From Oceanobacter sp. (GTDB taxonomy: Bacteria > Pseudomonadota > Gammaproteobacteria > Pseudomonadales > Oceanobacteraceae): a stretch of 64,000 bases of DNA. The stretch lies in NCBI GenBank assembly GCA_002733645.1, contig NVWL01000001.1, positions 1 through 64,000 of the forward strand, in the 5' to 3' direction. Under the pieces are notes generated by a model. It did no database searches and had not been told where the DNA came from. It was given only the letters and a program-made list of their open reading frames with translations. Of this stretch, positions 1-64,000 are shown piece after piece (positions within the stretch are counted from its first letter, which is position 1; every line of letters starts with the position of its first letter). The translations under genes were made by a program, and so were the position numbers.

Positions 1-3
1 CTT

Positions 4-52
4 GCCCCGGAGCGATGTAGAAAATAGATACTGTAAAAGATCGCTCCGGGGC
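4..52. repeat. Perfect 13-bp inverted repeat (hairpin) at window start
   Basis: GCCCCGGAGCGAT at 4-16 is exactly complementary to ATCGCTCCGGGGC at 40-52, leaving a 23-base A/T-rich loop. No clear T-run follows on either strand, so it is a poor canonical terminator. It may be the terminator of a gene left of the window or a dispersed palindrome. Confidence 0.6.
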
Positions 53-145
53 GGATTGTTTTGCGTGCCGCATAATGACTGCCGTTGGCTGGATGAAGCC
101 GGATGCGCCGAGAAGAGAGGATTGTAAGGAGAAGCCTCTCCTTGC

Positions 146-190
146 ATGGGGCCGGGGGCGGAGCCCCGAAAGGGACTTGAGTTTGAGAGC
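146..190 (+). repeat. GC-rich dispersed repeat, copy 1
   Basis: About 43 bases starting ATGGGGCCGGGGGCGGAG match the segment at 46323-46365 almost exactly, in the same orientation. The core can fold into a short hairpin, GGGGC-GGA-GCCCC, and is followed by CGAAAGG and GTTTGAGA. Both copies are intergenic. It looks like a REP-type intergenic element; the family is unknown. The stretch 1-358 otherwise holds no convincing gene. Confidence 0.65.
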
Positions 191-310
191 TGAGTTAGAG
201 TTACTACATATTAGGCTTTCCAAGAAGGCAAACCCTGTAGCGAAGCTAATAAAGTCTCCCGCGAATGCGGCGATAACTGTTAACTATTCAAAAAATCCAG
301 ATATAAAAAA

Positions 311-327
311 GCCCTGCAAAGCAGGGC
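311..327. terminator. Bidirectional rho-independent terminator downstream of crp/vfr
   Basis: GCCCTGC (311-317) pairs with GCAGGGC (321-327) around an AAA loop. On the minus strand it is followed by a run of six T (complement of 305-310), on the plus strand by GTTTTTG. It lies about 30 bases beyond the crp stop, so it should terminate that gene. Confidence 0.85.
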
Positions 328-358
328 GTTTTTGTCAGCGATAAACATCGTTTAACGC

Positions 359-997
359 TTAGCGTGTACCAAATACCACGATGGTTTTACCAGCCACGCT
401 GATCAATGCCTGCTCTTCGAGTGCTTTCAGTACTCGGCCAGCCATCTCGCGTGAACAACCCACAATACGTCCAATTTCTTGGCGGGTAATTTTGATCTGC
501 ATTCCGTCTGGATGGGTCATGGCATCAGGCTGTTTGCATAGGTCTAGCAAGGTGCCAGCCACTCGGCCTGTCACGTCTAGGAAGGCGAGATCGCCAGCCT
601 TTCGAGTTGTGCGCGTTAGGCGCTCGGCCATTTGGCGGAAGATACGGAAGATGAGTTCTGTATCTGAAGCCGCTAGCTCGCGGAAGCGTACGTAAGATAT
701 TTCAGCCACTTCGCACGGTGTTTTTGCACGAACACAGGCAGTACGTTCGGCGTTTTCGTCGTCGAATAGGCCCATTTCACCAAAAAAGTCGCCTTCGTTC
801 AGGTAAGCCATGATCATTTCACGACCTTCATCGTCCTCGATGGTGACACTGACCGATCCTTTGGTCAGGTAGTACAGCGTATCACTCAGTTCACCAACAT
901 GAATAATGGAGGCGCGGGCTGGGTAACGCTTTTTGTGGCAGTGCGAGAGAAAGTTCTCAAGCGGTGCGTGCATCGATGGAATCGTGGGGATGATCAT
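359..997 (-). CDS. crp: CRP/Vfr-type cAMP receptor transcription factor
   Basis: A 212-residue cyclic-AMP-dependent regulator of the CRP/Vfr class. The N-terminal beta-roll (about residues 15-120) carries the phosphate-binding cassette signature FFGEMGLF followed by RTACVRA, the Arg/Thr pair that contacts cAMP. A long dimerisation helix follows, then a C-terminal winged helix-turn-helix (about 168-195) with [15 protein letters not shown]. Length matches Pseudomonas Vfr (about 214) and E. coli CRP (210). The start at 997 has an AAGGA ribosome site about 8 bases upstream. It is divergent from the OsmC gene, as in many gammaproteobacteria, and is followed by a terminator at 311-327. Identity is firm; crp versus vfr naming is a matter of lineage. 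Confidence 0.95.
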
Positions 998-1195
998 TTT
1001 TTATTATCCTTAACAGTCTGAGGCCATTATTACCTATCCATGGGTTTAGTAGAACCGGTGATAGGGCCATTTTTATGCCATTCTGTTGCATTTTGACGAT
1101 AAAGGATGAATTTTACCTAGAGAACATTATCCGAAGTTCGCGTCTATTCGTGTCTATGATAAGCTCCGCGCTTTTACACGCGTCGGAGTTGATTG

Positions 1196-1618
1196 ATGAA
1201 AACAACAGTTAAGTGGGTCGATAATGCGATGTTTTTGGGTGAGTCGGGCAGCGGACATACCGTTGTTATGGATGGACCTGAAGAGAACGGCGGCCGAAAT
1301 ATGGGTATTCGTCCGATGGAAATGTTGTTGATTGGTCTAGGCGGTTGTACCAGCTTCGACGTGATGAGCATTTTGACCAAGCAGCGTTTGAAGGTGACGG
1401 ATTGCGTTGCAGACATTGAAGCGGAACGTGCCGATGCAGTGCCTTCGGTGTTTACCAAAATACATGTTCATTTCCGTGTAACAGGTCATGCGCTGAAAGA
1501 GTCGGCAGTAGAGCGTGCGGTAAAACTGTCTGCTGAAAAATATTGCTCAGCCTCTATCATGCTAGAGCAGGGCGGCGTTGAAATTACACACAGTCATTCA
1601 GTGATTGAAGCTAGCTAA
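1196..1618 (+). CDS. OsmC/YhfA-family protein
   Basis: A 140-residue OsmC-fold protein of the YhfA type found next to crp. It has the two conserved cysteines of the family: Cys51 in GLGGCTSFDV and Cys117 in EKYCSAS. In OsmC/Ohr enzymes these reduce organic hydroperoxides, but YhfA members have no proven substrate. The ATG at 1196 is preferred over the in-frame TTG at 1193 because GGAG lies 7 bases upstream of the ATG. It is transcribed divergently from crp and is followed 47 bases later by speD. Confidence 0.9.
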   Translation: MKTTVKWVDNAMFLGESGSGHTVVMDGPEENGGRNMGIRPMEMLLIGLGGCTSFDVMSILTKQRLKVTDCVADIEAERADAVPSVFTKIHVHFRVTGHALKESAVERAVKLSAEKYCSASIMLEQGGVEITHSHSVIEAS

Positions 1619-1665
1619 GCTTCTTTTCGGATAATTTTTGAGATACTTTATAAGGGGATCTGCAA

Positions 1666-2454
1666 TTGAATGATAAGTTGCGTCTGCACGGTTTCAACAA
1701 CCTGACCAAAACTCTGAGTTTTAATATTTACGATATCTGTTATACCAAGACAGAAAAAGAGCGTCAGGAATACATTGAATATATTGATGAACTCTACAGC
1801 GCGGATCGTTTAACTAAGATTCTCTCTGATGTTGTTGATATTATTGGTGCACACATTTTGAATATTGCGCGTCAGGATTACGAGCCTGAAGGCGCGAGTG
1901 TGACCATGCTGATTGCTGAGCATGAGGTGTTGCCAAGCAAAGATTTAATGGAAGAGAAGCCAGGCCCTCTGCGTGATTCTGTCGTGGGGCATTTGGATAA
2001 ATCGCATGTGACGGTACATACCTACCCAGAAAGCCACCCAGAAGGCGGTATTTCTACCTTCCGTGCGGATATTGATGTGTCTACGTGTGGTTTGATCTCA
2101 CCGTTAAAAGCATTGAACTATCTCATTCATTCGCTCGAGTCTGATATCGTTAATGTCGATTACCGTGTGCGTGGTTTTACCCGTGATGTTGATGGCGTAA
2201 AGCACTATATCGATCACGATATTAATTCTATCCAAAATTACCTCACAGAAGACACGCGTAACGCGTACGAGATGATTGACGTGAATGTGTATCAGGAAAA
2301 CTTGTTTCACACTAAGATGCTTCATAAAGACTTCGATTTAGATAACTTCCTGTTTGGTGAAGGTTCAAAGGCCATGAGTGCTGATGAGCGCGCAGAAGTG
2401 GAAGCTAAGCTACGCAAAGAAATGCTCGAAATTTTCTATTCACGTAATATGTAG
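1666..2454 (+). CDS. speD: S-adenosylmethionine decarboxylase proenzyme (last residues altered by an IS insertion)
   Basis: Decarboxylates S-adenosylmethionine to supply aminopropyl groups for spermidine synthesis. This is the long gammaproteobacterial (E. coli-type) form, 262 residues. The self-cleavage site that makes the pyruvoyl group is visible as [19 protein letters not shown], with cleavage expected between Lys112 and Ser113. The start is a TTG at 1666 with TAAGGGGA upstream; it gives the N-terminus expected for the family ([11 protein letters not shown]). The stop TAG at 2452-2454 is the first triplet of the inserted IS element. Beyond the IS, the duplicated target reads ATG ACC TAA, so the original protein ended SRNMT and its stop overlapped the start of the MFS gene. 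Loss of one C-terminal Thr is unlikely to matter. Confidence 0.96.
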
Positions 2455-3646
2455 TAGCTCAGACTTGATCTGACAGTTACCCGTTTTTTAAGCGGTACCT
2501 GTCAGTTTAAATTTGAGCTAAATTCTTTTCCGCCCAAATCGTTTTACCATCAAGTAATGTTTCTAATGGCGTCCGGCCTAAACACATTTTGCCTTGATGA
2601 GTTCGCTCATTGTTATAGTATTTTATCCAGTCGTCTAGATCTTTTTGTAGTTCTTCCAATGAGCTATATAGCTTCTTACGGAACGTCACTTGATAAAACT
2701 CATTTAAGATCGTTTTATGAAAGCGTTCACAGATGCCATTCGTTTGTGGCGACATAGCTTTTGTCTTAGTGTGATCAATATCGTTAATAGCTAGATATAG
2801 CTGATAATCGTGTTGCTCTACACGACCACAGTACTCGGTTCCTCGATCAGTCAGTATTCGCAGCATAGGAAGCTCATGCTGCTCAAAGAACGGCAATACC
2901 TTATCATTGAGGAGATCTGCCGCCGTAATCGGAGTCTTCGTCGTGTACAGCTTACAAAGTGCTATTTTGCTGTAGGTGTCGACAAACGTCTGTTGATAAA
3001 TGCGTCCAACGCCTTTGAGGTTGCCCACATAGAATGTATCCTGAGACCCCAGATAGCCTGGGTGTATGGTTTCAATCTCACCGCAAGCTTCATCATCGAA
3101 TTTCTTCTTTTCAAGGGCAGCCACTTGAGCATCGCTTAGGATTATCCCCTCGTTGGCAACCCTTTCTTCTAAGGCTTTTAAACGTTTCTTGAAGTTTTCC
3201 AAGTTATGACGAACCCAGATTGAACGAACGCCGCTACCTGAGACAAACACTCCGATCTTACGTAATTCATTACTGGTCCGGTGCTGGCCATGTGCCGGTT
3301 GTTCAATCGCATATTCAATAACAGCTTTTTCCGTTACGTCATCGACTCTGTTTTTTGTATTCGGCTTCCTTCGGCTTTTGTCGATTAGGTTATCAATGCC
3401 ACCGTCAGCAACCAGTTCTTGATAGCGATAGAAGGTATCGCGAGAGACCCCCATCACCTTGCATGCTTTTGATACATTGCCGAGCTCTTCCGCTAAATTC
3501 AGTAAGCCGGCTTTGTGTTTGATAATGGGATTGGTAGTATGGATCATGAGAGTTACCTTTGTTTTGAGTTAAGATTCGACACCTTTATCAAAACGGGTAA
3601 CTCTCTCTTTTTCAAGATGAAGTGTCAGATCTAGTCTCAACTAATA
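2452..3646 (-). mobile_element. Intact IS481-like insertion sequence with 11-bp target duplication
   Basis: A 1195-bp element bounded by an 11-bp direct repeat CACGTAATATG (2441-2451 and 3647-3657). The ends form an imperfect terminal inverted repeat: reading inward from 2452 and from the complement of 3646, 22 of the first 27 positions match, including a perfect GATCTGACA block. It holds a single full-length transposase on the minus strand. The perfect duplication and intact gene suggest a recent insertion. Family assignment rests on the single-ORF integrase-core transposase with an N-terminal HTH. Confidence 0.88.
2507..3547 (-). CDS. IS481-family transposase (DDE integrase core)
   Basis: A 346-residue transposase. 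The N-terminus (about 1-60) is a helix-turn-helix with KACKVMGVSRDTFYRYQ. A second helical DNA-binding region follows, then the rve integrase core (about 165-300). Candidate catalytic acids are the Asp in QQTFVDTYSK, the Asp in ILTDRGTEYCG, and the Glu in NGICERFHKTI. The C-terminal NERTHQG and GRTPLE signatures are typical of IS481/IS3-type cores. No frameshift or internal stop is seen, so the element may still be mobile. It is the only gene in the element. Confidence 0.93.
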   Translation of the reverse strand: MIHTTNPIIKHKAGLLNLAEELGNVSKACKVMGVSRDTFYRYQELVADGGIDNLIDKSRRKPNTKNRVDDVTEKAVIEYAIEQPAHGQHRTSNELRKIGVFVSGSGVRSIWVRHNLENFKKRLKALEERVANEGIILSDAQVAALEKKKFDDEACGEIETIHPGYLGSQDTFYVGNLKGVGRIYQQTFVDTYSKIALCKLYTTKTPITAADLLNDKVLPFFEQHELPMLRILTDRGTEYCGRVEQHDYQLYLAINDIDHTKTKAMSPQTNGICERFHKTILNEFYQVTFRKKLYSSLEELQKDLDDWIKYYNNERTHQGKMCLGRTPLETLLDGKTIWAEKNLAQI

Positions 3647-3662
3647 CACGTAATATGACCTA

Positions 3663-4838
3663 ATGACCTCGGCTCAGAGACTCGCTGGGCTGATGGTTGC
3701 TCAGGCGCTGGCATTAAGTTCAGCGCCTTTGATGGTGTTTATTGGCGGCTTAATTGGCGCACAACTCCATCCTGATCCTTCTTTTTCGACCCTCCCTATT
3801 GCTGCCATGATTATTGGTATGGCGTCAGCGGTTTGGCCTGCGTCTCGGTTAGCGGGGCGCTATGGTCGTCGACCTGTCTTTGTTGGGGCTATGCTGGTTG
3901 GCGTTGTTTCGTCACTACTGGCCGCGTTTGTGGTCTACCAGTTCTCTTTCTGGGGCTTTACGGCGAGTGCGTGGTTGTTCGGCTGTGTGGGCGCAGTGAT
4001 TCAGCAGTTTCGTTTTCTTGCCATGTCTTTTGTGCCTCAAGATCAGCAAGCCTCGGCAGCTTCTAAGCTTTTGTTGGCGGGCTTAGCATCGGCTTTTATT
4101 GGCCCTGAACTATCATCCCTAGCCGAGTATTTTCCGGCGTTGGGTTTCGCTGCTGCATTTGTTGGGTTATCACTCTGCATGCTGCTGGCAGGTGTCGTGT
4201 TGCTATTTGTGGTGCCGGTAAAGACGTCGGTGAATACAGCAATAAAGGAGGCTGAACCGAGAAGCTGGCCAGAGCTATTCCGTCAACCAGATTTGATCTT
4301 GGCTATGTCGGCGGCTGCGGTGGCCTATGTGGTGATGTCGTTTGTTATGACGGCCACGCCATTAAGTATGACGACGCTTTCAGGTCATGATGTCGGTGAT
4401 GCTAAGTGGATTATCCAGAGCCATATTGTCGCTATGTTTTTACCGTCGTTATTTACTGGGCGTTTAGTCGGGTATTTCGGTATACATCGAGTGATGCTGG
4501 TGGGGCTTTTGTTGTTTGTGTGCAGTCTTTGTATTGGTGCGTACGATGAGAGCTTGCTGCACTACTTAGGCAGTTTGATATTGTTGGGTGTTGGCTGGAA
4601 TTTTTTGTTTGTTACTGGAACGGCGCTCTTAGCTCAATGCTATCAATCAGGGGATGCCGCTAAAGTTCAGGGCATGAATGATATGCTGGTGTTTGGCACT
4701 CAAGCGATAGGATCTCTTGGGTCCGGGGCTATTTTATTGATGTTCGGTTGGCAGGCCTTGTTGCTGATTGCGGCTACCGGGCTTGTTTGGTTAGCTCTGG
4801 TGATGAGCTGGAATTATCACCTACGGCATAACAACTAA
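3663..4838 (+). CDS. MFS transporter
   Basis: A 391-residue major facilitator with about 12 hydrophobic segments. The loop between helices 2 and 3 has the MFS signature GRYGRRPVF (about residues 65-73). The substrate cannot be read from the sequence; sugar- and drug-type efflux proteins share this layout. Its ATG overlaps the ancestral speD stop (TAATG at 3661-3665), so it was originally translationally coupled to speD. The IS element now separates the two, so expression must come from read-through, an IS-borne promoter or a new promoter. A role in polyamine or related export is only a guess from the old operon. Confidence 0.85.
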   Translation: MTSAQRLAGLMVAQALALSSAPLMVFIGGLIGAQLHPDPSFSTLPIAAMIIGMASAVWPASRLAGRYGRRPVFVGAMLVGVVSSLLAAFVVYQFSFWGFTASAWLFGCVGAVIQQFRFLAMSFVPQDQQASAASKLLLAGLASAFIGPELSSLAEYFPALGFAAAFVGLSLCMLLAGVVLLFVVPVKTSVNTAIKEAEPRSWPELFRQPDLILAMSAAAVAYVVMSFVMTATPLSMTTLSGHDVGDAKWIIQSHIVAMFLPSLFTGRLVGYFGIHRVMLVGLLLFVCSLCIGAYDESLLHYLGSLILLGVGWNFLFVTGTALLAQCYQSGDAAKVQGMNDMLVFGTQAIGSLGSGAILLMFGWQALLLIAATGLVWLALVMSWNYHLRHNN

Positions 4839-4839
4839 T

Positions 4840-4977
4840 TTAGCGGTTACGCGTAGGGTAGGTTGGCGCTTGTAAGCTTTTACAAGGCACTTTGATTGAT
4901 CGCGCTTCCTTTAAGCAGCACGTAATTATACCGCCAGAAATCACAAAAAAAGCCAAAACCGCGTAAGTTAACAGCAT
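4840..4977 (-). CDS. Probable small membrane protein (45 aa)
   Basis: An open frame of 45 codons on the minus strand starting ATG at 4977, with GTGGAG six bases upstream. The product begins MLLTYAVLAFFVISGGIITC, one clear transmembrane helix, followed by a short basic, Cys-containing tail (three Cys in total). It lies between the convergent ends of the MFS gene and rsmC. A 7-bp hairpin (CTTGTAA/TTACAAG, about 4869-4886) falls inside it. No family is recognised. The ribosome site and hydrophobic segment argue for a real gene, but its size leaves doubt. Confidence 0.45.
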   Translation of the reverse strand: MLLTYAVLAFFVISGGIITCCLKEARSIKVPCKSLQAPTYPTRNR

Positions 4978-5054
4978 GCTTTACTCCACTTATTAATCGC
5001 ATTAACTCAGTTAAGTGTAGACCTTACTTGCTGTTTTTCCTGTGAGTTAGCTCA

Positions 5055-6062
5055 TTATTTAGGGTGTGAGACACACAAAAGTTTAAAACCGTGAGCCTGT
5101 ACCATAACGTCGACTTTATTGAAGGACTCAGCGGCCCACTCTTCATAGCCTAAGTGGCGATTGGCGACGATCCATACTTGGCCATCACGAGTGAGCTGGC
5201 GTCGTGCATCGCGAAATAAGCGCAATGCGAAATCGTAGTCGGTGCGTTTACCTTGATGAAATGGCGGGTTACTGAAGATGTAATCAAAACGTCCGGAGAC
5301 GTCTTCTAAGCCATCGCTGGCGAGTATTTCTACGGTTTGCCCTAGACGCACGCTATTTAATTCGGCGCTGCGTAATGCCAATGCGTCGACATCCGTAAGT
5401 ATCACGTCGAGCTTTGGGTTACGAACTTTCATGGTGAGCCCAATAACCCCTGAGCCACAGCCTAGATCCAAAATACGTCCGTGGGCAGGTGCTGGGATGT
5501 TTTCTAGTAATAAGGCCGTGCCTTTATCCAGTTTTCCATGGCCAAATACGCCGGGTAGGGTCAGAAAACTGCGCTCATCAGCGGTAAATGAACGTGCATA
5601 TTTTAGCCAATTAGGCGCAACGTCTGTTGGCTTGAAGTCCAAGGACCAAAAGCCACAATGGCGAGCGCTGTCAATTTTGGTGCAATCGCTCGCAATTTCT
5701 TTGGTGGCAGACTTGATGCTTTTACCGCCGGCATCATTGGCAGCAACGACATAACAACTGGTTGCGACTGAGGCCAGCATAGTGAGAAGTGTTAGCCCCT
5801 CCACTTTGGACTTTGGCCATAATAAAATCACGACCTTATCTTTTAAGGTGCTGACATCGGTCGGGCCAAAGGTAATATCATCATCACTGATGTGTCCGCG
5901 ATACGCCTGGGCGGTTAACCAGTCGGTGGTGCTGATTTTAATATTGTGTGTTTTAACGTGCTCAAGCCAAGGGCCGGATAGTTGTGCTTCATTACCTAAG
6001 ATAGTTGTGTTGCTTGTTAATAACATGGGGTGACGTAGTAGGGCGTCGTACACATTGCTCAT
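5055..6062 (-). CDS. rsmC: 16S rRNA (guanine1207-N2)-methyltransferase
   Basis: A 335-residue RsmC/RsmD-type enzyme that methylates G1207 of 16S rRNA. The C-terminal half holds the SAM site ILDLGCGSGVIGL (about residues 195-207) and the N2-guanine methyltransferase motif NPPFH (about 264-268). The N-terminal half is the degenerate, non-catalytic methyltransferase-like domain of RsmC. Its start overlaps the stop of the upstream MerR-type regulator by four bases (ATGA), so the two are co-translated. The pairing with a photosensory regulator is probably positional rather than functional. Confidence 0.92.
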   Translation of the reverse strand: MSNVYDALLRHPMLLTSNTTILGNEAQLSGPWLEHVKTHNIKISTTDWLTAQAYRGHISDDDITFGPTDVSTLKDKVVILLWPKSKVEGLTLLTMLASVATSCYVVAANDAGGKSIKSATKEIASDCTKIDSARHCGFWSLDFKPTDVAPNWLKYARSFTADERSFLTLPGVFGHGKLDKGTALLLENIPAPAHGRILDLGCGSGVIGLTMKVRNPKLDVILTDVDALALRSAELNSVRLGQTVEILASDGLEDVSGRFDYIFSNPPFHQGKRTDYDFALRLFRDARRQLTRDGQVWIVANRHLGYEEWAAESFNKVDVMVQAHGFKLLCVSHPK

Positions 6063-6970
6063 TCGTTGATTCCGATCAGTACATCTTTAATGGTTAAGGC
6101 ATCTTGCTGCGCATCACCACTGAGCGTCATCAGGCCTTTGCGTCGAAGCATATCGGCTTCGTCTTGATGGAAGCCGGTACAGAAAATTAATTGGCCGCTT
6201 TCTGCCGCAAGGGTTTGTAGCTGCTGACGTTGAACATCATTCGCGATCGCAGGAATTCGTATGACAGCGCCATCTAATTGTTGCTTGGCGATGAGCATTG
6301 CTAATTCTGTGGTCGGAATATTACCCGCTAGACGCAAAACACGAATGCCAAGCTGTTTTAGTAATACGCCGAGAAGCAGAAGTTCCAATTCATCATCATA
6401 GGTGGTGTTGGCGAGTGCGAGGGTGCCTTTGAGTGCGGTTTCTGAACTATCAGATAGTCGAGCGGTTAACCGGCCTTGTAAAAAACCACCAAAAAACTGT
6501 AAGTGCGATAGTCCTAATGGCTGGGTCACTTGCTCTTTTAATTGCTGGTGTAGGGGTAATAAAAGAAAGCGTAAGGTGATGTCGACAGGAAAAAAATTGG
6601 TGACCTCATCAAGTAGCGCGGCAATCTCTTGGTCGTCGAACTCTTGTATGGCTTTTGCAAGTCGGCTGCGATACTGATTCCACTGCGAAGGCTGCGAAAT
6701 GGTTGTTTTTAACTCAGGCTCAGGCGCGCCGTTAACTAACATTGCCTTGGCCTGAGAGATAGGGATGCCACGTTGTAGGAGCGATACCACTTTCTTAATA
6801 AGTTGAATGTCGGCTTCGGTATAGAGCCTGTGCCCTTTTGCGGTGCGCTTGGGGGTGATCAGTTCATAACGTCGCTCCCAAGCTCTGAGCGTAATGGCAT
6901 TCACACCGGTCTCGTTGGAGACCACCCGAATGGGATAATAGGCAGCTTGAGGTTCAGAGGACGACGACAT
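6059..6970 (-). CDS. MerR-family regulator, LitR/CarH-like with degenerate cobalamin-binding domain (copy 1)
   Basis: A 303-residue regulator: N-terminal MerR winged helix (about 12-80, with LRAWERRYELITPKRT), a helical linker, and a C-terminal B12-binding-like fold (about 183-300). In light-sensing CarH/LitR the cobalamin is held by an E/D-x-H-x-x-G motif. Here the aligned segment (about 191-196) is YDDELE, with Asp193 in place of the His, so adenosylcobalamin is unlikely to be bound. This matches class II LitR proteins of Pseudomonas, which use a separate LOV photoreceptor. The LOV gene is divergent from it, 278 bp away. TTGTACAA-type motifs at 6991-7029 sit just upstream, so autoregulation is likely. 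A paralogue lies at 59049-59906. Confidence 0.88.
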   Translation of the reverse strand: MSSSSEPQAAYYPIRVVSNETGVNAITLRAWERRYELITPKRTAKGHRLYTEADIQLIKKVVSLLQRGIPISQAKAMLVNGAPEPELKTTISQPSQWNQYRSRLAKAIQEFDDQEIAALLDEVTNFFPVDITLRFLLLPLHQQLKEQVTQPLGLSHLQFFGGFLQGRLTARLSDSSETALKGTLALANTTYDDELELLLLGVLLKQLGIRVLRLAGNIPTTELAMLIAKQQLDGAVIRIPAIANDVQRQQLQTLAAESGQLIFCTGFHQDEADMLRRKGLMTLSGDAQQDALTIKDVLIGINE

Positions 6971-6990
6971 GGGGAAATCTTATTCCAAAT

Positions 6991-7029
6991 TTGTACAAAT
7001 CAGTCCAAATTCTATAAGTAGTTGTACAT
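6991..7029. promoter_or_regulatory. TTGTACAA-type operator motifs in the LitR-like/LOV intergenic region
   Basis: The palindrome TTGTACAA lies at 6991-6998, a weak TTCTATAA at 7010-7017 and TTGTACAT at 7022-7029. They lie 20-60 bases upstream of the minus-strand regulator start. The same words occur at the photolyase operon promoter (60875-60973) and at 62487-62538. Binding by the LitR-like proteins is an inference. The rest of 6971-7248 holds no gene. Confidence 0.55.
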
Positions 7030-7248
7030 AATGTAAAAGAAAGCCCGGTCTCACTCCGATGTTTTTGTGATTTAGATCTAGTTTCCCCCGACTTCTTGCG
7101 ATTGATTTGGTGATAGGTGTGGTTAGAATGGGATAAATGGCATTTTTACTGGTGTATCTGCGTGATAGCATGCGTTACACAATCGGTGTTAAATACGCTT
7201 TTATTTACCTAATATTTTTACAATACCACTCTAGATGGAGAGTAATGC

Positions 7249-7710
7249 ATGGTCACAGACCTGAATGATGAGCAGGGGCCAATCAGCCTAGAATTGTTAA
7301 AAAAGGCTGTAGATGCATCGAACGACGGTATCGTTATCGCCGAACAAGAAGGCGACGACAACATTCTAATCTATGTGAATAAGGCGTTTGAGCGTTTAAC
7401 CGGATACAGTGCAGAAGAAATTTTGTATCAAGATTGCCGTTTTTTACAAACTGGCGATCGAGATCAAGCTGGCTTACAAGAAATCCGTGAAGCGATTAAA
7501 GACGGCCGTAACGCACGTGTCGTTCTCCGTAATTATCATCGTGATGGCAGCATGTTTTGGAATGAGTTGAGTATCTCGCCTATTCATAATGAACAGGATC
7601 AACTGACTTATTACATTGGAATTCAGAAAGACGTTACAGCGCAAGTGAATGCCGAAAATCGCGCTCGTGAAGCGGAAGAAGAGTTAGCACGCTTAAAGGC
7701 GAGTATGTAA
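7249..7710 (+). CDS. Short LOV blue-light photoreceptor
   Basis: A 153-residue single-domain LOV protein with short flanking helices and no effector domain. The photoactive cysteine is Cys63 in LYQDCRFLQ. Flavin contacts Asn95 (LRNYHRDG), Asn105 (FWNEL) and Gln126 (GIQKDV) are all present, so a photochemically competent FMN chromophore is expected. The sequence closely resembles the short LOV proteins of Pseudomonas putida, including the LYQDCRFLQ variant of the usual GXNCRFLQ motif. The C-terminal helix (about 132-153) probably dimerises or contacts a partner. It is divergent from a LitR-like regulator lacking cobalamin residues, the arrangement in which a LOV protein is thought to supply light sensing. 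A terminator follows at 7763-7784. Confidence 0.95.
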   Translation: MVTDLNDEQGPISLELLKKAVDASNDGIVIAEQEGDDNILIYVNKAFERLTGYSAEEILYQDCRFLQTGDRDQAGLQEIREAIKDGRNARVVLRNYHRDGSMFWNELSISPIHNEQDQLTYYIGIQKDVTAQVNAENRAREAEEELARLKASM

Positions 7711-7762
7711 CACCGATGCTTTAGAACTAAAAATTTAGAATTAGAACTTTAGAACAAACAAA

Positions 7763-7784
7763 GGGAGCCGAGGCTCCCTTTTTT
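7763..7784. terminator. Rho-independent terminator between LOV gene and ppa
   Basis: GGGAGCC (7763-7769) pairs with GGCTCCC (7772-7778) and is followed by six T on the plus strand. It ends the LOV transcript and, with a weaker T-rich tail on the minus strand, probably also ppa, which converges from the other side. Confidence 0.85.
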
Positions 7785-7799
7785 GATTACAAAAAAACG

Positions 7800-8330
7800 T
7801 TACGCCTTTTTGTAAGCTTCCGCTGACTTCACGATCATATCGCGTGCTTCATCGGCGTTGCCCCAGCCTTGTACCTTAACCCACTTACCTTTCTCAAGAT
7901 CTTTGTAGTTCTCGAAGAAATGTTGGATTTGGTCACGTAGTAACTGTGGAACGTCATCAATATCTTTCACGTCGTTATAAAGCTGGGTTAGCTTTTCGTG
8001 TGGAACGGCCACTAGCTTAGCATCGCCGCCAGCTTCATCTTCCATGTTTAATACGCCCACAGGACGTGCACGAATAACGGAACCAGGAGCAACAGGGTAA
8101 GGTGTGATAACCAATACGTCTAGTGCATCGCCATCGTCGGCTAGCGTGTCTGAGATATAGCCGTAGTTCGCTGGGTAGAACATCGGGGTTGCCATGAAGC
8201 GGTCAACCATTAGGCAATCCATATCTTTGTCGATTTCATATTTAATCGGCGAGTGGTTTGCAGGAATTTCGATGACGACGTAGATATCGTTTGGCAGGTC
8301 TTTACCAGCGCTAATCGCGTTATAGCTCAT
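7800..8330 (-). CDS. ppa: Inorganic pyrophosphatase (soluble, family I)
   Basis: Hydrolyses pyrophosphate to phosphate, pulling biosynthetic reactions forward. The 176-residue length fits E. coli Ppa (176). The metal-binding signature DGDALDVLV (about residues 66-74) supplies the conserved aspartates, and the substrate-site segments KYEIDK and FYPANYGYI are present. It is monocistronic, converging on the LOV gene with a shared terminator. Confidence 0.97.
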
Positions 8331-8482
8331 AATATGATCCGTTAGGTGATGGTTTAAATTTCAATGATCGCGGGATTATAGACACATATAAGACGTTCTG
8401 ACAGTTCCACTAGGGTCTAAGACTCACTAGAGTTCCCCTAAAGCTTCTATAATCAAGGCATAATTGCGCGAAGGAAGCGTAA

Positions 8483-8520
8483 AGCAACAAAAGAAAGCAG
8501 CATACAGCAACAAAAGAGAG
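8483..8520 (+). repeat. Short direct repeat upstream of the TonB receptor gene
   Basis: AGCAACAAAAGAAAG (8483-8497) and AGCAACAAAAGAGAG (8506-8520) are repeated with a 23-bp period in the leader directly before the start codon of the receptor gene. The second copy places a GAGAG purine block near the start. It may be a simple duplication of the ribosome-site region. Confidence 0.5.
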
Positions 8521-8525
8521 TAGCG

Positions 8526-10826
8526 ATGAACTGGTTCAAACACGTATTAGTGAGTGCGTTTGTGATGTCATTTCCGTTATCAGCAACGGCTAATGATATG
8601 TTTTTTCCTGACGCAGAGTTTGACGACACGGATATCGTCCCTGAAGTATTAACCGCAACACGCCTTAAGCAGCCCAGAGCCGAAGTACCGGGCAGTATGA
8701 CGGTGATTGATGCCAAGCAAATAGAACGTTGGGGGGTAAGAACGATCCCCGAGCTAATGCGCTTTGTGCCGGGTATGTTTGTGAAACACGGCTCAGACGA
8801 TGCGGTGGCTTATCATGCCTCCAGTCCGTCTTTGATGCGACGAATGCAGGTGCTTATTGATGGGCGTTCGGTGTATCGCGCTGGCCTAGCATCCGTCGGA
8901 TGGGATGATATTCCCGTGGCTCTTGAAGATATTCAGCGTATTGAGGTGTTTCGCGGCCCTAACGCGGCTACTTATGGCGCGAACGCGTTCATGGCGACGA
9001 TTAATATCGTTACCTTTCATCCTGCGGATACCTTAGGTTCACGTGCTTATGTGCGCAAAGGGCATCAGGGGACTCGTGACTATTTCGCCAGTCATTCCGG
9101 GCAGGCTGGCGAAACTTTATATCGTCTAACGGCTGTTTCAAAAGAAGATGATGGTTTTGATGGCAGTGAAGATGATGGCCCAGGAGATACCTACCATGAT
9201 GCAACACGAGATCGGTTTGTGAGTTTGAACCTCACCAACACCTTGAGTGATCGTACTATGTTGCTCACTGAAGCTGCCTACAAAAGTGGACGTAAACAGT
9301 TGCCGCAAGCCAGCGCAGAGCCTGAAGCCCCGAATGAAGAAAACGACAGCGGTTTTTTGTATTCACGATTAAATCATGAGTTTTCTGTGAATCATTCAAT
9401 GCAACTCCAAGCGTATTGGCAGACAGAATCTCGCCGCGCGACTCGTAAAAACTGTGGGCCTTCGGTGACTTTGTCATCTGAGTTGTATGCATTGTATGAC
9501 CAAGATCCCTATTGGGCAGATGTGGTGGGGCGAACGATCCCGGGCGCATTAATGAGTCAAGATAGCAGCCCAGAGGCTTATGCTCAGGCACAAGCCTTGG
9601 TTCAAGGAATCGCTCTTGGTGCGGTAACTCCTGGTCAAGTTGAGGCGGCAATTGAAGATGCCACTGAACGAGACTTTGATATTTCACAGGCGGACCTTGA
9701 TCAAGCACAGCAGATATTCATCAACGCTTTTAACGGCAGCGACTTCAGTAATTTAGCCGAAGTGGTGTGTGGCGAATACGACGTTGATATGAAAGAACAG
9801 CGTGTCGATGTTGAATGGCAAGACACAATGCAGTGGTCGGATTCGCTGCGTTCGGTGGCAGGGTTGAGCTACCGCCGTGATCAAGTGGAGTCAGAGACCT
9901 ATTTTAACGGGGTGGTGAGCAGTGATTTATTCCGGATTTTTGCGAATACCGAATGGCATATCACTGAGCGTTTGATTGCAAACGTGGGCGGTATGTACGA
10001 AAACGAGGATACCAACGATGCGGTCTTTTCTCCGCGTGTGGCGCTGAACTTGTTAGTGAAACCCCAGCAGAGCCTGCGTTTGGTCTATTCCACGTCAGTT
10101 CGTTCGCCAGACCTTCTTGAGAAATCACCGGACTACTCCATTGAAGTCGCTGAGTTAACCGACAATTATCTCGGCCTAGATAAAGCGCTTTACTATGCGC
10201 ACCAGCAGGGGCGCTTTGGCCAGCTTGAACACGAAAAAATCACCAGTGTTGAACTGGGCTACTATGCTCGTCTTCCGGCACGTGATATTGCGTTCGATGT
10301 AAAGCTTTATAAAGATCATCTTTATCAGCTGATCTCAAACCCGCTGAACCTACAAACACCCGTTACCAACTCTGATACCACCTTAAATATCAAAGGGGTG
10401 GATTGGCAAGTTACGTGGACACCCGTTAGAGAACATAGCTTTTGGTGGTCGGGTGCTTATGTAGATACTGAGGTCAGGTTAGGGGATACCTCCTTTTTAA
10501 CGCCGGACGAAATTGGGCGTTTGCAGGATGTCGAAACGCGCCTCAGTGCAGAGTACAGTAACAATCTAAGCTGGACGTTTGACCCCGGAAGTTGGCAGAT
10601 CACACAATCCTATTTTTGGCATAACGCCTATAACCGTGACCGTACCAATCCTAAGCATTATCGTCGTTACGAGCTGCATTGGCACAAGGCGTGGCCAGTG
10701 AAAGGTGTGAGTATTAATACAGACGTGTTCTGGCATCATTTAATCGATGATAATTACATCACCTATTCGAATGAAGTCTACTCACAAACTGATCTTGGTT
10801 ATCTACAAGTGGGTATCAATTTCTAA
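8526..10826 (+). CDS. TonB-dependent outer-membrane receptor
   Basis: A 766-residue TonB-dependent transporter. It has a signal peptide (about 1-22, ending SATAND), a plug domain (about 35-165: LIDGRSVYR, IEVFRGPNAATYGANAFMATINIVT) and a 22-strand beta-barrel ending in a C-terminal aromatic residue (QVGINF). The barrel carries an unusual helical, alanine/glutamine-rich insertion of roughly 90 residues (about 325-415). The ligand is unknown. Its stop overlaps the start of the next gene (TAATG), and the following three genes encode two periplasmic binding proteins and a hybrid kinase. The receptor could therefore feed a ligand to, or be an input of, that signalling system. Confidence 0.9.
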   Translation: MNWFKHVLVSAFVMSFPLSATANDMFFPDAEFDDTDIVPEVLTATRLKQPRAEVPGSMTVIDAKQIERWGVRTIPELMRFVPGMFVKHGSDDAVAYHASSPSLMRRMQVLIDGRSVYRAGLASVGWDDIPVALEDIQRIEVFRGPNAATYGANAFMATINIVTFHPADTLGSRAYVRKGHQGTRDYFASHSGQAGETLYRLTAVSKEDDGFDGSEDDGPGDTYHDATRDRFVSLNLTNTLSDRTMLLTEAAYKSGRKQLPQASAEPEAPNEENDSGFLYSRLNHEFSVNHSMQLQAYWQTESRRATRKNCGPSVTLSSELYALYDQDPYWADVVGRTIPGALMSQDSSPEAYAQAQALVQGIALGAVTPGQVEAAIEDATERDFDISQADLDQAQQIFINAFNGSDFSNLAEVVCGEYDVDMKEQRVDVEWQDTMQWSDSLRSVAGLSYRRDQVESETYFNGVVSSDLFRIFANTEWHITERLIANVGGMYENEDTNDAVFSPRVALNLLVKPQQSLRLVYSTSVRSPDLLEKSPDYSIEVAELTDNYLGLDKALYYAHQQGRFGQLEHEKITSVELGYYARLPARDIAFDVKLYKDHLYQLISNPLNLQTPVTNSDTTLNIKGVDWQVTWTPVREHSFWWSGAYVDTEVRLGDTSFLTPDEIGRLQDVETRLSAEYSNNLSWTFDPGSWQITQSYFWHNAYNRDRTNPKHYRRYELHWHKAWPVKGVSINTDVFWHHLIDDNYITYSNEVYSQTDLGYLQVGINF

Positions 10827-11662
10827 TGGGGTTTAAGTTCTTCGGTGTTTTTGTCGTACTGCTTTTACTGTTTGGTCAGGCACACAGCGATGTTGTGATT
10901 CTGGCTGAGCAGCGATCGCCTGTGCTCGAAAAATTAGCGAAGAACTTAACCGAGCTGATCACGAAAGACGTAAGTCACCACACGTTAGAATATACGAAGA
11001 ACCTCAAAAGCACGGATATTGTAATTTTGGCGGGGGATAAAGCGGTTAGCCAATGGCGAGGCTCACAGCCTTCTATCGCCATATGGGTCGGGCGTACTGT
11101 TATTGATGAAAATCATGCGCATTTATCCAGTGCGATTTATTCGGAGCCGCCGGTGGTAAGGCAATTGGCGCTGGCGCGTTTTTTGTTTCCGGATGCGCGT
11201 ATTTCTTCAATTTATTCTAATCAGGCTGAAGAGTGGCTGGTTAGCGAGCTTAAAGTGGCCGAGGGCAGTGGGTTAAGTCTGGTGTTGCAATCTGACGATC
11301 AAACGTTGAATTACGCTCTCAAAAAAGCGCTTTCTGGGTATGACGTACTGTTAGGGGTGGCCGACAGTACGATCTACAATCCGTCTACGGTTAAAAATAT
11401 ATTGATTTCGGCCTATCGTCAGAACATTCCTTTGATTGGGCCTCACAGGGCTTATATTCGTGCAGGCGCTATTGCGACGACTTATAGCTCCCTAGAGCAT
11501 ACAACGACTCGGCTTGCAGAAATGATCATGGCTGAGCGTTTACCTGCGGTGGGATACAACCCGTATTTTACTGTTATGTTTAATGAGCAGGTTGCTCGAT
11601 CATTAAACATACTACTTCCGGCATCGCCTGAAGCCGTTGCAGAGGCGATTCGGTCGTTATAA
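10826..11662 (+). CDS. Periplasmic ABC-type substrate-binding protein, sensor-associated (paralogue 1)
   Basis: A 278-residue exported protein with a signal peptide (about 1-22) and a fold resembling the ABC_sub_bind type of periplasmic binding proteins. The C-terminal half has the segments KNILISAYRQNIPLIGP, AYIRAGAIATTYS and FNEQVARSLNILLP. These recur almost identically in the protein at 11919-12779, so the two are paralogues. No ABC permease or ATPase is nearby. The downstream partner is a membrane histidine kinase, so it probably presents a ligand to the kinase or sets its signal rather than serving uptake. The start overlaps the TonB receptor stop. Confidence 0.75.
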   Translation: MGFKFFGVFVVLLLLFGQAHSDVVILAEQRSPVLEKLAKNLTELITKDVSHHTLEYTKNLKSTDIVILAGDKAVSQWRGSQPSIAIWVGRTVIDENHAHLSSAIYSEPPVVRQLALARFLFPDARISSIYSNQAEEWLVSELKVAEGSGLSLVLQSDDQTLNYALKKALSGYDVLLGVADSTIYNPSTVKNILISAYRQNIPLIGPHRAYIRAGAIATTYSSLEHTTTRLAEMIMAERLPAVGYNPYFTVMFNEQVARSLNILLPASPEAVAEAIRSL

Positions 11663-11918
11663 TTCAGATGGTTTGCTTGGGCCAAGCTTTGATAAACCAG
11701 GACGACTCACTTTGTTTTGGCCTTTTTGAATACTTCATATTGAGCCGTGAAGCCTTATTTTGTTCCTGAGGAAGACTTTTTATCTGATATAGGTCGCGTT
11801 AGCTCCACATGGGGTTACACTTATACGTTGTGTTAGATTACCTACATGGCCAGCGGCATTGACGCCGAGCCTTCAGTTAAAGAGCAGTTTGATTGACTGC
11901 GAGGGTTATTGAAAGAGA

Positions 11919-12779
11919 ATGCGCTGCATGGAAGCGATGGTGAGAATTGTGTGGACCAGTGTCCTGCTGCTTTTATCGGTAGGCGTGTCTGCGGATGTTG
12001 TTTTATTGAGCAGCTCACCGTCTAAGGTCGCTAGCTCTTTACAGGCCCTCTTGACTGAACGGTTAAACACGCCTGTTCAACTTATTTCAAATGTTAACCA
12101 GCCGCTCCATTACGAGCGCTATGAGCTTGCGATTGCTGTTGGCGCTGATGCTCTTAAAGACTATTCGGTTCCTAAATCCCTTCCTCTTATCGCTGCCTTT
12201 GTTAGTCAAACAGAGTATCAAATGTACTCGGATCGTTTATCGAGCGCTGTATTTGTCGAGCCTCCGATGGAGCGTCAGCTACGCTTAGCAGAGGCCATCC
12301 TTGGAGAGCAACGAGAATACGGAGTATTGGTTCAAAAACAAGCGTCAGCAGATGTACTCCGCAGCGGTGTCAATGTTTATGTGGTGGAAGAATTCGAGAC
12401 GCTTAACCACGCGTTGATTAAGTTACTGGCAGAGAACCAGGCGCTTATCGGTGTTTACGATCCTCAACTGTATAGTCCTAACAATATTAAAAATATCCTC
12501 ATAACCGCGTACCGCCATAATCGCCCTTTGATTGGGCCATCTTCTGCATACCTTCGCGCCGGAGCATTGGCGACCACGTACAGCGATTTGAATGATGTAG
12601 CGGAGCGTTTAAGTGAAATCGCATTGCGCTATAAAAATAAAGGCGACTGGATAAAAGCGGACTTTAACCCTTATTTTAGGGTGGGGTTTAATGAGCAGGT
12701 TGGACGCTCGTTAAATTTATTACTCCCTGATATTGATGATGTGACACGCACACTGCATCAGCGGGAGGAGAGCGAATGA
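11919..12779 (+). CDS. Periplasmic ABC-type substrate-binding protein, sensor-associated (paralogue 2)
   Basis: A 286-residue exported protein, paralogous to the preceding binding protein; shared blocks include KNILITAYRHNRPLIGP, AYLRAGALATTYSDL and FNEQVGRSLNLLLPD. The signal peptide runs from about MVRIVWTSVLLLLS to SA. An alternative start is the ATG at 11937, which has GGAAG just upstream and gives a more usual signal peptide. It is separated from paralogue 1 by 256 bp with no recognisable gene, and overlaps the histidine kinase start by four bases (ATGA). A duplication that created two sensors with different ligand preference is the simplest reading. Confidence 0.75.
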   Translation: MRCMEAMVRIVWTSVLLLLSVGVSADVVLLSSSPSKVASSLQALLTERLNTPVQLISNVNQPLHYERYELAIAVGADALKDYSVPKSLPLIAAFVSQTEYQMYSDRLSSAVFVEPPMERQLRLAEAILGEQREYGVLVQKQASADVLRSGVNVYVVEEFETLNHALIKLLAENQALIGVYDPQLYSPNNIKNILITAYRHNRPLIGPSSAYLRAGALATTYSDLNDVAERLSEIALRYKNKGDWIKADFNPYFRVGFNEQVGRSLNLLLPDIDDVTRTLHQREESE

Positions 12780-14656
12780 GAATCCGTCACTGGCCGGTGC
12801 GAACACGAGCCGTTGCTTTAGCAGCTATTCCTGCGTTGGTCACGGTGGTGCTACTGACTATGTTGCACATGATGGCTCGTTGGTCTGACGCAAGTAAAAG
12901 CAGCGAGGCGACTGTTAAGCTGATGATTGAAAGCATCAGTGCTTCTGCTGAATATCCTGTTATTTCAGGTAATTATGACCTGTTAATGCCACTCATTGAT
13001 GCAGCTTTAAATGAACCTGAAATAGCTCTCGTGCGTGTGGTCTCGCCGGATGATGAGGTATTAATTGAAGCATCGGTGGATGGCTTTGATCAAGTTGACC
13101 TTGATAGCGTACAAATATTCCGTAAAACATTGTTGCGTGACGTGGTCGAGCTAGATGGTTTTTCTGAATTTGGTGAGCTGATGGTGGCTTCGCAAGAGCT
13201 GGCGAAGGTAGAAGTGGGTATGACCAATCACTTCACCCGTGAACGTGATTTAAGCATTTTATATCAATCGCTAATCTCCGGATTGCTGGTGGTATTGCTG
13301 GCAGGAATGATGGGGCGATATATGGCTTTGATGATCGTCAGGCCGATAGAGCGAGTGGCTGAATTTATATCTAATTTAGCGGATGGTGCTTATTGGCAAC
13401 GTACCGATGCCAGTGATGGCGCCGAAGTCGGAAACCTACAAGAAAACAGTAACCGCCTTGCCGAAACTCTTGAGCAAGCGCATGCCGAGCATCAAGAATT
13501 CACGGCACGCTTGATTGACGAGAAAAAACTGGCTCGTAGCGCCAGTGAGGCAAAAAGTAAGTTTCTGGCGATGATGAGTCATGAGTTAAGAACGCCGCTC
13601 AATGGCGCGATGGGAATGTTGCAGTTATTGGATCAGAAGCAAACACAGGGTGAGTTCGAGACCGAAAAATACCAAGCAGAACAAAGCTTGATTCTACTGA
13701 ATCAGCTATTGGATGACATTATGGTGGTTGCGGATACCAGTAAACAATCTGCCCCGGTGATTCCGGAATACTGTCAGTTGAATGATTATCTAGAACCCGT
13801 ATTTGAGCAGTTACGCTTAAGGGCTATGTCCCATGGGTTATCGTTTATTGCCGAAATTGGTGTCACATTACGACAGGCTCCAGTACTTACGTATCCGGGG
13901 CTAATTCGTCAAATTTTACGTCACCTAACCGATAACGCATTAAAGTTTACTCAGCAAGGCATGGTGTCTGTGAGCATACTGCCAGCGGATGATGGCTTGC
14001 AGGTGATTGTTACCGATACCGGGATAGGCATTCCGGAAGAAAGTTATGATGAAATATTACAGCCATTCTCCCAGTTGGAATCCGATGCTAATCGGCAGTT
14101 TGGTGGTGTGGGCCTTGGCTTGACGATTACTTCACATGTCGTACGCATGCTAGGGGGGACGCTAGAGTTTGCTCCTCAGGCGGGAGGGGGCAGTGTGGTT
14201 CGAGTGCGATTACCTGCGGTTTCTCAGAAGTCTGATGAGCCAAGGGAAAGGGCAACAATCGACAACAAACAGGTCTCGATCTTAATTGTTGAAGACAATG
14301 AAGTGAACCTTAAGGTCGCAGAGAAAATGCTAAACAAGGTCGCCCCTAATATGGTTATTAGCTCGGTATTGTCCGGCGAAGCAGCGCTACAAGTCATTGA
14401 GCGTAAAGCCTTTGATCTGATTATTATGGATTGCCAAATGCCAGGGATGGACGGTTTCGAAACCAGTCAAAAATTGCGTGAACGACATTTTGACGGTGTT
14501 ATTGTTGCGTGTACTGCCAATACGACGGATGGCATAGAGGCGCGTTGTTTAGGTGCAGGGATGAATGATTATATGCCGAAGCCATTAAGGCTCGAAGGAA
14601 TACGGCACATGTTAACGCGCTGGTTAGGAGTCGCGTCTGAATCAGACAGCAAATGA
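12776..14656 (+). CDS. Hybrid sensor histidine kinase/response regulator
   Basis: A 626-residue inner-membrane kinase. It has a TM helix near 12-30, a small extracytoplasmic sensor (about 35-160), a second TM (about 165-187) and a HAMP linker. Then come HisKA with the phospho-His in FLAMMSHELRTPLNG (about 265-280), HATPase_c (DNALKFTQ, DTGIGIP, GGVGLGLTI) and a C-terminal receiver with the phospho-Asp in LIIMDCQMPGMDG. There is no Hpt domain or output regulator in the operon, so the phosphorelay partner must lie elsewhere. Co-translation with two periplasmic binding proteins and a TonB receptor suggests they provide its signal, as in other sensor kinases using periplasmic binding protein partners. 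Confidence 0.93.
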   Translation: MRIRHWPVRTRAVALAAIPALVTVVLLTMLHMMARWSDASKSSEATVKLMIESISASAEYPVISGNYDLLMPLIDAALNEPEIALVRVVSPDDEVLIEASVDGFDQVDLDSVQIFRKTLLRDVVELDGFSEFGELMVASQELAKVEVGMTNHFTRERDLSILYQSLISGLLVVLLAGMMGRYMALMIVRPIERVAEFISNLADGAYWQRTDASDGAEVGNLQENSNRLAETLEQAHAEHQEFTARLIDEKKLARSASEAKSKFLAMMSHELRTPLNGAMGMLQLLDQKQTQGEFETEKYQAEQSLILLNQLLDDIMVVADTSKQSAPVIPEYCQLNDYLEPVFEQLRLRAMSHGLSFIAEIGVTLRQAPVLTYPGLIRQILRHLTDNALKFTQQGMVSVSILPADDGLQVIVTDTGIGIPEESYDEILQPFSQLESDANRQFGGVGLGLTITSHVVRMLGGTLEFAPQAGGGSVVRVRLPAVSQKSDEPRERATIDNKQVSILIVEDNEVNLKVAEKMLNKVAPNMVISSVLSGEAALQVIERKAFDLIIMDCQMPGMDGFETSQKLRERHFDGVIVACTANTTDGIEARCLGAGMNDYMPKPLRLEGIRHMLTRWLGVASESDSK

Positions 14657-14689
14657 GATACCTGATTCAGACAATGAGAGCGTGGCTAC

Positions 14690-15658
14690 TTACTTGTGGT
14701 AGCTAATCGCCGTTGTCACTTCATCGGCTGACCCCATCACCACAGAAACACGCTGGTGAATCGCTTCAGGATCAATTGCCATAATATCGTCAAAAGCCGT
14801 ACTGGCTTTGCCACCCGCTTGCTCGACCAACATGCTCATTGGGTTCCCTTCGTACATCAAGCGTAGTTTACCTGGCTTAGAAGGATCACGGCTGTCGTAC
14901 GGGTACATGAAGATACCGCCACGAGTCAGAATCCGGTGAATCTCAGCCACCATCGACGCAATCCAACGCATGTTGTAACGCTTACCTAAAGGGCCTTCTT
15001 CGCCTTGTAATAAGTCAGCGACGTAGTTTTGCATTTCAGGTAACCAGAAACGCTGATTAGACATATTGATGGCAAACTCAGACGTCGTGGCTGGGATGCT
15101 GATGTTTTCACGTTCCAAGACAAACTCACCAATACGAGGGTCTAACGTAAACGCGTGTACGCCATTGCCGGTTGAGAATAAGAGTAACGTTGATTGGCCA
15201 TACAAAACATAACCCGCCGCGACTTGCTGATTACCTGCTTGTAGATACGTGCTTTCGCTTGCGCCGTCAGCACCCGGCGCGGCTTTTAAAATCGAAAATA
15301 TAGTGCCAACCGTGACGTTGACATCAATGTTTGATGAGCCATCCAATGGATCGAAAAGCACTAAGTAATCGCCATCTTTGTTACAAGCGACTGGGTCTGG
15401 CTCTTCTTCGCTGGCTAGCCCGCGCACCTGAGGCATGGCGGCTAGGCAATCTTTAATCAGATCATTGGAGATAACATCCAATAGCTTCTGGCACTCGCCT
15501 TGAACGTTTTCTTGTTCGGCACTGCCGATTACGCCAGCTAATGAACCAAGGTTTAAACGGTAGGCGATGTCTTTGCAGGAGACCATCAAGCCATCAATGA
15601 TATTTGCCACATCTTTGTTATCGGTATGGCTGTCTAAAAAGGTGCGAAGGCGTTGCAT
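14690..15658 (-). CDS. fbp: Fructose-1,6-bisphosphatase, class I
   Basis: Gluconeogenic enzyme converting fructose 1,6-bisphosphate to fructose 6-phosphate. The metal-site signature DPLDGSSNIDVN and the substrate segment YDSRDPSKPGKLRLMYE are present. The ATG at 15658 is preferred: GAGG lies 8 bases upstream and the product (322 residues, MQRLRTFLDS) matches the family, whereas a 20-residue longer reading has no support. It is divergent from mpl, with 15659-15892 as the shared promoter region. Confidence 0.96.
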   Translation of the reverse strand: MQRLRTFLDSHTDNKDVANIIDGLMVSCKDIAYRLNLGSLAGVIGSAEQENVQGECQKLLDVISNDLIKDCLAAMPQVRGLASEEEPDPVACNKDGDYLVLFDPLDGSSNIDVNVTVGTIFSILKAAPGADGASESTYLQAGNQQVAAGYVLYGQSTLLLFSTGNGVHAFTLDPRIGEFVLERENISIPATTSEFAINMSNQRFWLPEMQNYVADLLQGEEGPLGKRYNMRWIASMVAEIHRILTRGGIFMYPYDSRDPSKPGKLRLMYEGNPMSMLVEQAGGKASTAFDDIMAIDPEAIHQRVSVVMGSADEVTTAISYHK

Positions 15659-15892
15659 GATGGATTCCTCTCGATACTGGCTATGGGCAATTAAGTGTTG
15701 ATGGCAGATTTGCTGCAATCACACAGCTATAGTTCCGTGCTGCCCGTGTTGATATGCCGCGCATACTAACCTAATCAGGCCGGAAATTCAGTCCCTCGGT
15801 ATCAATGCATATGACACTTCGTGCATTACTGGTGTTGGGGCAGGGTGCACCGGCGTGTAAACTAAGCGGTATCTTTATCCTCGGGTCATAAC

Positions 15893-17275
15893 ATGAAGCT
15901 TCACATACTCGGCATTTGCGGCACTTTTATGGGATCACTGGCGCAGTTGGCGAAAGAGCTGGGCCATCAAGTCTCTGGTTCTGATACTGGCGTGTATCCA
16001 CCTATGAGTGATCAGCTTGAAGCCGCAGGTATCACCTTAATTGAAGGTTTTGATCCACAAGGTATTCCGACAGACGTCGATCTGGTGATCGTAGGGAATG
16101 CCATGTCACGAGGGAATCCATCGGTTGAATACGTGTTAGATCGCGGTATTGCTTACACCTCTGGCCCGCAATGGCTGGGGGACTATGTCTTGCGCGGACG
16201 TTGGGTCGTAGCAGTCGCAGGGACTCATGGCAAAACGACAACGGCAAGTATGCTGGCGTGGATTTTAGAATACGCTGACATGGCTCCGGGTTACTTAATC
16301 GGTGGCGTACCAGAAAACTTCAGCGTGTCAGCCCGATTGGGAGATTCTCCATTTTTTGTTATTGAAGCGGATGAATACGATACAGCCTTCTTTGATAAGC
16401 GTTCCAAATTTGTGCATTACCACCCACGCACCTTAGTTCTTAACAACTTAGAATTTGATCATGCGGATATCTTTCCTGATTTAGCCGCCATTGAACGTCA
16501 GTTTCATCATCTTGTGCGTACGGTTCCAGCGACTGGGCAGATCATTCGCCCAGGTGCTGTGGCAGCGTTAACTCGGGTTGAAGAGATGGGGTGTTGGACG
16601 CCGGTTAAAACCTTTGCGGAAAACGAAGGCGATTGGCGCTGGCACTGCATCAGTGACGATGCCAGTGAATTTGATGTGCTGTTTGAGGGCAAATCGTATC
16701 GTGTGGACTGGGCATTAACCGGGCAGCATAATTTGACGAATGCGGTTGCCTCCATTGCAGCGGCAAGGCACATGGGTGTGACGCCAGAGATTGCAGCACA
16801 AGCTTTGTGCGAGTTTCGTTCGGTTAAGCGGCGCATGGAATTAGTGAATCCTGAGCAGCCGATTGCCGTATACGATGATTTTGCGCATCACCCTACGGCC
16901 ATACAAACCACGCTTCAGGGGGCGAAAGCCAGCTTGTCGAAATCCGGTAAAGGGCGATTGTTAGCTGTGCTAGAACCACGTTCGAATACCATGAAGTTAG
17001 GGCACCATCGTCATGAACTGGCCGCCTCTGTGAATGATGCTGACGTTAGCTTTTGGTTTCAGCCAGAGAATATTGAATGGTCGTTAGAAGAGGTCACGGC
17101 TCACTGTCAGCAAGCGGCTTCTGTTTATGATGATACCGAACGTTTAATAGAGGCCGTCGTTGCCGAAGCGCAACCGGGTGATCGAATTGTGGTGATGTCG
17201 AACGGCGGTTTCCAAAACGTACCGCGTCGAATAGCAACCGCTTTAGCCAAAATAGAGGAAACATCACATGCCTAA
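15893..17275 (+). CDS. mpl: UDP-N-acetylmuramate:L-alanyl-gamma-D-glutamyl-meso-diaminopimelate ligase
   Basis: Peptidoglycan recycling ligase that attaches the recovered murein tripeptide to UDP-MurNAc. The 460 residues carry an N-terminal HILGICGTFMG nucleotide motif, the Mur ligase P-loop AGTHGKTTT (about 108-116), the central LNNLEFDHADIF block and the C-terminal YDDFAHHPTAI and LEPRSNTMK motifs. It overlaps ubiX by eight bases. Together with ampD/ampE at 42.6-44.1 kb, the window carries several parts of murein recycling. Confidence 0.97.
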   Translation: MKLHILGICGTFMGSLAQLAKELGHQVSGSDTGVYPPMSDQLEAAGITLIEGFDPQGIPTDVDLVIVGNAMSRGNPSVEYVLDRGIAYTSGPQWLGDYVLRGRWVVAVAGTHGKTTTASMLAWILEYADMAPGYLIGGVPENFSVSARLGDSPFFVIEADEYDTAFFDKRSKFVHYHPRTLVLNNLEFDHADIFPDLAAIERQFHHLVRTVPATGQIIRPGAVAALTRVEEMGCWTPVKTFAENEGDWRWHCISDDASEFDVLFEGKSYRVDWALTGQHNLTNAVASIAAARHMGVTPEIAAQALCEFRSVKRRMELVNPEQPIAVYDDFAHHPTAIQTTLQGAKASLSKSGKGRLLAVLEPRSNTMKLGHHRHELAASVNDADVSFWFQPENIEWSLEEVTAHCQQAASVYDDTERLIEAVVAEAQPGDRIVVMSNGGFQNVPRRIATALAKIEETSHA

Positions 17276-17915
17276 ACGTGTATTAATCGCCATGACCGGA
17301 GCCTCTGGATCTGCGTATGCACTTCGTTTGGGACAAGTGCTCATTGCTAACGATATTGGCGTCGATTTTATTATTTCGAAAGCGGCTCTGTTGGTGATCG
17401 CAACAGAAACTGAATTGACCTTACCCGCCAAGCCGCAAGCGCAAGCCCAAACATTACGAGATTATTACGAGTGTGATGAGTCGGCGTTACGTGTCTTTGG
17501 TCGGGAAGACTGGATGGCGCCTTGGGCATCGGGGTCAGGCCAGCCAGGCCCCGTAGTGGTTTGCCCTTGCAGTACGGGTACCTTGTCAGCCATTGCCACC
17601 GGCGCGAGTAACAATTTGACCGAACGTGCCGCGGATGTTGCGCTTAAAGAACGACGCCAATTGATATTAGTGCCGCGAGAAACCCCATTTTCGGAAATTC
17701 ATTTAAATAATATGCTCACCCTGACGCGCATGGGGTCGGTTATACTTCCTGCTTGTCCGGGCTTTTATCATGAGCCGAAAACGATCAATGACTTGGTCGA
17801 TTTTGTCGTCGCGCGGATATTAAATCAGCTGGGAGTCGCCCAGACACTTATGCCTTCTTGGGGTTACGGCTCTGAAGCAACTAGCAGTAACACAGCGGAG
17901 ACCAAAAATGACTGA
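17268..17915 (+). CDS. ubiX: Flavin prenyltransferase
   Basis: Makes prenylated FMN, the cofactor of the UbiD decarboxylase in ubiquinone synthesis. The 215 residues include the N-terminal MTGASGSAYALRL flavin site, CPCSTGTLSAIATG and the VPRETPFSEIHL motif. It is longer than E. coli UbiX (189) by a polar C-terminal tail of about 20 residues. It overlaps mpl upstream and the next gene downstream (eight bases each), so the three are one operon. Confidence 0.96.
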   Translation: MPKRVLIAMTGASGSAYALRLGQVLIANDIGVDFIISKAALLVIATETELTLPAKPQAQAQTLRDYYECDESALRVFGREDWMAPWASGSGQPGPVVVCPCSTGTLSAIATGASNNLTERAADVALKERRQLILVPRETPFSEIHLNNMLTLTRMGSVILPACPGFYHEPKTINDLVDFVVARILNQLGVAQTLMPSWGYGSEATSSNTAETKND

Positions 17916-18273
17916 ACAAACACCGGATTCTAAAGTAGACAATGAGACTGAATCAGACCCAGGGAAATGGGCCTTTGTTGGTTTTATTGCCGGGGTTATA
18001 GTGACGGTTTTTGCATTGCAATATTACGGTTATGTTGTTTTTCCGAAAAAAGAAGATCGTGCCATCGTCGAAGAATTTAAGCTGTTATCGCTTGCGCCTG
18101 AATACGATGTGAAAGTGTCTCCAAAATCATCCGGTAAAGAAGCCTTCTGTCAGGCGGGTTATTTGCTACTTAGACCACAGAATGGCAAAGAACTGGCTGG
18201 TATTCTTGTGGATGAAAAAAATCGTGGAATTGAATGTCATGGCCCTGTAGGGACCGACATTCCTGAGGAATAA
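17908..18273 (+). CDS. Hypothetical membrane-anchored protein
   Basis: A 121-residue protein with an acidic N-terminus, one TM helix (about 23-45, WAFVGFIAGVIVTVFALQYY) and a soluble tail that should face the periplasm. The tail has two cysteines (AFCQAGY and IECHGP) that could form a disulfide. No family is recognised. It overlaps ubiX by eight bases and precedes the calcium-repeat protein by nine bases, so it is in the same transcript. Confidence 0.7.
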   Translation: MTEQTPDSKVDNETESDPGKWAFVGFIAGVIVTVFALQYYGYVVFPKKEDRAIVEEFKLLSLAPEYDVKVSPKSSGKEAFCQAGYLLLRPQNGKELAGILVDEKNRGIECHGPVGTDIPEE

Positions 18274-18282
18274 ATACTAATT

Positions 18283-20748
18283 ATGTGGCGCTCCCCTCTG
18301 ATCTTAGCGTTTGCAGCAATATTCGCATTGCCTGCCTTCGCTGCGCTCAACGATCTAGATAACGATGGCATTGCAGACGCGCAGGACCCGGACCGAGACG
18401 GTGATGGCCTATCTAACTTTCTTGAGTCCGCAGCAGGCTTTGATCCTGATGTCGCCGATCAAGTAGACACTGATGGTGACGGCATTCCGAACTCTATTGA
18501 TGACGATATTGATGGCGATGGTGTCCCCAATCAGAATGATGCCTTCCCGCTCAATAAACGCGACTGGATTGATACTGATGCTGATGGTGTAGGTGATAAC
18601 AGCGATAAAGATCTTGATGGCGACGGCATAGCGAATGATTATGAGGAAAAGTTAGGCTACAACCCCAAAGATATGGACTCACGTCCTAAAGATCGCGATA
18701 AAGATGGAATTCCTGATTTACTTGATCCCGATATGGACAACGATGGTGTTGCTAACAGTGAAGACGCCTTTCCGCTGAATGACAAAGAGTGGTCCGACCT
18801 AGACCGTGACGGCACGGGCGACAATAGCGACAGTGATCGAGACGGCGATGGCGTAAGTAATCAGTTTGAAGAAAATGCGGGAACCGATCCTAATGATCGT
18901 TTTTCTGCGCCTAAAGATACTGACCGAGATGGCACCCCAGACTCGTTAGATGATGACCGTGACGGTGACGGCGTTAAAAATGACGATGACTTGTACCCTG
19001 ATAATATTTCCGCATGGGCTGACACCGATAGCGATGGCATCCCCGATAACGAAGACCCTGACGCCGATGGTGATGGCATCCCGAACGTCTTTGAGTTACA
19101 CCTAGGCACCAGCCCGCTTGATCCTAACAGCAAACCGTCGGATGTTGATGGTGACGGTATGCCAGATTACTTCGACTCTGACGTGGATGGTGATGGCTTC
19201 GAAAATGCGTCAGATACCTTCCCTGAAGATGGCAAAGAGTGGATTGATACCGATGGTGACGGCATGGGGGATAACCAAGACCTTGACCGCGATAACGATG
19301 GCTACAATAACGATATTGAAGCTCAGGCGGGCTCAGATGATCTGGATGTTAATGATGTGCCAGCCGATATGGATAGCGATGGCATTATCGATATTCTCGA
19401 CGATGATATGGACGGCGATGGCCATCTTAATACTGAAGATGCATTCCCTAAAGATATAAACGAATGGGAAGATTTTGATGGTGATGGTATTGGTGATAAC
19501 ACAGATGAAGATCTAGATAACGACGGTATCAACAACGAGTTTGAGTTAACACTGAGCTACGACCCATACGATGCGACGAGCGTCCCGGCTGACTTTGATA
19601 ACGACGGCGTGCCTGATGAACTCGATACGGATCTTGATGGTGACACCATAGGCAATGAGATGGACTTGTTCCCGCGTGATCCTTCTGAGTGGTTTGACTT
19701 AGATGAAGATGGCATCGGCGATAACAGCGACCCTGATCGTGATGGCGATGGCATCAGTAATAGCTATGAATTACGTGTTGGTACTAATCCCGCTAATAAA
19801 GCGTCTGTGCCGCGCGATTTAGATGGCGACAGTATTCCAGATGGTATCGATGAAGATATCGATGGCGATGCTTATCTTAACGATGAGGATGCCTTCCCGA
19901 TGGATGCTTCTGAATGGGCAGACTTAGATGGCGATGGTATTGGTGATAACCGCGATTTAGATTTAGATGGTGACGGCATTAGTAATGAGTACGAATTGCG
20001 CCTCAATACTGACCCAAGAGATTCGCTGAGTGTTCCATCTGATATGGATAACGATGGTATTCCTGATGCGCTGGATGACGATATTGATGGTGATAACGTC
20101 CCCAATGTGAAAGACAAATTCCCGTTAGATCGCTCTGAGTGGGATGATACCGACGGTGATGGTATTGGTGATAACTCAGATAAGGACATTGATAACGATG
20201 GCATCATCAATAAATACGAGTTGCAGTTGTCCTTTGATCCGTATTCAGCGGCCAGTGTGCCACCAGATCAAGATAAAGACGGTATCCCAGATGCGCTAGA
20301 TAACGATCGTGATAACGACGGTTACGACAACGACAGTGACGCCTTTCCTGACGACCGCACCGAGTGGTCTGATTTCGATGGTGATGGCATCGGCGATAAC
20401 AAAGATCTGGATGTGGATGGCGATGGTTTTAGTAACGATACTGAAAAGCGTGAAGGCACAGACCCTTGGGATAAAGCAGATTACCCTGACCATGAGCCAC
20501 CTGTGATCGGAAAAATCGAGTGGTTAGAGGCTCAGAAAGCATTATCCGGTATGGCATATGACGATGGTCGTGGCATAACCTCAGTACGCTTGATCAGTCC
20601 GATGGGCGATAAGTGCGACGGCTTTATTCCATATGTTGGTCACTTTATGGTGCCGTGCGCCATTATTGGGAATAGCACTCAGTGGACCTTGGTGGTCGAA
20701 GATAAATTTGGCAACCGTGCAACCAGAGACTTTGTGCCCGGCGGTTAA
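18283..20748 (+). CDS. Large secreted calcium-binding repeat protein (thrombospondin type 3-like)
   Basis: An 821-residue exported protein: signal peptide (1-20, ending PAFA), then about 675 residues of tandem repeats, then an ~85-residue C-terminal domain with two cysteines. Each repeat is about 75 residues. It contains several DxDxDGIxD calcium-binding loops, a conserved DAFPxxxxEW block (first copies at residues 86 and 161; nine copies in total) and an ELxxGTxP-like stretch. Such repeats fold into Ca2+-loaded rods, as in TSP type 3 and OmpA-linked repeat proteins. No OmpA, sortase or autotransporter domain is present, so the anchoring mode is unknown. Many overlapping frames are open here because of the repeat; these are shadows. 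An adhesin or surface-spacer role is inferred. Confidence 0.88.
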   Translation: MWRSPLILAFAAIFALPAFAALNDLDNDGIADAQDPDRDGDGLSNFLESAAGFDPDVADQVDTDGDGIPNSIDDDIDGDGVPNQNDAFPLNKRDWIDTDADGVGDNSDKDLDGDGIANDYEEKLGYNPKDMDSRPKDRDKDGIPDLLDPDMDNDGVANSEDAFPLNDKEWSDLDRDGTGDNSDSDRDGDGVSNQFEENAGTDPNDRFSAPKDTDRDGTPDSLDDDRDGDGVKNDDDLYPDNISAWADTDSDGIPDNEDPDADGDGIPNVFELHLGTSPLDPNSKPSDVDGDGMPDYFDSDVDGDGFENASDTFPEDGKEWIDTDGDGMGDNQDLDRDNDGYNNDIEAQAGSDDLDVNDVPADMDSDGIIDILDDDMDGDGHLNTEDAFPKDINEWEDFDGDGIGDNTDEDLDNDGINNEFELTLSYDPYDATSVPADFDNDGVPDELDTDLDGDTIGNEMDLFPRDPSEWFDLDEDGIGDNSDPDRDGDGISNSYELRVGTNPANKASVPRDLDGDSIPDGIDEDIDGDAYLNDEDAFPMDASEWADLDGDGIGDNRDLDLDGDGISNEYELRLNTDPRDSLSVPSDMDNDGIPDALDDDIDGDNVPNVKDKFPLDRSEWDDTDGDGIGDNSDKDIDNDGIINKYELQLSFDPYSAASVPPDQDKDGIPDALDNDRDNDGYDNDSDAFPDDRTEWSDFDGDGIGDNKDLDVDGDGFSNDTEKREGTDPWDKADYPDHEPPVIGKIEWLEAQKALSGMAYDDGRGITSVRLISPMGDKCDGFIPYVGHFMVPCAIIGNSTQWTLVVEDKFGNRATRDFVPGG

Positions 20749-20852
20749 ATTTGAGCGCATAATGCAGTTATGACTATACTCAAGCGGTAGGCCCACCAAG
20801 CTCGTCATTAGGCGTTGGGTCTGATTGTTTAGCGTTCGTTGGGTGGGTGGGT

Positions 20853-21107
20853 ATGTCACTGAATTGTGTATTTTGTAAAAAGCCTGTTTTTGGTACAAAG
20901 GGGGTCACGGTTCCTGGTGAAGGACCTGCGCATCAAAATTGTTATCAGGCTTTCACAGCACTGGAACGCACATTTCAGGCGTTAGACATCAATAAACTGA
21001 GTGACTCCGAACTGGCTGATTTAAAAGACATGGTGCTTGCTGAAGAGAATGACCGTCGTCGATTGAGTGAAGATCCAGATTCTGAAGGCGATGTAGAACT
21101 CTTCTAA
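20853..21107 (+). CDS. Small protein with N-terminal CxxC/HxxC zinc-binding motif
   Basis: An 84-residue protein beginning MSLNCVFCKKPVFG, with Cys-x2-Cys followed by HQNC (His-x2-Cys), a four-ligand zinc site. An acidic helical C-terminal half follows. ATG at 20853 is preferred over the GTG two codons earlier, which gives the same frame. No named family is recognised with confidence. It could be a small regulatory or adaptor protein. Confidence 0.7.
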   Translation: MSLNCVFCKKPVFGTKGVTVPGEGPAHQNCYQAFTALERTFQALDINKLSDSELADLKDMVLAEENDRRRLSEDPDSEGDVELF

Positions 21108-21154
21108 CAAGCTGCCGACTCGTTTAAACTGCGCAATTTACAGCGCAGATACTT

Positions 21155-21538
21155 ATGCTAATCGAGAACTCTTCCAACCTTATTGCATCGCATCAACCAC
21201 TGACCCTAGCCAATGGTATTCAGGTTCATGAAGCGGAATTGATTAATGGTAATGCGTTGGTGATTGGTCCTGACTCCCTGTCATTGTATCGCCGCCCTGG
21301 TGACTGCTTGGATTCATTGGGTAAGGGATTTATCCGCTCTGCTGCATTTGATGCTGAATTTTTGCTAACAGACTACCCCTTACTTGAGCGTCATCAAGCT
21401 GGATTTGTGCAATTGTCTGGTGGGGCTGGATTATTGATCGGGTTAAATGATGCCCGACTGTTCAAAAGTGCAAACGATGCTTTGCGTAATCATGATGAGA
21501 TTTGCCGAATCTCATTGGCGGAAGATCAGTCGCGCTAA
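21155..21538 (+). CDS. Hypothetical protein
   Basis: A 127-residue soluble protein with no signal peptide or TM helix and no motif that I recognise. Codon usage is like its neighbours. It lies 47 bases after the zinc-motif protein and 57 bases before the epimerase-like gene, all on one strand, so co-transcription is plausible. Confidence 0.6.
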   Translation: MLIENSSNLIASHQPLTLANGIQVHEAELINGNALVIGPDSLSLYRRPGDCLDSLGKGFIRSAAFDAEFLLTDYPLLERHQAGFVQLSGGAGLLIGLNDARLFKSANDALRNHDEICRISLAEDQSR

Positions 21539-21595
21539 AGTTCGCGCAGTGATAACCTCTTTTTTTATTTGTTTCAGAACGCAGGAATTAAACCC

Positions 21596-22435
21596 TTGGG
21601 TATCAGTAGCTTTCATTCACACATCATCGGTGCCGATCGCCCGGTCGGCAAGCACCTTACGCGTTTGCTCGCAGAGCAGAACCTTATCTACCGTGGTGTG
21701 AGTATAGAAAGCACTGAGCGTCCGCATCTACAGTCCAGTGCTCGACCTGTTTATATACTAACGCCATCGTTATTAAACCCACGAGATATAGAAGCGTCGC
21801 GTTTTTGGCTGCAGAGGGCGAAAGACGAAGATGCCTTGGTTATATTTGTCTCCACTCTGGCAGTGTATAAAGCTCGAAGTGGCGAAACGAATGAAACCAT
21901 CACACCAGACCAAGATAATGAACTTGCTCATTGTTTTACTGAACTAGAAGCTCTCGCGCAGCAAAATCCTCAACATATTATTTTAAGAGTGGGCCAGTTG
22001 TTCTCATTAGAGTCTGAGGATTTTGCCGGTAAAGTTCTTAATCACATAAGAACCACCCCAGATTTAGCCCTAGATATGCAAAAGCTCTTTCAGCCTACAC
22101 CGGTGGATGATGTTGCCAGTGTTATCGTGGCAATTTTACGTCAAGTGAATTGCAGTGATAATCTTTGGGGGACGTACCATTTTACCGGTGTTGAAGCGAC
22201 GTCATCGTATGGCTTTGCGGAGGCTTTATTATCAGAAGCGAGCCAGTATGAAGATTTGTCGTCGGCGTGTTTAACGACGCAAGAGGGAGGGATGATGCCG
22301 GACGTTTGGACGCCGGTATCGGATCAAACTCACTTATTTTACACCTTTGGTATTAAGAAAAAACCATGGCGCCAAGGGCTAGCGCGATTAATTAAATCAT
22401 ATTATCGTGCGGATAAAACTGAAGCAGAAGCATAA
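21596..22435 (+). CDS. NAD(P)-dependent sugar epimerase/dehydratase-like protein (atypical SDR)
   Basis: About 279 residues of an extended-SDR (epimerase/RmlD-like) protein. After a Rossmann start, IIGADRPVGKHLTRLL, come the VFVSTLAVYKARSGE segment (the catalytic Ser/Tyr region, with Tyr in AVYK) and a C-terminal substrate part. The glycine motif is degenerate (GADRPVGKH rather than GxxGxxG). No ATG lies at the N-terminus. The TTG at 21596 has AGGA upstream; a longer reading from TTG at 21569 is possible. It may be a sugar-nucleotide enzyme; the substrate is unknown. Confidence 0.7.
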   Translation: MGISSFHSHIIGADRPVGKHLTRLLAEQNLIYRGVSIESTERPHLQSSARPVYILTPSLLNPRDIEASRFWLQRAKDEDALVIFVSTLAVYKARSGETNETITPDQDNELAHCFTELEALAQQNPQHIILRVGQLFSLESEDFAGKVLNHIRTTPDLALDMQKLFQPTPVDDVASVIVAILRQVNCSDNLWGTYHFTGVEATSSYGFAEALLSEASQYEDLSSACLTTQEGGMMPDVWTPVSDQTHLFYTFGIKKKPWRQGLARLIKSYYRADKTEAEA

Positions 22436-22529
22436 TTGCTTCTGTTTTTGGCACTATGAATAACGGTGATGGCTCAGTGGAAACACGTCTGATCGTTTTG
22501 TCTTTTAGCAGTAATGATTAAATATTTGC

Positions 22530-23126
22530 TTATGTCGTTGCCGTAAATGTCGCCGACTTCTGATAAAGATCCATTAATTTATCTGTGATCAAACTGCGAA
22601 TGCTTTCGCGCTCTAGTGCCGATAACCCAGTAAGCTCTTGCAGACGTAAACGGTGCAAGTGCAGGCATGGAAGTTTGTCGTTAAACTCGCGTAAATCCCC
22701 TTTCATCAGAACCGGCAAGAACGGGTCATCACTGTTGGTGCGGCGTAGTATCTGGCGCATACCTTCCTGAAACGGAATCGGCACGGAGCGTACTTTTTTA
22801 TCTTTGTGTGAAATCACCAAATACAAACCTTGCTTGCCAATTAAGTTACCCGGAATGACGTGCAACCCTGTGGCGCTGACTGCGTCGGGGTTTAGGTGAC
22901 TAAATGTGTCATGAAACGCATAAGGGTCAGGCAAAATGACCATTTGGCGATGGGCTTCTTCTGGGAAGAAAATACTGTAATTGGTATAAAGTTGACGAAC
23001 AGAAGAGGAGAACACGCAAAAGCGATTCTCGAACTGTTTGACAAAGTTCATCGCGCGTTTGTGCTGATTGATCTTTTCGAGGTTCCAAACCAGGTCACTA
23101 TTTTGCTGGTGCACTGCGGTATTCAT
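22530..23126 (-). CDS. Hypothetical protein
   Basis: A 198-residue soluble protein with no recognised domain. It starts at 23126 with an AAAGGAGAC ribosome site four bases upstream, a strong signal for a real gene. It is rich in His and basic residues and has no TM or signal peptide. It stands alone between the epimerase-like gene and holA, with a 245-bp non-coding stretch (23127-23371) to its right that shows no other gene. Confidence 0.72.
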   Translation of the reverse strand: MNTAVHQQNSDLVWNLEKINQHKRAMNFVKQFENRFCVFSSSVRQLYTNYSIFFPEEAHRQMVILPDPYAFHDTFSHLNPDAVSATGLHVIPGNLIGKQGLYLVISHKDKKVRSVPIPFQEGMRQILRRTNSDDPFLPVLMKGDLREFNDKLPCLHLHRLRLQELTGLSALERESIRSLITDKLMDLYQKSATFTATT

Positions 23127-23371
23127 CGAAGTCTCCTTTATCTGGTCAGCTCAGAGTCGCGAAATGCGCTTTAGTTCTAAATTATCAAGCAGTTATAGAA
23201 CCTTGGCTATGGGTGCTTACTTTCCGTTGAAGTTTTCTGACGGAAATATGGCGTTTAACTAGTCTTAACAAGCCAGTTAAGTGGCAAACGGTAAAACGTG
23301 GCCGACCTGTGTAGCTCTAAGAGTATGGCAGTCGGTCTAATAAAAAAGTGTGATAAAGGTAACGCTTTAAT

Positions 23372-24388
23372 TTAGGTGAGTGTAAATATATTGTCTGTTT
23401 GGCCTGATAGAATAACGATCAGTTGAGCCAGTAATAGCCAAGGATCATCACCACTTCCTTTGGCCGCGAGATCTGTTGCTTCTGCCGTTCTTAATGCTCT
23501 ATGCAGCTCTTTTTGCGACAATCTTTGTAGTGCCGATTTGTAGGGTTGCTGCTGTTTTGGCCAGATGAACTGCTGCTTAAATCCTTCCGCTAGCTGTTGT
23601 GCCCCTGAGCAGTTTTTAAGCATAATGAGCTGGCGTATTTTGCGTGTTATAGCCCCGAGGATCATAATCGGCTCATTGCCTTCGGCTTTGAGATGTCCCA
23701 GCATTCGGTTTGCTTCTCCGAGCTTACCGAGTAAGCAGGCATCCGCGAGACCAAACGCGTCAAAGCGGGAGCTGTCTCCGGTCGCTTCTTGGACTATTTC
23801 TTCAGTCACCATCTCTATACCTTGCATACGCAGTTTTTCTATCTCTTGCACTGCCGCAAGAAGGTTGCCTTCTGTTTGGTGGGCGAGTGCAGCAACCGCC
23901 GCTGGCTCAGCCTGTAGACCAGCAATCTGTAAGCGCCGTTTTAACCAGCCAGGATATTGCTGGCGATCAATCGGCCAAATGGGTAACACCACGCCATGTT
24001 TCTCAACCGCTTTGTACCACGCTGTTTTTTGCGTTTTGGCATCTAGGCGCGGGCAGATGATGAGGAAAACGTTATCCGGGGAAGGGTTTTCAGCCAACTC
24101 TTTAATGGCGCTGCCTTTGTCTGACGGTTTGCCGTTGGGAATGCGTAATTCAAGCAAACGGCGACTCGCAAACAAAGACATGGCTGAGGCTTCTTCAAGT
24201 AAATTGCGCCATTCAAAACCGGATTCAGCGTGAAAAAGCTCACGTTCTTCGATGCCTTGGTGTTTTACCGCGGCGCGGATTTCGTCGCACGCTTCCATCA
24301 GTAATAAGGGATCATCCCCTGATACCAGATAGCAAGACGCTAGGCCTTGTGACAGTGTTTGCCCCAGCTGATCCTGACGGATCTTCAT
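23372..24388 (-). CDS. holA: DNA polymerase III subunit delta
   Basis: Clamp-loader subunit that opens the beta sliding clamp. The 338 residues start MKIRQDQLGQ and include the family blocks YLVSGDDPLLLMEACDEIR, RRLLELRIPNGKPSDKG and LLAAVQEIEKLRM. Length is close to E. coli HolA (343). Its start overlaps the lptE stop by four bases (ATGA), giving the conserved leuS-lptE-holA order. Confidence 0.95.
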   Translation of the reverse strand: MKIRQDQLGQTLSQGLASCYLVSGDDPLLLMEACDEIRAAVKHQGIEERELFHAESGFEWRNLLEEASAMSLFASRRLLELRIPNGKPSDKGSAIKELAENPSPDNVFLIICPRLDAKTQKTAWYKAVEKHGVVLPIWPIDRQQYPGWLKRRLQIAGLQAEPAAVAALAHQTEGNLLAAVQEIEKLRMQGIEMVTEEIVQEATGDSSRFDAFGLADACLLGKLGEANRMLGHLKAEGNEPIMILGAITRKIRQLIMLKNCSGAQQLAEGFKQQFIWPKQQQPYKSALQRLSQKELHRALRTAEATDLAAKGSGDDPWLLLAQLIVILSGQTDNIFTLT

Positions 24389-24867
24389 TTGGCCTGCTCC
24401 AAGCTCTGTAGGCGACGAATCAGGCGGGTGATCAGGTCGGTTTTCAGGTCTTCGCGGGTTTGCGTTTCTTCTTGCTGAGTGGCAACGACATTGTTGACGT
24501 CGTTGCTTAACGTACGACGTGCATTTACTTCAAATGATTGCTTCTCATCGTCGAGTTGACGAACGACGGAAGCACTTAATAGCGCATTGAGTTCGTACTC
24601 GGCCACTTGGCCACTGGCATTAACCGATAGGGTACGTTTTTCGACATCATATTCTTCGATAATCAATTGAACAGGCGCATCCGCTGCCGAGGCAGTAATA
24701 ATAGCACCGTTGAATTCAAGCTGCTGACGCAGTGCTTGGCGAATATCATTGCCGCCGCCTTGGATATACAACACGCGATAACCGTCTGGAAGCGGTGTGA
24801 CACCACGTAAATGCCAGCCGCAGCCAACGAGTAGCGAGAGTGTCAGGGTCCAGGCGATTAAGCGCAT
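24385..24867 (-). CDS. lptE: LPS-assembly lipoprotein LptE
   Basis: Outer-membrane lipoprotein that plugs LptD for LPS export. The start at 24867 (MRLIAWTL) has GGAG at a good distance and gives a lipoprotein signal peptide with lipobox LLVGC. The mature protein is about 145 residues and begins CGWHLRG, a signature of LptE. It lies between leuS and holA, the usual context. Confidence 0.93.
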   Translation of the reverse strand: MRLIAWTLTLSLLVGCGWHLRGVTPLPDGYRVLYIQGGGNDIRQALRQQLEFNGAIITASAADAPVQLIIEEYDVEKRTLSVNASGQVAEYELNALLSASVVRQLDDEKQSFEVNARRTLSNDVNNVVATQQEETQTREDLKTDLITRLIRRLQSLEQAK

Positions 24868-24888
24868 AGTTTTCTCCGTATGCAACGA

Positions 24889-27480
24889 TTAGTTGGCAAC
24901 AATGTTTACCAGCTTACCCGGTACAACAATCACTTTGCGCACAGTTTTGCCATCAATCTGCTTTTGCACAGACTCATCCGCCATGGCCATCGCTTCTAAC
25001 TCATCTTTACTGGCAGAAACCGCCGCCTCAAGCTTGGCACGCACTTTACCGTTTACCTGAACAATCAACAAAATACTGTCTTTGACCAAGGCCTTTTCGT
25101 CCACTTCTGGCCATTGCGCATCCAGCACTAAGCCGGCGTTGCCAAAGGCCTCCCATAAAGATTGGGTTATGTGCGGAGTAATAGGTGACAACATACGCAT
25201 GATGGCGCTTAAGCCTTCGCTGATCACAGCTCGGCCACCAGTGCTGCTCATATCCAGCTTCTGGAGCGTATTTAACAATTCCATGACAGAGGCGATACCG
25301 GTATTAAAGTTGTATCGACGGCCAACGTCATCACTCACTTTTTGAATGGTCTCGTGCACTTTACGGCGCGCGTCTTTTTCGTCTTTGGAAAGATTGGACG
25401 CATCGCCATGATCCGCTTGCTGCAGCAGTTCGTAGCTTAAGCGCCAGACACGTTGTAAGAAGCGTTGAGCACCTTGAACGCCCGAGTCAGACCATTCCAA
25501 AGTTTGCTCCGGCGGCGCTGCGAACATAGTGTATAGGCGCACGGTGTCTGCACCGTACAGCCCAATGGCTTCTTGCGGGTCAACGCCGTTGTTTTTCGAT
25601 TTCGACATCTTGCTCATGCCAGCGATTTCGAGTGCCTTGTTGTCACTCGTGCGCTTGGCACTGATGATGCGGCCCTTGTCGTCGGTATCTAAGGTAACGT
25701 CTGTTGGGTTAACCCACTCTTTGGCACCATTTTCGGTGGTGTAATAGAAAGCATCGGCCAATACCATGCCTTGGCATAGTAAGTTTTTGAACGGCTCGTC
25801 GTCTTTTACCACACCCGCATCACGCAACAACTTCTGGAAGAAGCGCGCATACAATAGGTGCAAAATGGCGTGTTCAATCCCCCCAATGTACTGATCAACG
25901 GGAAGCCAATAGTTGCCTTCTTCTGGATTGACCATGTGCTTTTCGTCACGAGGCGAGCAGTAACGCGCGTAATACCAAGATGACTCCATAAAGGTGTCGA
26001 AAGTGTCGGTCTCGCGGAACGCAGGCTGTCCATCCAGTTCTATGTTTTCGAACTCAGGGTTATTTTTGATGGGTGAGTTCACTCCGTCCATAACCACGTC
26101 CGTTGGCAGAATCACCGGCTGTAACGACTCAGGTGCAGCGATAGCATCGCCGTTGGCTGTGCGAATCACAGGAATCGGCGACCCCCAGTAACGCTGGCGG
26201 CTTACGCCCCAGTCGCGTAGACGGTAATTGACTTTGATCTCGCCTTTGCGGTCGTTTTCAAGTTTGGTGGCGATGGCATCAAAGGCGGCTTCAAAATCTA
26301 AGCCGTCAAATTCACCGGAATTTACCAGCGTTCCCTTTTCGGTAAACGCGGCTTTGGTGAGGTCAATCTCTTCGCCACTCTCATTACCACCGGCAGGTGC
26401 GATCGACTGCGTAATTTCAATGCCGTATTTTTGCGCAAATTCCCAATCTCGCTGGTCGTGTGCAGGTACGGCCATGACGGCTCCGGTACCAAATTCCATC
26501 AATACGAAGTTGGCCGCCCAAACATCGACTTCTTTACCGCTAATCGGGTGGATGGCGGTGAAGCCTGTTTTCATCCCTTTCTTTTCAGTGGTGGCGACAT
26601 CAGCCTCAGCGGTGCCTGATTTGGCACAGTCTTGAATAAATTCAGCTAACTTTGGATTGTTCTCGGCGGCCTCTTTGGCCAGAGGATGACCTGCCGCAAC
26701 GGCAAGATAACTTACGCCCATCAGTGTATCTGGACGGGTCGTGTAGATCTCAAGGTCATCTTCACGGCCTTTAAGGCCAAAGCGCATTTGAATACCACGG
26801 GACTTGCCAATCCAGTTGCGTTGCATGGCTTTTACTTGATCCGGCCAGCCATCTAGTTGATCAAGATCATTTAGAAGCTCTTCGGCGTAGTCGGTTATGC
26901 GGATAAACCACTGCGGAATTTCTTTGCGCTCAACAACGGTGTCACAGCGCCAACAGGCACCATCAATCACCTGCTCGTTGGCTAATACGGTTTGGTCATT
27001 GGGGCACCAGTTCACCGCAGACACTTTTTTGTACGCCATGCCTTTTTCGATCAAGGTGGTAAAGAACCATTGCTCCCAGCGGTAGTATTCAGGATCACAG
27101 GTAGCAAGTTCACGATCCCAGTCGTAACCAAAACCGAGCGATTTTAGCTGGCCTTTCATATAGGCGATGTTTTCTTTGGTCCATTTAGCTGGCGCTACTT
27201 GGTGCTTAATCGCGGCGTTTTCCGCCGGTAAGCCAAAGGCATCCCAGCCCATTGGCTGCATGACGTTTTTGCCCTGCATACGCTGGTAGCGAGAGATCAC
27301 GTCACCAATGGTGTAGTTACGAACATGACCCATATGCAAGCGACCGCTTGGGTACGGAAACATAGATAAGCAATAGAATTTTTCTCGGTTATTGTCGACA
27401 ACCGCTTTGAACACTTGGTTAGTTTCCCACTGTTGTTGAACAGAGGATTCGATCGCTTGAGGGTTATATGTTTCTTGCAT
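24889..27480 (-). CDS. leuS: Leucyl-tRNA synthetase
   Basis: Class I aminoacyl-tRNA synthetase, 863 residues from the ATG at 27480 ([11 protein letters not shown]), matching E. coli LeuS (860). The HIGH motif appears as [13 protein letters not shown] and the KMSKS loop as [12 protein letters not shown]. The connective editing domain (about 220-420) and the C-terminal [12 protein letters not shown] domain are complete. A longer in-frame reading to 27567 has no ribosome site and adds an unlikely N-terminus. Confidence 0.97.
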
Positions 27481-27767
27481 AGTGATGTCTTGTTGGGCCA
27501 TGGGTAATGAGGGCAGGGTGTGCCTATTTATTGCGGGAGAGTTTACCTGATCGTTGGGGTTCAGCATAGGCAGACTAAGGGATCGCAGATGAGAACAGCA
27601 AGGTCTTGACGAAAAACTAAAACTAAATGCTAATTCATGTCGTTTGCATTACTACTTATCGATTGTTATTCTGCGCCCGATTATTCAAAAGAGGCCCTAG
27701 CAGTGCATTTATGCATGGGGCCCTAGATGTCAAAAAAGACGCTACTGTGATGAGAATGGAGCTATAG

Positions 27768-28875
27768 ATGAAAAAGTTATTATCGATTGCAATCGCTGCG
27801 GCAGTTTCGAATGTTGCTGTGGCTGAGACGACAGATGATCAAAGCATTGCAAATGCAAGTGAATGCTTTGGCTGACACATTGGATCAGCAAGCTGCCACA
27901 ACCCCTGAACATGGTGTTTATATCGGCGGTTACGGTGAAATGCACCTGAATCTTAATAATGGCAAAGACAACGAAATTGATTACCACCGTTTCGTTTTGT
28001 TCTTTGGTAAAGAGTTTAACCAGCGTACTCGTTTTTTCTCTGAGCTAGAGCTTGAGCACAGCTTGGCAGGTGAGGGTAAGCCCGGTGAAGTTGAACTTGA
28101 GCAGGCTTACGTTGAATACGACGTTAACGACAGCACCAAAGCCCGTGCCGGTTTGTTTTTGCTGCCGATTGGTATTCTAAATGAAACGCACGAACCTGAT
28201 ACCTTTTATGGTGTAGAGCGCAACAACGTTGAAAAGCGCATTATCCCAACCACTTGGTGGGAAGGTGGTGTGTCACTTTCTGGTTCTATCGTTTATGGTG
28301 TTAGCTATGACGTCGCGATTCACTCAGGTTTGAATAACGAAGAAGCAACCATTCGTAGTGGTCGCCAGAAAGTGGCTGAAGCAACCGCGAATAAAGCGGC
28401 CTACACCGCTCGCGTTAAATATACGGCGATTCCTGGTTTAGAATTGGCTGTTTCAGGTCAGTATCAGGATGATATCTTACAAGGCGCAGGCGATGATGAA
28501 ATCGGTGCCGGCTTGATTGAAGCACATGCGGTGTATCAGAAAAATGGTTTTGGCTTACGCGCTTTGTACGCACAGTGGAATATCGATTCAGATGTTGAGT
28601 CTGCCGCGTTAGAAAATATTGGTGCGAGCAAGCAAAACGGTTTCTACATTGAGCCGTCTTACCGTATCAATGAGAAAGTCGGTGTCTTCTACCGTAACAG
28701 CCAGTGGGATACCAACGCCGCGGACAGTGCTGATTCTGAAGTCACTCAAAACGATATCGGTGTGAATTACTGGTTAGCCGAAACGGCTGTACTGAAAGCT
28801 GATTATTACCGTCAAGAGAAAGCCGGTGATCTAAGTGGCACTGGTTATAACCTGGGTGTTGGTTTTAGCTTCTAA
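27768..28875 (+). CDS. Outer-membrane porin with an apparent frameshift after the signal peptide
   Basis: ATG at 27768 (GGAG six bases upstream) encodes a textbook signal peptide, MKKLLSIAIAAAVSNVAVA, then ETTDD. That frame stops at 27873-27875. The mature porin continues in the +1 frame from about 27838 (IKALQMQVNALADTLDQ, then YIGGYGEMHLN) to 28875. The barrel part is about 340 residues: a short coiled-coil segment followed by repeated beta-strands, ending GYNLGVGFSF with a terminal Phe. The family resembles porins of the LbtU/phosphate-selective type. As written, no single frame gives an exported protein, so this is either a one-base error in the assembly, a true inactivating mutation, or phase variation. 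The next gene overlaps its stop (TAATG). Confidence 0.85.
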
Positions 28876-29411
28876 TGGTGCAGCGCTTTTTTTACGCAGT
28901 TGGTTTTTTAATGGCCTTAGCTTGCACTCAGGTGCAAGCGGGTGGCACTTATCTAACACTAAACGACTTTAAGGCAGAGGTGTTTGCTGATAAAGGCGGC
29001 GACAAAAAAGCGCTATGGCTCACTAAGCCGCGTAAAGAAGAAGCATTGCGAGTCTTGGGCGATGGCCTAAATCAAGCTCGTATTCGTTACCACTCAGACG
29101 GTGAAAAGAACCTCTGGGTGTTGAGCGAAATAGGCAAAGAGAAACCCATTACCTTTGGGGTTGTCACGCATAAAGGTGTGATAAACCGTGTTGAGGTAAT
29201 GGTGTTTCGTGAATCCCGAGGCGACGAGATTCGTTTGCCGCAATACACTGCACAGTATCAGGGTCAGATGTTGACCGGCGATGGCGAGCTATCTTCTTCG
29301 GTTGATGGTATCTCTGGCGCGACATACTCAGTGCGCAGCATGAAGAAAGTCGCTAAACTCGCGCTTCTACTTGATGGCTGGGCTGCTGAGGATAATGAGC
29401 AAATACCGTAA
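28875..29411 (+). CDS. FMN-binding domain protein (exported)
   Basis: A 178-residue protein with a signal peptide (about 1-23, ending VQAG). It has a C-terminal FMN-binding domain of the RnfG/NqrC type; the flavinylation motif is DGISGATYS (about 146-154), with Thr as the expected covalent attachment residue. It overlaps the porin upstream and the PepSY-like gene downstream. A periplasmic flavin electron carrier is likely. No apbE flavin transferase is seen in the window. Confidence 0.85.
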   Translation: MVQRFFYAVGFLMALACTQVQAGGTYLTLNDFKAEVFADKGGDKKALWLTKPRKEEALRVLGDGLNQARIRYHSDGEKNLWVLSEIGKEKPITFGVVTHKGVINRVEVMVFRESRGDEIRLPQYTAQYQGQMLTGDGELSSSVDGISGATYSVRSMKKVAKLALLLDGWAAEDNEQIP

Positions 29412-30159
29412 GCAAAAACTCCTTACACGACAACTCCGAAGACGACAGCTACGTTTCTTTTTCCATCGTTGGCATCGACGCACTGGCATTGCTGCTTCTT
29501 TTTTGGTGATCCTTCTTTCATTAACTGGGGTGGCTCTTAATCATACGGGCAGTCTCGGATTAGCTCAGTCTTTTCCTCAGAGCTCTTTAATTCTTTGGCC
29601 CTATCAGGCTGTGATTCCTCAGGCAGTTGCAGTTGATTTGCCCTTTGGCCGTTTAACTGCGCGTGATCAATATTTAACGCTGGATGACACAGCGGTGGCG
29701 ACATGCTCTCGAATTGTGGACTTCGCCAGTAATGGTCAGGAAACCATCGTGGCGTGCGAATCTCTCTGGTACCTATTAAATAATATTGGTGAACTGCTAG
29801 AAACCGTCGAACCTGAAACTATCGGGTTAAGCGGCGATGAAAACGTACAGCTCGCAGGCTCTGATTTTGTTGTGATGACGGATTCGGGATGGCAAGTATT
29901 TGATACCGAGTCACTGGAATTAACTGAGCTCGATTCTCTGGCTTTTACAAAAAACTCAATCATTGACCCATCGCTTATGGTTGTTTCCAGTAAAAATACC
30001 GTCATTAGTTGGCAGAGAGTGATTCTAGATTTACACAGTGGTCGTTGGTTTGGCGATTACGGTGTTTGGTTGATGGATGCTGCAGCCGTAGCTTTGATTC
30101 TTTTAGCCTTGTCTGGCCTTTGGATGTGGTTATCACGTCGTCGACCTAAACGCTCGTAA
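29395..30159 (+). CDS. PepSY-associated TM-type membrane protein
   Basis: About 254 residues. A basic N-terminus (LRRRQLRFFFHRWHRRTG) leads into TM1 (about 35-53). A periplasmic domain with scattered acidic residues follows, then a C-terminal TM (about 225-245) ending in RRRPKRS. The FHRWHRRTGI entry into a TM is typical of PepSY-TM flavocytochrome-like reductases, in which the His residues can hold heme. Together with the preceding FMN-binding protein it may form a trans-membrane electron-transfer pair serving the porin substrate. It overlaps the previous gene by 17 bases. ATG 29395 is chosen over 29371. Confidence 0.75.
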   Translation: MSKYRKQKLLTRQLRRRQLRFFFHRWHRRTGIAASFLVILLSLTGVALNHTGSLGLAQSFPQSSLILWPYQAVIPQAVAVDLPFGRLTARDQYLTLDDTAVATCSRIVDFASNGQETIVACESLWYLLNNIGELLETVEPETIGLSGDENVQLAGSDFVVMTDSGWQVFDTESLELTELDSLAFTKNSIIDPSLMVVSSKNTVISWQRVILDLHSGRWFGDYGVWLMDAAAVALILLALSGLWMWLSRRRPKRS

Positions 30160-30251
30160 TAAGACCTGTCGCACAAGTTAACATTTGGTGCATTGAACAG
30201 ATGTTCGTAATCTGTTTCCATACAGGACTATTCTTAACATGATGGCAGGTA

Positions 30252-32819
30252 ATGGAAACCGGTTTATTTGCTAGCAATGGATTGAATCAATCTGGCGCTT
30301 TATTATTTAAAACACGTCCGCCAGAACTCTCCGCTGGGCACCTTGATCGTTCCGATCTTATTCTTAGTGCCTTAGCGACAAAACCGGTGTTGCTTTGTTT
30401 AGCACCGGCAGGCTATGGAAAAACGTTGGCTTTGGCTGCGGCGGCGGATGTAATTAAATTAAACCGAACATTACTCTGGTATCAGTGTGATCGCTTAGAT
30501 ACGTCGCCTTTTTTATTTATTCAAGCATGTTATTCATCATTAGGGCTTGAAACTCCAGAGAAGTCCGGCACTTCCTTCGAGCAATTGCTGCATCTTCTTG
30601 ATGTGATAAAAGGGAGTCAGCGCCCACTCACGATTGTGATGGATAATATTGAAAGCCTCTCCGGTGAACTGGTGAGTGAAGATGCCAGTGATCTGATTCA
30701 AGTGTTGGTGAAGTACCGTCCGGATAATTTGCAGTTGGTGCTTTCTGGTCATCACTTACCCTTCCCAGCGGGTAATTATTTATTAGATGAGCGATTTGCT
30801 TGGGTTGGCAGTGACACATTGGCTTTTACACTGGAAGAGTGTGGCCATTGGTTACAAGCTCAGCAGGTTGTCCTTCGTCGCGAAGCCTTACCCAACTTAT
30901 TGAGTAAAATTTCAGGCTGGCCGGCAGGGCTTGCCTTGTGGCTAATGGCTTGGCGTTGTGCGGGAATGCCGGATCGCTGGAGTGGTGAACTGGGTATTCA
31001 GGAAATGTCGGAATATCTAAGTGGCGAAGTGATCAGTGCTTTGTCTCCCGAATTACGCGAAAGCTTACTCAGAGCGGCCGTGTTAGGGACATTTAACGAG
31101 TCTTTGTTAAGTGACGTATCGGGTGGCCGAGAAGCTCATGCGGATATGCAGGAGATGCTCTCGCGCCGTTTGTATATTCGAGAAGTCCCGGGGCGACCTG
31201 AGTGGTATCGGATGGAGCCTTTGATTTCTCAATGTTTAACCAGATTGCTTAAACACAGTGAGCGGGAACGAGTGCATACCGAAGCTTATCAGTGGTTTCG
31301 CGATCGCAATGAACCGATTGCCGCGCTCTATCATGCCGGGCAAATTGAAGTAAATAGTGAATCATCGCAGTGGTTGGCGGAGCAGTCGGACACCATTTTA
31401 GCGAGCCTAAATATTTCGGGGTTATTGAATTGGCTTGATCAACTCAATGATGACCAATTGGAAGGTTCGCCGGCATTATTGCAAATGGCTTGCTGGACAG
31501 ACCTTTTTACCTATCGCTTAGAAGCAGCGGGCATTTTAATTGATAAATTAGGCGTGATGCATGCTCCACAAGAGGCGGAGTTAGCGGCATTACAGGGATA
31601 TTTAGCCGGACTCAAAGGCGAGCTGTCACAATCTGAACGTTATTGTAAGCGAGCGCTTGAATTGCTGCCCCCAGAGCGATCCAGTGTACGTTTTTTGGTC
31701 ACGTCAATGCTGACCTCTGTCGCCATGGCACACCGGGACCCTGATGCAGCCCGACTTTGGAATCGTTATGCCTTGGATATTGCGCGCAAAGCGCGACAGC
31801 CAAGTTTAGTCGCGATGGCACACCTTGATCATGCGCGTATAGAATTTAACCGTGGCCATGTAAGCCGTTGCTTAACCTTGCTAAATCAGGGCTTAGACAT
31901 ACTAGAAACACATCAACTCAAGAGCACGAGCATGGCTTATGGGCGTTTGATGGTGTTGAGTACCGCTGTTAGCTGGGTAACAGGCATAGACAGTCAGCAG
32001 GTGGATGTTCGGTTGGCTCAAGCATTGGCTTTGTGCGAAGAGAACTCAGACCCTTCAGCGTCTTATGGGTATGCAATTCGCGCACTGAATTTAATGGGAG
32101 AGGGGGCGTATGGGCAGGCGCTTTCCTTGCTTGATGATGGCGAGCGTTTTTTGCAAGAGCGTCGGGTTGATTTCGTCGCTTATGCTTGGCTGCATACCGT
32201 ACGTTCAAATATCTGGATTTCTCAGCATAAGTATCGTCGTGCCCATGACTGTCTCTCGGCGTTGTTGGAGGGTGCTGATGCTGCCGGTGTCGCAAGGTGT
32301 GAGTACAGTTCTTTATTGCCTGGCTTTACGACATTGACGATGGCTCGCTTATGTTTGATGAGTGGGCGTACACAGGAATGTTTGGATTTAACTGATGATT
32401 GGCTAAGGGATACGCCTAATGGATTTATGTCAGTGTTTATCCGTCTTATCAGAGCCGGTGCCTTGGTCATGAATCAGCAATCTAGTGAGAGTGTACGCCA
32501 GCTAGATATTGTAAAACGCACATTTCGTACAGAGGGCGTTAACCGTCAATTACATAATTGGTTGCCCGATTTAGCGTCGTTTCTGGCCGTTCCTGCAATG
32601 GCTAAGCAAACACCCAGCACACTCAACGTCGCATTGAGTGATCGCGAAAAAGATGTCGTGAAGTTGATGGCTCAAGGCTTATCGAATCAGGAAATAGCTG
32701 AGAAATTATTCATCTCCCTCCATACCGTAAAAACACACGCCAGAAAAGTGAATGTAAAATTAGGAACTCGCAGCCGTACGCAAGCTATTCATCTTGCCAA
32801 AGAGTTGATGATTATTTAG
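30252..32819 (+). CDS. MalT-type LuxR-family ATP-dependent transcriptional regulator
   Basis: An 855-residue STAND-ATPase regulator. The N-terminus has a P-loop LAPAGYGKTLALAAA (about 52-66) and the Walker B-like LTIVMDNIE. The centre (about 380-720) is TPR-like alpha-helical repeats that usually bind an inducer. The C-terminus is a LuxR-type HTH (about 795-850) with LSDREKDVVKLMAQGLSNQEIAEKL, split here at LSDREKDVVKLM and LSNQEIAEKL. It follows the porin-flavin-PepSY genes on the same strand after a 92-bp gap, and may regulate them. Confidence 0.9.
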   Translation: METGLFASNGLNQSGALLFKTRPPELSAGHLDRSDLILSALATKPVLLCLAPAGYGKTLALAAAADVIKLNRTLLWYQCDRLDTSPFLFIQACYSSLGLETPEKSGTSFEQLLHLLDVIKGSQRPLTIVMDNIESLSGELVSEDASDLIQVLVKYRPDNLQLVLSGHHLPFPAGNYLLDERFAWVGSDTLAFTLEECGHWLQAQQVVLRREALPNLLSKISGWPAGLALWLMAWRCAGMPDRWSGELGIQEMSEYLSGEVISALSPELRESLLRAAVLGTFNESLLSDVSGGREAHADMQEMLSRRLYIREVPGRPEWYRMEPLISQCLTRLLKHSERERVHTEAYQWFRDRNEPIAALYHAGQIEVNSESSQWLAEQSDTILASLNISGLLNWLDQLNDDQLEGSPALLQMACWTDLFTYRLEAAGILIDKLGVMHAPQEAELAALQGYLAGLKGELSQSERYCKRALELLPPERSSVRFLVTSMLTSVAMAHRDPDAARLWNRYALDIARKARQPSLVAMAHLDHARIEFNRGHVSRCLTLLNQGLDILETHQLKSTSMAYGRLMVLSTAVSWVTGIDSQQVDVRLAQALALCEENSDPSASYGYAIRALNLMGEGAYGQALSLLDDGERFLQERRVDFVAYAWLHTVRSNIWISQHKYRRAHDCLSALLEGADAAGVARCEYSSLLPGFTTLTMARLCLMSGRTQECLDLTDDWLRDTPNGFMSVFIRLIRAGALVMNQQSSESVRQLDIVKRTFRTEGVNRQLHNWLPDLASFLAVPAMAKQTPSTLNVALSDREKDVVKLMAQGLSNQEIAEKLFISLHTVKTHARKVNVKLGTRSRTQAIHLAKELMII

Positions 32820-33069
32820 GTCCCTTCAAATATCCCAGGTACGACGTATGTATTTCTGCAAATCAGGCCTCGGTTCCCTGAATACTGATACTTTTTGTAC
32901 ATACGTAATGTGTCCAATGAGGACGTTATTGGTAATAACTCACGACTTGAACTAAACCTTAAGTATCGTTGAGTGAAATAGAAAGATCTCACAAACTCCC
33001 TTAATACGGCGATTAGCATGCCTTTAAGGGGAAAAGATGCCAATTATCTGAGAATGTAGAAGTTACATT

Positions 33070-34254
33070 ATGAAACATAAGGTTGTTGTACTGGGTTGCA
33101 TGGACGTTCCGAGTTGCGAAGAGCAATTGGGGGATCAATTTGAAGTGTTAGTGGCTGCATCGTATGAGCAATCACTGCCCTTAGTCGAGTCTAGTGCGGT
33201 AAAGCTTATTATCTTGATGGATGATGATGAGGATGGCACGGATTCACTGTCTCTTGTGCGTCAATTTCATGAGTATCCTGATACCGCTGAGATCCCATTA
33301 GTGCTTCTCGCCTTAAAGGCGCAATCACTCGAGACCCGTATGGCGTTTTTTGATGCGGGTTGCGACGACCATATTCAAGGAGAGTCTCCCTTTGAGCTGC
33401 AAATGCGTTTAATGAGGGTGATCTTTAACAAAATCGCCAATGACCAACTGAAGCAAAAACTTGTACAAGCAAATGAAATGGCGTTTATCGCCATGTCTGA
33501 TACCTCGGACTTAGGGGTAAATGTTCAGTTTTTGTTGGATATAAATCATTGCGATAACCTTGATGAAGCCGGGATGCGCTTGTTTCAAGCGCTCAAAAGT
33601 TACAACATTAATTGTTCGTTACAGATTCGTAGCCGGTATGGTGTGAAAAATATGGAAGCCAATGGCATGGCAAAAGAGCTCGAATCTACCTTAATGACTG
33701 AATGCAAAGATAAAGGGCGTTACGTTGATTTTGGCCGCCGCTCCATCATGAATTACGACCGAGTGTCATTATTGGTGCGTAACATGCCAGTGGATGACAA
33801 AAATAAATACGGCGCGATTAAAGATAATGTCTTCTCGTTGCTACAAGGTTTAGATGCTCGCTTAAACGCACTGGATAATGTCGAATCGTTGAAATTAGAA
33901 AGCCAGCTTGTGGGGCGCTTAACCTCAAGGATGCGCGAGTTAATGGAAGAAGTAGATGAGGGCTATCACGTTACAATGACCCGTATTGCTGGTGCGGTTG
34001 AAGATATCGCCGATGGTATCGAACGTGAAATACAGTTCTTAGGTATGGATGAAGCCCAAGAGAGGGCTATTCAAAAAATTATGGAAGATGGGATTCGCGA
34101 AACAAACCAAGTATTTAATGACGGTCTGAAGCTAGATAAAGGCTTGGCTGAGTTTCTTGGTGAGGTAGAGCAGGTGTTTTCATCCGGGCATATGAAAGCC
34201 AAGCAACTGGTGGCTTTGATGGAGAAAATGCCTGCTTCTGGCAAAGTGCATTAA
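33070..34254 (+). CDS. Protein with degenerate receiver domain and helical C-terminus
   Basis: A 394-residue soluble protein. Residues 1-125 follow the receiver fold (VVVLGCMDV start, LIILMDDDEDG, DAGCDDHI). The usual Lys-Pro near the end of the domain is replaced by IQGE, and the Thr/Ser region reads LALKAQ, so classical phospho-signalling is doubtful. The middle (about 130-260) is unassigned, perhaps a GAF-like fold. The C-terminus (about 270-394) is highly helical and coiled-coil-like. No output domain is recognised. It stands alone after a 250-bp gap (32820-33069) with no obvious gene. Confidence 0.7.
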   Translation: MKHKVVVLGCMDVPSCEEQLGDQFEVLVAASYEQSLPLVESSAVKLIILMDDDEDGTDSLSLVRQFHEYPDTAEIPLVLLALKAQSLETRMAFFDAGCDDHIQGESPFELQMRLMRVIFNKIANDQLKQKLVQANEMAFIAMSDTSDLGVNVQFLLDINHCDNLDEAGMRLFQALKSYNINCSLQIRSRYGVKNMEANGMAKELESTLMTECKDKGRYVDFGRRSIMNYDRVSLLVRNMPVDDKNKYGAIKDNVFSLLQGLDARLNALDNVESLKLESQLVGRLTSRMRELMEEVDEGYHVTMTRIAGAVEDIADGIEREIQFLGMDEAQERAIQKIMEDGIRETNQVFNDGLKLDKGLAEFLGEVEQVFSSGHMKAKQLVALMEKMPASGKVH

Positions 34255-34309
34255 CTGTCCGTGTCGGAAGCCAAAGGAAGCCTGGGTATCTCGTGCGCCG
34301 TGTTCAGTG

Positions 34310-34359
34310 TCTCAGGTCAGTATCTCAGGTCAGTATCTCAGGTCAGTATCTCAGGTCAG
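34310..34359 (+). repeat. 13-bp tandem repeat, 3.8 copies
   Basis: TCTCAGGTCAGTA repeats at 34310, 34323, 34336 and 34349 (last copy truncated). It lies in the 115-bp gap between the convergent receiver-like gene and yacG. It is too short and not spaced like a CRISPR. It is a likely site of length variation. Confidence 0.85.
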
Positions 34360-34369
34360 CGACTCGCAT

Positions 34370-34561
34370 TTAGTGAGATTGTATCGAGTTTAAATCGCCA
34401 GACATCAAATCATCTTCGAGATTATCCCCCGGAATAGCGCGGCCACCACTGGCCCATTCGCCAAGATCAATCAGCTTACAGCGGTCGCTACAAAAGGGGC
34501 GGAACTTACTTTCTTTTTCCCAGCGGACACTCTTACCGCAAGTTGGGCATTTAACTTCCAT
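34370..34561 (-). CDS. yacG: DNA gyrase inhibitor YacG (zinc-binding)
   Basis: A 63-residue four-cysteine zinc protein: CPTCGK at the N-terminus and [14 protein letters not shown], the YacG signature. YacG binds GyrB and inhibits gyrase in E. coli. It follows coaE directly (one-base overlap region at 34561), the standard coaE-yacG order at the end of the pil operon. Confidence 0.93.
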
Positions 34562-35193
34562 TACTGCTTCCTCGCCGTGCTAGTGGCCATCGTTAAATAG
34601 GTATGATGAAGTTTTTCTAATTGAGCGTGTAGCTGCGCCAGTGTACCACTGTTGTCTGCCACATCATCTGCACGGCTGCACCGGTCTTCCCTTGATATTT
34701 GCGCGGCAATGATGCGACGAATTTGTTCTTCATTATTGGTGTCTCGTGAGCAAGCTCGTTTAACCTGAGTATCTACAGGTACATCAATCGCTAAAGTGCG
34801 CTTAACCAAAGCGCTCTGTCCACTTTCAAAGAGTAACGGCGAGACCAGTATCGCGTAAGGGGAAGTAGCATCACGGAGTTGTTGGATTAAACGATCACGA
34901 ATACGTGGGTGAGTTTGACCTTCAAGCCACTTACGTTCATCAGGCTCAGCGAACACTTTCTGGCGTAACCATGCGCGATTAAGTGATTGATCCTCTTGGA
35001 TGACATCAGCGCCATAACGGGCCTTAATGGCTAGCCAGGCCGGTTCGCCGGGTTCAACAACCTCACGGGCAACAATATCGGCATCAACAATCGTGATGCC
35101 TTGGTCGGCAAAGTAGTCGCTGGCAGCGGTTTTACCACTGCCTATACCGCCGGTTAGCCCAATAATTAACCGATGAGAATCAGTACTTAGCAT
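34561..35193 (-). CDS. coaE: Dephospho-CoA kinase
   Basis: Last step of coenzyme A synthesis, phosphorylating dephospho-CoA. The 210-residue protein begins with a P-loop [17 protein letters not shown] (about 12-28) and has the family blocks [21 protein letters not shown] and SPLLFESG. It lies between pilD and yacG in the conserved order. Confidence 0.95.
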
Positions 35194-35236
35194 AGGATTA
35201 CAACACAGAATTAAAACACAAAATTAAAATATAGGA

Positions 35237-36118
35237 TCAAATATTGATGAGGTACCAGCGGGTAATATCATCCCCCCAAAGCGCAGCAATCCAGCCAGCC
35301 ATGGCCAAGTATGGGCCAAAAGGAATTGGCAGCTGACGATCTCGACCTAGAATCAAAATCCCCGCAATACCAACAATAGCACCCACAACACTCGACAAGA
35401 TGATAATGGTCAGTAGAGACTGAAACCCCAACCAAGCCCCCAGTGCCGCCAGTAGTTTGAAGTCACCATAACCCATACCATCTTTGCCGGTAGCGAGTTT
35501 GAATAGCCAAAAAAAGGCCCACAACACACCATAGCCTAACGCCGCACCGTACACAGCAGACTCTAGGTCAGTGAAAAGCCCTTGAGAGTTCACTAATAAG
35601 CCCAGCCAAAGCAGGCCTAAAGTCATCGGATCAGGCAAAATTTGATGATCAATATCAATCACCGACATCGCGATAAGCAGCCATGTAAAAGCCACCATAG
35701 CACCGAGCTGCCAGCCCCAATCGAATTTAACGATCAACACCGCGGTCATTACCGCCGTTACTAGCTCAACAAGCGGATAGCGGATACCAATCGATGTTTT
35801 ACATTGGGAGCATCGACCACGCAAAAACAGAAAGCTGACGATAGGAATGTTCTGCCAAGCTTTTACTGGTGCATTGCACTTAGGGCAGTGAGAGGCTGGC
35901 GCCACGAGATTGAAGGGTCTACTCAGGTCTTTAATGGCAGGGTGATCGGGCAGGGCCTCATCCATGCCCTCGCACTCTTGTTTCCACTCCCGATACATCA
36001 TGATGGGGTAGCGCAGAATCACGACGTTCAGGAAGCTTCCGATAAGGAGGCCGAGAGTGCAAAGTACAATGATTTGGTAACTTATCGATCCGGCAATAAG
36101 AGTGGATAGTTCGTTCAT
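35237..36118 (-). CDS. pilD: Type IV prepilin peptidase / N-methyltransferase
   Basis: Inner-membrane enzyme that cleaves and N-methylates prepilins. The 293 residues have a cytoplasmic zinc domain with two CxxC pairs (CPKCNA and CSQCKT). The two catalytic aspartates are in VIDIDHQILPD and GYGDFKLLAALGAWLG, and there are about eight TM helices. It abuts pilC (stop and start share a base). Its substrate PilA is encoded 3 kb away in the same block. Confidence 0.96.
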   Translation of the reverse strand: MNELSTLIAGSISYQIIVLCTLGLLIGSFLNVVILRYPIMMYREWKQECEGMDEALPDHPAIKDLSRPFNLVAPASHCPKCNAPVKAWQNIPIVSFLFLRGRCSQCKTSIGIRYPLVELVTAVMTAVLIVKFDWGWQLGAMVAFTWLLIAMSVIDIDHQILPDPMTLGLLWLGLLVNSQGLFTDLESAVYGAALGYGVLWAFFWLFKLATGKDGMGYGDFKLLAALGAWLGFQSLLTIIILSSVVGAIVGIAGILILGRDRQLPIPFGPYLAMAGWIAALWGDDITRWYLINI

Positions 36119-37347
36119 TAAACGACATTACCCATTTCGAAGATTGGTAAGTACATGGCGACGATCATTCCGCCAATAACGACCCCCAGAAAGATCATAA
36201 TCATTGGTTCAATGAGGGCCGTGAGATTATCAACCGCGTTGTCCACTTCTTCTTCATAGTAATCTGCTGCTTTACCTAACATCTCATCTAGCGCACCTGA
36301 TTCTTCGCCAATACTGGTCATTTGTACAACCATACTAGGGAATACTTTTACGGCTCGCATAGCTAAGTGCATTTGCTGACCTGATGCAACATCATCTTTG
36401 ATCAGTAAAGTCGCTTTTCGATACACCGAATTGCCAACAGCACCAGATACAGATTCTAGAGCGTCAACTAGGGGAACACCTGCAGCAAATGTAGTGGCTA
36501 GTACCCGCGCATATCTAGCAATCGCGGCTTTTCTTATGATATCACCTAACACAGGGATGTTTAAAAGAGTCGCCTCAAATTGATCTTTAAATGTTGGCGA
36601 GCGTTTAATACCTTGGATAAGAGCAACAACGATCAATATTATCGATGCAAGAATATATAAATAGTAGTCCTGTGCGAGTTCAGACAAATTGACAACAAAT
36701 TGTGTCGGTGCAGGTAGCTCAGCCCCAAAACTAGTAAAAATCTCTTCGAATGATGGAACAACTTTTATTAGCAGTATAAGTGTGACCCCAAAGGCAACCA
36801 ATAAGGTAATTATTGGATACATTAATGCCTTTTTAATTTTTCCTTTTAGAGTTTCAGTTTTTTCTTTGTAGACAGCGACTTTGTCTAGCATTGTTTGCAA
36901 CGTACCGGCCTGTTCGCCTGACTCAATTAGGCTACATGTTAAGTCATCAAAATGTTGAGGATGCTGTCGAAGGGCTGCAGCAAAATCATTACCAGAGGAA
37001 ACGGAATCCCTGACATCACCAATGATTTGTCTAAGGGTCAAGTTGTCAATTCCGTCTGAAACAATATCAAAGGCTTGAACAAGAGGAACACCAGCTTTAA
37101 CCATTGTCGCCATTTGACGAGTAAAAAAGGTAATATCAGAGCTTTTAATTTTTTTGCGTTTTGGGCCACTACCAAGCCCAAATAAAGGCTCAGAAGCTTT
37201 TTTAACTTTCTTTGGTTCTATACCCTGTTTACGCAGGTGGGCTTTGGCGTATGCCGAGTTCAACGCTGACAACTCGCCTTTTGCTGGTTGTCCGCGACGA
37301 TTAACGCCTTCCCAGACGAATACGCTTGTTTTTTGTTGTTTTGCCAT
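36118..37347 (-). CDS. pilC: Type IV pilus inner-membrane platform protein
   Basis: A 409-residue GspF/PilC protein with two tandem T2SF domains (about 70-195 and 275-400) and three TM helices. Signatures include FTRQMATMVKAGVPLVQAF and the second-domain copy ATTFAAGVPLVDALESV. It anchors the PilB motor to the pilus base. It sits between pilB and pilD. Confidence 0.96.
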   Translation of the reverse strand: MAKQQKTSVFVWEGVNRRGQPAKGELSALNSAYAKAHLRKQGIEPKKVKKASEPLFGLGSGPKRKKIKSSDITFFTRQMATMVKAGVPLVQAFDIVSDGIDNLTLRQIIGDVRDSVSSGNDFAAALRQHPQHFDDLTCSLIESGEQAGTLQTMLDKVAVYKEKTETLKGKIKKALMYPIITLLVAFGVTLILLIKVVPSFEEIFTSFGAELPAPTQFVVNLSELAQDYYLYILASIILIVVALIQGIKRSPTFKDQFEATLLNIPVLGDIIRKAAIARYARVLATTFAAGVPLVDALESVSGAVGNSVYRKATLLIKDDVASGQQMHLAMRAVKVFPSMVVQMTSIGEESGALDEMLGKAADYYEEEVDNAVDNLTALIEPMIMIFLGVVIGGMIVAMYLPIFEMGNVV

Positions 37348-37390
37348 GATCTGTAAGTCCCATTATCCAGCCTGATATAGTGACAGAGGC

Positions 37391-39094
37391 TTAATCCGTT
37401 GTCACACGGTTTGCCTCTTCAAGGCTGGTGATACCTTGCACCACTTTTTTCAATGCAGAGGTTCTTAAGTCATCAAAACCTTCTTGACGTGCAGCGTCTG
37501 AAATCTCGATTGAATTGCCGTCTTCCATGATAATTCGCGAAATAGCGTCAGTGAGCTGTACAACCTCGTAAATTCCTACTCGGCCTTTGTATCCCTTATT
37601 GCAATGCTCACAGCCTACTGGTTTATAGATCTCAGCGTGTTCAATTTGCTCTTGGGTTAATCCAGCATCAAGGAGTACTTCTTTAGGGAGGTCGGCCGGT
37701 TGCTTGCACTGACTGCATAAACGTCTAGCGAGACGTTGGGCAATAATAAGAGACACTGAAGTCGCGATATTGAAGCTAGGTACGCCCATGTTGGCCAAGC
37801 GCGTCAGTGTTTCGGCTGCACTATTGGTGTGAAGCGTTGAAAGGACTAAGTGGCCTGTTTGTGCAGCTTTGATTGCTATTTGAGCGGTTTCTAGGTCGCG
37901 AATTTCACCGACCATCACAATATCTGGGTCTTGTCGTAAAAATGAGCGTAAAGCAGCGGAAAAATCGAGGCCCACTTTATTGTTGACGTTGACCTGGTTA
38001 ATACCCTCTAGATTAATCTCTACCGGGTCTTCCGCCGTTGAAATATTGGTGCCTTCAACATTAAGAATATTTAGGCCGGTATACAGGGATACTGTTTTCC
38101 CTGAGCCGGTAGGCCCAGTGACTAATATCATGCCTTGGGGCTTAGATAGTGCGTCTAAGAACAGCTTTTTTTGATCTTCTTCGTAGCCTAACGCATCAAT
38201 TCCTAATTTGGCGGAAGAAGGATCAAGAATACGCAGCACAATTTTCTCCCCCCAGAGTGTCGGGAGTGTATTGACACGAAAGTCGATGGCTTTATTTTTA
38301 GATATTTTCATCTTGATACGCCCGTCTTGGGGAAGACGGCGTTCAGATATATCCATTTGCGACATCACTTTTAAACGTGCCGCAATTTTACCCGATAGAT
38401 TAATAGGCGGTGATGATACCTCTTGCAGGATGCCATCGGTGCGGTAACGAACACGATAACGTTTCTCGTAGGGTTCAAAGTGAACATCAGAAGCCCCGGT
38501 TCTGATTGCATCAAGAAGCATTTTGTTCACAAAGCGGACTATAGGAGCATCATCTGAGCCATTACCTTGAGAGTCTTCTTTTTCGCGTGCTTCTGGATCC
38601 TCGACGCCTACATCGTCAAGTGCATTATCTAAATCACCAAATACGTCATCAAGGCTTGAATCTGATGCGCTAATAACTTTATCTACAGCGGCACTTAACT
38701 TGTCTTCTTCGACTAAAATTCCTTCGACTGACATGCCTGTATTAAATTTTATTTCATCTATTGCAATCATGAGTGATGGATCACTCTGTGCAATAAATAG
38801 TCTATTTCCTCGAGCAAAGAGCGGTAATATTCTGTGCTTTTCAATTAAAGAAGGGCTGACTAATTCTTTTGGAATTAAATCAAGATCAAAGCTACTTAAA
38901 TCTAATAATGGGAGGCCGAATTCATCTGAGGCAAGTGTTGCAATATCTCGCGCAGCTGCTGTTTGTCCTGCGACAGCTAAGGTTACAAAAGAGCGGCGTT
39001 CAGACTTTGCTTTTTGTAAAATCTCTTCAGCTTGGGCTTGTTGAATTAACCCTTGTTCTACCAAACGTCGAGGCAGACCGGTGAGAGCGGCCAT
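37391..39094 (-). CDS. pilB: Type IV pilus assembly ATPase
   Basis: Hexameric motor for pilus extension, 567 residues from ATG 39094 (GGAG six bases upstream; MAALTGLPRRLVEQ). It has an N-terminal MshEN-type domain, Walker A GPTGSGKTVSLYTGL, an Asp box, Walker B IVMVGEIRD, and the tetracysteine zinc motif CSQCKQ ... CEHCNKGYKGRVGIYE. A 31-residue longer reading to 39187 lacks a ribosome site and runs into the pilin terminator region. Confidence 0.96.
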   Translation of the reverse strand: MAALTGLPRRLVEQGLIQQAQAEEILQKAKSERRSFVTLAVAGQTAAARDIATLASDEFGLPLLDLSSFDLDLIPKELVSPSLIEKHRILPLFARGNRLFIAQSDPSLMIAIDEIKFNTGMSVEGILVEEDKLSAAVDKVISASDSSLDDVFGDLDNALDDVGVEDPEAREKEDSQGNGSDDAPIVRFVNKMLLDAIRTGASDVHFEPYEKRYRVRYRTDGILQEVSSPPINLSGKIAARLKVMSQMDISERRLPQDGRIKMKISKNKAIDFRVNTLPTLWGEKIVLRILDPSSAKLGIDALGYEEDQKKLFLDALSKPQGMILVTGPTGSGKTVSLYTGLNILNVEGTNISTAEDPVEINLEGINQVNVNNKVGLDFSAALRSFLRQDPDIVMVGEIRDLETAQIAIKAAQTGHLVLSTLHTNSAAETLTRLANMGVPSFNIATSVSLIIAQRLARRLCSQCKQPADLPKEVLLDAGLTQEQIEHAEIYKPVGCEHCNKGYKGRVGIYEVVQLTDAISRIIMEDGNSIEISDAARQEGFDDLRTSALKKVVQGITSLEEANRVTTD

Positions 39095-39199
39095 GTCGTA
39101 CTCCGAAAAAATTATCTGAAATCGAAAATAACAGAGTGAAGAAGAGAGGGCTAGCTTCATTCGAGTGAAACAGGATTGAAGTCTCAAATGAATGACAAT

Positions 39200-39226
39200 A
39201 AAAAAGGGCCCAATGGGCCCTTTTTT
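39200..39226. terminator. Rho-independent terminator after pilA
   Basis: GGGCCC (39206-39211) pairs with GGGCCC (39215-39220) around AAT, flanked by A5-6 on one side and T6 on the other, so it works on both strands. It separates highly expressed pilA from pilBCD on the minus strand. Confidence 0.88.
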
Positions 39227-39244
39227 ACTGTTCTACACCCTAGC

Positions 39245-39757
39245 TTAGCCACCAATATTTGGCAGGAACTTATTCGGAACATCAGAGTTCGTAGCGTCAA
39301 CGGTATATGACACCGCTCCTGCACCATTAGAAGCAACGTTGATCACAAGGTCGACACCCTGAAGCGAAGGCTCGTCAGATGGACCAGCACCGGCAGTGGC
39401 GCAGGAAGCCACAGGGGTTGCGCCGTCAGCATATGTAGACACGGTAATTATGCCAGCCGTATCGCTGCTGTAAGTGTATGTGACATCCTCGACAAGCCCT
39501 AAGCAATTATTTGCTTCACCTGTTTCCCATTGCACAAGCTCAGCTACACTTGCTGGGAGATCCTGGTTTATAGCTGCGTACTCAGAAAGAGCCAGTTGGA
39601 TAGGTCTAGCTGCACCTATCATTGGAGGAGTAGTTGCTGCACGGATGGTATAAGTCTGATACTGGGGCACTGCCACTGACGCCAAAATACCGATGATCGC
39701 AATCACGATCATCAATTCAATTAGGGTAAAACCTTGTTGTGCTTTGATGTTTTTCAT
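39245..39757 (-). CDS. pilA: Type IV major pilin
   Basis: A 170-residue prepilin: short basic leader MKNIKAQQG, cleavage before Phe in [16 protein letters not shown], the Glu5 needed for assembly, then a globular domain. Two cysteines lie in the head (NNCLG and ASCATAG), forming the usual disulfide loop, though the second is further from the C-terminus than in Pseudomonas PilA. It is followed by a strong terminator. Its 261-bp upstream region (39758-40018) contains nested hairpins. Confidence 0.95.
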
Positions 39758-39796
39758 AGGGTCTTCTCCGCTCTCTTTCGAGATTTTTTATTGGGT

Positions 39797-39839
39797 GACC
39801 GCTTTCAGTGCCTAATAGTTAGGTGAGCTTTTAGCGGTC
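39797..39839. promoter_or_regulatory. Nested inverted repeats in the pilA leader
   Basis: GACCGCT (39797-39803) pairs with AGCGGTC (39833-39839), enclosing a second hairpin CCTAA-TAG-TTAGG (39811-39823). It lies about 40-80 bases upstream of the pilA start, so it would be in the 5' leader or promoter. No clear sigma-54 site could be matched in the region. The function is unknown. Confidence 0.4.
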
Positions 39840-40018
39840 TTACCTGTCATGTTTCATGACTGTGGAAGGAGTTTGCCAAGCTTCCCCTAACCCTGCAAGC
39901 CCTGATAGCGGGCTTAAGTCACATTTTTTGCGGGGTTTAGATTTTCTTTTTTGAAATTGAGCAAATTATGCGCAAAGGGTGACAATTCTGGTCACATTTT
40001 ATGCGTTTTATGGGGTTT

Positions 40019-40867
40019 TTAAATCATTCTCATGGATAAATCGACGGCGGTGCAATCTTTGGTTAAAGCACCGATCGAGATAAAGTCCACGCCTGTTTCC
40101 GCGTACTGGCGCAAGCTGTCTGTTGTGATGCCGCCGGAAGCCTCTAGTTTGACCTGCCCGTTTGTTTTGGCTCGTGTGTGTTGCACAGCAGTGATCATTT
40201 CTGCAGGAGTGAAGTTATCAAGCATGATGGTGTCAGCACCTGCTTCTATGGCCTCATCCAGTTGGGCCATGGTTTCCACTTCGACTTCAACAGGTTTTCC
40301 CGGTGCAATGGCGTGCGCTTGTTTCACTGCATTGCCAATGTTGCCTGCGGCCATGATGTGGTTCTCTTTAATAAGGAAGGCATCATAAAGGCCAATACGA
40401 TGGTTGTAGCACCCACCCACCGTCACGGCGTATTTTTGGGCGATGCGTAATCCCGGAATGGTTTTGCGCGTATCTAAGAGCTTTACTGTGGTGCCCGCGA
40501 CGATGTCGGCGTAGTGACGACACAGTGTGGCGGTGCCAGATAAGCTTTGTAAAAAATTGAGTGCGCAGCGTTCACCGGTAAGTAGTGAGCGGGCGTTGCC
40601 TTTCAGTTCAAATAAAGTTTGCTTGGGTTCAACCAAGTCGCCTTCTTTGATCTTCCATATAACTTTAACGTTGGCATCGACCTGACGAAACACTTCGTTA
40701 ACCCAAGCTTGGCCAGCAATCACCGCTTTGTCGCGAGAAATGATGCGCGCATGAGCTTGTTGCGTTTCAGGAATCAGCTGGGCGGTGATGTCGCCATTGC
40801 CTATATCTTCTTTGATGGCGGCGGTAACGGCGGCAATGATGTCATCTTGGTACAGGCTGAGATCCAT
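40019..40867 (-). CDS. nadC: Nicotinate-nucleotide pyrophosphorylase (carboxylating)
   Basis: Quinolinate phosphoribosyltransferase of NAD synthesis, 282 residues. The active-site blocks [12 protein letters not shown] and [16 protein letters not shown] are present, along with the C-terminal LEASGGIT ... [10 protein letters not shown]. It lies upstream of pilA on the same strand, the conserved nadC-pilA context. Confidence 0.96.
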
Positions 40868-41021
40868 AATATGTTGTCATCTGGCGATAGAGAATAGGGG
40901 AAAGATTTTACACAATTTCTAGATGTCATACAGCGTGGGAATGCATGTGATTAATAAAGGTCGTTTTATGCGCTTCGGATTTGAAGTCGCGATTGATTGA
41001 GATGTCTGGCTCTGCCCGCGG

Positions 41022-41044
41022 CCAAGGGGATAAGTTCCCCTTGG
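41022..41044. repeat. Perfect 9-bp hairpin between nadC and the alanine symporter
   Basis: CCAAGGGGA (41022-41030) pairs with TCCCCTTGG (41036-41044), loop TAAGT; there is no T-run. The enclosing gap 40868-41150 has no gene that I can support. Confidence 0.5.
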
Positions 41045-41150
41045 GAGGCCTTGAACCACTACATTGGGCCTAGATATTAAAAACATGGCTTGTTATCAGC
41101 TGCAGAGCTGCTTAAAACTGTGGGACAGCAATGAGCTTAACGTACCTCCA

Positions 41151-42503
41151 TCAGAGTCGTTCTTCTTTGTTTTTGGCCAAAAACTCTTTCGTTAGCTTGA
41201 ATACCACAGGGCTAAGTAATAAAAGTGCGACCAAGTTTGGCAGTGCCATCAGGGCGTTCAGTGTATCGGCAATGAGCCAGGCGACATTGAGTTCTTGGGT
41301 TGCGCCGATCGGAATGGCAATTACCCATAACACTCGGAACGGCCAAACGGCTTTTACCCCAAATAAATATTCTGCACAGCGTTCGCCATAAAAAGACCAG
41401 CCAATAATCGTTGTAAAGGCAAACACGGCTAAGCCAAAGGTCACGATATATTGGCCAATACCCGGTAAACCACTATTAAAAGCCGCTGCGGTTAAGGAGG
41501 CTCCAGAGGCACCAGATTGCCACTCGCCGGAGGCGACAATGACTAAACCAGTGATGGTACAAATGATCAGGGTATCAATGAAGGTGCCTAACATGGCGAT
41601 GGTGCCTTGGCGAACTGGGCTGTCGGTAGTGGCGGTTGCGTGAGCAATGGGGGCGCTACCTAAGCCCGCTTCATTCGAGAATACACCACGAGCGACACCG
41701 TAACGGATGGCCGCCCATACGGTCGCACCGGCAAAGCCACCAGCGGCTGATATCGGGGTAAAGGCATGTTCGATAATGAGAATAAACGCCGCAGGAATTT
41801 CGCTTGCATAAATAACAATCAGTATTAAGCCCGCAAGTACATAAGCGATGGCCATAAAAGGCACCAGCTTGCCGGCCACTTCAGAAATTCGACGAATCCC
41901 CCCTAGCAGTACTAAGCCAACCAGTACCGCGACAACACAACCAGTGATCCACTCAGGAATACCCTGGCCGCCAATCTCAATATGATTGATAGCGTCTGCG
42001 ACGGAGTTAGCTTGCACACCGTTGCCGATACCAAAGCCTGCGAGCATTCCGAAAAAGGCAAAGGTCACGGCTAACCAACGAAAGTTTTTACCAAGCCCGT
42101 TGCGGATGTAATACATAGGGCCACCAACAAAGTGGCCTTGTTCATTCTTTTCACGAAAGCGCACAGCAAGCACGGCTTCAGAGTATTTTGTCGCCATGCC
42201 GATAAGAGCAATGATCCACATCCAAAAAATAGCGCCGGGGCCACCGAGAGCAACCGCCGTTGCCACCCCGGCAATGTTGCCCGTGCCAATGGTGGCCGAC
42301 AGAGAAGTCATCAAGGCGTTAAATCCGGAAATTTCACCTTCGCCTTGTTTATGACGGCCCTTCCATAATTCAACAAAGCCGGTTTTCAAGTGCAGTACTG
42401 GGTAAGCTTTTAAACCTATCGTCAAAAATAACCCTGTGATGGCAATGAGTGCCAACATAGGTGGCCCCCACGCCCAACTATTTAGGGTGTTTAAAAACTC
42501 CAT
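41151..42503 (-). CDS. Alanine/glycine:cation symporter (AGCS family)
   Basis: A 450-residue sodium- or proton-coupled amino-acid symporter with about 11 TM helices. Family signatures include GEGEISGFNALMTSLSATIG and ATKYSEAVLAVRFRE. The FSNEAGLGSAPIAHA block is the AGCS hallmark. It stands alone between nadC and ampD. Confidence 0.92.
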   Translation of the reverse strand: MEFLNTLNSWAWGPPMLALIAITGLFLTIGLKAYPVLHLKTGFVELWKGRHKQGEGEISGFNALMTSLSATIGTGNIAGVATAVALGGPGAIFWMWIIALIGMATKYSEAVLAVRFREKNEQGHFVGGPMYYIRNGLGKNFRWLAVTFAFFGMLAGFGIGNGVQANSVADAINHIEIGGQGIPEWITGCVVAVLVGLVLLGGIRRISEVAGKLVPFMAIAYVLAGLILIVIYASEIPAAFILIIEHAFTPISAAGGFAGATVWAAIRYGVARGVFSNEAGLGSAPIAHATATTDSPVRQGTIAMLGTFIDTLIICTITGLVIVASGEWQSGASGASLTAAAFNSGLPGIGQYIVTFGLAVFAFTTIIGWSFYGERCAEYLFGVKAVWPFRVLWVIAIPIGATQELNVAWLIADTLNALMALPNLVALLLLSPVVFKLTKEFLAKNKEERL

Positions 42504-42603
42504 ATGACTTTTCCATTATTAACCATGATTTACGGACTATATCGGCAGTAGGGGTTTATGCCAAACTGGAGGCCAGAATATTGTCCGATTGGTTACTTCA
42601 TTA

Positions 42604-43182
42604 ATGACTAGACACGCTATGACTATTCGCAATGGCCTATTGCATGAAGCTCGTTGGGTGGCGTCGCCCAACTTTGGCCCGCGCCCATTAACAGACGATA
42701 TTTCACTGCTGGTTATTCACAACATCAGTTTGCCGCCGGGGCAATTTGGCTCGGGAGATATTGAGCGATTTTTCAGAAATCAGTTAGATAAAAGTGCGCA
42801 TCCATACTTTGAAACAATCGCCGAATTAAAAGTATCGAGTCATTTGTTAATTGAACGCGATGGCACCGTTATCCAATTTGTGAACTTTAATGATAGGTCG
42901 TGGCATGCGGGTGCCTCTGAATTTTGTGGCCGAGATAACTGTAACGACTATTCTATAGGTATAGAGCTGGAGGGCACGGATGATACTCCCTATACAGCTG
43001 AGCAATATCACGTGTTAGCTGACATTACAGCGTCGTTGCTGAAAGTATACCCGGCGTTAACTGAAGATCGGATTACTGGCCATAACAATATTGCACCGGG
43101 GCGAAAAACAGATCCTGGCCCAGCGTTTGATTGGTTACGTTATCGCTCTGAGGTGACAGCCTTCATTGAGGAACAAGCATGA
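42604..43182 (+). CDS. ampD: 1,6-anhydro-N-acetylmuramyl-L-alanine amidase
   Basis: Cytoplasmic zinc amidase of murein recycling. It has the ligand His in LLVIHNISLPPGQF, WHAG (about residue 100), the NDYSIGIELEGTD core, and HNNIAPGRKTDPGPAFDW with the third zinc ligands and catalytic Lys. The start is uncertain between ATGs at 42604 and 42619; neither has a strong ribosome site. It overlaps ampE by four bases (ATGA). Loss of AmpD derepresses AmpC beta-lactamase in other bacteria, but no ampC or ampR is in this window. Confidence 0.95.
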   Translation: MTRHAMTIRNGLLHEARWVASPNFGPRPLTDDISLLVIHNISLPPGQFGSGDIERFFRNQLDKSAHPYFETIAELKVSSHLLIERDGTVIQFVNFNDRSWHAGASEFCGRDNCNDYSIGIELEGTDDTPYTAEQYHVLADITASLLKVYPALTEDRITGHNNIAPGRKTDPGPAFDWLRYRSEVTAFIEEQA

Positions 43183-44054
43183 AGTTTTTAGTGTTGTTTG
43201 TTGTGCTGTTGTGGCAGCAACGATTTCCACTACCACATCGCAGTACCAGTAGTCGTACCTTTGCGCGTTGGTTGGGGCTGGTTTCTTCGCTGCCTAAGTT
43301 CGATAAACTGCATCGCCACTTACGTTTTGCAGTTATTGTTGTCATGCCGACGATCGCAATTACCGCCACTATGTTGCTGGCAGACCCATATGCTTTTGGC
43401 CTATTAAGTGTTGCGCTAAAAATATTGCTTCTGCTTTATGTGCTTTCACACATAAGTTTTGGCAAACACCTTGAGGCGTATCGGAGTGATTTGCGTAAGG
43501 GAGATACTCAAGGGGCTTATCATTGCGCAGATCAGTACTTGTCTGTGCCTGAAGTCACCATGACCGATGACCTCAGTCATATGAACCATCAAGTAATTCG
43601 CGCTTTATTACATCGCTGGTTTGAGTATTTTTTCTTGATCGTCTTTTGGTACATGGTGGCGGATGTCGCTGGTATTTTATTGGCATGGTTCACTTTACAG
43701 TACGCCCGTGCGACTCAGTGTGATGCTTATGGTTGGCGTTATCTTCATTGGATAGAGTGGGTTCCGGTGCGCTTGTTAGGGCTTACTTACGGCCTGGCGG
43801 GTGATTTTCTTAAGGCTTTCCCTGTGTTGCATTCGTATTTATGGGATAAAACAACGAATAGCGCTGATGTACTTTATCGTGTGGCGAGTGAGTCTCTGGC
43901 AAAAGATGGTGATATAAAGCGCTGGCACAGCGCCGATGAAAATAGCCAAGAAGCGGCGGAAGAGCTGGATCAATTACATCGTTTACACGTTCGTTCGCTG
44001 TCGGTTTGGATGGTCATTATCGCGGCGGCCACCGTGGGCGGTTATATGCTGTAA
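43179..44054 (+). CDS. ampE: AmpE-like regulatory/membrane protein
   Basis: A 291-residue membrane protein with about four TM helices (near 1-15, 55-95, 145-175 and the C-terminus). It starts inside the ampD stop, and has the AmpE features RHLRFAV and the HRWFEYFFLIVFWYMV segment followed by RYLHWIEWVPVRLLGLTYGLAGDF. AmpE is a CobD/CbiB-related protein whose role beside AmpD is poorly defined. Confidence 0.9.
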   Translation: MKFLVLFVVLLWQQRFPLPHRSTSSRTFARWLGLVSSLPKFDKLHRHLRFAVIVVMPTIAITATMLLADPYAFGLLSVALKILLLLYVLSHISFGKHLEAYRSDLRKGDTQGAYHCADQYLSVPEVTMTDDLSHMNHQVIRALLHRWFEYFFLIVFWYMVADVAGILLAWFTLQYARATQCDAYGWRYLHWIEWVPVRLLGLTYGLAGDFLKAFPVLHSYLWDKTTNSADVLYRVASESLAKDGDIKRWHSADENSQEAAEELDQLHRLHVRSLSVWMVIIAAATVGGYML

Positions 44055-44057
44055 GCC

Positions 44058-44960
44058 TTAGCTATTTAATCGCCCTAACCAAGCGGCACCACGCACACCG
44101 CTAGAGTCGCCGTGCTGGGATTTTAGAATGGGGGTGGTGACGGTGTCGGAGAATACCCATTCGCTTAGCATGTCGGGTACCGTTCGATAAATTGAACTTA
44201 AATTGGATACTCCACCGCCGAGCACAATAGCGTGGGGGTCCATCAGGTTTATCACCGCAGCTAAGGCTTTTGCAAGGCGACGATGATGCTTGTAAATCAC
44301 GTCTTGCGCTCGAATATCGCCGCCTTCGGAAGCGCTTACCCAAGCCTCCGCCGATTGATCAATCCCCGTTTCCTTTAAAGCTTGAATTCGAATTCCTGTA
44401 CCGGAGAGCAGTGTCTCTTGGCAGCCGTGCTGGCCGCAATAGCACTGAACTTCATTATCGTCGGAGTCGCGCCATGGCAGTGGATTGTGGCCCCATTCTC
44501 CGGCAATTGCATTCGGGCCTGAAACTAATTGACCATTAACAACCCAACCGCCGCCGCAGCCTGTGCCTATGATGACGGCAAATACAGTAGGGTAGCCCGC
44601 TCCAGCACCGTCGGTGGCTTCAGATAAGGCTAGGCAGTCAGCGTCATTGGCAATCACGACCGATTGCCCCAGCGCTTTTTCAATGTCGCCTTTTAGGTCT
44701 TTTCCGATTAGGCAGGTGGTATTAGCATTTTTCACTAAACCCGTTTGGTAAGACAGCGCACCGGGAATGCCCAGGCCAAGCGTAAACGGTTGATTTAATT
44801 CGTTCGCGCAAGAGCGCACTAACGTTAAAATGGTATCGAGGATGTCAGAATAGCATTCGCGGGGAGTGGGGGTGCGTCGGCGCAACAGCTCATTGCCTTG
44901 CTCATCGAGGGCGATAATTTCAGTTTTGGTTCCACCTAGATCAATACCGAACTGCAGCAT
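44058..44960 (-). CDS. ROK-family sugar kinase, fructokinase (Mak)-like
   Basis: A 300-residue ROK kinase. It has the N-terminal phosphate loop GIDLGGTKTEIIAL, the zinc motif CYCGQHGCQE (about 172-181) and the GEWGHNPLPW substrate loop with the catalytic Asp in IANDADC. The ending QHGDSSGVRGAAWL is shared with E. coli Mak (manno(fructo)kinase). Fructose is therefore the likeliest substrate, with N-acetylglucosamine an alternative. It converges on ampE. Confidence 0.85.
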   Translation of the reverse strand: MLQFGIDLGGTKTEIIALDEQGNELLRRRTPTPRECYSDILDTILTLVRSCANELNQPFTLGLGIPGALSYQTGLVKNANTTCLIGKDLKGDIEKALGQSVVIANDADCLALSEATDGAGAGYPTVFAVIIGTGCGGGWVVNGQLVSGPNAIAGEWGHNPLPWRDSDDNEVQCYCGQHGCQETLLSGTGIRIQALKETGIDQSAEAWVSASEGGDIRAQDVIYKHHRRLAKALAAVINLMDPHAIVLGGGVSNLSSIYRTVPDMLSEWVFSDTVTTPILKSQHGDSSGVRGAAWLGRLNS

Positions 44961-45124
44961 ACATTCCCCGACTTTTTCATCAGGTTGTATTCTAACAGCT
45001 CGATTTTTTGCAGGCTAACGATGGGCTTAAGACAAAGTCCCAAACTAGCCGAATGGTTTCGTCGAACTGCTTAGCCGAGCTTTTTAGTCGAGAAAGGGAG
45101 TTACACGAAGCAGGCGCATCGGCG

Positions 45125-45475
45125 TTACTCCGCCTCGTCATCGCAATAGTCTTTCATCATAGTGTTCAGCATGTCCGAGCCTTCAAGTACCTTACAACCA
45201 TTGCCAAACAGGCTGGGTGTCAGCTCTTGGGTCCAAACAATTTCAACTTCACACGCGCCGGTACGGCGATCATCGTCATTAATAATGTCGACGAGTTCGA
45301 TGCGCAGGCGATCACCCAGTTGCAGGGACTGATAGCTAGAAATCATTAGGCCACTAGAAGACCAGTTGACTAATAAACCCAGACAATCCTTGCCGCCTTC
45401 ACGAAATACACTGACTGTGCTTTTTAATTGCCAGCGCGGTTCAATACGCATTTCTGCAAATGATTGGGCACTCAT
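45125..45475 (-). CDS. PilZ-domain protein (c-di-GMP receptor-like)
   Basis: About 116 residues from ATG 45475. It has the PilZ layout, with an N-terminal RxxxR-like stretch in RIEPRWQLKSTV and WSSSGLMI in place of the usual (D/N)xSxxG motif. The first Arg motif is weak (R-I-E-P-R), so c-di-GMP binding is possible but not certain. It overlaps no neighbour and is divergent from the phosphatase gene. Confidence 0.72.
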   Translation of the reverse strand: MSAQSFAEMRIEPRWQLKSTVSVFREGGKDCLGLLVNWSSSGLMISSYQSLQLGDRLRIELVDIINDDDRRTGACEVEIVWTQELTPSLFGNGCKVLEGSDMLNTMMKDYCDDEAE

Positions 45476-45551
45476 ATCTACAACCTCAATACACTGATAT
45501 ACAATTTCTAGTGTAGACACCTTAACCAGCTTCGCGCGGAAACAGAGCCTA

Positions 45552-46187
45552 ATGAGTAAAAGAGTCACACGAATTGATGTCATTCGCCATGGTGAGCCAG
45601 AAGGTGGGGAGGTATTTCGAGGTCGAACAAACCACCTTTTAACGTCCTTGGGGCGGGATCAATTTAAGCAGCGCATTACGCGTCATGATGCAAAATGGTC
45701 GCGAGTGATCAGCTCACCAATGGACCGTTGCCATGAAAGTGCAGATACATTAGCCCAAGCACGGGATATAACTTGTGCTGTAGAGGAGCGCTGGATTGAA
45801 ATTGACTACGGTGATTGGGAGGACAAGTTAATCGCCGATGTGATGTCAGAAGAGCACGAGTGCATGCAGCAATTATGGCAAGACCCTATGAACTTTTGTG
45901 CACCACAAGGCGAATCAGTTCCGAGCTTGCAAGCTCGCGTTATTGAAGGTTGGAATGCCTTATTAGAGGATCATCAAGGGGAGCATCTGTTGGTGGTTAC
46001 TCATGGCGGCGTCATGAGGGTATTAGCTCAGCATCTGTTGTCGTTGGCTCCGGAAGCAATGAATCGCCTATCTATCCCCTTTGCTGGATTGATGCGCTTT
46101 CGCATTGATCACGGAGACTCTGGTGAGCACTGGGTCAGCCTTGAGCGCTTGGATGGCGATGCATTGAGCGCAATGCAAAGCGAGTAA
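45552..46187 (+). CDS. Histidine phosphatase family protein (CobC/phosphoglycerate mutase-like)
   Basis: A 211-residue member of the histidine phosphatase superfamily. The catalytic His is in DVIRHGEPEGG (RHGE), with a second active-site His in LLVVTHGGVMRV. The length and the WIEIDYGDWE block fit CobC-type alpha-ribazole phosphatase, but no cobalamin genes are beside it, so the substrate is open. Confidence 0.85.
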   Translation: MSKRVTRIDVIRHGEPEGGEVFRGRTNHLLTSLGRDQFKQRITRHDAKWSRVISSPMDRCHESADTLAQARDITCAVEERWIEIDYGDWEDKLIADVMSEEHECMQQLWQDPMNFCAPQGESVPSLQARVIEGWNALLEDHQGEHLLVVTHGGVMRVLAQHLLSLAPEAMNRLSIPFAGLMRFRIDHGDSGEHWVSLERLDGDALSAMQSE

Positions 46188-46276
46188 TGAACGCAATGCT
46201 GTCTCACCGCTTTAATCAGCGCTTTATCTGACCGTCACGGATGGCGGAAATGTCGGTTTGGCTAAAGTATAATCCT

Positions 46277-46295
46277 GCCTGATTTGACATCAGGC
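46277..46295. terminator. Possible weak terminator after the histidine phosphatase gene
   Basis: GCCTGAT (46277-46283) pairs with ATCAGGC (46289-46295) around TTGAC. The following bases are only weakly T-rich (GGATTTTCTC), so termination strength is uncertain. Confidence 0.4.
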
Positions 46296-46322
46296 TGAGC
46301 GGATTTTCTCTAATCGGCGCGT

Positions 46323-46365
46323 ATGGGGCCGGGGGCGGAGCCCCGAAAGGAAGTTGAGTTTGAGA
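46323..46365 (+). repeat. GC-rich dispersed repeat, copy 2
   Basis: Near-exact copy of the element at 146-190 (same orientation, differing mainly at GAC/AAG after AAAGG). It lies in the 250-bp gap between the phosphatase and the methyltransferase gene. A perfect 9-bp inverted repeat ATCATCGAG/CTCGATGAT (46391-46399 and 46420-46428) follows and may be the methyltransferase terminator. Confidence 0.65.
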
Positions 46366-46437
46366 ACTTGAGTTTTCAGCCGTGGTCATAATCATCGAGG
46401 TGCCCTAGGTACTTGCACACTCGATGATCAGTGCCTG

Positions 46438-47304
46438 TTAAGGTTTAACAAACTTAAGCGTCATGCGATCGCTCTCACCAATGGCTAAATATGTGTCTTT
46501 CTGAATATCTCCGCCACGTAATGAAGGCGGTAATGACCACACGCCATTGGTATGGTCGCGAGTGTCTTTCGGGTTCGCATTCACCTCAGACTGCCCAGCA
46601 GGCTCAAAGCCAGAGTTGATAGCTAATTGAGTAACGTAAGCTACCGACACGTAACCACTTTCAACCATCTGTTCTCGGCTAAAATCGGCCGGTGCTCGGT
46701 GTTCAACCACCCCTAATATCCCGCCGGGTTTGAGTGCGCGGTAAGCGGCATCAAAGACGTTTTGCTCTTGGTTGTTGCGCATCCAGTTGTGTACGTTACG
46801 GAATGTCAGAACCCGATCAGCCATTCCCGCCGGCGCAATTTGAATCCGCTCAGGTGGTGCAAGCTCGGTTATTTGAAGATTGCCAAAAAGGTCAGGCTTG
46901 TTCAGGAATCGTTGTTCAAATTCCTGCCGAGCATTACGGAAAAACTTAACCGGACTTTCTTGTGCAAAGTGAGCAGCTATTAGCTGACCGTGTTGGCGCA
47001 AATACGGTGCTAAGACGGCGGTATACCAGCCTTTACCTGGCCAAATCTCAACTACGGTATGCTCCGGCTCAATTTCAAAAAACATCAGCGTTTCGGCTGG
47101 GTGACGATATTGGTCTCTGGTCGTTTCAGCGGCTGTTCGCACGGTATGCAACTGTGTTTCTGGTTGTGACGATGTCGCAGTGAGAGGTTTATTCGATTCA
47201 GCGCTTGGCGCCGCAGTTTGGTCATCTGTTGAACAGGCCATTAGAGCGGTCGAACTCAGGATCGCTAAAAAGAGCACCGGCATACATGTGAGTGTGCGTA
47301 TCAT
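46438..47304 (-). CDS. Lipoprotein-type class I SAM methyltransferase-like protein
   Basis: A 288-residue protein with a lipoprotein signal peptide (lipobox LMAC, Cys24). After a Thr/Ser/Gln-rich linker comes a class I methyltransferase fold (about 70-260). Its motif I reads VVEIWPGKGWYTAVLAPYL, a form known from a family of predicted exported methyltransferases (COG4798-like). Motif post-I and the FRNVHNWM segment are present. A SAM-dependent enzyme outside the cytoplasm is puzzling because SAM is cytoplasmic, so the true ligand or reaction may differ. It is followed on the left by the GC-rich repeat and preceded by a LysR regulator on the same strand. Confidence 0.8.
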   Translation of the reverse strand: MIRTLTCMPVLFLAILSSTALMACSTDDQTAAPSAESNKPLTATSSQPETQLHTVRTAAETTRDQYRHPAETLMFFEIEPEHTVVEIWPGKGWYTAVLAPYLRQHGQLIAAHFAQESPVKFFRNARQEFEQRFLNKPDLFGNLQITELAPPERIQIAPAGMADRVLTFRNVHNWMRNNQEQNVFDAAYRALKPGGILGVVEHRAPADFSREQMVESGYVSVAYVTQLAINSGFEPAGQSEVNANPKDTRDHTNGVWSLPPSLRGGDIQKDTYLAIGESDRMTLKFVKP

Positions 47305-47318
47305 CCCTGTGAATCCTC

Positions 47319-48287
47319 TTATTGGTTATCAATGTCAGTCGGTACTGCGGGTGTTAGTTCTGTTATTACACCAACCTCCCAAGGAGGAGTCGGTCGGACA
47401 GATTCGATCACAAAATCAACGAAACTGCGCACCTTCGCCGACAAGTGCCGATTGCTCGGGTACAACGCATGAATAGGGCTAGCCTCAAATGGCCAATCCT
47501 GTAATACCGGAACTAAGCTTCCTGCGCGAATAGCGGGGGCAGCAATTAAGGTTGGCAGTGGTGATATGCCCGCGCCTGACATCGCCAAGGTATATAAACT
47601 GGCAAAGTCGTTTACTTGAATTCGTGCTTTCACGTTGTGATTGTATAGTTCTTCATTGGCTCCGCAGAGTTGCCAGCTAGCCCACTGAGTCAGGTTTATC
47701 AGTGAATGCTCGGCAAGGTTCTCAGGGTGTTTTGGCATACCGTGTTGCTTGATGTAATCAGGGCTTGCGCAAAGAAGAGAGCGGGCATCGCCTAAATGCC
47801 GACCAATCAGAGAAGAATCTTCAAGATTACCTACTCGGAATGCGACATCAATGCCGTCTTGAACGAGATCTAATTTCTGATCGCTTAACACGAGATCTAC
47901 ACTGACCTGAGGGTGTTTTTCTGTGTACTCAGCAATAAGGCCCGATAGCACCGTGGCACCAAATAAGACCGGGGCAGTAAGGCGTAGCGTACCTGTGGGT
48001 GTGCTCTGCATACGCGTGACGGCGATATTGGCTTCTTCTATTTCACCAAGGATGCGAGCACATTGGTTGTAGTAAGCATTTCCCGTATCGGTTAAACGCA
48101 GGCTGCGCGTGGTACGTTGAATGAGGCGAACGCCTAAACGTTCCTCCAATTGCGTAATCTTACGGCTCACCGTGGATTTAGGCAGCCCCAGATTTTTGGC
48201 GGCACCAGTAAAACTGCCGGCTTCGACGACATGAACGAAAATAGCCATTTCGTTGAGGTCAAACTCTTCGCGTTTACCGATTTGCAT
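47319..48287 (-). CDS. LysR-family transcriptional regulator
   Basis: A 322-residue LysR regulator. It has an N-terminal winged HTH (about 10-70) with FVHVVEAGSFTGAAKNLGL and KSTVSRKITQLEERLGVRL, then the substrate-binding domain (about 95-300). The class resembles CrgA/DsdC-like LysR proteins that act on nearby oxidoreductase or efflux genes. It lies 15 bp upstream of the exported methyltransferase and about 100 bp downstream of the TonB receptor gene, all on the minus strand. Confidence 0.9.
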   Translation of the reverse strand: MQIGKREEFDLNEMAIFVHVVEAGSFTGAAKNLGLPKSTVSRKITQLEERLGVRLIQRTTRSLRLTDTGNAYYNQCARILGEIEEANIAVTRMQSTPTGTLRLTAPVLFGATVLSGLIAEYTEKHPQVSVDLVLSDQKLDLVQDGIDVAFRVGNLEDSSLIGRHLGDARSLLCASPDYIKQHGMPKHPENLAEHSLINLTQWASWQLCGANEELYNHNVKARIQVNDFASLYTLAMSGAGISPLPTLIAAPAIRAGSLVPVLQDWPFEASPIHALYPSNRHLSAKVRSFVDFVIESVRPTPPWEVGVITELTPAVPTDIDNQ

Positions 48288-48391
48288 TAGGAAATCTCTG
48301 TTTTTAGTAAATTAGGCATAGTATGGCCTTAAAATCACTGATTTGGAATATTAATGGGACAATTGTCTGTGATGACAGACTTTATGGCCGC

Positions 48392-50419
48392 TTAGAACAC
48401 CATTCGAACCCCAAAAGAGGCGAGTGGAGGTAAATCGTTCACTTCTTCTCGTTCACTATAGTCTGCATTGAGGTAGCGATACCCCGTCACATTTTTACGG
48501 GCGTAAAGATTAATGACTTCTATGTAGAGATCCATATTCCACGTCGTGAACTGGAAATTGCGATCAGCGCGCACATCAAGGCGGTGATAAGCCGGGAGAC
48601 GTTCAGAAAATGGATCACCGTAGATCGGGTTGAATAAACCAGCGACATTGTCATCGGCTTCAACCCCTTCCAGCGGAGTCACTAGCTGGCCACTCTCGTA
48701 GCGCCACTTTAAACCCAGCCCCCAATGTTTGTTCCAGCGGTAATTACCGACCAGATTAATCACAAGGGGCTTATCGTAGGCGTAGCGGAAATCTTCTCCG
48801 GTAATGTCATTTTCGCGCTCAGTACGTGACAGCGCGACAGATACCCAGCCGTACCAGCGTTCACTAAAGTCTGCGTTGAGTAATGTTTCAACGCCATACG
48901 CTTGTCCCGAACCGTCATTACTGTAGCGTGGCAATTGGTTGTATTCACTGACGGTGAGGTCGCTGTCGTTCTCTTGTGGAGCGCGAGACACAACGATGTC
49001 GCTTAATTCCTTATAGTAAATTTCAGATTTAAGTGAGAGGCCTTCTTTTATTAGATATTCGGTCCCGGTAACGTAATGGGTAGCGCGCGTTTCATCTAAT
49101 TCAGGATTGCCAAACTCTGGTGTGTATTCCCCCGGATTTCCCGGAAGTGAGTGATACTGTCCATAGCCCGCCGTCCAAGTTACCGAAGGGCTTACTATTA
49201 AACGACTATCAAGTTTTGGCTCAAGGTATCGATTGCCTGAGTATTCGTGATACGAAAATAGCAGTCCGGGGGTAAATTGCCAGCGATCAGTCACGTCCCA
49301 GCGATCTGCAAGATTGATGTTGGTTTCACGCATGGTTAAAGCGCCTTGGCCTTGGAGAGTTTCTGTTGCCGTAGCCAAACGACAATCGCTGCTGAACTCA
49401 TCACAAGGTGGTGCTGTGAACGCACCACGATAATTAATACGTTGCTCGGCAAACTCTAGCCCCCAACGAAATTCATGTGAATAAGATACTGGGTAGGCGA
49501 ACTGGGTACGTAACCCATAACGGTTACTTTTAGCATCAATAAAATTGCCTTGGCCAAGCTGAAATTCGAAGCTTTCTTCAAGTTGCGATAATCCTAACTT
49601 AGCGCTTAAACCTGAACCATAGACTTTATCAACTACCACCCCTTGGCTATTAAAATATTGCTCAGCGGCTAGACCACCACTTAGGGCTGGGTCTTGCTGA
49701 ACAGCGTCGGAATCGTCCGCAAAGTCGAGGCCGACCTTATCTCGAGCGCCGACAACCTGAAGTTGGATCGACGTAAGCGCGTCTGGCTGATACTCGTAAC
49801 GAGCTTGGTAATCATAAAACTCAGGCACGGTGGTAAATTCAAACTGATCCGAGTCGATAATATTTTCAAGGTAGTACTGAAACAAACTCATGCGGCCACT
49901 GACAAAAAACGCTTGGTTATCCGCGGTGGGAACATCAAATAAAACACCTGCGCGCAGTAAGCTTAAATCAACAATGGTCTGACGATCATCAAAGTAGGGG
50001 GAGCGAGATTGGCTAGTGATAACTGCGCCAGTGGCACCATTAAATTCAGAACCAAAAGCGGCGGGGTATAAATCAAAGCCTTCAACCAAAGCATCATTGA
50101 TGATACTAGAGCCATCATTATGGAAGAGATAACCCACAGGTAAAAAATCGAGATAATATGCGTTATCGCTTGGTGAAGACCCTCGAACGGCAGGCTCGGC
50201 TTCGCGGCCATTCCCAAATACCACCCCAGGCAAGGCTTCAATCGCACGCAATGGATCATTTCCTGATCCAGGAACCTTAAGTAATTTTTTTATTTTAGGT
50301 GCGGCTTCAATAGCCTCGCTGCTGGTGGTTGTGACCGTATCCAGCTGTACCTCGTCGCCTTGAACCGCGTAAGCGGTGATATACATTGTTGCCAAGGTTA
50401 ACTTTATAAATTTACGCAT
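48392..50419 (-). CDS. TonB-dependent receptor at the end of the photolyase-linked gene array
   Basis: A 675-residue outer-membrane receptor. It has a signal peptide (1-21), a short N-terminal TonB-box-like QLDTVTTT and a plug domain (about 45-140: IEALPGVVFGNGREAEPAVRGSS). The barrel ends ASFGVRMVF with a terminal Phe. Several features (NGATGAVITSQSR in the plug, no typical siderophore signature) resemble receptors for lipids or other non-siderophore compounds, but the ligand is unknown. It follows the 308-residue exported protein by 18 bp on the same strand, so it may be a distal part of the light-regulated array. Confidence 0.85.
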   Translation of the reverse strand: MRKFIKLTLATMYITAYAVQGDEVQLDTVTTTSSEAIEAAPKIKKLLKVPGSGNDPLRAIEALPGVVFGNGREAEPAVRGSSPSDNAYYLDFLPVGYLFHNDGSSIINDALVEGFDLYPAAFGSEFNGATGAVITSQSRSPYFDDRQTIVDLSLLRAGVLFDVPTADNQAFFVSGRMSLFQYYLENIIDSDQFEFTTVPEFYDYQARYEYQPDALTSIQLQVVGARDKVGLDFADDSDAVQQDPALSGGLAAEQYFNSQGVVVDKVYGSGLSAKLGLSQLEESFEFQLGQGNFIDAKSNRYGLRTQFAYPVSYSHEFRWGLEFAEQRINYRGAFTAPPCDEFSSDCRLATATETLQGQGALTMRETNINLADRWDVTDRWQFTPGLLFSYHEYSGNRYLEPKLDSRLIVSPSVTWTAGYGQYHSLPGNPGEYTPEFGNPELDETRATHYVTGTEYLIKEGLSLKSEIYYKELSDIVVSRAPQENDSDLTVSEYNQLPRYSNDGSGQAYGVETLLNADFSERWYGWVSVALSRTERENDITGEDFRYAYDKPLVINLVGNYRWNKHWGLGLKWRYESGQLVTPLEGVEADDNVAGLFNPIYGDPFSERLPAYHRLDVRADRNFQFTTWNMDLYIEVINLYARKNVTGYRYLNADYSEREEVNDLPPLASFGVRMVF

Positions 50420-50437
50420 TGAGCAAATCCTTAATGC

Positions 50438-51364
50438 TTATGACTGATCCTTTAGAGGATACGTATAACGTATTTCAGCTTTAATACCATCGCCATTCAT
50501 GGTGCGAATATTAGTAAGACCTCGATAGGTGAGTAAACGCTTAGATTTTATATCGTAAGTTAAAAATACTGGATCAAGTAGCCAAGCAATCCATCGTGAC
50601 TTTAAACGCATTTCAACCGTTAGGGTGCCATCTTTTTGCGCGAGCGGAATAAGGCGGAAGTCGATCCATTCCAAGCGCGAAGGCACAGCAAATGAAAAAT
50701 TTACGGTATCGCCTTCCATAAGGTCATTCCAGTGTGCGCGAACAAACTCATCAAAGCCCGCATCGATCACGGGAGTGTAATCGGGTTTAGAAAGGATTTT
50801 ATTGCCGGACTCTTCGGGCTCTTTGTACTCAACACGCCAACGCTTTCCGTCTTGCTCCATGCTTTCGCTGTAGCCGTACCGGTCGTCGGTTAGCATAAAG
50901 TCAGGAGTTGCCGAGTTGTCCGAACCAGTGTTGCTGGAGTCAGAGTTGTTGGAGTCAGAGTTGTTGAATTGAGAGCGGTAGCGATTGTTTTTCTCGGCAA
51001 ATAGCTGATTGTCGGCATCGTAATACAGCGTAGTGCGCTCAATCGGTTGGCCGTCTTTCATCGTCAACGTGTGATCTTCGCGATACAAAATTTGATCATT
51101 ATCGAGGCTGTAGGCTGTGCCTGAATAATGAATAGACTGATCTTTTGTATGAGTTAGACTTTTCGATTCAACAGCTTCGGCAGCGTTTGTCGTTAAACTT
51201 AAGCACAATGGCAAGATCAAGGCTAAGACCGCTACGCTAACGGACATGAGCGCTGAAGTTATTGCTGGGATAGCTGTTGTGCTAGCCGTTGTGTTAGCCG
51301 CTGTATAGTGTGTAGCGTTACAGCCTAACGATACCAATCTCTTCATGTTAATAATCCAACTCAT
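50438..51364 (-). CDS. Hypothetical exported protein in the photolyase-linked array
   Basis: A 308-residue protein with a long N-terminal region (about 1-60) ending in a hydrophobic stretch and a probable signal cleavage near TNAAEA, then a beta-rich domain. A low-complexity Asn/Ser/Asp stretch (about 133-148) is encoded by a 15-bp tandem repeat (50936-50950 and 50951-50965). The N-terminus is also repetitive (TTASTTAIPAITS). GGAG lies six bases before the ATG at 51364. No family is named with confidence. The end reads YDIKSKRLLTYRGLTNI, which suggests a periplasmic lipid- or barrel-associated factor. It lies between the DUF2878 gene and the TonB receptor. Confidence 0.65.
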   Translation of the reverse strand: MSWIINMKRLVSLGCNATHYTAANTTASTTAIPAITSALMSVSVAVLALILPLCLSLTTNAAEAVESKSLTHTKDQSIHYSGTAYSLDNDQILYREDHTLTMKDGQPIERTTLYYDADNQLFAEKNNRYRSQFNNSDSNNSDSSNTGSDNSATPDFMLTDDRYGYSESMEQDGKRWRVEYKEPEESGNKILSKPDYTPVIDAGFDEFVRAHWNDLMEGDTVNFSFAVPSRLEWIDFRLIPLAQKDGTLTVEMRLKSRWIAWLLDPVFLTYDIKSKRLLTYRGLTNIRTMNGDGIKAEIRYTYPLKDQS

Positions 51365-51408
51365 ACTTTTCTCCGACGTCCCATACCGGGGACTTTAATG
51401 AACAGCGT

Positions 51409-51903
51409 TTATTTCACTGTCACAGCTGGCGTGTATTTATTAAATATCCAAGATAAACAGCCCATCAGTATTCCCCAGCCCAAGCCAACGGCGATTAAAC
51501 CGAAAGGCGATAGCTCAATCGCCCCCATGACCGAGCCGGCGTAATAGCTGAAGGGGGCTGCGATGGCTGAAAGCAAAGCAATCAACCATGGGCGCTGAAA
51601 AAAAGTAAGTAACGAATGCTGTAATGTGCAATTGAAAGCCAGCCATAACAACATCAACCAAGCGGGGATGACGGCTAAATTGTAATTAGGAAACTGAATA
51701 AATCCGAGTGAATACCAGAGGCTATCAATGGAAAACCCCGCCACAGTGCCTGCGATAATAAACCGCCACTCATGTATTTTTACAACTTGAGAATGCCACA
51801 TTAAAAAAAGTGCCACAGCACCGGCAGCCCAGAGTGAGCCACCGAGTACACAAGCGAACCAGCACAGCTGAAATGCCACCGCATTAACGATCTTATTTAG
51901 CAT
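51409..51903 (-). CDS. DUF2878-like inner-membrane protein
   Basis: A 164-residue integral membrane protein with about five TM helices and a characteristic SLWYSLGFIQFP segment. DUF2878 proteins are regular members of photolyase/Cfa-like gene clusters in Vibrio and relatives. It follows the Cfa-like gene by seven bases. The function is unknown; a role in handling the modified lipid is only suggested by context. Confidence 0.78.
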   Translation of the reverse strand: MLNKIVNAVAFQLCWFACVLGGSLWAAGAVALFLMWHSQVVKIHEWRFIIAGTVAGFSIDSLWYSLGFIQFPNYNLAVIPAWLMLLWLAFNCTLQHSLLTFFQRPWLIALLSAIAAPFSYYAGSVMGAIELSPFGLIAVGLGWGILMGCLSWIFNKYTPAVTVK

Positions 51904-51910
51904 AAATTTT

Positions 51911-53161
51911 TTATAACTCGCCGAGTACAGGAGTACGACGGTTGAGAGGTTTGGCGAACATTAAATGGACATCGCCAATAACACGCTCAGCAAAACCGCC
52001 TTCGCAGTACGCAAAATAGAAATCCCATAAACGAATGAAGTCTTCGCTGTAACCCTTGGCGATGATGTCTTGTTTGTTTTCTAGGAAGCGTTTACGCCAA
52101 GCCGCTAAAGTGCGTGCGTAATGCGGGGTGATGTCTTCCATGTGCGTCATCTTCATATCGGTTTTGCGTGTAACTGCGGTTTGAATCGCGGTAATACACG
52201 GAATAAAACTGCCCGGAAAAATATAGCGTTTAATGAAGTCGACGTCTTTTTTGGCTTGCTCGTAGCGTTGATCGTCGATAGTGATTGCTTGAATTAGCGC
52301 AATGCCATTATCTTTGAGTAGTCGGCTAATGGTCTCTACGTAGGTGTCTAGATATTCCCAGCCAACGGCCTCAATCATCTCGATGGATACCAGCTTGTCG
52401 AATTGGCCTTCGAGTGCACGATAGTCTTTTTTCAATAGAGTAATTTTATCTTCTAAGCCTTCTTCTTTTACTTTTTGCTCGGCCCACGCGTATTGTTCAT
52501 CAGAAATCGTCGTGGTGGTGACCTTGCAGCCGTAATGTTTAGCCGCATGAATGGCCATTGATCCCCAGCCGGTACCAATTTCTACCAAGTGGTCGCTTGG
52601 TTGTAAGTCGAGTTTTTGGCAGATTCGGTCGAGCTTGTAAATTGAGGCCTCTTCCATCGTCGCCGTCTCAGAGGGAAAAATACCACTGGAATACATCATG
52701 GTTGGATCAAGAAACAGCTCAAACATATCATTGCCCAAGTCATAGTGCGCCGCGATGTTTCGACGTGATCCTTTGGCGGTATTGCGATTGAGGGCATGAA
52801 TGCCTTTCAGGGCAAACTTTCCTATATTTGCGAGGCCGCTATCAAGGCTGTCGACCACGTCTTTATTGCGCGAGAGAATGCGGATCAAGGTAGGTAAATC
52901 GCTACAGCTCCAGTCGCCGGTCATATAAGACTCACCAGCGCCAACGCTGCCATTGAGTGCAATACTGCGGTAGGCCTCGCTGTCGTTGATGGTTAAATTT
53001 ACGCTGAAATCAGAGCTGCCATCGCCGAATAGAAATGAATCTTCGCCTTCAAATACAGTGATAGAGCCTGTGTGTAAATTTTTCAACGTGCCAAACAGTC
53101 CGCTGCGGCAGAACCTATCCATCCACGGCATTTCTTCAGCTTTTAGAGTCAGTGTTTTCAT
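51911..53161 (-). CDS. Cfa-like lipid methyltransferase lacking cyclopropane-synthase catalytic residues
   Basis: A 416-residue SAM-dependent enzyme of the cyclopropane fatty acid synthase family: motif I HLVEIGTGWGSMA (about 191-203) and the NDMFELFLDP lead-in. In E. coli Cfa, Cys139 and His266 help hold the catalytic bicarbonate. Here the aligned positions are Ser159 (MYSSGIF) and Gln291 (ALIQAIT), while Glu264 (IEAVG) is kept. A true ring-closing reaction is therefore unlikely. A methyl transfer to unsaturated acyl chains, as proposed for UfaM-type enzymes, is more plausible. It has a good AAGGA site and follows the DUF1365 gene by 17 bp. Confidence 0.88.
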   Translation of the reverse strand: MKTLTLKAEEMPWMDRFCRSGLFGTLKNLHTGSITVFEGEDSFLFGDGSSDFSVNLTINDSEAYRSIALNGSVGAGESYMTGDWSCSDLPTLIRILSRNKDVVDSLDSGLANIGKFALKGIHALNRNTAKGSRRNIAAHYDLGNDMFELFLDPTMMYSSGIFPSETATMEEASIYKLDRICQKLDLQPSDHLVEIGTGWGSMAIHAAKHYGCKVTTTTISDEQYAWAEQKVKEEGLEDKITLLKKDYRALEGQFDKLVSIEMIEAVGWEYLDTYVETISRLLKDNGIALIQAITIDDQRYEQAKKDVDFIKRYIFPGSFIPCITAIQTAVTRKTDMKMTHMEDITPHYARTLAAWRKRFLENKQDIIAKGYSEDFIRLWDFYFAYCEGGFAERVIGDVHLMFAKPLNRRTPVLGEL

Positions 53162-53178
53162 CGTTATTCCTTCTACCT

Positions 53179-54153
53179 CTATTTCTGTTCTGGATGCAGA
53201 GTATTCTGCGGTTTATGTTTGGGTGTAGGTTGCGTTCTGTTATGAGGATCATTATTGGGGTGATCGTAAAATGGCGCTTTTTTAAGCCATAATCGCATTG
53301 CGTTACTGTATATTCCCCACACTACTTTGAGCGTCATCAACGGATATTGCAGCAGCGCTTGGCGCATACTCGATGCGGTAAGAGCGCGTCGTTGCATCGC
53401 CATGGTGGCATCAAAGTCCAGACGGCCTTCGTTGTGAAACGGCGCGTTCCGCTCTGATTCTGGATCGCTAGTATCGGTAGGTGGCGATTCATTATTGAAC
53501 GTCTGCATATGAATAAAGCACTGATCTGTGATCTCGGGCATGCTCCACACATACGTCATATCTAATGGATTGAACGGCGAAACATGGAATACCTTATCGA
53601 ACACATAGCGGTATCGTTTGCTTGAACTCTCTCCCGCCTTACTATGAACGTGGTCAGCCTTGATGCCACGCCTTTCGAAGCTTTTAGATGTTGGCTGGTT
53701 CGCAATTAAGGTGTAATGAAAGCGCTCATCCCAAGGCGTATTTGTAATTTCAGAGACGATCCCCAGTAAATTTTCCTGCGCATCGTACGCGTAGTAAAAC
53801 GTTACCGGATTAATTAAATACCCAAAGTAACGTAAGTTAGTCATCATGCAAATGGTATGAGGGCGGACACCAGTATCGCGCTCAAATGCGCAGCAAACAT
53901 GATCTTTCAGATCTTGAGTACTGTTTGTTGTGTCAGTGCTTTTATGGTCTTTCAGTTTGAAATAGTCGCCACGACAAAAGCGTGCCAGCGACCAAGGGCC
54001 TGTTCCCCATAAAGACGTTTTTGAAAATACAGCATCAGCCTCATCAAGATTCAACCACAGCATAAATGCGCGGTATTCAATATGATTATCGACCGGGTGA
54101 TAGCGTCGGTGGCGCACAGAGCCTGTAAACAGAGCGCTGTTTAAATAGCTCAC
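53179..54153 (-). CDS. DUF1365 family protein
   Basis: A 324-residue protein of the DUF1365 family: [20 protein letters not shown] at the N-terminus, [19 protein letters not shown] in the centre, and [18 protein letters not shown]1365 genes are almost always beside a Cfa-like gene and the FAD oxidoreductase, as here, suggesting a shared step in fatty-acid modification. It overlaps the FAD gene by four bases (ATGA). Confidence 0.9.
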
Positions 54154-55412
54154 GATAATTTCACACCTAATGCTTCAGTGACACGCAAGGCACTGCAGAC
54201 GCCGTCTTCATGAAAGCCGTTAAACCAGTAGGCACCACAAAAATGCGTTCGATTTATGCCGCTGATTTCCGTGTGGCGTTGTTGGGCAGCCATGCCTTTC
54301 AGGGTAAATACCGGGTGAGCGTATTGAAACTGTCGAATGATTGCCTTCGGATCAATCATTTCTGTTTTATTCAAGGTGACGCAAAAATCGACCGGGGCGG
54401 TTTCAAAATTTTGCAGACGATTCATGTAGTAAGTGACCGCGACCGCATCCTCTTTTTTGCCATCAATATGATAATTCCATGCGGCCCAAGCTAACTTTCG
54501 TTTGGGTAAAATATTGCGATCTGTATGCAATACCACATCGTTCATTTTGTAGGGGATAGCGCCTAGCACGTCCTGTTCGGTCGCGCTGGCATCATTCAGC
54601 ATGTGTAAGGCTTGATCGCTATGACACGCAAAGATCACTTGGTCAAAGGTTTCTGTACCACGGTGGCTGGTAATTTCAACACACGTAGGTTTTCGACTGA
54701 CGCCGTCAACCGGAGTATTTAAATACACTTGTTTAGCCGGTAAGTCTTTCAGCATGCGTTCAACGTACGTACGAGATCCGCCAGAAATGACGCGCCACTG
54801 TGGACGATCATCAACACTTAGCATGCCGTGGTTGTTAAAAAATCGTACAAAAAAGTAGAGTGGAAATTGCATCATCATGTCTTCGCTGGCCGACCAAACC
54901 GCCGCACCCATAGGCACAATGTAGTCATCACGGAAGGCTGAACCATAGTTATTACGCTGTAAATAGCTGCCTAGAGTTTCTTCACGATCCAGCGTGTCGG
55001 CTTTTAGCTCCGCTCGTGTTTCCTTATTAAATCGAATGATGTCGCGAATCATGCCCCAAAAAGAGGGGCGGAAAATATTTCGACGCTGCGCAAACAAACT
55101 ATTGAGTGTATGGCCGTTGTACTCTAAGCCGGTGGTTTCACTTTTTACGCTGAAGCTCATGTCGGAGTCTTCGCTTTTCACACCAAGTTGATCCATTAGG
55201 CGAATGAAGTTTGGGTAGGTCCAATCATTAAAAACAATAAATCCTGTGTTTACTGGCCAAACTTTGCCGTCGATTTCAACGTCGGTGGTTTGTGTGTGGC
55301 CACCACAGTAATCATTTGCTTCGAATAGATGTACGTCGTATTTATGTCGAAGCAACCAAGCACAGGTTAGGCCCGAAATACCGGAGCCAATAATCGCGAT
55401 ACGTTCTTTCAT
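54150..55412 (-). CDS. FAD-dependent oxidoreductase (COG2907-type)
   Basis: About 420 residues from ATG 55412, which shares its A with the SDR stop (TAATG). The N-terminus [19 protein letters not shown] is a dinucleotide-binding motif, followed by [16 protein letters not shown], typical of amine oxidase/phytoene desaturase-like flavoproteins. This family sits with Cfa-like and DUF1365 genes in many proteobacteria and is a candidate for the desaturation step after methylation of an unsaturated acyl chain (furan fatty acid pathway). That role is an inference. A longer reading to 55544 overlaps the SDR gene and is not used. Confidence 0.9.
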
Positions 55413-56203
55413 TATTTTGATTCCTGTTGAGTGTTGGTCGTTGATCTCGACATTGCTGCAGTTATTCTGTGTCGTAAAAAAGCAGGTAAATTCCCAAGCA
55501 TCCATAAAATAAAGGTAAAGCGCTTGGGAAAGTGAATATGCCACGTACGTTTACGTAGGCCTTTCACGATTTCTTTGGCGGCTTGATCCGCAGTAATACG
55601 CATTGGCATTGGGAAATCGTTAACGTCCGTGAGCGGCGTTTTAACGAATCCGGGGCTGACGACTGAAACATCTAAACCAAGGGGGGTTAAATCGGCTTTC
55701 ATGCTCTCAAGAAAATGCGTAACGGCGGCTTTGCTGCTGCCGTAGGCTTGTGCTCTCGGCATAGCAAGCATGGCAACGGATGAGCTAACGCCCACGATAT
55801 AGCCACGTTCACTTTGTTTAAGTAGAGGCAGTGCCGCTCCGACGGTATTCACTAAACCAAGTACATTGGTTTCTAGTACTCGGCGAAATAGAGCGGTATC
55901 AAACTGATTAACATCCACATATTCACAAGTCCCTGCATTGGCGATCACAGTATCTAAGCGCCCAGCCTCAGATTGAATTTGAGCAACGGCAGCGGCTAAC
56001 GATGCTTCATCTGTAATGTCAGCAGCAATGGCTGTGATATTGCTGAAGGCATTTTCTAGGTGCGATAATTTTTCAGCTGAGCGAGCACTAATGTACAAAT
56101 GGGTACACAAAGGGGCTAAGTTTTCCGCCAGCGCTTCGCCAATACCGGACGATGCACCGGTTAACCAGATTACTTGGTTTTTAAGAGGAATCGCGTTGCT
56201 CAT
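55412..56203 (-). CDS. Short-chain dehydrogenase/reductase
   Basis: A 263-residue classical SDR: NAD(P) motif WLTGASSGIGEAL (about 13-25), NAG in VIANAGTCEY, and the catalytic Ser and YxxxK in GVSSSVAML and QAYGSSKAA. The C-terminal third is hydrophobic, hinting at membrane association. It overlaps the SnoaL-like gene upstream by four bases and the FAD gene downstream by one. Confidence 0.92.
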   Translation of the reverse strand: MSNAIPLKNQVIWLTGASSGIGEALAENLAPLCTHLYISARSAEKLSHLENAFSNITAIAADITDEASLAAAVAQIQSEAGRLDTVIANAGTCEYVDVNQFDTALFRRVLETNVLGLVNTVGAALPLLKQSERGYIVGVSSSVAMLAMPRAQAYGSSKAAVTHFLESMKADLTPLGLDVSVVSPGFVKTPLTDVNDFPMPMRITADQAAKEIVKGLRKRTWHIHFPKRFTFILWMLGNLPAFLRHRITAAMSRSTTNTQQESK

Positions 56204-56646
56204 AGTAGTCGCTCCTTCAGCTTTTTAATCATCCAGCCTAATACGGGAATATGCTCGTAGAGCATGGTGCCTGCATCGAAAATATCTTGATGACGAATGA
56301 TTTTTCCGTCTTTCCATTGCAGTAAGCTTACGCCTTCAACACGGATATCTTGCTTGCCTTTATGTAGCTTTGGGTGCCGATAAGTCATAGTCCAGTACAT
56401 CATGGCTGAGGATTCATTACCTTCGGCTTTATGAAAATCAAAGCTAATACTGATGACGTTCGAATACAGTGAAATAAAATAGTGACTTAACTTCTTTAGC
56501 CCGTGTATTTCATGCATCGGATCTTGAAAAATAACGTCGTTTGCATACACCTGAGCGAGCATGTCTTTGGTGACATTGTCTGGCCCTAAGTTTTGATACA
56601 ACGAACAAAACTGAGCATAGGGTGTGCGACCTAGATCAAGACTCAT
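56200..56646 (-). CDS. SnoaL/NTF2-like protein
   Basis: A 148-residue small alpha+beta protein of the SnoaL-like/NTF2 fold: FCSLYQNLGPDNVTKDMLAQ, VIFQDPMHEIHG and the closing GKIIRHQDIFD, a typical signature. It could be an isomerase or a ligand-binding protein. It overlaps both neighbours by four bases in the photolyase operon and recurs in the same operon in other bacteria. Confidence 0.85.
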   Translation of the reverse strand: MSLDLGRTPYAQFCSLYQNLGPDNVTKDMLAQVYANDVIFQDPMHEIHGLKKLSHYFISLYSNVISISFDFHKAEGNESSAMMYWTMTYRHPKLHKGKQDIRVEGVSLLQWKDGKIIRHQDIFDAGTMLYEHIPVLGWMIKKLKERLL

Positions 56647-57626
56647 AACGCATCTCGCTTATCTTGATCGGCTTGTTTACCTTCCTTTAGTACGTGCACT
56701 GGCACTGGACTTAAACTATGAACAATACCTAGGTAACTCATGCCTTTTAAAATCATGTAACTGATGTCGATTTCCCACCAGTAAAACCCTTGGCGCGCGG
56801 ATACTGCCCAGCGGTGATGGTTGTTGTGCCATCCCTCACCTAATGTTAGCAAAGCAAGTAGGCCGTTATTACGGCTGTGGTCTTTGGTATTGAATCGACG
56901 ATTTCCCCAAATATGGCCAAGCGAATTAATGGTGACAGTGGAGTGGAATAACAGCACTGTTGAAATAACAAACCCCCAGACCACCAGCTGTGCGCCGTTG
57001 GTGTTGTAAGTGGGCGCGTAAGCCGCCATTAATTCGCCACCGAGGTAGAGCAAAGCAATAAGGAGTAGTGGGGCGAAACCATCAAAGCGATCTAAAAATC
57101 TTAGTTCCGGGAAACGGGCAAAGTCTTTGATGCGGTGGTGTTGTGTTTTAAAACTGGCGTCACAGGTGAACCAGCCCATATGACTCCACCAAAAACCCCG
57201 CTGTATTGGGGAGTGAAGGTCATCTTCGGTATCCGCATGTTGGTGATGGGCGCGATGGTGTGCGGCCCACCAAAGTGCGCCACGCTGTGCTGACATATTG
57301 CCTAGTAAGGCAAATATAAATTGCCAGAAACGATTGGTTTTATAGCTTCGATGCGCAAAGTATCGATGATAAAACGCGGTGATGGCGAACATCCGTAGCC
57401 AAAATGAGGCTAAACACACGACAATGGCAGTGGTGCTAACCCCTGTTAAAAAGGCAAAAAAACAAGCCAAATGCAAAAGAATAAAAGGGATAACACGAAC
57501 CCAATTAAAAGCTGTGCTTGTCATATCTTCATCGCTACCAGCGTAGGAATCAAACCAGCGCACGATGTTGGTCACTTTGTTAGTCAGCGATCGAGTAAAT
57601 AAGGAGTGTTTGTTCTGTGATTTCAT
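56643..57626 (-). CDS. Acyl-CoA/fatty-acid delta-9-type desaturase
   Basis: About 327 residues from ATG 57626 (AGGA seven bases upstream; a GTG at 57641 is in frame but inside the photolyase end). The three histidine boxes of membrane di-iron desaturases are visible: HRYFAHRS, HHRAHHQHAD and HNNHHRW. There are about four TM helices. It introduces a cis double bond, supplying the unsaturated acyl chains on which the Cfa-like methyltransferase in the same operon could act. It lies four bases after the photolyase stop. Confidence 0.92.
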   Translation of the reverse strand: MKSQNKHSLFTRSLTNKVTNIVRWFDSYAGSDEDMTSTAFNWVRVIPFILLHLACFFAFLTGVSTTAIVVCLASFWLRMFAITAFYHRYFAHRSYKTNRFWQFIFALLGNMSAQRGALWWAAHHRAHHQHADTEDDLHSPIQRGFWWSHMGWFTCDASFKTQHHRIKDFARFPELRFLDRFDGFAPLLLIALLYLGGELMAAYAPTYNTNGAQLVVWGFVISTVLLFHSTVTINSLGHIWGNRRFNTKDHSRNNGLLALLTLGEGWHNNHHRWAVSARQGFYWWEIDISYMILKGMSYLGIVHSLSPVPVHVLKEGKQADQDKRDAL

Positions 57627-57630
57627 GCCG

Positions 57631-59052
57631 TTATCCTGCACAGGCTTTAAAAGTTTCTAGGGCGCGTTCGCGCCCGTACTTGTGTTCTACCACAGGTGCA
57701 GGGTACTTACATTGCAAGCGCTCTGCGGCAGATGGGTTATGTCGTGATTTGGCCGGTAATCCACCAAGTTTAGGTAAGTACTGGACAATAAAGTAACCTT
57801 TGCTGTCAAAACGTTCTGACTGTGTGGTTGGATTAAATATGCGAAAGTATGGCGCGCCATCGGCGCCAGTCGACGCGCTCCACTGCCAGCCGCCATTGTT
57901 GGATGCTAAATCAGCATCGACAAGGTGCTTGCTGAAATAGTCTTCGCCCCAGCGCCAATCAATTAATAAATGCTTGGTCAGAAACATGGCCGTAATCATG
58001 CGCAAGCGGTTGTGCATCCAGCCACGTTCTTTCAGTTGCTTCATGGCTGCATCAACAATGGGATAGCCGGTTTCGCCATCACACCAGCGCTGAAAGTCGT
58101 CTGGTGCATCTCGCCACTTAATATCGTCGTAGTCGGGCTTGAATGACTTATGCTTACACAGATTCGGGTAGGCAACGAGTAAATGACGATAAAACTCGCG
58201 CCAAATAAGTTCGTTAATCCATGTATTAATGCCTTCTTCTCCGCCACTTAATGCACAAGCATTACTTTGCCAAGCGGTGTATATGCATTGGCGTGGAGAT
58301 AGCAATCCGAGAGCCAGATAAAAAGACAAGCCACTGGTGGCATCTAAATCTGGAATATCTCGCCACTCGTGGTAGTGCAAGGCGTCTTTGTCTAAGAATT
58401 CACGTAAACGCTCATGCCCTGAATTTTCGTCAGCAATCCATTCATCATCGGTCTCCCACTTAGGAAGGTTTGTGTTTTCCTGCCAGTGGATTAGCGTATT
58501 CTGACTAATACTTGTCTCATCCTGTTTTTCAGGCGCAGCGCAAGGCGCAGGACAAAACTCTTGCATCTCTTTTAGCCATGATTTTCTAAATGGCGAATAC
58601 ACGCGATATGGATCGCCACCTAAAGTTTTTAGTTCGCCGGGTGCGATAAGACATTGATCGTGAAATTTATTCACGACGATATCGTTGTCGTGACACCAAC
58701 GTGAGACGTTAATATCGCGAAGGCGTTCATTCACTTCATATTCAATATTGAAATTTAATTCACTGAATGTGAATTCTTGCATCAGCTTAATTAAGTGTTC
58801 TTCACACTCGGCAAAACTCGCTTTTGTAATCGTTAGTAGTGGTATACCAATGTTGCTCAGTGACGCATGCAGTTCAGCGATGGCTTGTTTCATCAAGTTA
58901 ATGCGCCGTTCGCCCAATTGGTGTTGTTGCCACTGTGGCTCAACAACAAAAGTAATGGCTAGGGTGTCTTCATCATTGTTACGGCGAGCATGAGCGAGTG
59001 CCGGATTATCATGAATACGAAGATCGGTGCGAAACCAGACAAGGCGGGTCAT
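57631..59052 (-). CDS. phrB: Deoxyribodipyrimidine photolyase (class I CPD)
   Basis: A 473-residue light-driven DNA repair enzyme that splits cyclobutane pyrimidine dimers. It has the N-terminal antenna domain RLVWFRTDLRIHDNPAL and the C-terminal FAD domain with WINELIWREFYRHLL, NNGGWQWSASTGADGAPYFR and RIFNPTTQSERFD. Length equals E. coli PhrB (472). Its start overlaps the stop of the second LitR-like gene (ATGA), so it is co-translated with the light regulator. Confidence 0.97.
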   Translation of the reverse strand: MTRLVWFRTDLRIHDNPALAHARRNNDEDTLAITFVVEPQWQQHQLGERRINLMKQAIAELHASLSNIGIPLLTITKASFAECEEHLIKLMQEFTFSELNFNIEYEVNERLRDINVSRWCHDNDIVVNKFHDQCLIAPGELKTLGGDPYRVYSPFRKSWLKEMQEFCPAPCAAPEKQDETSISQNTLIHWQENTNLPKWETDDEWIADENSGHERLREFLDKDALHYHEWRDIPDLDATSGLSFYLALGLLSPRQCIYTAWQSNACALSGGEEGINTWINELIWREFYRHLLVAYPNLCKHKSFKPDYDDIKWRDAPDDFQRWCDGETGYPIVDAAMKQLKERGWMHNRLRMITAMFLTKHLLIDWRWGEDYFSKHLVDADLASNNGGWQWSASTGADGAPYFRIFNPTTQSERFDSKGYFIVQYLPKLGGLPAKSRHNPSAAERLQCKYPAPVVEHKYGRERALETFKACAG

Positions 59053-59906
59053 GAGCGATTCCCTGATGTAGTGATGAATGTCTGAACTTGCATGGTGATG
59101 TTATCTCCTAGTGCCGTGCCGGATACCAGTGCCTGTGGAATAGCGCCTGAGTAATACACCGGAGTACTACATTCTTCTGCAATATGAAGCCAGTTCGCTG
59201 TTTCGTCATGGTTGCTTGGGTGGATATGAATCCATACCCATGAAGCCTTTACGATCAAACTTGCAATTTGGATGTGGTCAGGTGCGATATTTGGTCCAAA
59301 AAATTCAACACGGTAGCCTGCAGCACCTAAGGCATAAGCGGATGACAGTAATTGTAGCTCAGCATCTTCATGGCTGACCGCCATCAACACAGCGTCTCCT
59401 TGTGCTTGTTTACTTTGCAAACTTATGAGATTGGCCAGCTTACGTTTGAGTAAATAATTAAATCCGTTCAGCACCATAGCAAGATTTGGATCGGCGCGTA
59501 ATTCGCTGAGCACGGGCAATAAGCAGCGTTCGTAGTAAACCGCCATTGGGTATGTGGCTAACCCTGTGGTCCATAAATCATCGAGGCCACGGTAATTTAA
59601 TTCGCAGGCCATAGTCAGCATGTGTGCATTTTGAGCGGCCCAGTCATCGGCGGGAGCATCATTTTGCTCGGGCGGTGCGGTAAGAAGAAGCTTCACCTGC
59701 CTAATCGGGTAGCCTTGCTCTAGCCAATAAATAATATTTTTAACTTGGGTGACATGATTATCGTTATAAAAACGGTGCCCTTTAGGGGTACGTAAGGGGC
59801 TAATAATGCCGTAGCGACGCTCCCAAGCACGCAGCGTCACAGGGTTTACTCCTGTTAGCCGCGCAAACTCGCGAATCGGGTAGCCGCTGAATTGTGCCTG
59901 ATTCAC
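59049..59906 (-). CDS. MerR-family regulator, LitR/CarH-like with degenerate cobalamin-binding domain (copy 2)
   Basis: A 285-residue paralogue of the regulator at 6059-6970, sharing the LRAWERRYGIISPLRTPKGHR winged helix (about 25-45). The C-terminal B12-like domain keeps the fold, but the cobalamin motif ExHxxG is EDAELQ (about 180-185), with Ala182 for His and Gln185 for Gly. It cannot coordinate cobalt in the usual way and is therefore class II LitR-like. It is embedded between DUF523-DUF1722 and photolyase with ATGA overlaps on both sides, so it is probably autoregulated with the operon it controls. Confidence 0.9.
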   Translation of the reverse strand: MNQAQFSGYPIREFARLTGVNPVTLRAWERRYGIISPLRTPKGHRFYNDNHVTQVKNIIYWLEQGYPIRQVKLLLTAPPEQNDAPADDWAAQNAHMLTMACELNYRGLDDLWTTGLATYPMAVYYERCLLPVLSELRADPNLAMVLNGFNYLLKRKLANLISLQSKQAQGDAVLMAVSHEDAELQLLSSAYALGAAGYRVEFFGPNIAPDHIQIASLIVKASWVWIHIHPSNHDETANWLHIAEECSTPVYYSGAIPQALVSGTALGDNITMQVQTFITTSGNRS

Positions 59907-60874
59907 AGATGGTTCCTTAGGCCAAGCTTATAAGGGTGTGGGTTCAGATAGACCTGCTGACGGGCATACGCATTGGCGTCTTCAAAATGATTTAAATGAT
60001 GCTTGAGCAGAGTTAACGGCACGACTAAGGGCACGATGCCTTCACGGTACTGCAGAATCAGTTGTGCCATTTCGCGCTTGTCATCGGCGCTGATTAAGTC
60101 TTTTAAGTAGCCTTGTAAGTGCATTAGCGTATTCGTGTGCATTCTTCGACTTGCAGGCTTGGCTAATGCCGCCATTAACTTCTCAAAGTAAGTATCGGCA
60201 ATACTTTCAACGTCATGAGATAGGTTGGCCAGCAAGCGACCAAGTTCTTTGTAGTGCACAAGGCTATGGGCCATCACTAAGTATTTGTACTTCGAATGAA
60301 AGTCGATCAAGCGTGCAGCGGTCACTTCCTGCTGGCGAAAGAGTTGCCAGTCACGATAGGTGAATACACGTACCAGAAAATTTTCGCGTAGAGCAGCATC
60401 ATTTAGGCGGCCAGCTTCCTCTATCGGTAATAGGGGGTTACGACGAGCAAATTCCTTGGCAAATATCCCAGACACAGTGCCTTCTGGGTGGCCATTAGGT
60501 AAGTAGCGCTTTACTCCAAATACACCGCAGCTTGGACTTTTCTGCATAAAGATAAAGCCACACAATTCTGAACTGTTTGCACTAACGGTAACGGCATGGT
60601 CTTTGAGCTTGTCGGTAACATCAAGCTCGGGGGTATCCACCCCAACAGCGCGAATATTATCGTCGTTAGGATGCTCGCTCACTAAGCGAATCGGTTCGCG
60701 TGGGGTGCCCATGCCGATGGCAACTTCTGGGCAGGTTGAGCGGAAGTCGAAGTATTCGCTCAAAATGTCGGTACAAAAACGTGAGCGCTTGTGGCCGCCG
60801 TTAAAGCGTACTGAATCACCCATCAGGCAGGCACTGATACCAACGGGGATTTTTTCGTTCGATAAGTTAATCAT
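59903..60874 (-). CDS. DUF523-DUF1722 fusion protein (YbgA-like, possible Fe-S enzyme)
   Basis: A 323-residue two-domain protein. DUF523 (about 8-150) has three conserved cysteines (ISACLMGD, STCPEVAIG and SPSCGV), the arrangement that binds a [4Fe-4S] cluster in TudS-type thiouracil desulfurases. DUF1722 (about 195-310) is the YbgA-type domain; in E. coli ybgA is upstream of phr. Here it opens the photolyase operon. The start at 60874 has AGGAGTT upstream. Link to light: 4-thiouridine in tRNA absorbs near-UV, so a thio-base enzyme co-expressed with photolyase would make sense; this is an inference. Confidence 0.9.
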   Translation of the reverse strand: MINLSNEKIPVGISACLMGDSVRFNGGHKRSRFCTDILSEYFDFRSTCPEVAIGMGTPREPIRLVSEHPNDDNIRAVGVDTPELDVTDKLKDHAVTVSANSSELCGFIFMQKSPSCGVFGVKRYLPNGHPEGTVSGIFAKEFARRNPLLPIEEAGRLNDAALRENFLVRVFTYRDWQLFRQQEVTAARLIDFHSKYKYLVMAHSLVHYKELGRLLANLSHDVESIADTYFEKLMAALAKPASRRMHTNTLMHLQGYLKDLISADDKREMAQLILQYREGIVPLVVPLTLLKHHLNHFEDANAYARQQVYLNPHPYKLGLRNHL

Positions 60875-60973
60875 TTGTATAACTCCTGAAGCGACCTTTG
60901 TATAACTTTATATTGGCCGCTTCAGGTTGTACAAGTCAACTCTTTTTGTACAATAAAATGATATTTTGTATAA
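60875..60973 (-). promoter_or_regulatory. Array of five TTGTAYAA operator-like motifs at the photolyase operon promoter
   Basis: TTGTATAA at 60875-60882, 60898-60905 and 60966-60973, and the palindrome TTGTACAA at 60927-60934 and 60946-60953. Several are spaced 19-23 bp, about two helical turns. The first touches the ribosome site of the DUF523-DUF1722 gene. A perfect 9-bp inverted repeat CCTGAAGCG/CGCTTCAGG (60885-60893 and 60918-60926) brackets the second copy. The gap 60875-60975 holds no gene. LitR-type repressor binding is an inference. Confidence 0.7.
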
Positions 60974-60975
60974 GT

Positions 60976-61386
60976 TTATGCGTCTAGACTGACTTTTTGT
61001 ATCACTATTCGGCTAATCGCTGAGGCCACTTCAGGGTCTAGGCCAACCGGCGGGTGCAAATCGATAGTGATTGTATGGCCTTGCACGGCCAGTTCTGCTT
61101 GTAGAGTTTCTATTATTTTGGGCACATCGCGGCGCAAGTGGCGTCCAGCGGCAAAGAATAGAGGCAATACATCAATATGGGTGTATCCCTCGCTCGCTAA
61201 TAAAGTCACCTGCTGTTCAAGAGATGGCTCTGCCAACTCCATGTAGGCAAGCTCTACACGTTCTGTGTTGAGTCCAGAGCGAATGTTGGCAATAAGATCA
61301 CCAAAAGGAGCAAGCCAGTTTTGATCGGTACTGCCGTGAGCCAGCAAGATGGTTGATGTATGTGATGAAGAGGGTTGAGTACTCAT
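60976..61386 (-). CDS. Sirohydrochlorin chelatase/CbiX-like protein
   Basis: About 136 residues from ATG 61386, a single-domain CbiX-type protein with LLAHGSTDQNWLAPF and the VLPLFFAAGRHLRRDV metal-site block (His in AHG and GRHLRRD). Short CbiX forms insert Co or Fe into sirohydrochlorin, or may dimerise. It follows the renalase-like gene by four bases and lies upstream of the photolyase operon promoter. Confidence 0.88.
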   Translation of the reverse strand: MSTQPSSSHTSTILLAHGSTDQNWLAPFGDLIANIRSGLNTERVELAYMELAEPSLEQQVTLLASEGYTHIDVLPLFFAAGRHLRRDVPKIIETLQAELAVQGHTITIDLHPPVGLDPEVASAISRIVIQKVSLDA

Positions 61387-61390
61387 GTAA

Positions 61391-62425
61391 TTATTGCTCC
61401 AAAAGTCGTTGTGCGGCGGCTTTGCCACTGATCCAGGCGCCTTCAATGGAACCGTGCTGGCACCAGTCTCCGCAGATGGCTAGATTATGCGCGTTGTCAT
61501 GAAATGCGCCAAGTTCGGGGGCTTGAGTGGGTATAGAGAAAAGCCAGCGATGCAGCCAAGTGTCTTGAGTATCAGGAAGTTGACCCCCTAAGCTTTCAGC
61601 AAAAGCTTGAGTGAGGTGCGCAAACACGTCTTCGCGCGATGCATCAACATGCTGCTGGCTCCATTCGTGGGTTGCCTGAATAACCCACTCATCGCTTGCA
61701 CTGGCCTGATCATGACGGCCGGGCTTAGAGGTATTGCGAGCTATCCAAGCGAGTGGCCCCGTTTTAACAAAGGCAGCATCTATCTCAGTGGTCAGCGGTT
61801 CAGCAAATCCCAGTAATAATGTCCAGCAAGGTTGCATTGTGTAATTTTGGATTTGCTCTATAAATGGGCTGTCTACCGGTAAAAGAGGAAGTGCTTGCTC
61901 GGGCGGCACATTAATGACTAAAGAATCAAAGGGACCGTGGCGGTTGTTGTTATCATCGTTCAGATACCATTGGCCACTTTTTTCATTATTTATAAACTCA
62001 GTGCTCACAATGCGAGTTTGAGTGATGAATTCTGCCGCCGCTTCTAATAAACCTCGGCTAAGGCCTGTCATTCGCGGCACACCGACAAAGCGGCGAGCGT
62101 TATCCGGCGAAGGGGTTGCGCCATGCTCATCAATGATCCAAGGCGTGACTGGCCATTCTGCGACCCAGCCTTTGTTGCTCCAATGATCAAGCTCTACAGC
62201 GAACTCAGGCGTGTGTGCTCGCATGAATTGAGCCCCCATGTCCCACGAGGACTCGCCCACCTTTTTACTGGATATACGCCCGCCTGATCCTCGGGATTTA
62301 TCAAATACAGTGACGTGAGCACCGCTGGCGGAGAGATCTTGCAGAGCCGTTAATCCGGCAATGCCGGCGCCTACGATAGCCACTCTAGGAGTAGTTGACT
62401 CGTTTGTACGTGCTGTCTTGATCAT
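61391..62425 (-). CDS. Renalase-like FAD/NAD(P) oxidoreductase
   Basis: About 344 residues from ATG 62425. The N-terminal FAD motif VAIVGAGIAGLTALQDL is followed by VFDKSRGSGGRISSK, then C-terminal LAICGDWCQHGSIEGAWISG. This is the bacterial renalase-like/amine-oxidase-type family often found near photolyase genes. The substrate is unknown. Its promoter region carries TTGTAYAA-type motifs, shared with the divergent acyl-CoA dehydrogenase. Confidence 0.85.
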   Translation of the reverse strand: MIKTARTNESTTPRVAIVGAGIAGLTALQDLSASGAHVTVFDKSRGSGGRISSKKVGESSWDMGAQFMRAHTPEFAVELDHWSNKGWVAEWPVTPWIIDEHGATPSPDNARRFVGVPRMTGLSRGLLEAAAEFITQTRIVSTEFINNEKSGQWYLNDDNNNRHGPFDSLVINVPPEQALPLLPVDSPFIEQIQNYTMQPCWTLLLGFAEPLTTEIDAAFVKTGPLAWIARNTSKPGRHDQASASDEWVIQATHEWSQQHVDASREDVFAHLTQAFAESLGGQLPDTQDTWLHRWLFSIPTQAPELGAFHDNAHNLAICGDWCQHGSIEGAWISGKAAAQRLLEQ

Positions 62426-62486
62426 AAAAAAGCCACCGTGAAACTTATGCAAATTTAAGTGGGTAGTGTAACCCCAGTAATATTAT

Positions 62487-62538
62487 TTATACAAAACTAT
62501 TGTACAGATAAATCTTATTATGTATAACTATCGTATAA
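62487..62538. promoter_or_regulatory. Divergent promoter with TTGTAYAA-like motifs
   Basis: TTATACAA (62487-62494), TTGTACAG (62500-62507), ATGTATAA (62520-62527) and TCGTATAA (62531-62538) lie between the renalase-like and acyl-CoA dehydrogenase starts. The third follows the second by 20 bp, the same phasing as at 60927-60973. They would place one or both genes in the same light regulon. Confidence 0.5.
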
Positions 62539-62565
62539 CTAATTAATTTCGATTGAGGAAAAGTC

Positions 62566-64000
62566 ATGAGTTATAAAGCGCCACTACGAGACATGCAGTT
62601 TGTTCTTTATGAAGTACTGAACGGCGATAAAATTCTTCCAGAATTGCCAGGCTGTGAAGATGCTACCCGTGAAATCATGGATGCCATGCTGACAGAAGGG
62701 GCGAAGCTTGCTGAAAATGTATTGGCCCCGCTTAACGCTTCTGGAGATCGTGAAGGCTGTCAGTACGATACTGAAACACACGATGTGAAAACACCCGACG
62801 GTTTCCCTGACGCCTATCGTCAGTTTGCTGAAGCAGGCTGGACTGCCTTAGCTGGCCCAGTGGAATACGGAGGTCAAGGCTTACCTCACACTCTGAATAC
62901 ACTGGCTGAAGAGATGGTCTGCTCTGCCAACCTTTCTTTGGGTATGTATCCGGGTCTGACTCACGGCGCGGTCAATGCGCTTACGTCTTACGGCACCGAC
63001 GAATTAAAAGAAAAGTACCTTCCAAAGCTAATCAGCGGCGAGTGGACAGGCACAATGTGTTTGACCGAGCCGCAGTGTGGTACGGATTTGGGTTTGATTC
63101 GCACCAAGGCAGAACCGCAAGCCGACGCCTCTTATGCTATTTCGGGCACTAAAATTTGGATCACGGGCGGCGAGCACGATTTAGCCGATAATATTATTCA
63201 CTTGGTGTTAGCTAAGTTGCCGGATGCGCCTTCTGGCTCGAAAGGTATCTCACTATTCCTTGTGCCTAAGTTTTTAGAAGACGGCAGCCGTAACCCCGCA
63301 TTTTGTGGTGGTTTAGAGCATAAAATGGGGATTAAAGGCTCAGCCACCTGTGTAATGAATTTTGAAGAAGCCAAAGGCTGGTTGATAGGCGAACCTCACA
63401 AAGGGTTGCAGGCCATGTTCGTGATGATGAACAGCGCACGCTTAATGGTAGGCTTGCAGGGGTTAGGTATTGCGGAATCGGCGTATCAGGTATCACTAGA
63501 GTTCGCCAAAGAGCGTCGTCAGTCACGTGCGTTGTCAGGCCCACAAGAGCCAGACAAGCCAGCGGACAGCATCATGGTTCACCCAGATGTACGCCGTATG
63601 TTGCTGCGTCAAAAAGCGACCATCGAAGGCAGCCGTGCATTGGCCTATTTCACGGCAATGCAGCTCGATATTGCTCATAAAGCTGAGTCGGCGGAAGAAC
63701 GCGAGCAAGCAGATGATATGGTGCAATTGTTGACCCCTATTGTTAAGGCTTTCCTAACGGATGAGGGTTTCTTCTGTGCCAACGATGCGCTGCAGCTAAT
63801 GGGTGGCTCTGGTTTTACTCAAGATTGGCCGGTCGAGCAATTTGTCCGTGATTCACGTATTACGCGTATCTACGAAGGCACTAACGGTATCCAGGCGCTG
63901 GATCTTGTGGGCCGTAAGCTGGGTCACGCGGGTGGACGTGCGGTGAAACGCTACTTCGCCATGATGGACGCTTACCTCAAAACAGACGGTGGTGTACCTC
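62566..64000 (+). CDS. Acyl-CoA dehydrogenase (3' end beyond the window)
   Basis: Starts ATG 62566 with GAGGAA ten bases upstream; 478 codons are visible and the frame is open to the window end, so it is truncated by the window, not broken. It is a long-form (about 600-residue) acyl-CoA dehydrogenase related to the FadE-like/DmdC group. Blocks include GTMCLTEPQCGTDLG (flavin/substrate loop), ISGTKIWITGGEHD, EHKMGIKGSATC and the C-terminal QLMGGSGFTQDWPVEQFVRDSRITRIYEGTNGIQ, split here at QLMGGSGFTQDWPVEQ. The catalytic base is the Glu in RIYEGTNG. Beta-oxidation of an acyl-CoA is the likely role; it may be part of the lipid response. Confidence 0.9.
   Translation, partial: MSYKAPLRDMQFVLYEVLNGDKILPELPGCEDATREIMDAMLTEGAKLAENVLAPLNASGDREGCQYDTETHDVKTPDGFPDAYRQFAEAGWTALAGPVEYGGQGLPHTLNTLAEEMVCSANLSLGMYPGLTHGAVNALTSYGTDELKEKYLPKLISGEWTGTMCLTEPQCGTDLGLIRTKAEPQADASYAISGTKIWITGGEHDLADNIIHLVLAKLPDAPSGSKGISLFLVPKFLEDGSRNPAFCGGLEHKMGIKGSATCVMNFEEAKGWLIGEPHKGLQAMFVMMNSARLMVGLQGLGIAESAYQVSLEFAKERRQSRALSGPQEPDKPADSIMVHPDVRRMLLRQKATIEGSRALAYFTAMQLDIAHKAESAEEREQADDMVQLLTPIVKAFLTDEGFFCANDALQLMGGSGFTQDWPVEQFVRDSRITRIYEGTNGIQALDLVGRKLGHAGGRAVKRYFAMMDAYLKTDGGVP

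Follow-up and report, generated by a model that had tools for sequence, protein, structure and literature searches.

Light-responsive switches that pair a class II LitR repressor with a short LOV protein have been described in Pseudomonas, namely PplR1-3 with PpSB-LOV and PmlR2 with PmSB-LOV (PMC9758184). According to the part of that source available to us, PmlR2 of Pseudomonas mendocina is a repressor with two TGTACA-N12-TGTACA binding sites, the first covering the -35 element and the second lying between the transcription start and the start codon, and is removed from the DNA by lit PmSB-LOV. The same part gives T(G/A)TACA-N12-TGTA(C/T)A as the PplR1 consensus, places phrB, a short-chain dehydrogenase gene, an FAD oxidoreductase gene and ufaM in the pmlR1 region, and describes class II LitR as keeping only the helical-bundle half of the CarH-like C-terminal part (PMC9758184). 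TudS together with DUF1722 is the make-up of RudS, as set out in the available part of PMC11417400. On the cofactor the available texts disagree: PMC11417400 calls class II LitR B12-dependent, whereas PMC9758184 does not. The available part of a Vibrio cholerae MerR paper (PMC5241685) gives no LitR site, and a literature search, which most subscription papers lay outside, found, among the titles listed, none on LitR or photolyase in the Thalassolituus family.

We analysed a 64,000-nucleotide stretch of an Oceanobacter sp. genome (hereafter the window), in which a gene of RudS make-up lies in a row with a LitR gene, a photolyase gene and lipid genes. Judged from spacing and strand, these likely form one operon, whose promoter carries five repeated words, numbered here in gene sense as boxes 1 to 5:

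59903..60874, minus strand: rudS, TudS (2-thiouracil desulfurase family) fused to DUF1722 (PF04463 and PF08349)
59049..59906, minus strand: litR1, MerR/CarH-like regulator (PF13411 at 8.1e-18)
57631..59052, minus strand: phrB, deoxyribodipyrimidine photolyase (NF007955 above cut-off)
51409..57641, minus strand: likely remainder of the operon, with fatty acid desaturase, SnoaL-like, SDR, FAD oxidoreductase, DUF1365, CFA-synthase-like (UfaM-type) and DUF2878 genes
60966..60973, minus strand: box 1, TTATACAA when read in gene sense; box 2 follows 20 bp downstream
60946..60953, minus strand: box 2, TTGTACAA, upstream of the -35
60934..60939, minus strand: -35 of the rudS operon, TTGACT, of which TTGAC is the same in all 15 promoters aligned
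60927..60934, minus strand: box 3, TTGTACAA, directly next to the -35; many relatives have it in degenerate form or have lost it
60910..60915, minus strand: inferred -10, CAATAT, spaced 18 bp from the -35; relatives often have CAGAAT
60898..60905, minus strand: box 4, TTATACAA, close to where transcription is inferred to start
60875..60882, minus strand: box 5, TTATACAA, with the ribosome-binding site (60883-60887) on one side and the ATG on the other

The sequence-only reading had described five near-identical 8-bp words within 99 bp, and a word search of the 64-kb window bears this out: TTGTAYAA words on the plus strand start at 60875, 60898, 60927, 60946 and 60966, all of them in the 101-bp gap between rudS and a CbiX-like gene (60976-61446). 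Their start-to-start gaps are 23, 29, 19 and 20 bp, so that three of the four fall within the 19-23 bp given for several of them, 29 bp being the exception. The words had also been called phased, which is loose: strict helical phasing fails. In gene orientation the boxes start at 0, 20, 39, 68 and 91, which at 10.5 bp per turn places them, by arithmetic, at about 0, -34, -103, +171 and -120 degrees, and by this arithmetic no boxes other than 1 and 2 lie on a common face of the helix.

The argument that such a word is expected about once per 64 kb proved weak when taken alone, and it is clustering and conservation that carry the case. The window gives 14 TTGTAYAA matches counted strand by strand, compared with a mean of 4.68 and a maximum of 13 in 100 shuffles, and single words were therefore rejected as evidence. 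No 99-bp interval held more than 2 words in 300 Markov-1 sequences of 64 kb or in 100 sequences of local composition, compared with 5 at the rudS promoter. Nor is the TGTAYA/TRTACA core equally dense at random promoters: it is absent from 52 of the 57 upstream regions in the window (150 bp each), while rudS has 5 cores, litR2 has 2, one other gene has 1, and the acyl-CoA dehydrogenase gene and a divergent FAD gene have 3 each in one region common to both. Two further copies of TTGTACAA, at 33461 inside ORF 33070-34254 and at 36322 inside ORF 36118-37347, look like chance matches.

Near-identical words are present, as had been noted, at 6991-7029 and 62487-62538. The first of these places belongs to a second LitR gene that diverges from a LOV gene:

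6059..6970, minus strand: litR2, second MerR/CarH-like regulator (PF13411 at 3.5e-17)
6991..6998, no strand assigned: litR2 box, TTGTACAA, downstream of the litR2 -10
7022..7029, no strand assigned: litR2 box, TTGTACAT, within the litR2 promoter spacer
7032-7037 and 7009-7014, minus strand: inferred litR2 promoter, TTTACA, N17, TAGAAT
7249..7710, plus strand: short LOV protein, divergent from litR2, with the photoactive-cysteine motif QDCRFLQ

The boxes expected at a LOV/LitR locus are thus there, but they occupy the litR2 promoter and not obviously that of the LOV gene. A core lies near a conserved litR2 promoter-like block at 26 of 27 loci, the exception (L062) lacking the block as searched. 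In the six loci of one genus (g6: L060, L061, L065, L066, L068 and L069) the litR2 boxes are not in the spacer but immediately downstream of the -10-like block, as a pair with a 10-bp step. litR2 adjoins the short LOV gene at all 27 LOV loci, and QDCRFLQ is kept in 26 of the 27, window included; the LOV match of one genome (G043, L052) has one in-frame TGA. The best solved relatives of the window LOV protein are annotated 'sensory box protein', and several of them we take to be Pseudomonas short LOVs. The LOV-litR2 locus shares a contig with the rudS cluster in 15 relatives, the two lying about 31-58 kb apart as they do in the window; in G028, G015 and G003 they lie far from each other, and in other relatives they are on different contigs.

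The linkage of three promoters holds in an amended form, in that the third drives an acyl-CoA dehydrogenase gene:

62566..64000, plus strand: acyl-CoA dehydrogenase gene (PF00441, PF02771, PF02770), running past the window end
62487..62538, plus strand: boxes before this gene, TTATACAA, TTGTACAG, ATGTATAA and TCGTATAA, making a 20-bp pair and an 11-bp direct repeat

These words start at 62487 (TTATACAA, which is TTGTATAA on the other strand), 62500 (TTGTACAG), 62520 (ATGTATAA) and 62531 (TCGTATAA). Among 26 acyl-CoA dehydrogenase loci (25 passing E 1e-220, and G033 added from another search), 19 have at least two cores before the gene; 18 of these come with LitR, and the other is G033, a draft genome with no LitR match that was kept in the boxed group and not in the LitR-less group. 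The seven loci with fewer than two cores, one of which has a single core, are all from LitR-less genomes. The 11-bp direct repeat occurs in 15 of the 19 boxed promoters and the 20-bp pair in 9 of the 19. Several relatives (L098, L216, L218 and L221) have a box near the start of the divergent gene as well, the copy in window interval 61391-62566 being degenerate, and judged from the boxes both divergent genes of that interval may be controlled by them. Conservation and a match to the genome model described below suggest that the acyl-CoA dehydrogenase gene is probably an extra target of the operator; it is a less certain member because the boxes there coincide with promoter hexamers. Among the titles and abstract starts listed in our search, with most subscription papers outside it, none reports LitR or light control of an acyl-CoA dehydrogenase gene.

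We then compared rudS promoters across the family. In 15 aligned promoters of 27, the invariant columns are letters belonging to boxes 1, 2, 4 and 5, the TTGAC of the -35, and a GT next to box 5, whereas conservation is lacking at box 3. At least two cores lie within 200 bp before rudS at 27 of 37 loci, a set from which 13 short, TudS-only matches (E above 1e-8) were excluded. G012 apart, 27 of 27 LitR-bearing genomes have boxes before rudS; G041, which lies outside the LOV sample, is counted among them through its LitR1 from a separate search. Of the 8 genomes with no LitR match, none has boxes there. The LitR-less genomes belong to two genera (g4 and g7), so these contrasts are contrasts between clades and not independent events. 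In G012 neither of two rudS copies (L208, L204) has boxes, yet a LitR-like gene lies near one of them, and these copies are possibly under different control. G029 keeps two rudS boxes and has LitR2 and LOV with no LitR1 match, which points to LitR2 as the binder of the rudS boxes.

The sequence-only reading had proposed a genome-wide scan for paired motifs as a check. We built a model of boxes 1-2 from the rudS promoter sequences of 17 relatives, leaving the window out, and ran it on nine genomes of the genus. At E < 0.1 it recovered the rudS promoter in seven of the nine, six of which had supplied promoters to the model, the acyl-CoA dehydrogenase promoter in five of the nine, and no other place. 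In the window's own genome these two promoters were found at E 1.1e-4 and E 0.0085, respectively, the next other place stood at E 1.86, and no third place fell below E 1 among the 150 of 1771 first-look candidates scored; weak operator members could escape a scan of this depth. The litR2 promoter, with its different layout, was not recovered by the boxes 1-2 model. Weak recurrent matches (E 1.1-1.4, covering positions 2-21 of 32) were seen in G031, G030 and G027.

Simpler searches of the window's genome gave a noisier picture. The exact 20-bp word pair occurs at rudS only, and allowing one mismatch adds the acyl-CoA dehydrogenase promoter and two further places; with two mismatches there are 16 + 24 matches compared with 22 + 27 in the reversed control, and since this is no excess, only matches with 0-1 mismatch are informative. 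Searched for together, with as many as 3 mismatches allowed, boxes 1-3 match rudS at 0 mismatches and two places at 3, with 2 and 2 in controls. Paired cores with free spacing gave 9 forward and 7 reverse places compared with 4 and 3 in controls, and palindromic paired cores gave one place compared with 0. The paired-core places outside the window, two of which look like LexA boxes, were not counted as regulon members. At two loci of this genome (L005 and L007), TGTATA pairs lie before lexA-like and recN-like genes, as named by eye, and we take these pairs to resemble LexA boxes. Such LexA-like pairs confound simple TGTAYA pair searches.

A LitR1 query against the window's genome returned two matches only, LitR1 and LitR2, which are 30% identical over 227 columns. 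The closest LitR1 proteins among the matches listed are those of Oleibacter marinus (60% identity), a Thalassolituus (57%), a Bacterioplanes (47%) and Oceanobacter kriegii (42%). The predicted structure of LitR1 (mean pLDDT 88.8, pTM 0.67) has a DNA-binding domain, a helical bundle and a Rossmann-like domain, and would differ from class II LitR as published in having a Rossmann-like domain too. The first 13 PDB matches of the model are Thermus CarH chains (5c8e, 5c8d, 5c8f; best 5c8e), with a query TM-score of about 0.5 because domain placement differs; the predicted fold of LitR1 is CarH-like. None of the 25 LitR proteins compared has the [ED]xHxxG cobalamin motif, and six of them have an isolated [ED]xH between residues 161 and 215, neither LitR1 nor LitR2 being among these. 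With the motif missing, B12 sensing is not expected, and light should enter by another route, the obvious one being the LOV neighbour. A LitR tree of 25 rows, made without classes I and III-V as references, left its deep branches unsettled: the free tree splits litR2 from the Pseudomonas LOV-adjacent LitR, and the AU test rejects neither the LOV-adjacent LitRs (p-AU 0.517) nor the operon LitRs (p-AU 0.283) as one clade.

Taken together, the five words very probably serve as an array of operators for a repressor of the class II LitR type, be it LitR2, LitR1 or both, in a switch of the same kind as that of Pseudomonas. The idea that three promoters share one operator and LitR-like regulators finds support in conservation, in co-occurrence with LitR, in the genome model scan and in the match to the Pseudomonas operator, so far as sequence comparison can indicate; any assignment of a particular LitR to a particular box is putative. 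In the dark, LitR sitting on boxes 1-3, which surround the -35, and on boxes 4-5, which reach from the start site to the ribosome-binding site, would block RNA polymerase and keep the rudS-litR1-phrB-lipid operon repressed. Under blue light the short LOV protein would form its cysteine-flavin adduct, bind LitR and take it off the DNA, and this release would switch on photolyase, tRNA thiouridine removal and the lipid-modifying genes. The box in the litR2 promoter spacer would give litR2 self-control, and the acyl-CoA dehydrogenase gene would be a further target of LitR. Dark repression, DNA binding and release by lit LOV are carried over from Pseudomonas and presumed to be the same in Oceanobacter sp. 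What the DNA itself displays of this putative switch is the boxes, their conservation, their co-occurrence with LitR, the set of genes, the lack of a B12 motif and the LOV cysteine motif.

Against an operator array stand the lack of N12 spacing, the boxless G012 with its LitR-like gene, and the poor conservation of box 3, and other origins for the words have to be weighed. Chance clustering in AT-rich intergenic DNA could draw on how common single TTGTAYAA words are in shuffled windows; the simulations never reach more than 2 per 99 bp, conservation across the family refutes it, and we give it almost no credence. Slightly less remote, although still very improbable, is that the boxes bind some other regulator, such as LexA or a redox regulator, that co-occurs with LitR. 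Photolyase genes can be damage-controlled, and some of the genome-wide pairs before genes named by eye as lexA-like and recN-like resemble LexA boxes. LexA boxes end in CTG...CAG, however, and the TTGTAYAA words lack these ends, while box presence across the family tracks LitR, and the half-site agrees with the one published for LitR.

The words might instead be promoter elements, a -35-like TTGTAC and a -10-like TATAA, kept for RNA polymerase. Both do resemble promoter hexamers, most of all at the acyl-CoA dehydrogenase promoter, where the boxes coincide with TTGTAC-N17-TATAAC, a sequence that would suit a sigma-70 promoter. At rudS, however, the boxes come on top of a separate invariant TTGAC -35, and box 5 sits between ribosome-binding site and ATG; litR2 likewise has a separate conserved promoter-like block beside its box. 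LitR-less genera retain the genes but not the boxes, and the half-site equals the one footprinted in Pseudomonas (PMC9758184, available part), so that we regard this explanation as unlikely and retain the LitR operator array.

The array differs from its Pseudomonas counterpart in spacing. The first pair at rudS has a 20-bp step in 18 of 27 family promoters, window included, 19 bp in three, 21 bp in three and no such pair in three; boxes 4-5 are 21-25 bp apart in 24 of the 27, and none of the 27 has an adjacent 18-bp step (N12). A named-genome scan with LitR1 alone as query gave no match, and one with an alignment as query gave at least 80 loci, from which the Pseudomonas- and Halomonas-group figures are drawn; they describe these listed loci and should not be taken as rates of entire genera. 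In the 50 Pseudomonas-group loci among the matches listed, core pairs 6-40 bp apart have steps of 18 bp (85 times), 32 bp (35), 27 bp (20) and 31 bp (6), and none of 20 bp, compared with 7 core pairs altogether in three base shuffles; rudS, litR and phrB stand in a row at 47 of the 50. Across the 22 Halomonas-group loci among the matches listed, the commonest core steps are 18 bp (9) and 11 bp (6), the latter the same as at the window's acyl-CoA dehydrogenase promoter, and rudS lies beside litR at none. Six Halomonas-group litR loci (L131, L143, L161, L169, L171 and L180) have 11-bp core pairs about 240-1270 bp upstream of litR. Aligned on the common TTGACT, boxes 2 and 3 here, with a step one base wider, are the counterpart of Pseudomonas Site 1, and boxes 4 and 5 hold the place of Site 2, whereas box 1 is extra, with no counterpart in most Pseudomonas promoters compared.

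More tentatively, the family may read its LitR box in several geometries (a ~20-bp pair, an 11-bp direct repeat, and boxes in and below the litR2 promoter), with LitR acting as flexible units or a CarH-like tetramer and not as a rigid dimer; the rudS operator would have shifted upstream by one box, from 2+3 (Pseudomonas Site 1) to 1+2, with light control kept and extended to fatty acid oxidation. We regard this combined picture as somewhat doubtful. The operator array itself would extend the Pseudomonas light switch to the marine family around Thalassolituus, Oleibacter and Oceanobacter, in which an evolutionary series (boxes with LitR, none without, spacing shifted, one box decaying) makes operator turnover under a kept regulator testable. 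The acyl-CoA dehydrogenase target, if true, would link light to lipid turnover.

Among known systems, class I LitR/CarH of Thermus, Myxococcus and Bacillus, which are B12-based light-sensing repressors, have the MerR domain, helical bundle and Rossmann-like domain in common with LitR1, and Thermus CarH is the best structural match of the LitR1 model; they differ in the [ED]xHxxG cobalamin motif, which the compared LitR proteins lack. The 11-bp step at the acyl-CoA dehydrogenase promoter presumably recalls CarH operator repeats. RudS light-responsive operons combine a TudS-DUF1722 gene with photolyase and LitR genes, as here, in an account that is enzyme-centred and, in its available part, gives no operator layout (PMC11417400). 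Closest is the Pseudomonas class II LitR/short LOV system, with the same rudS-litR-phrB order and lipid genes of matching kinds, the same litR next to a short LOV gene, the same half-site T(G/A)TACA / TGTA(C/T)A at the rudS promoter, the same plan, with a pair at the -35 and another between the start site and the ATG, and likewise no complete B12 ligand motif. It differs in spacing (20/19/29/23 bp in the window, mostly 18/32/18 in Pseudomonas), in the extra upstream box 1 and the decay of box 3 in many relatives here, and in the acyl-CoA dehydrogenase promoter with its 11-bp direct repeat; as to adjoining genes alone, an RsmC-like gene lies beside litR2 here and fol genes in P. mendocina. The light switch is thus known from Pseudomonas, and what sequence comparison adds here is its changed spacing and a probable acyl-CoA dehydrogenase target.
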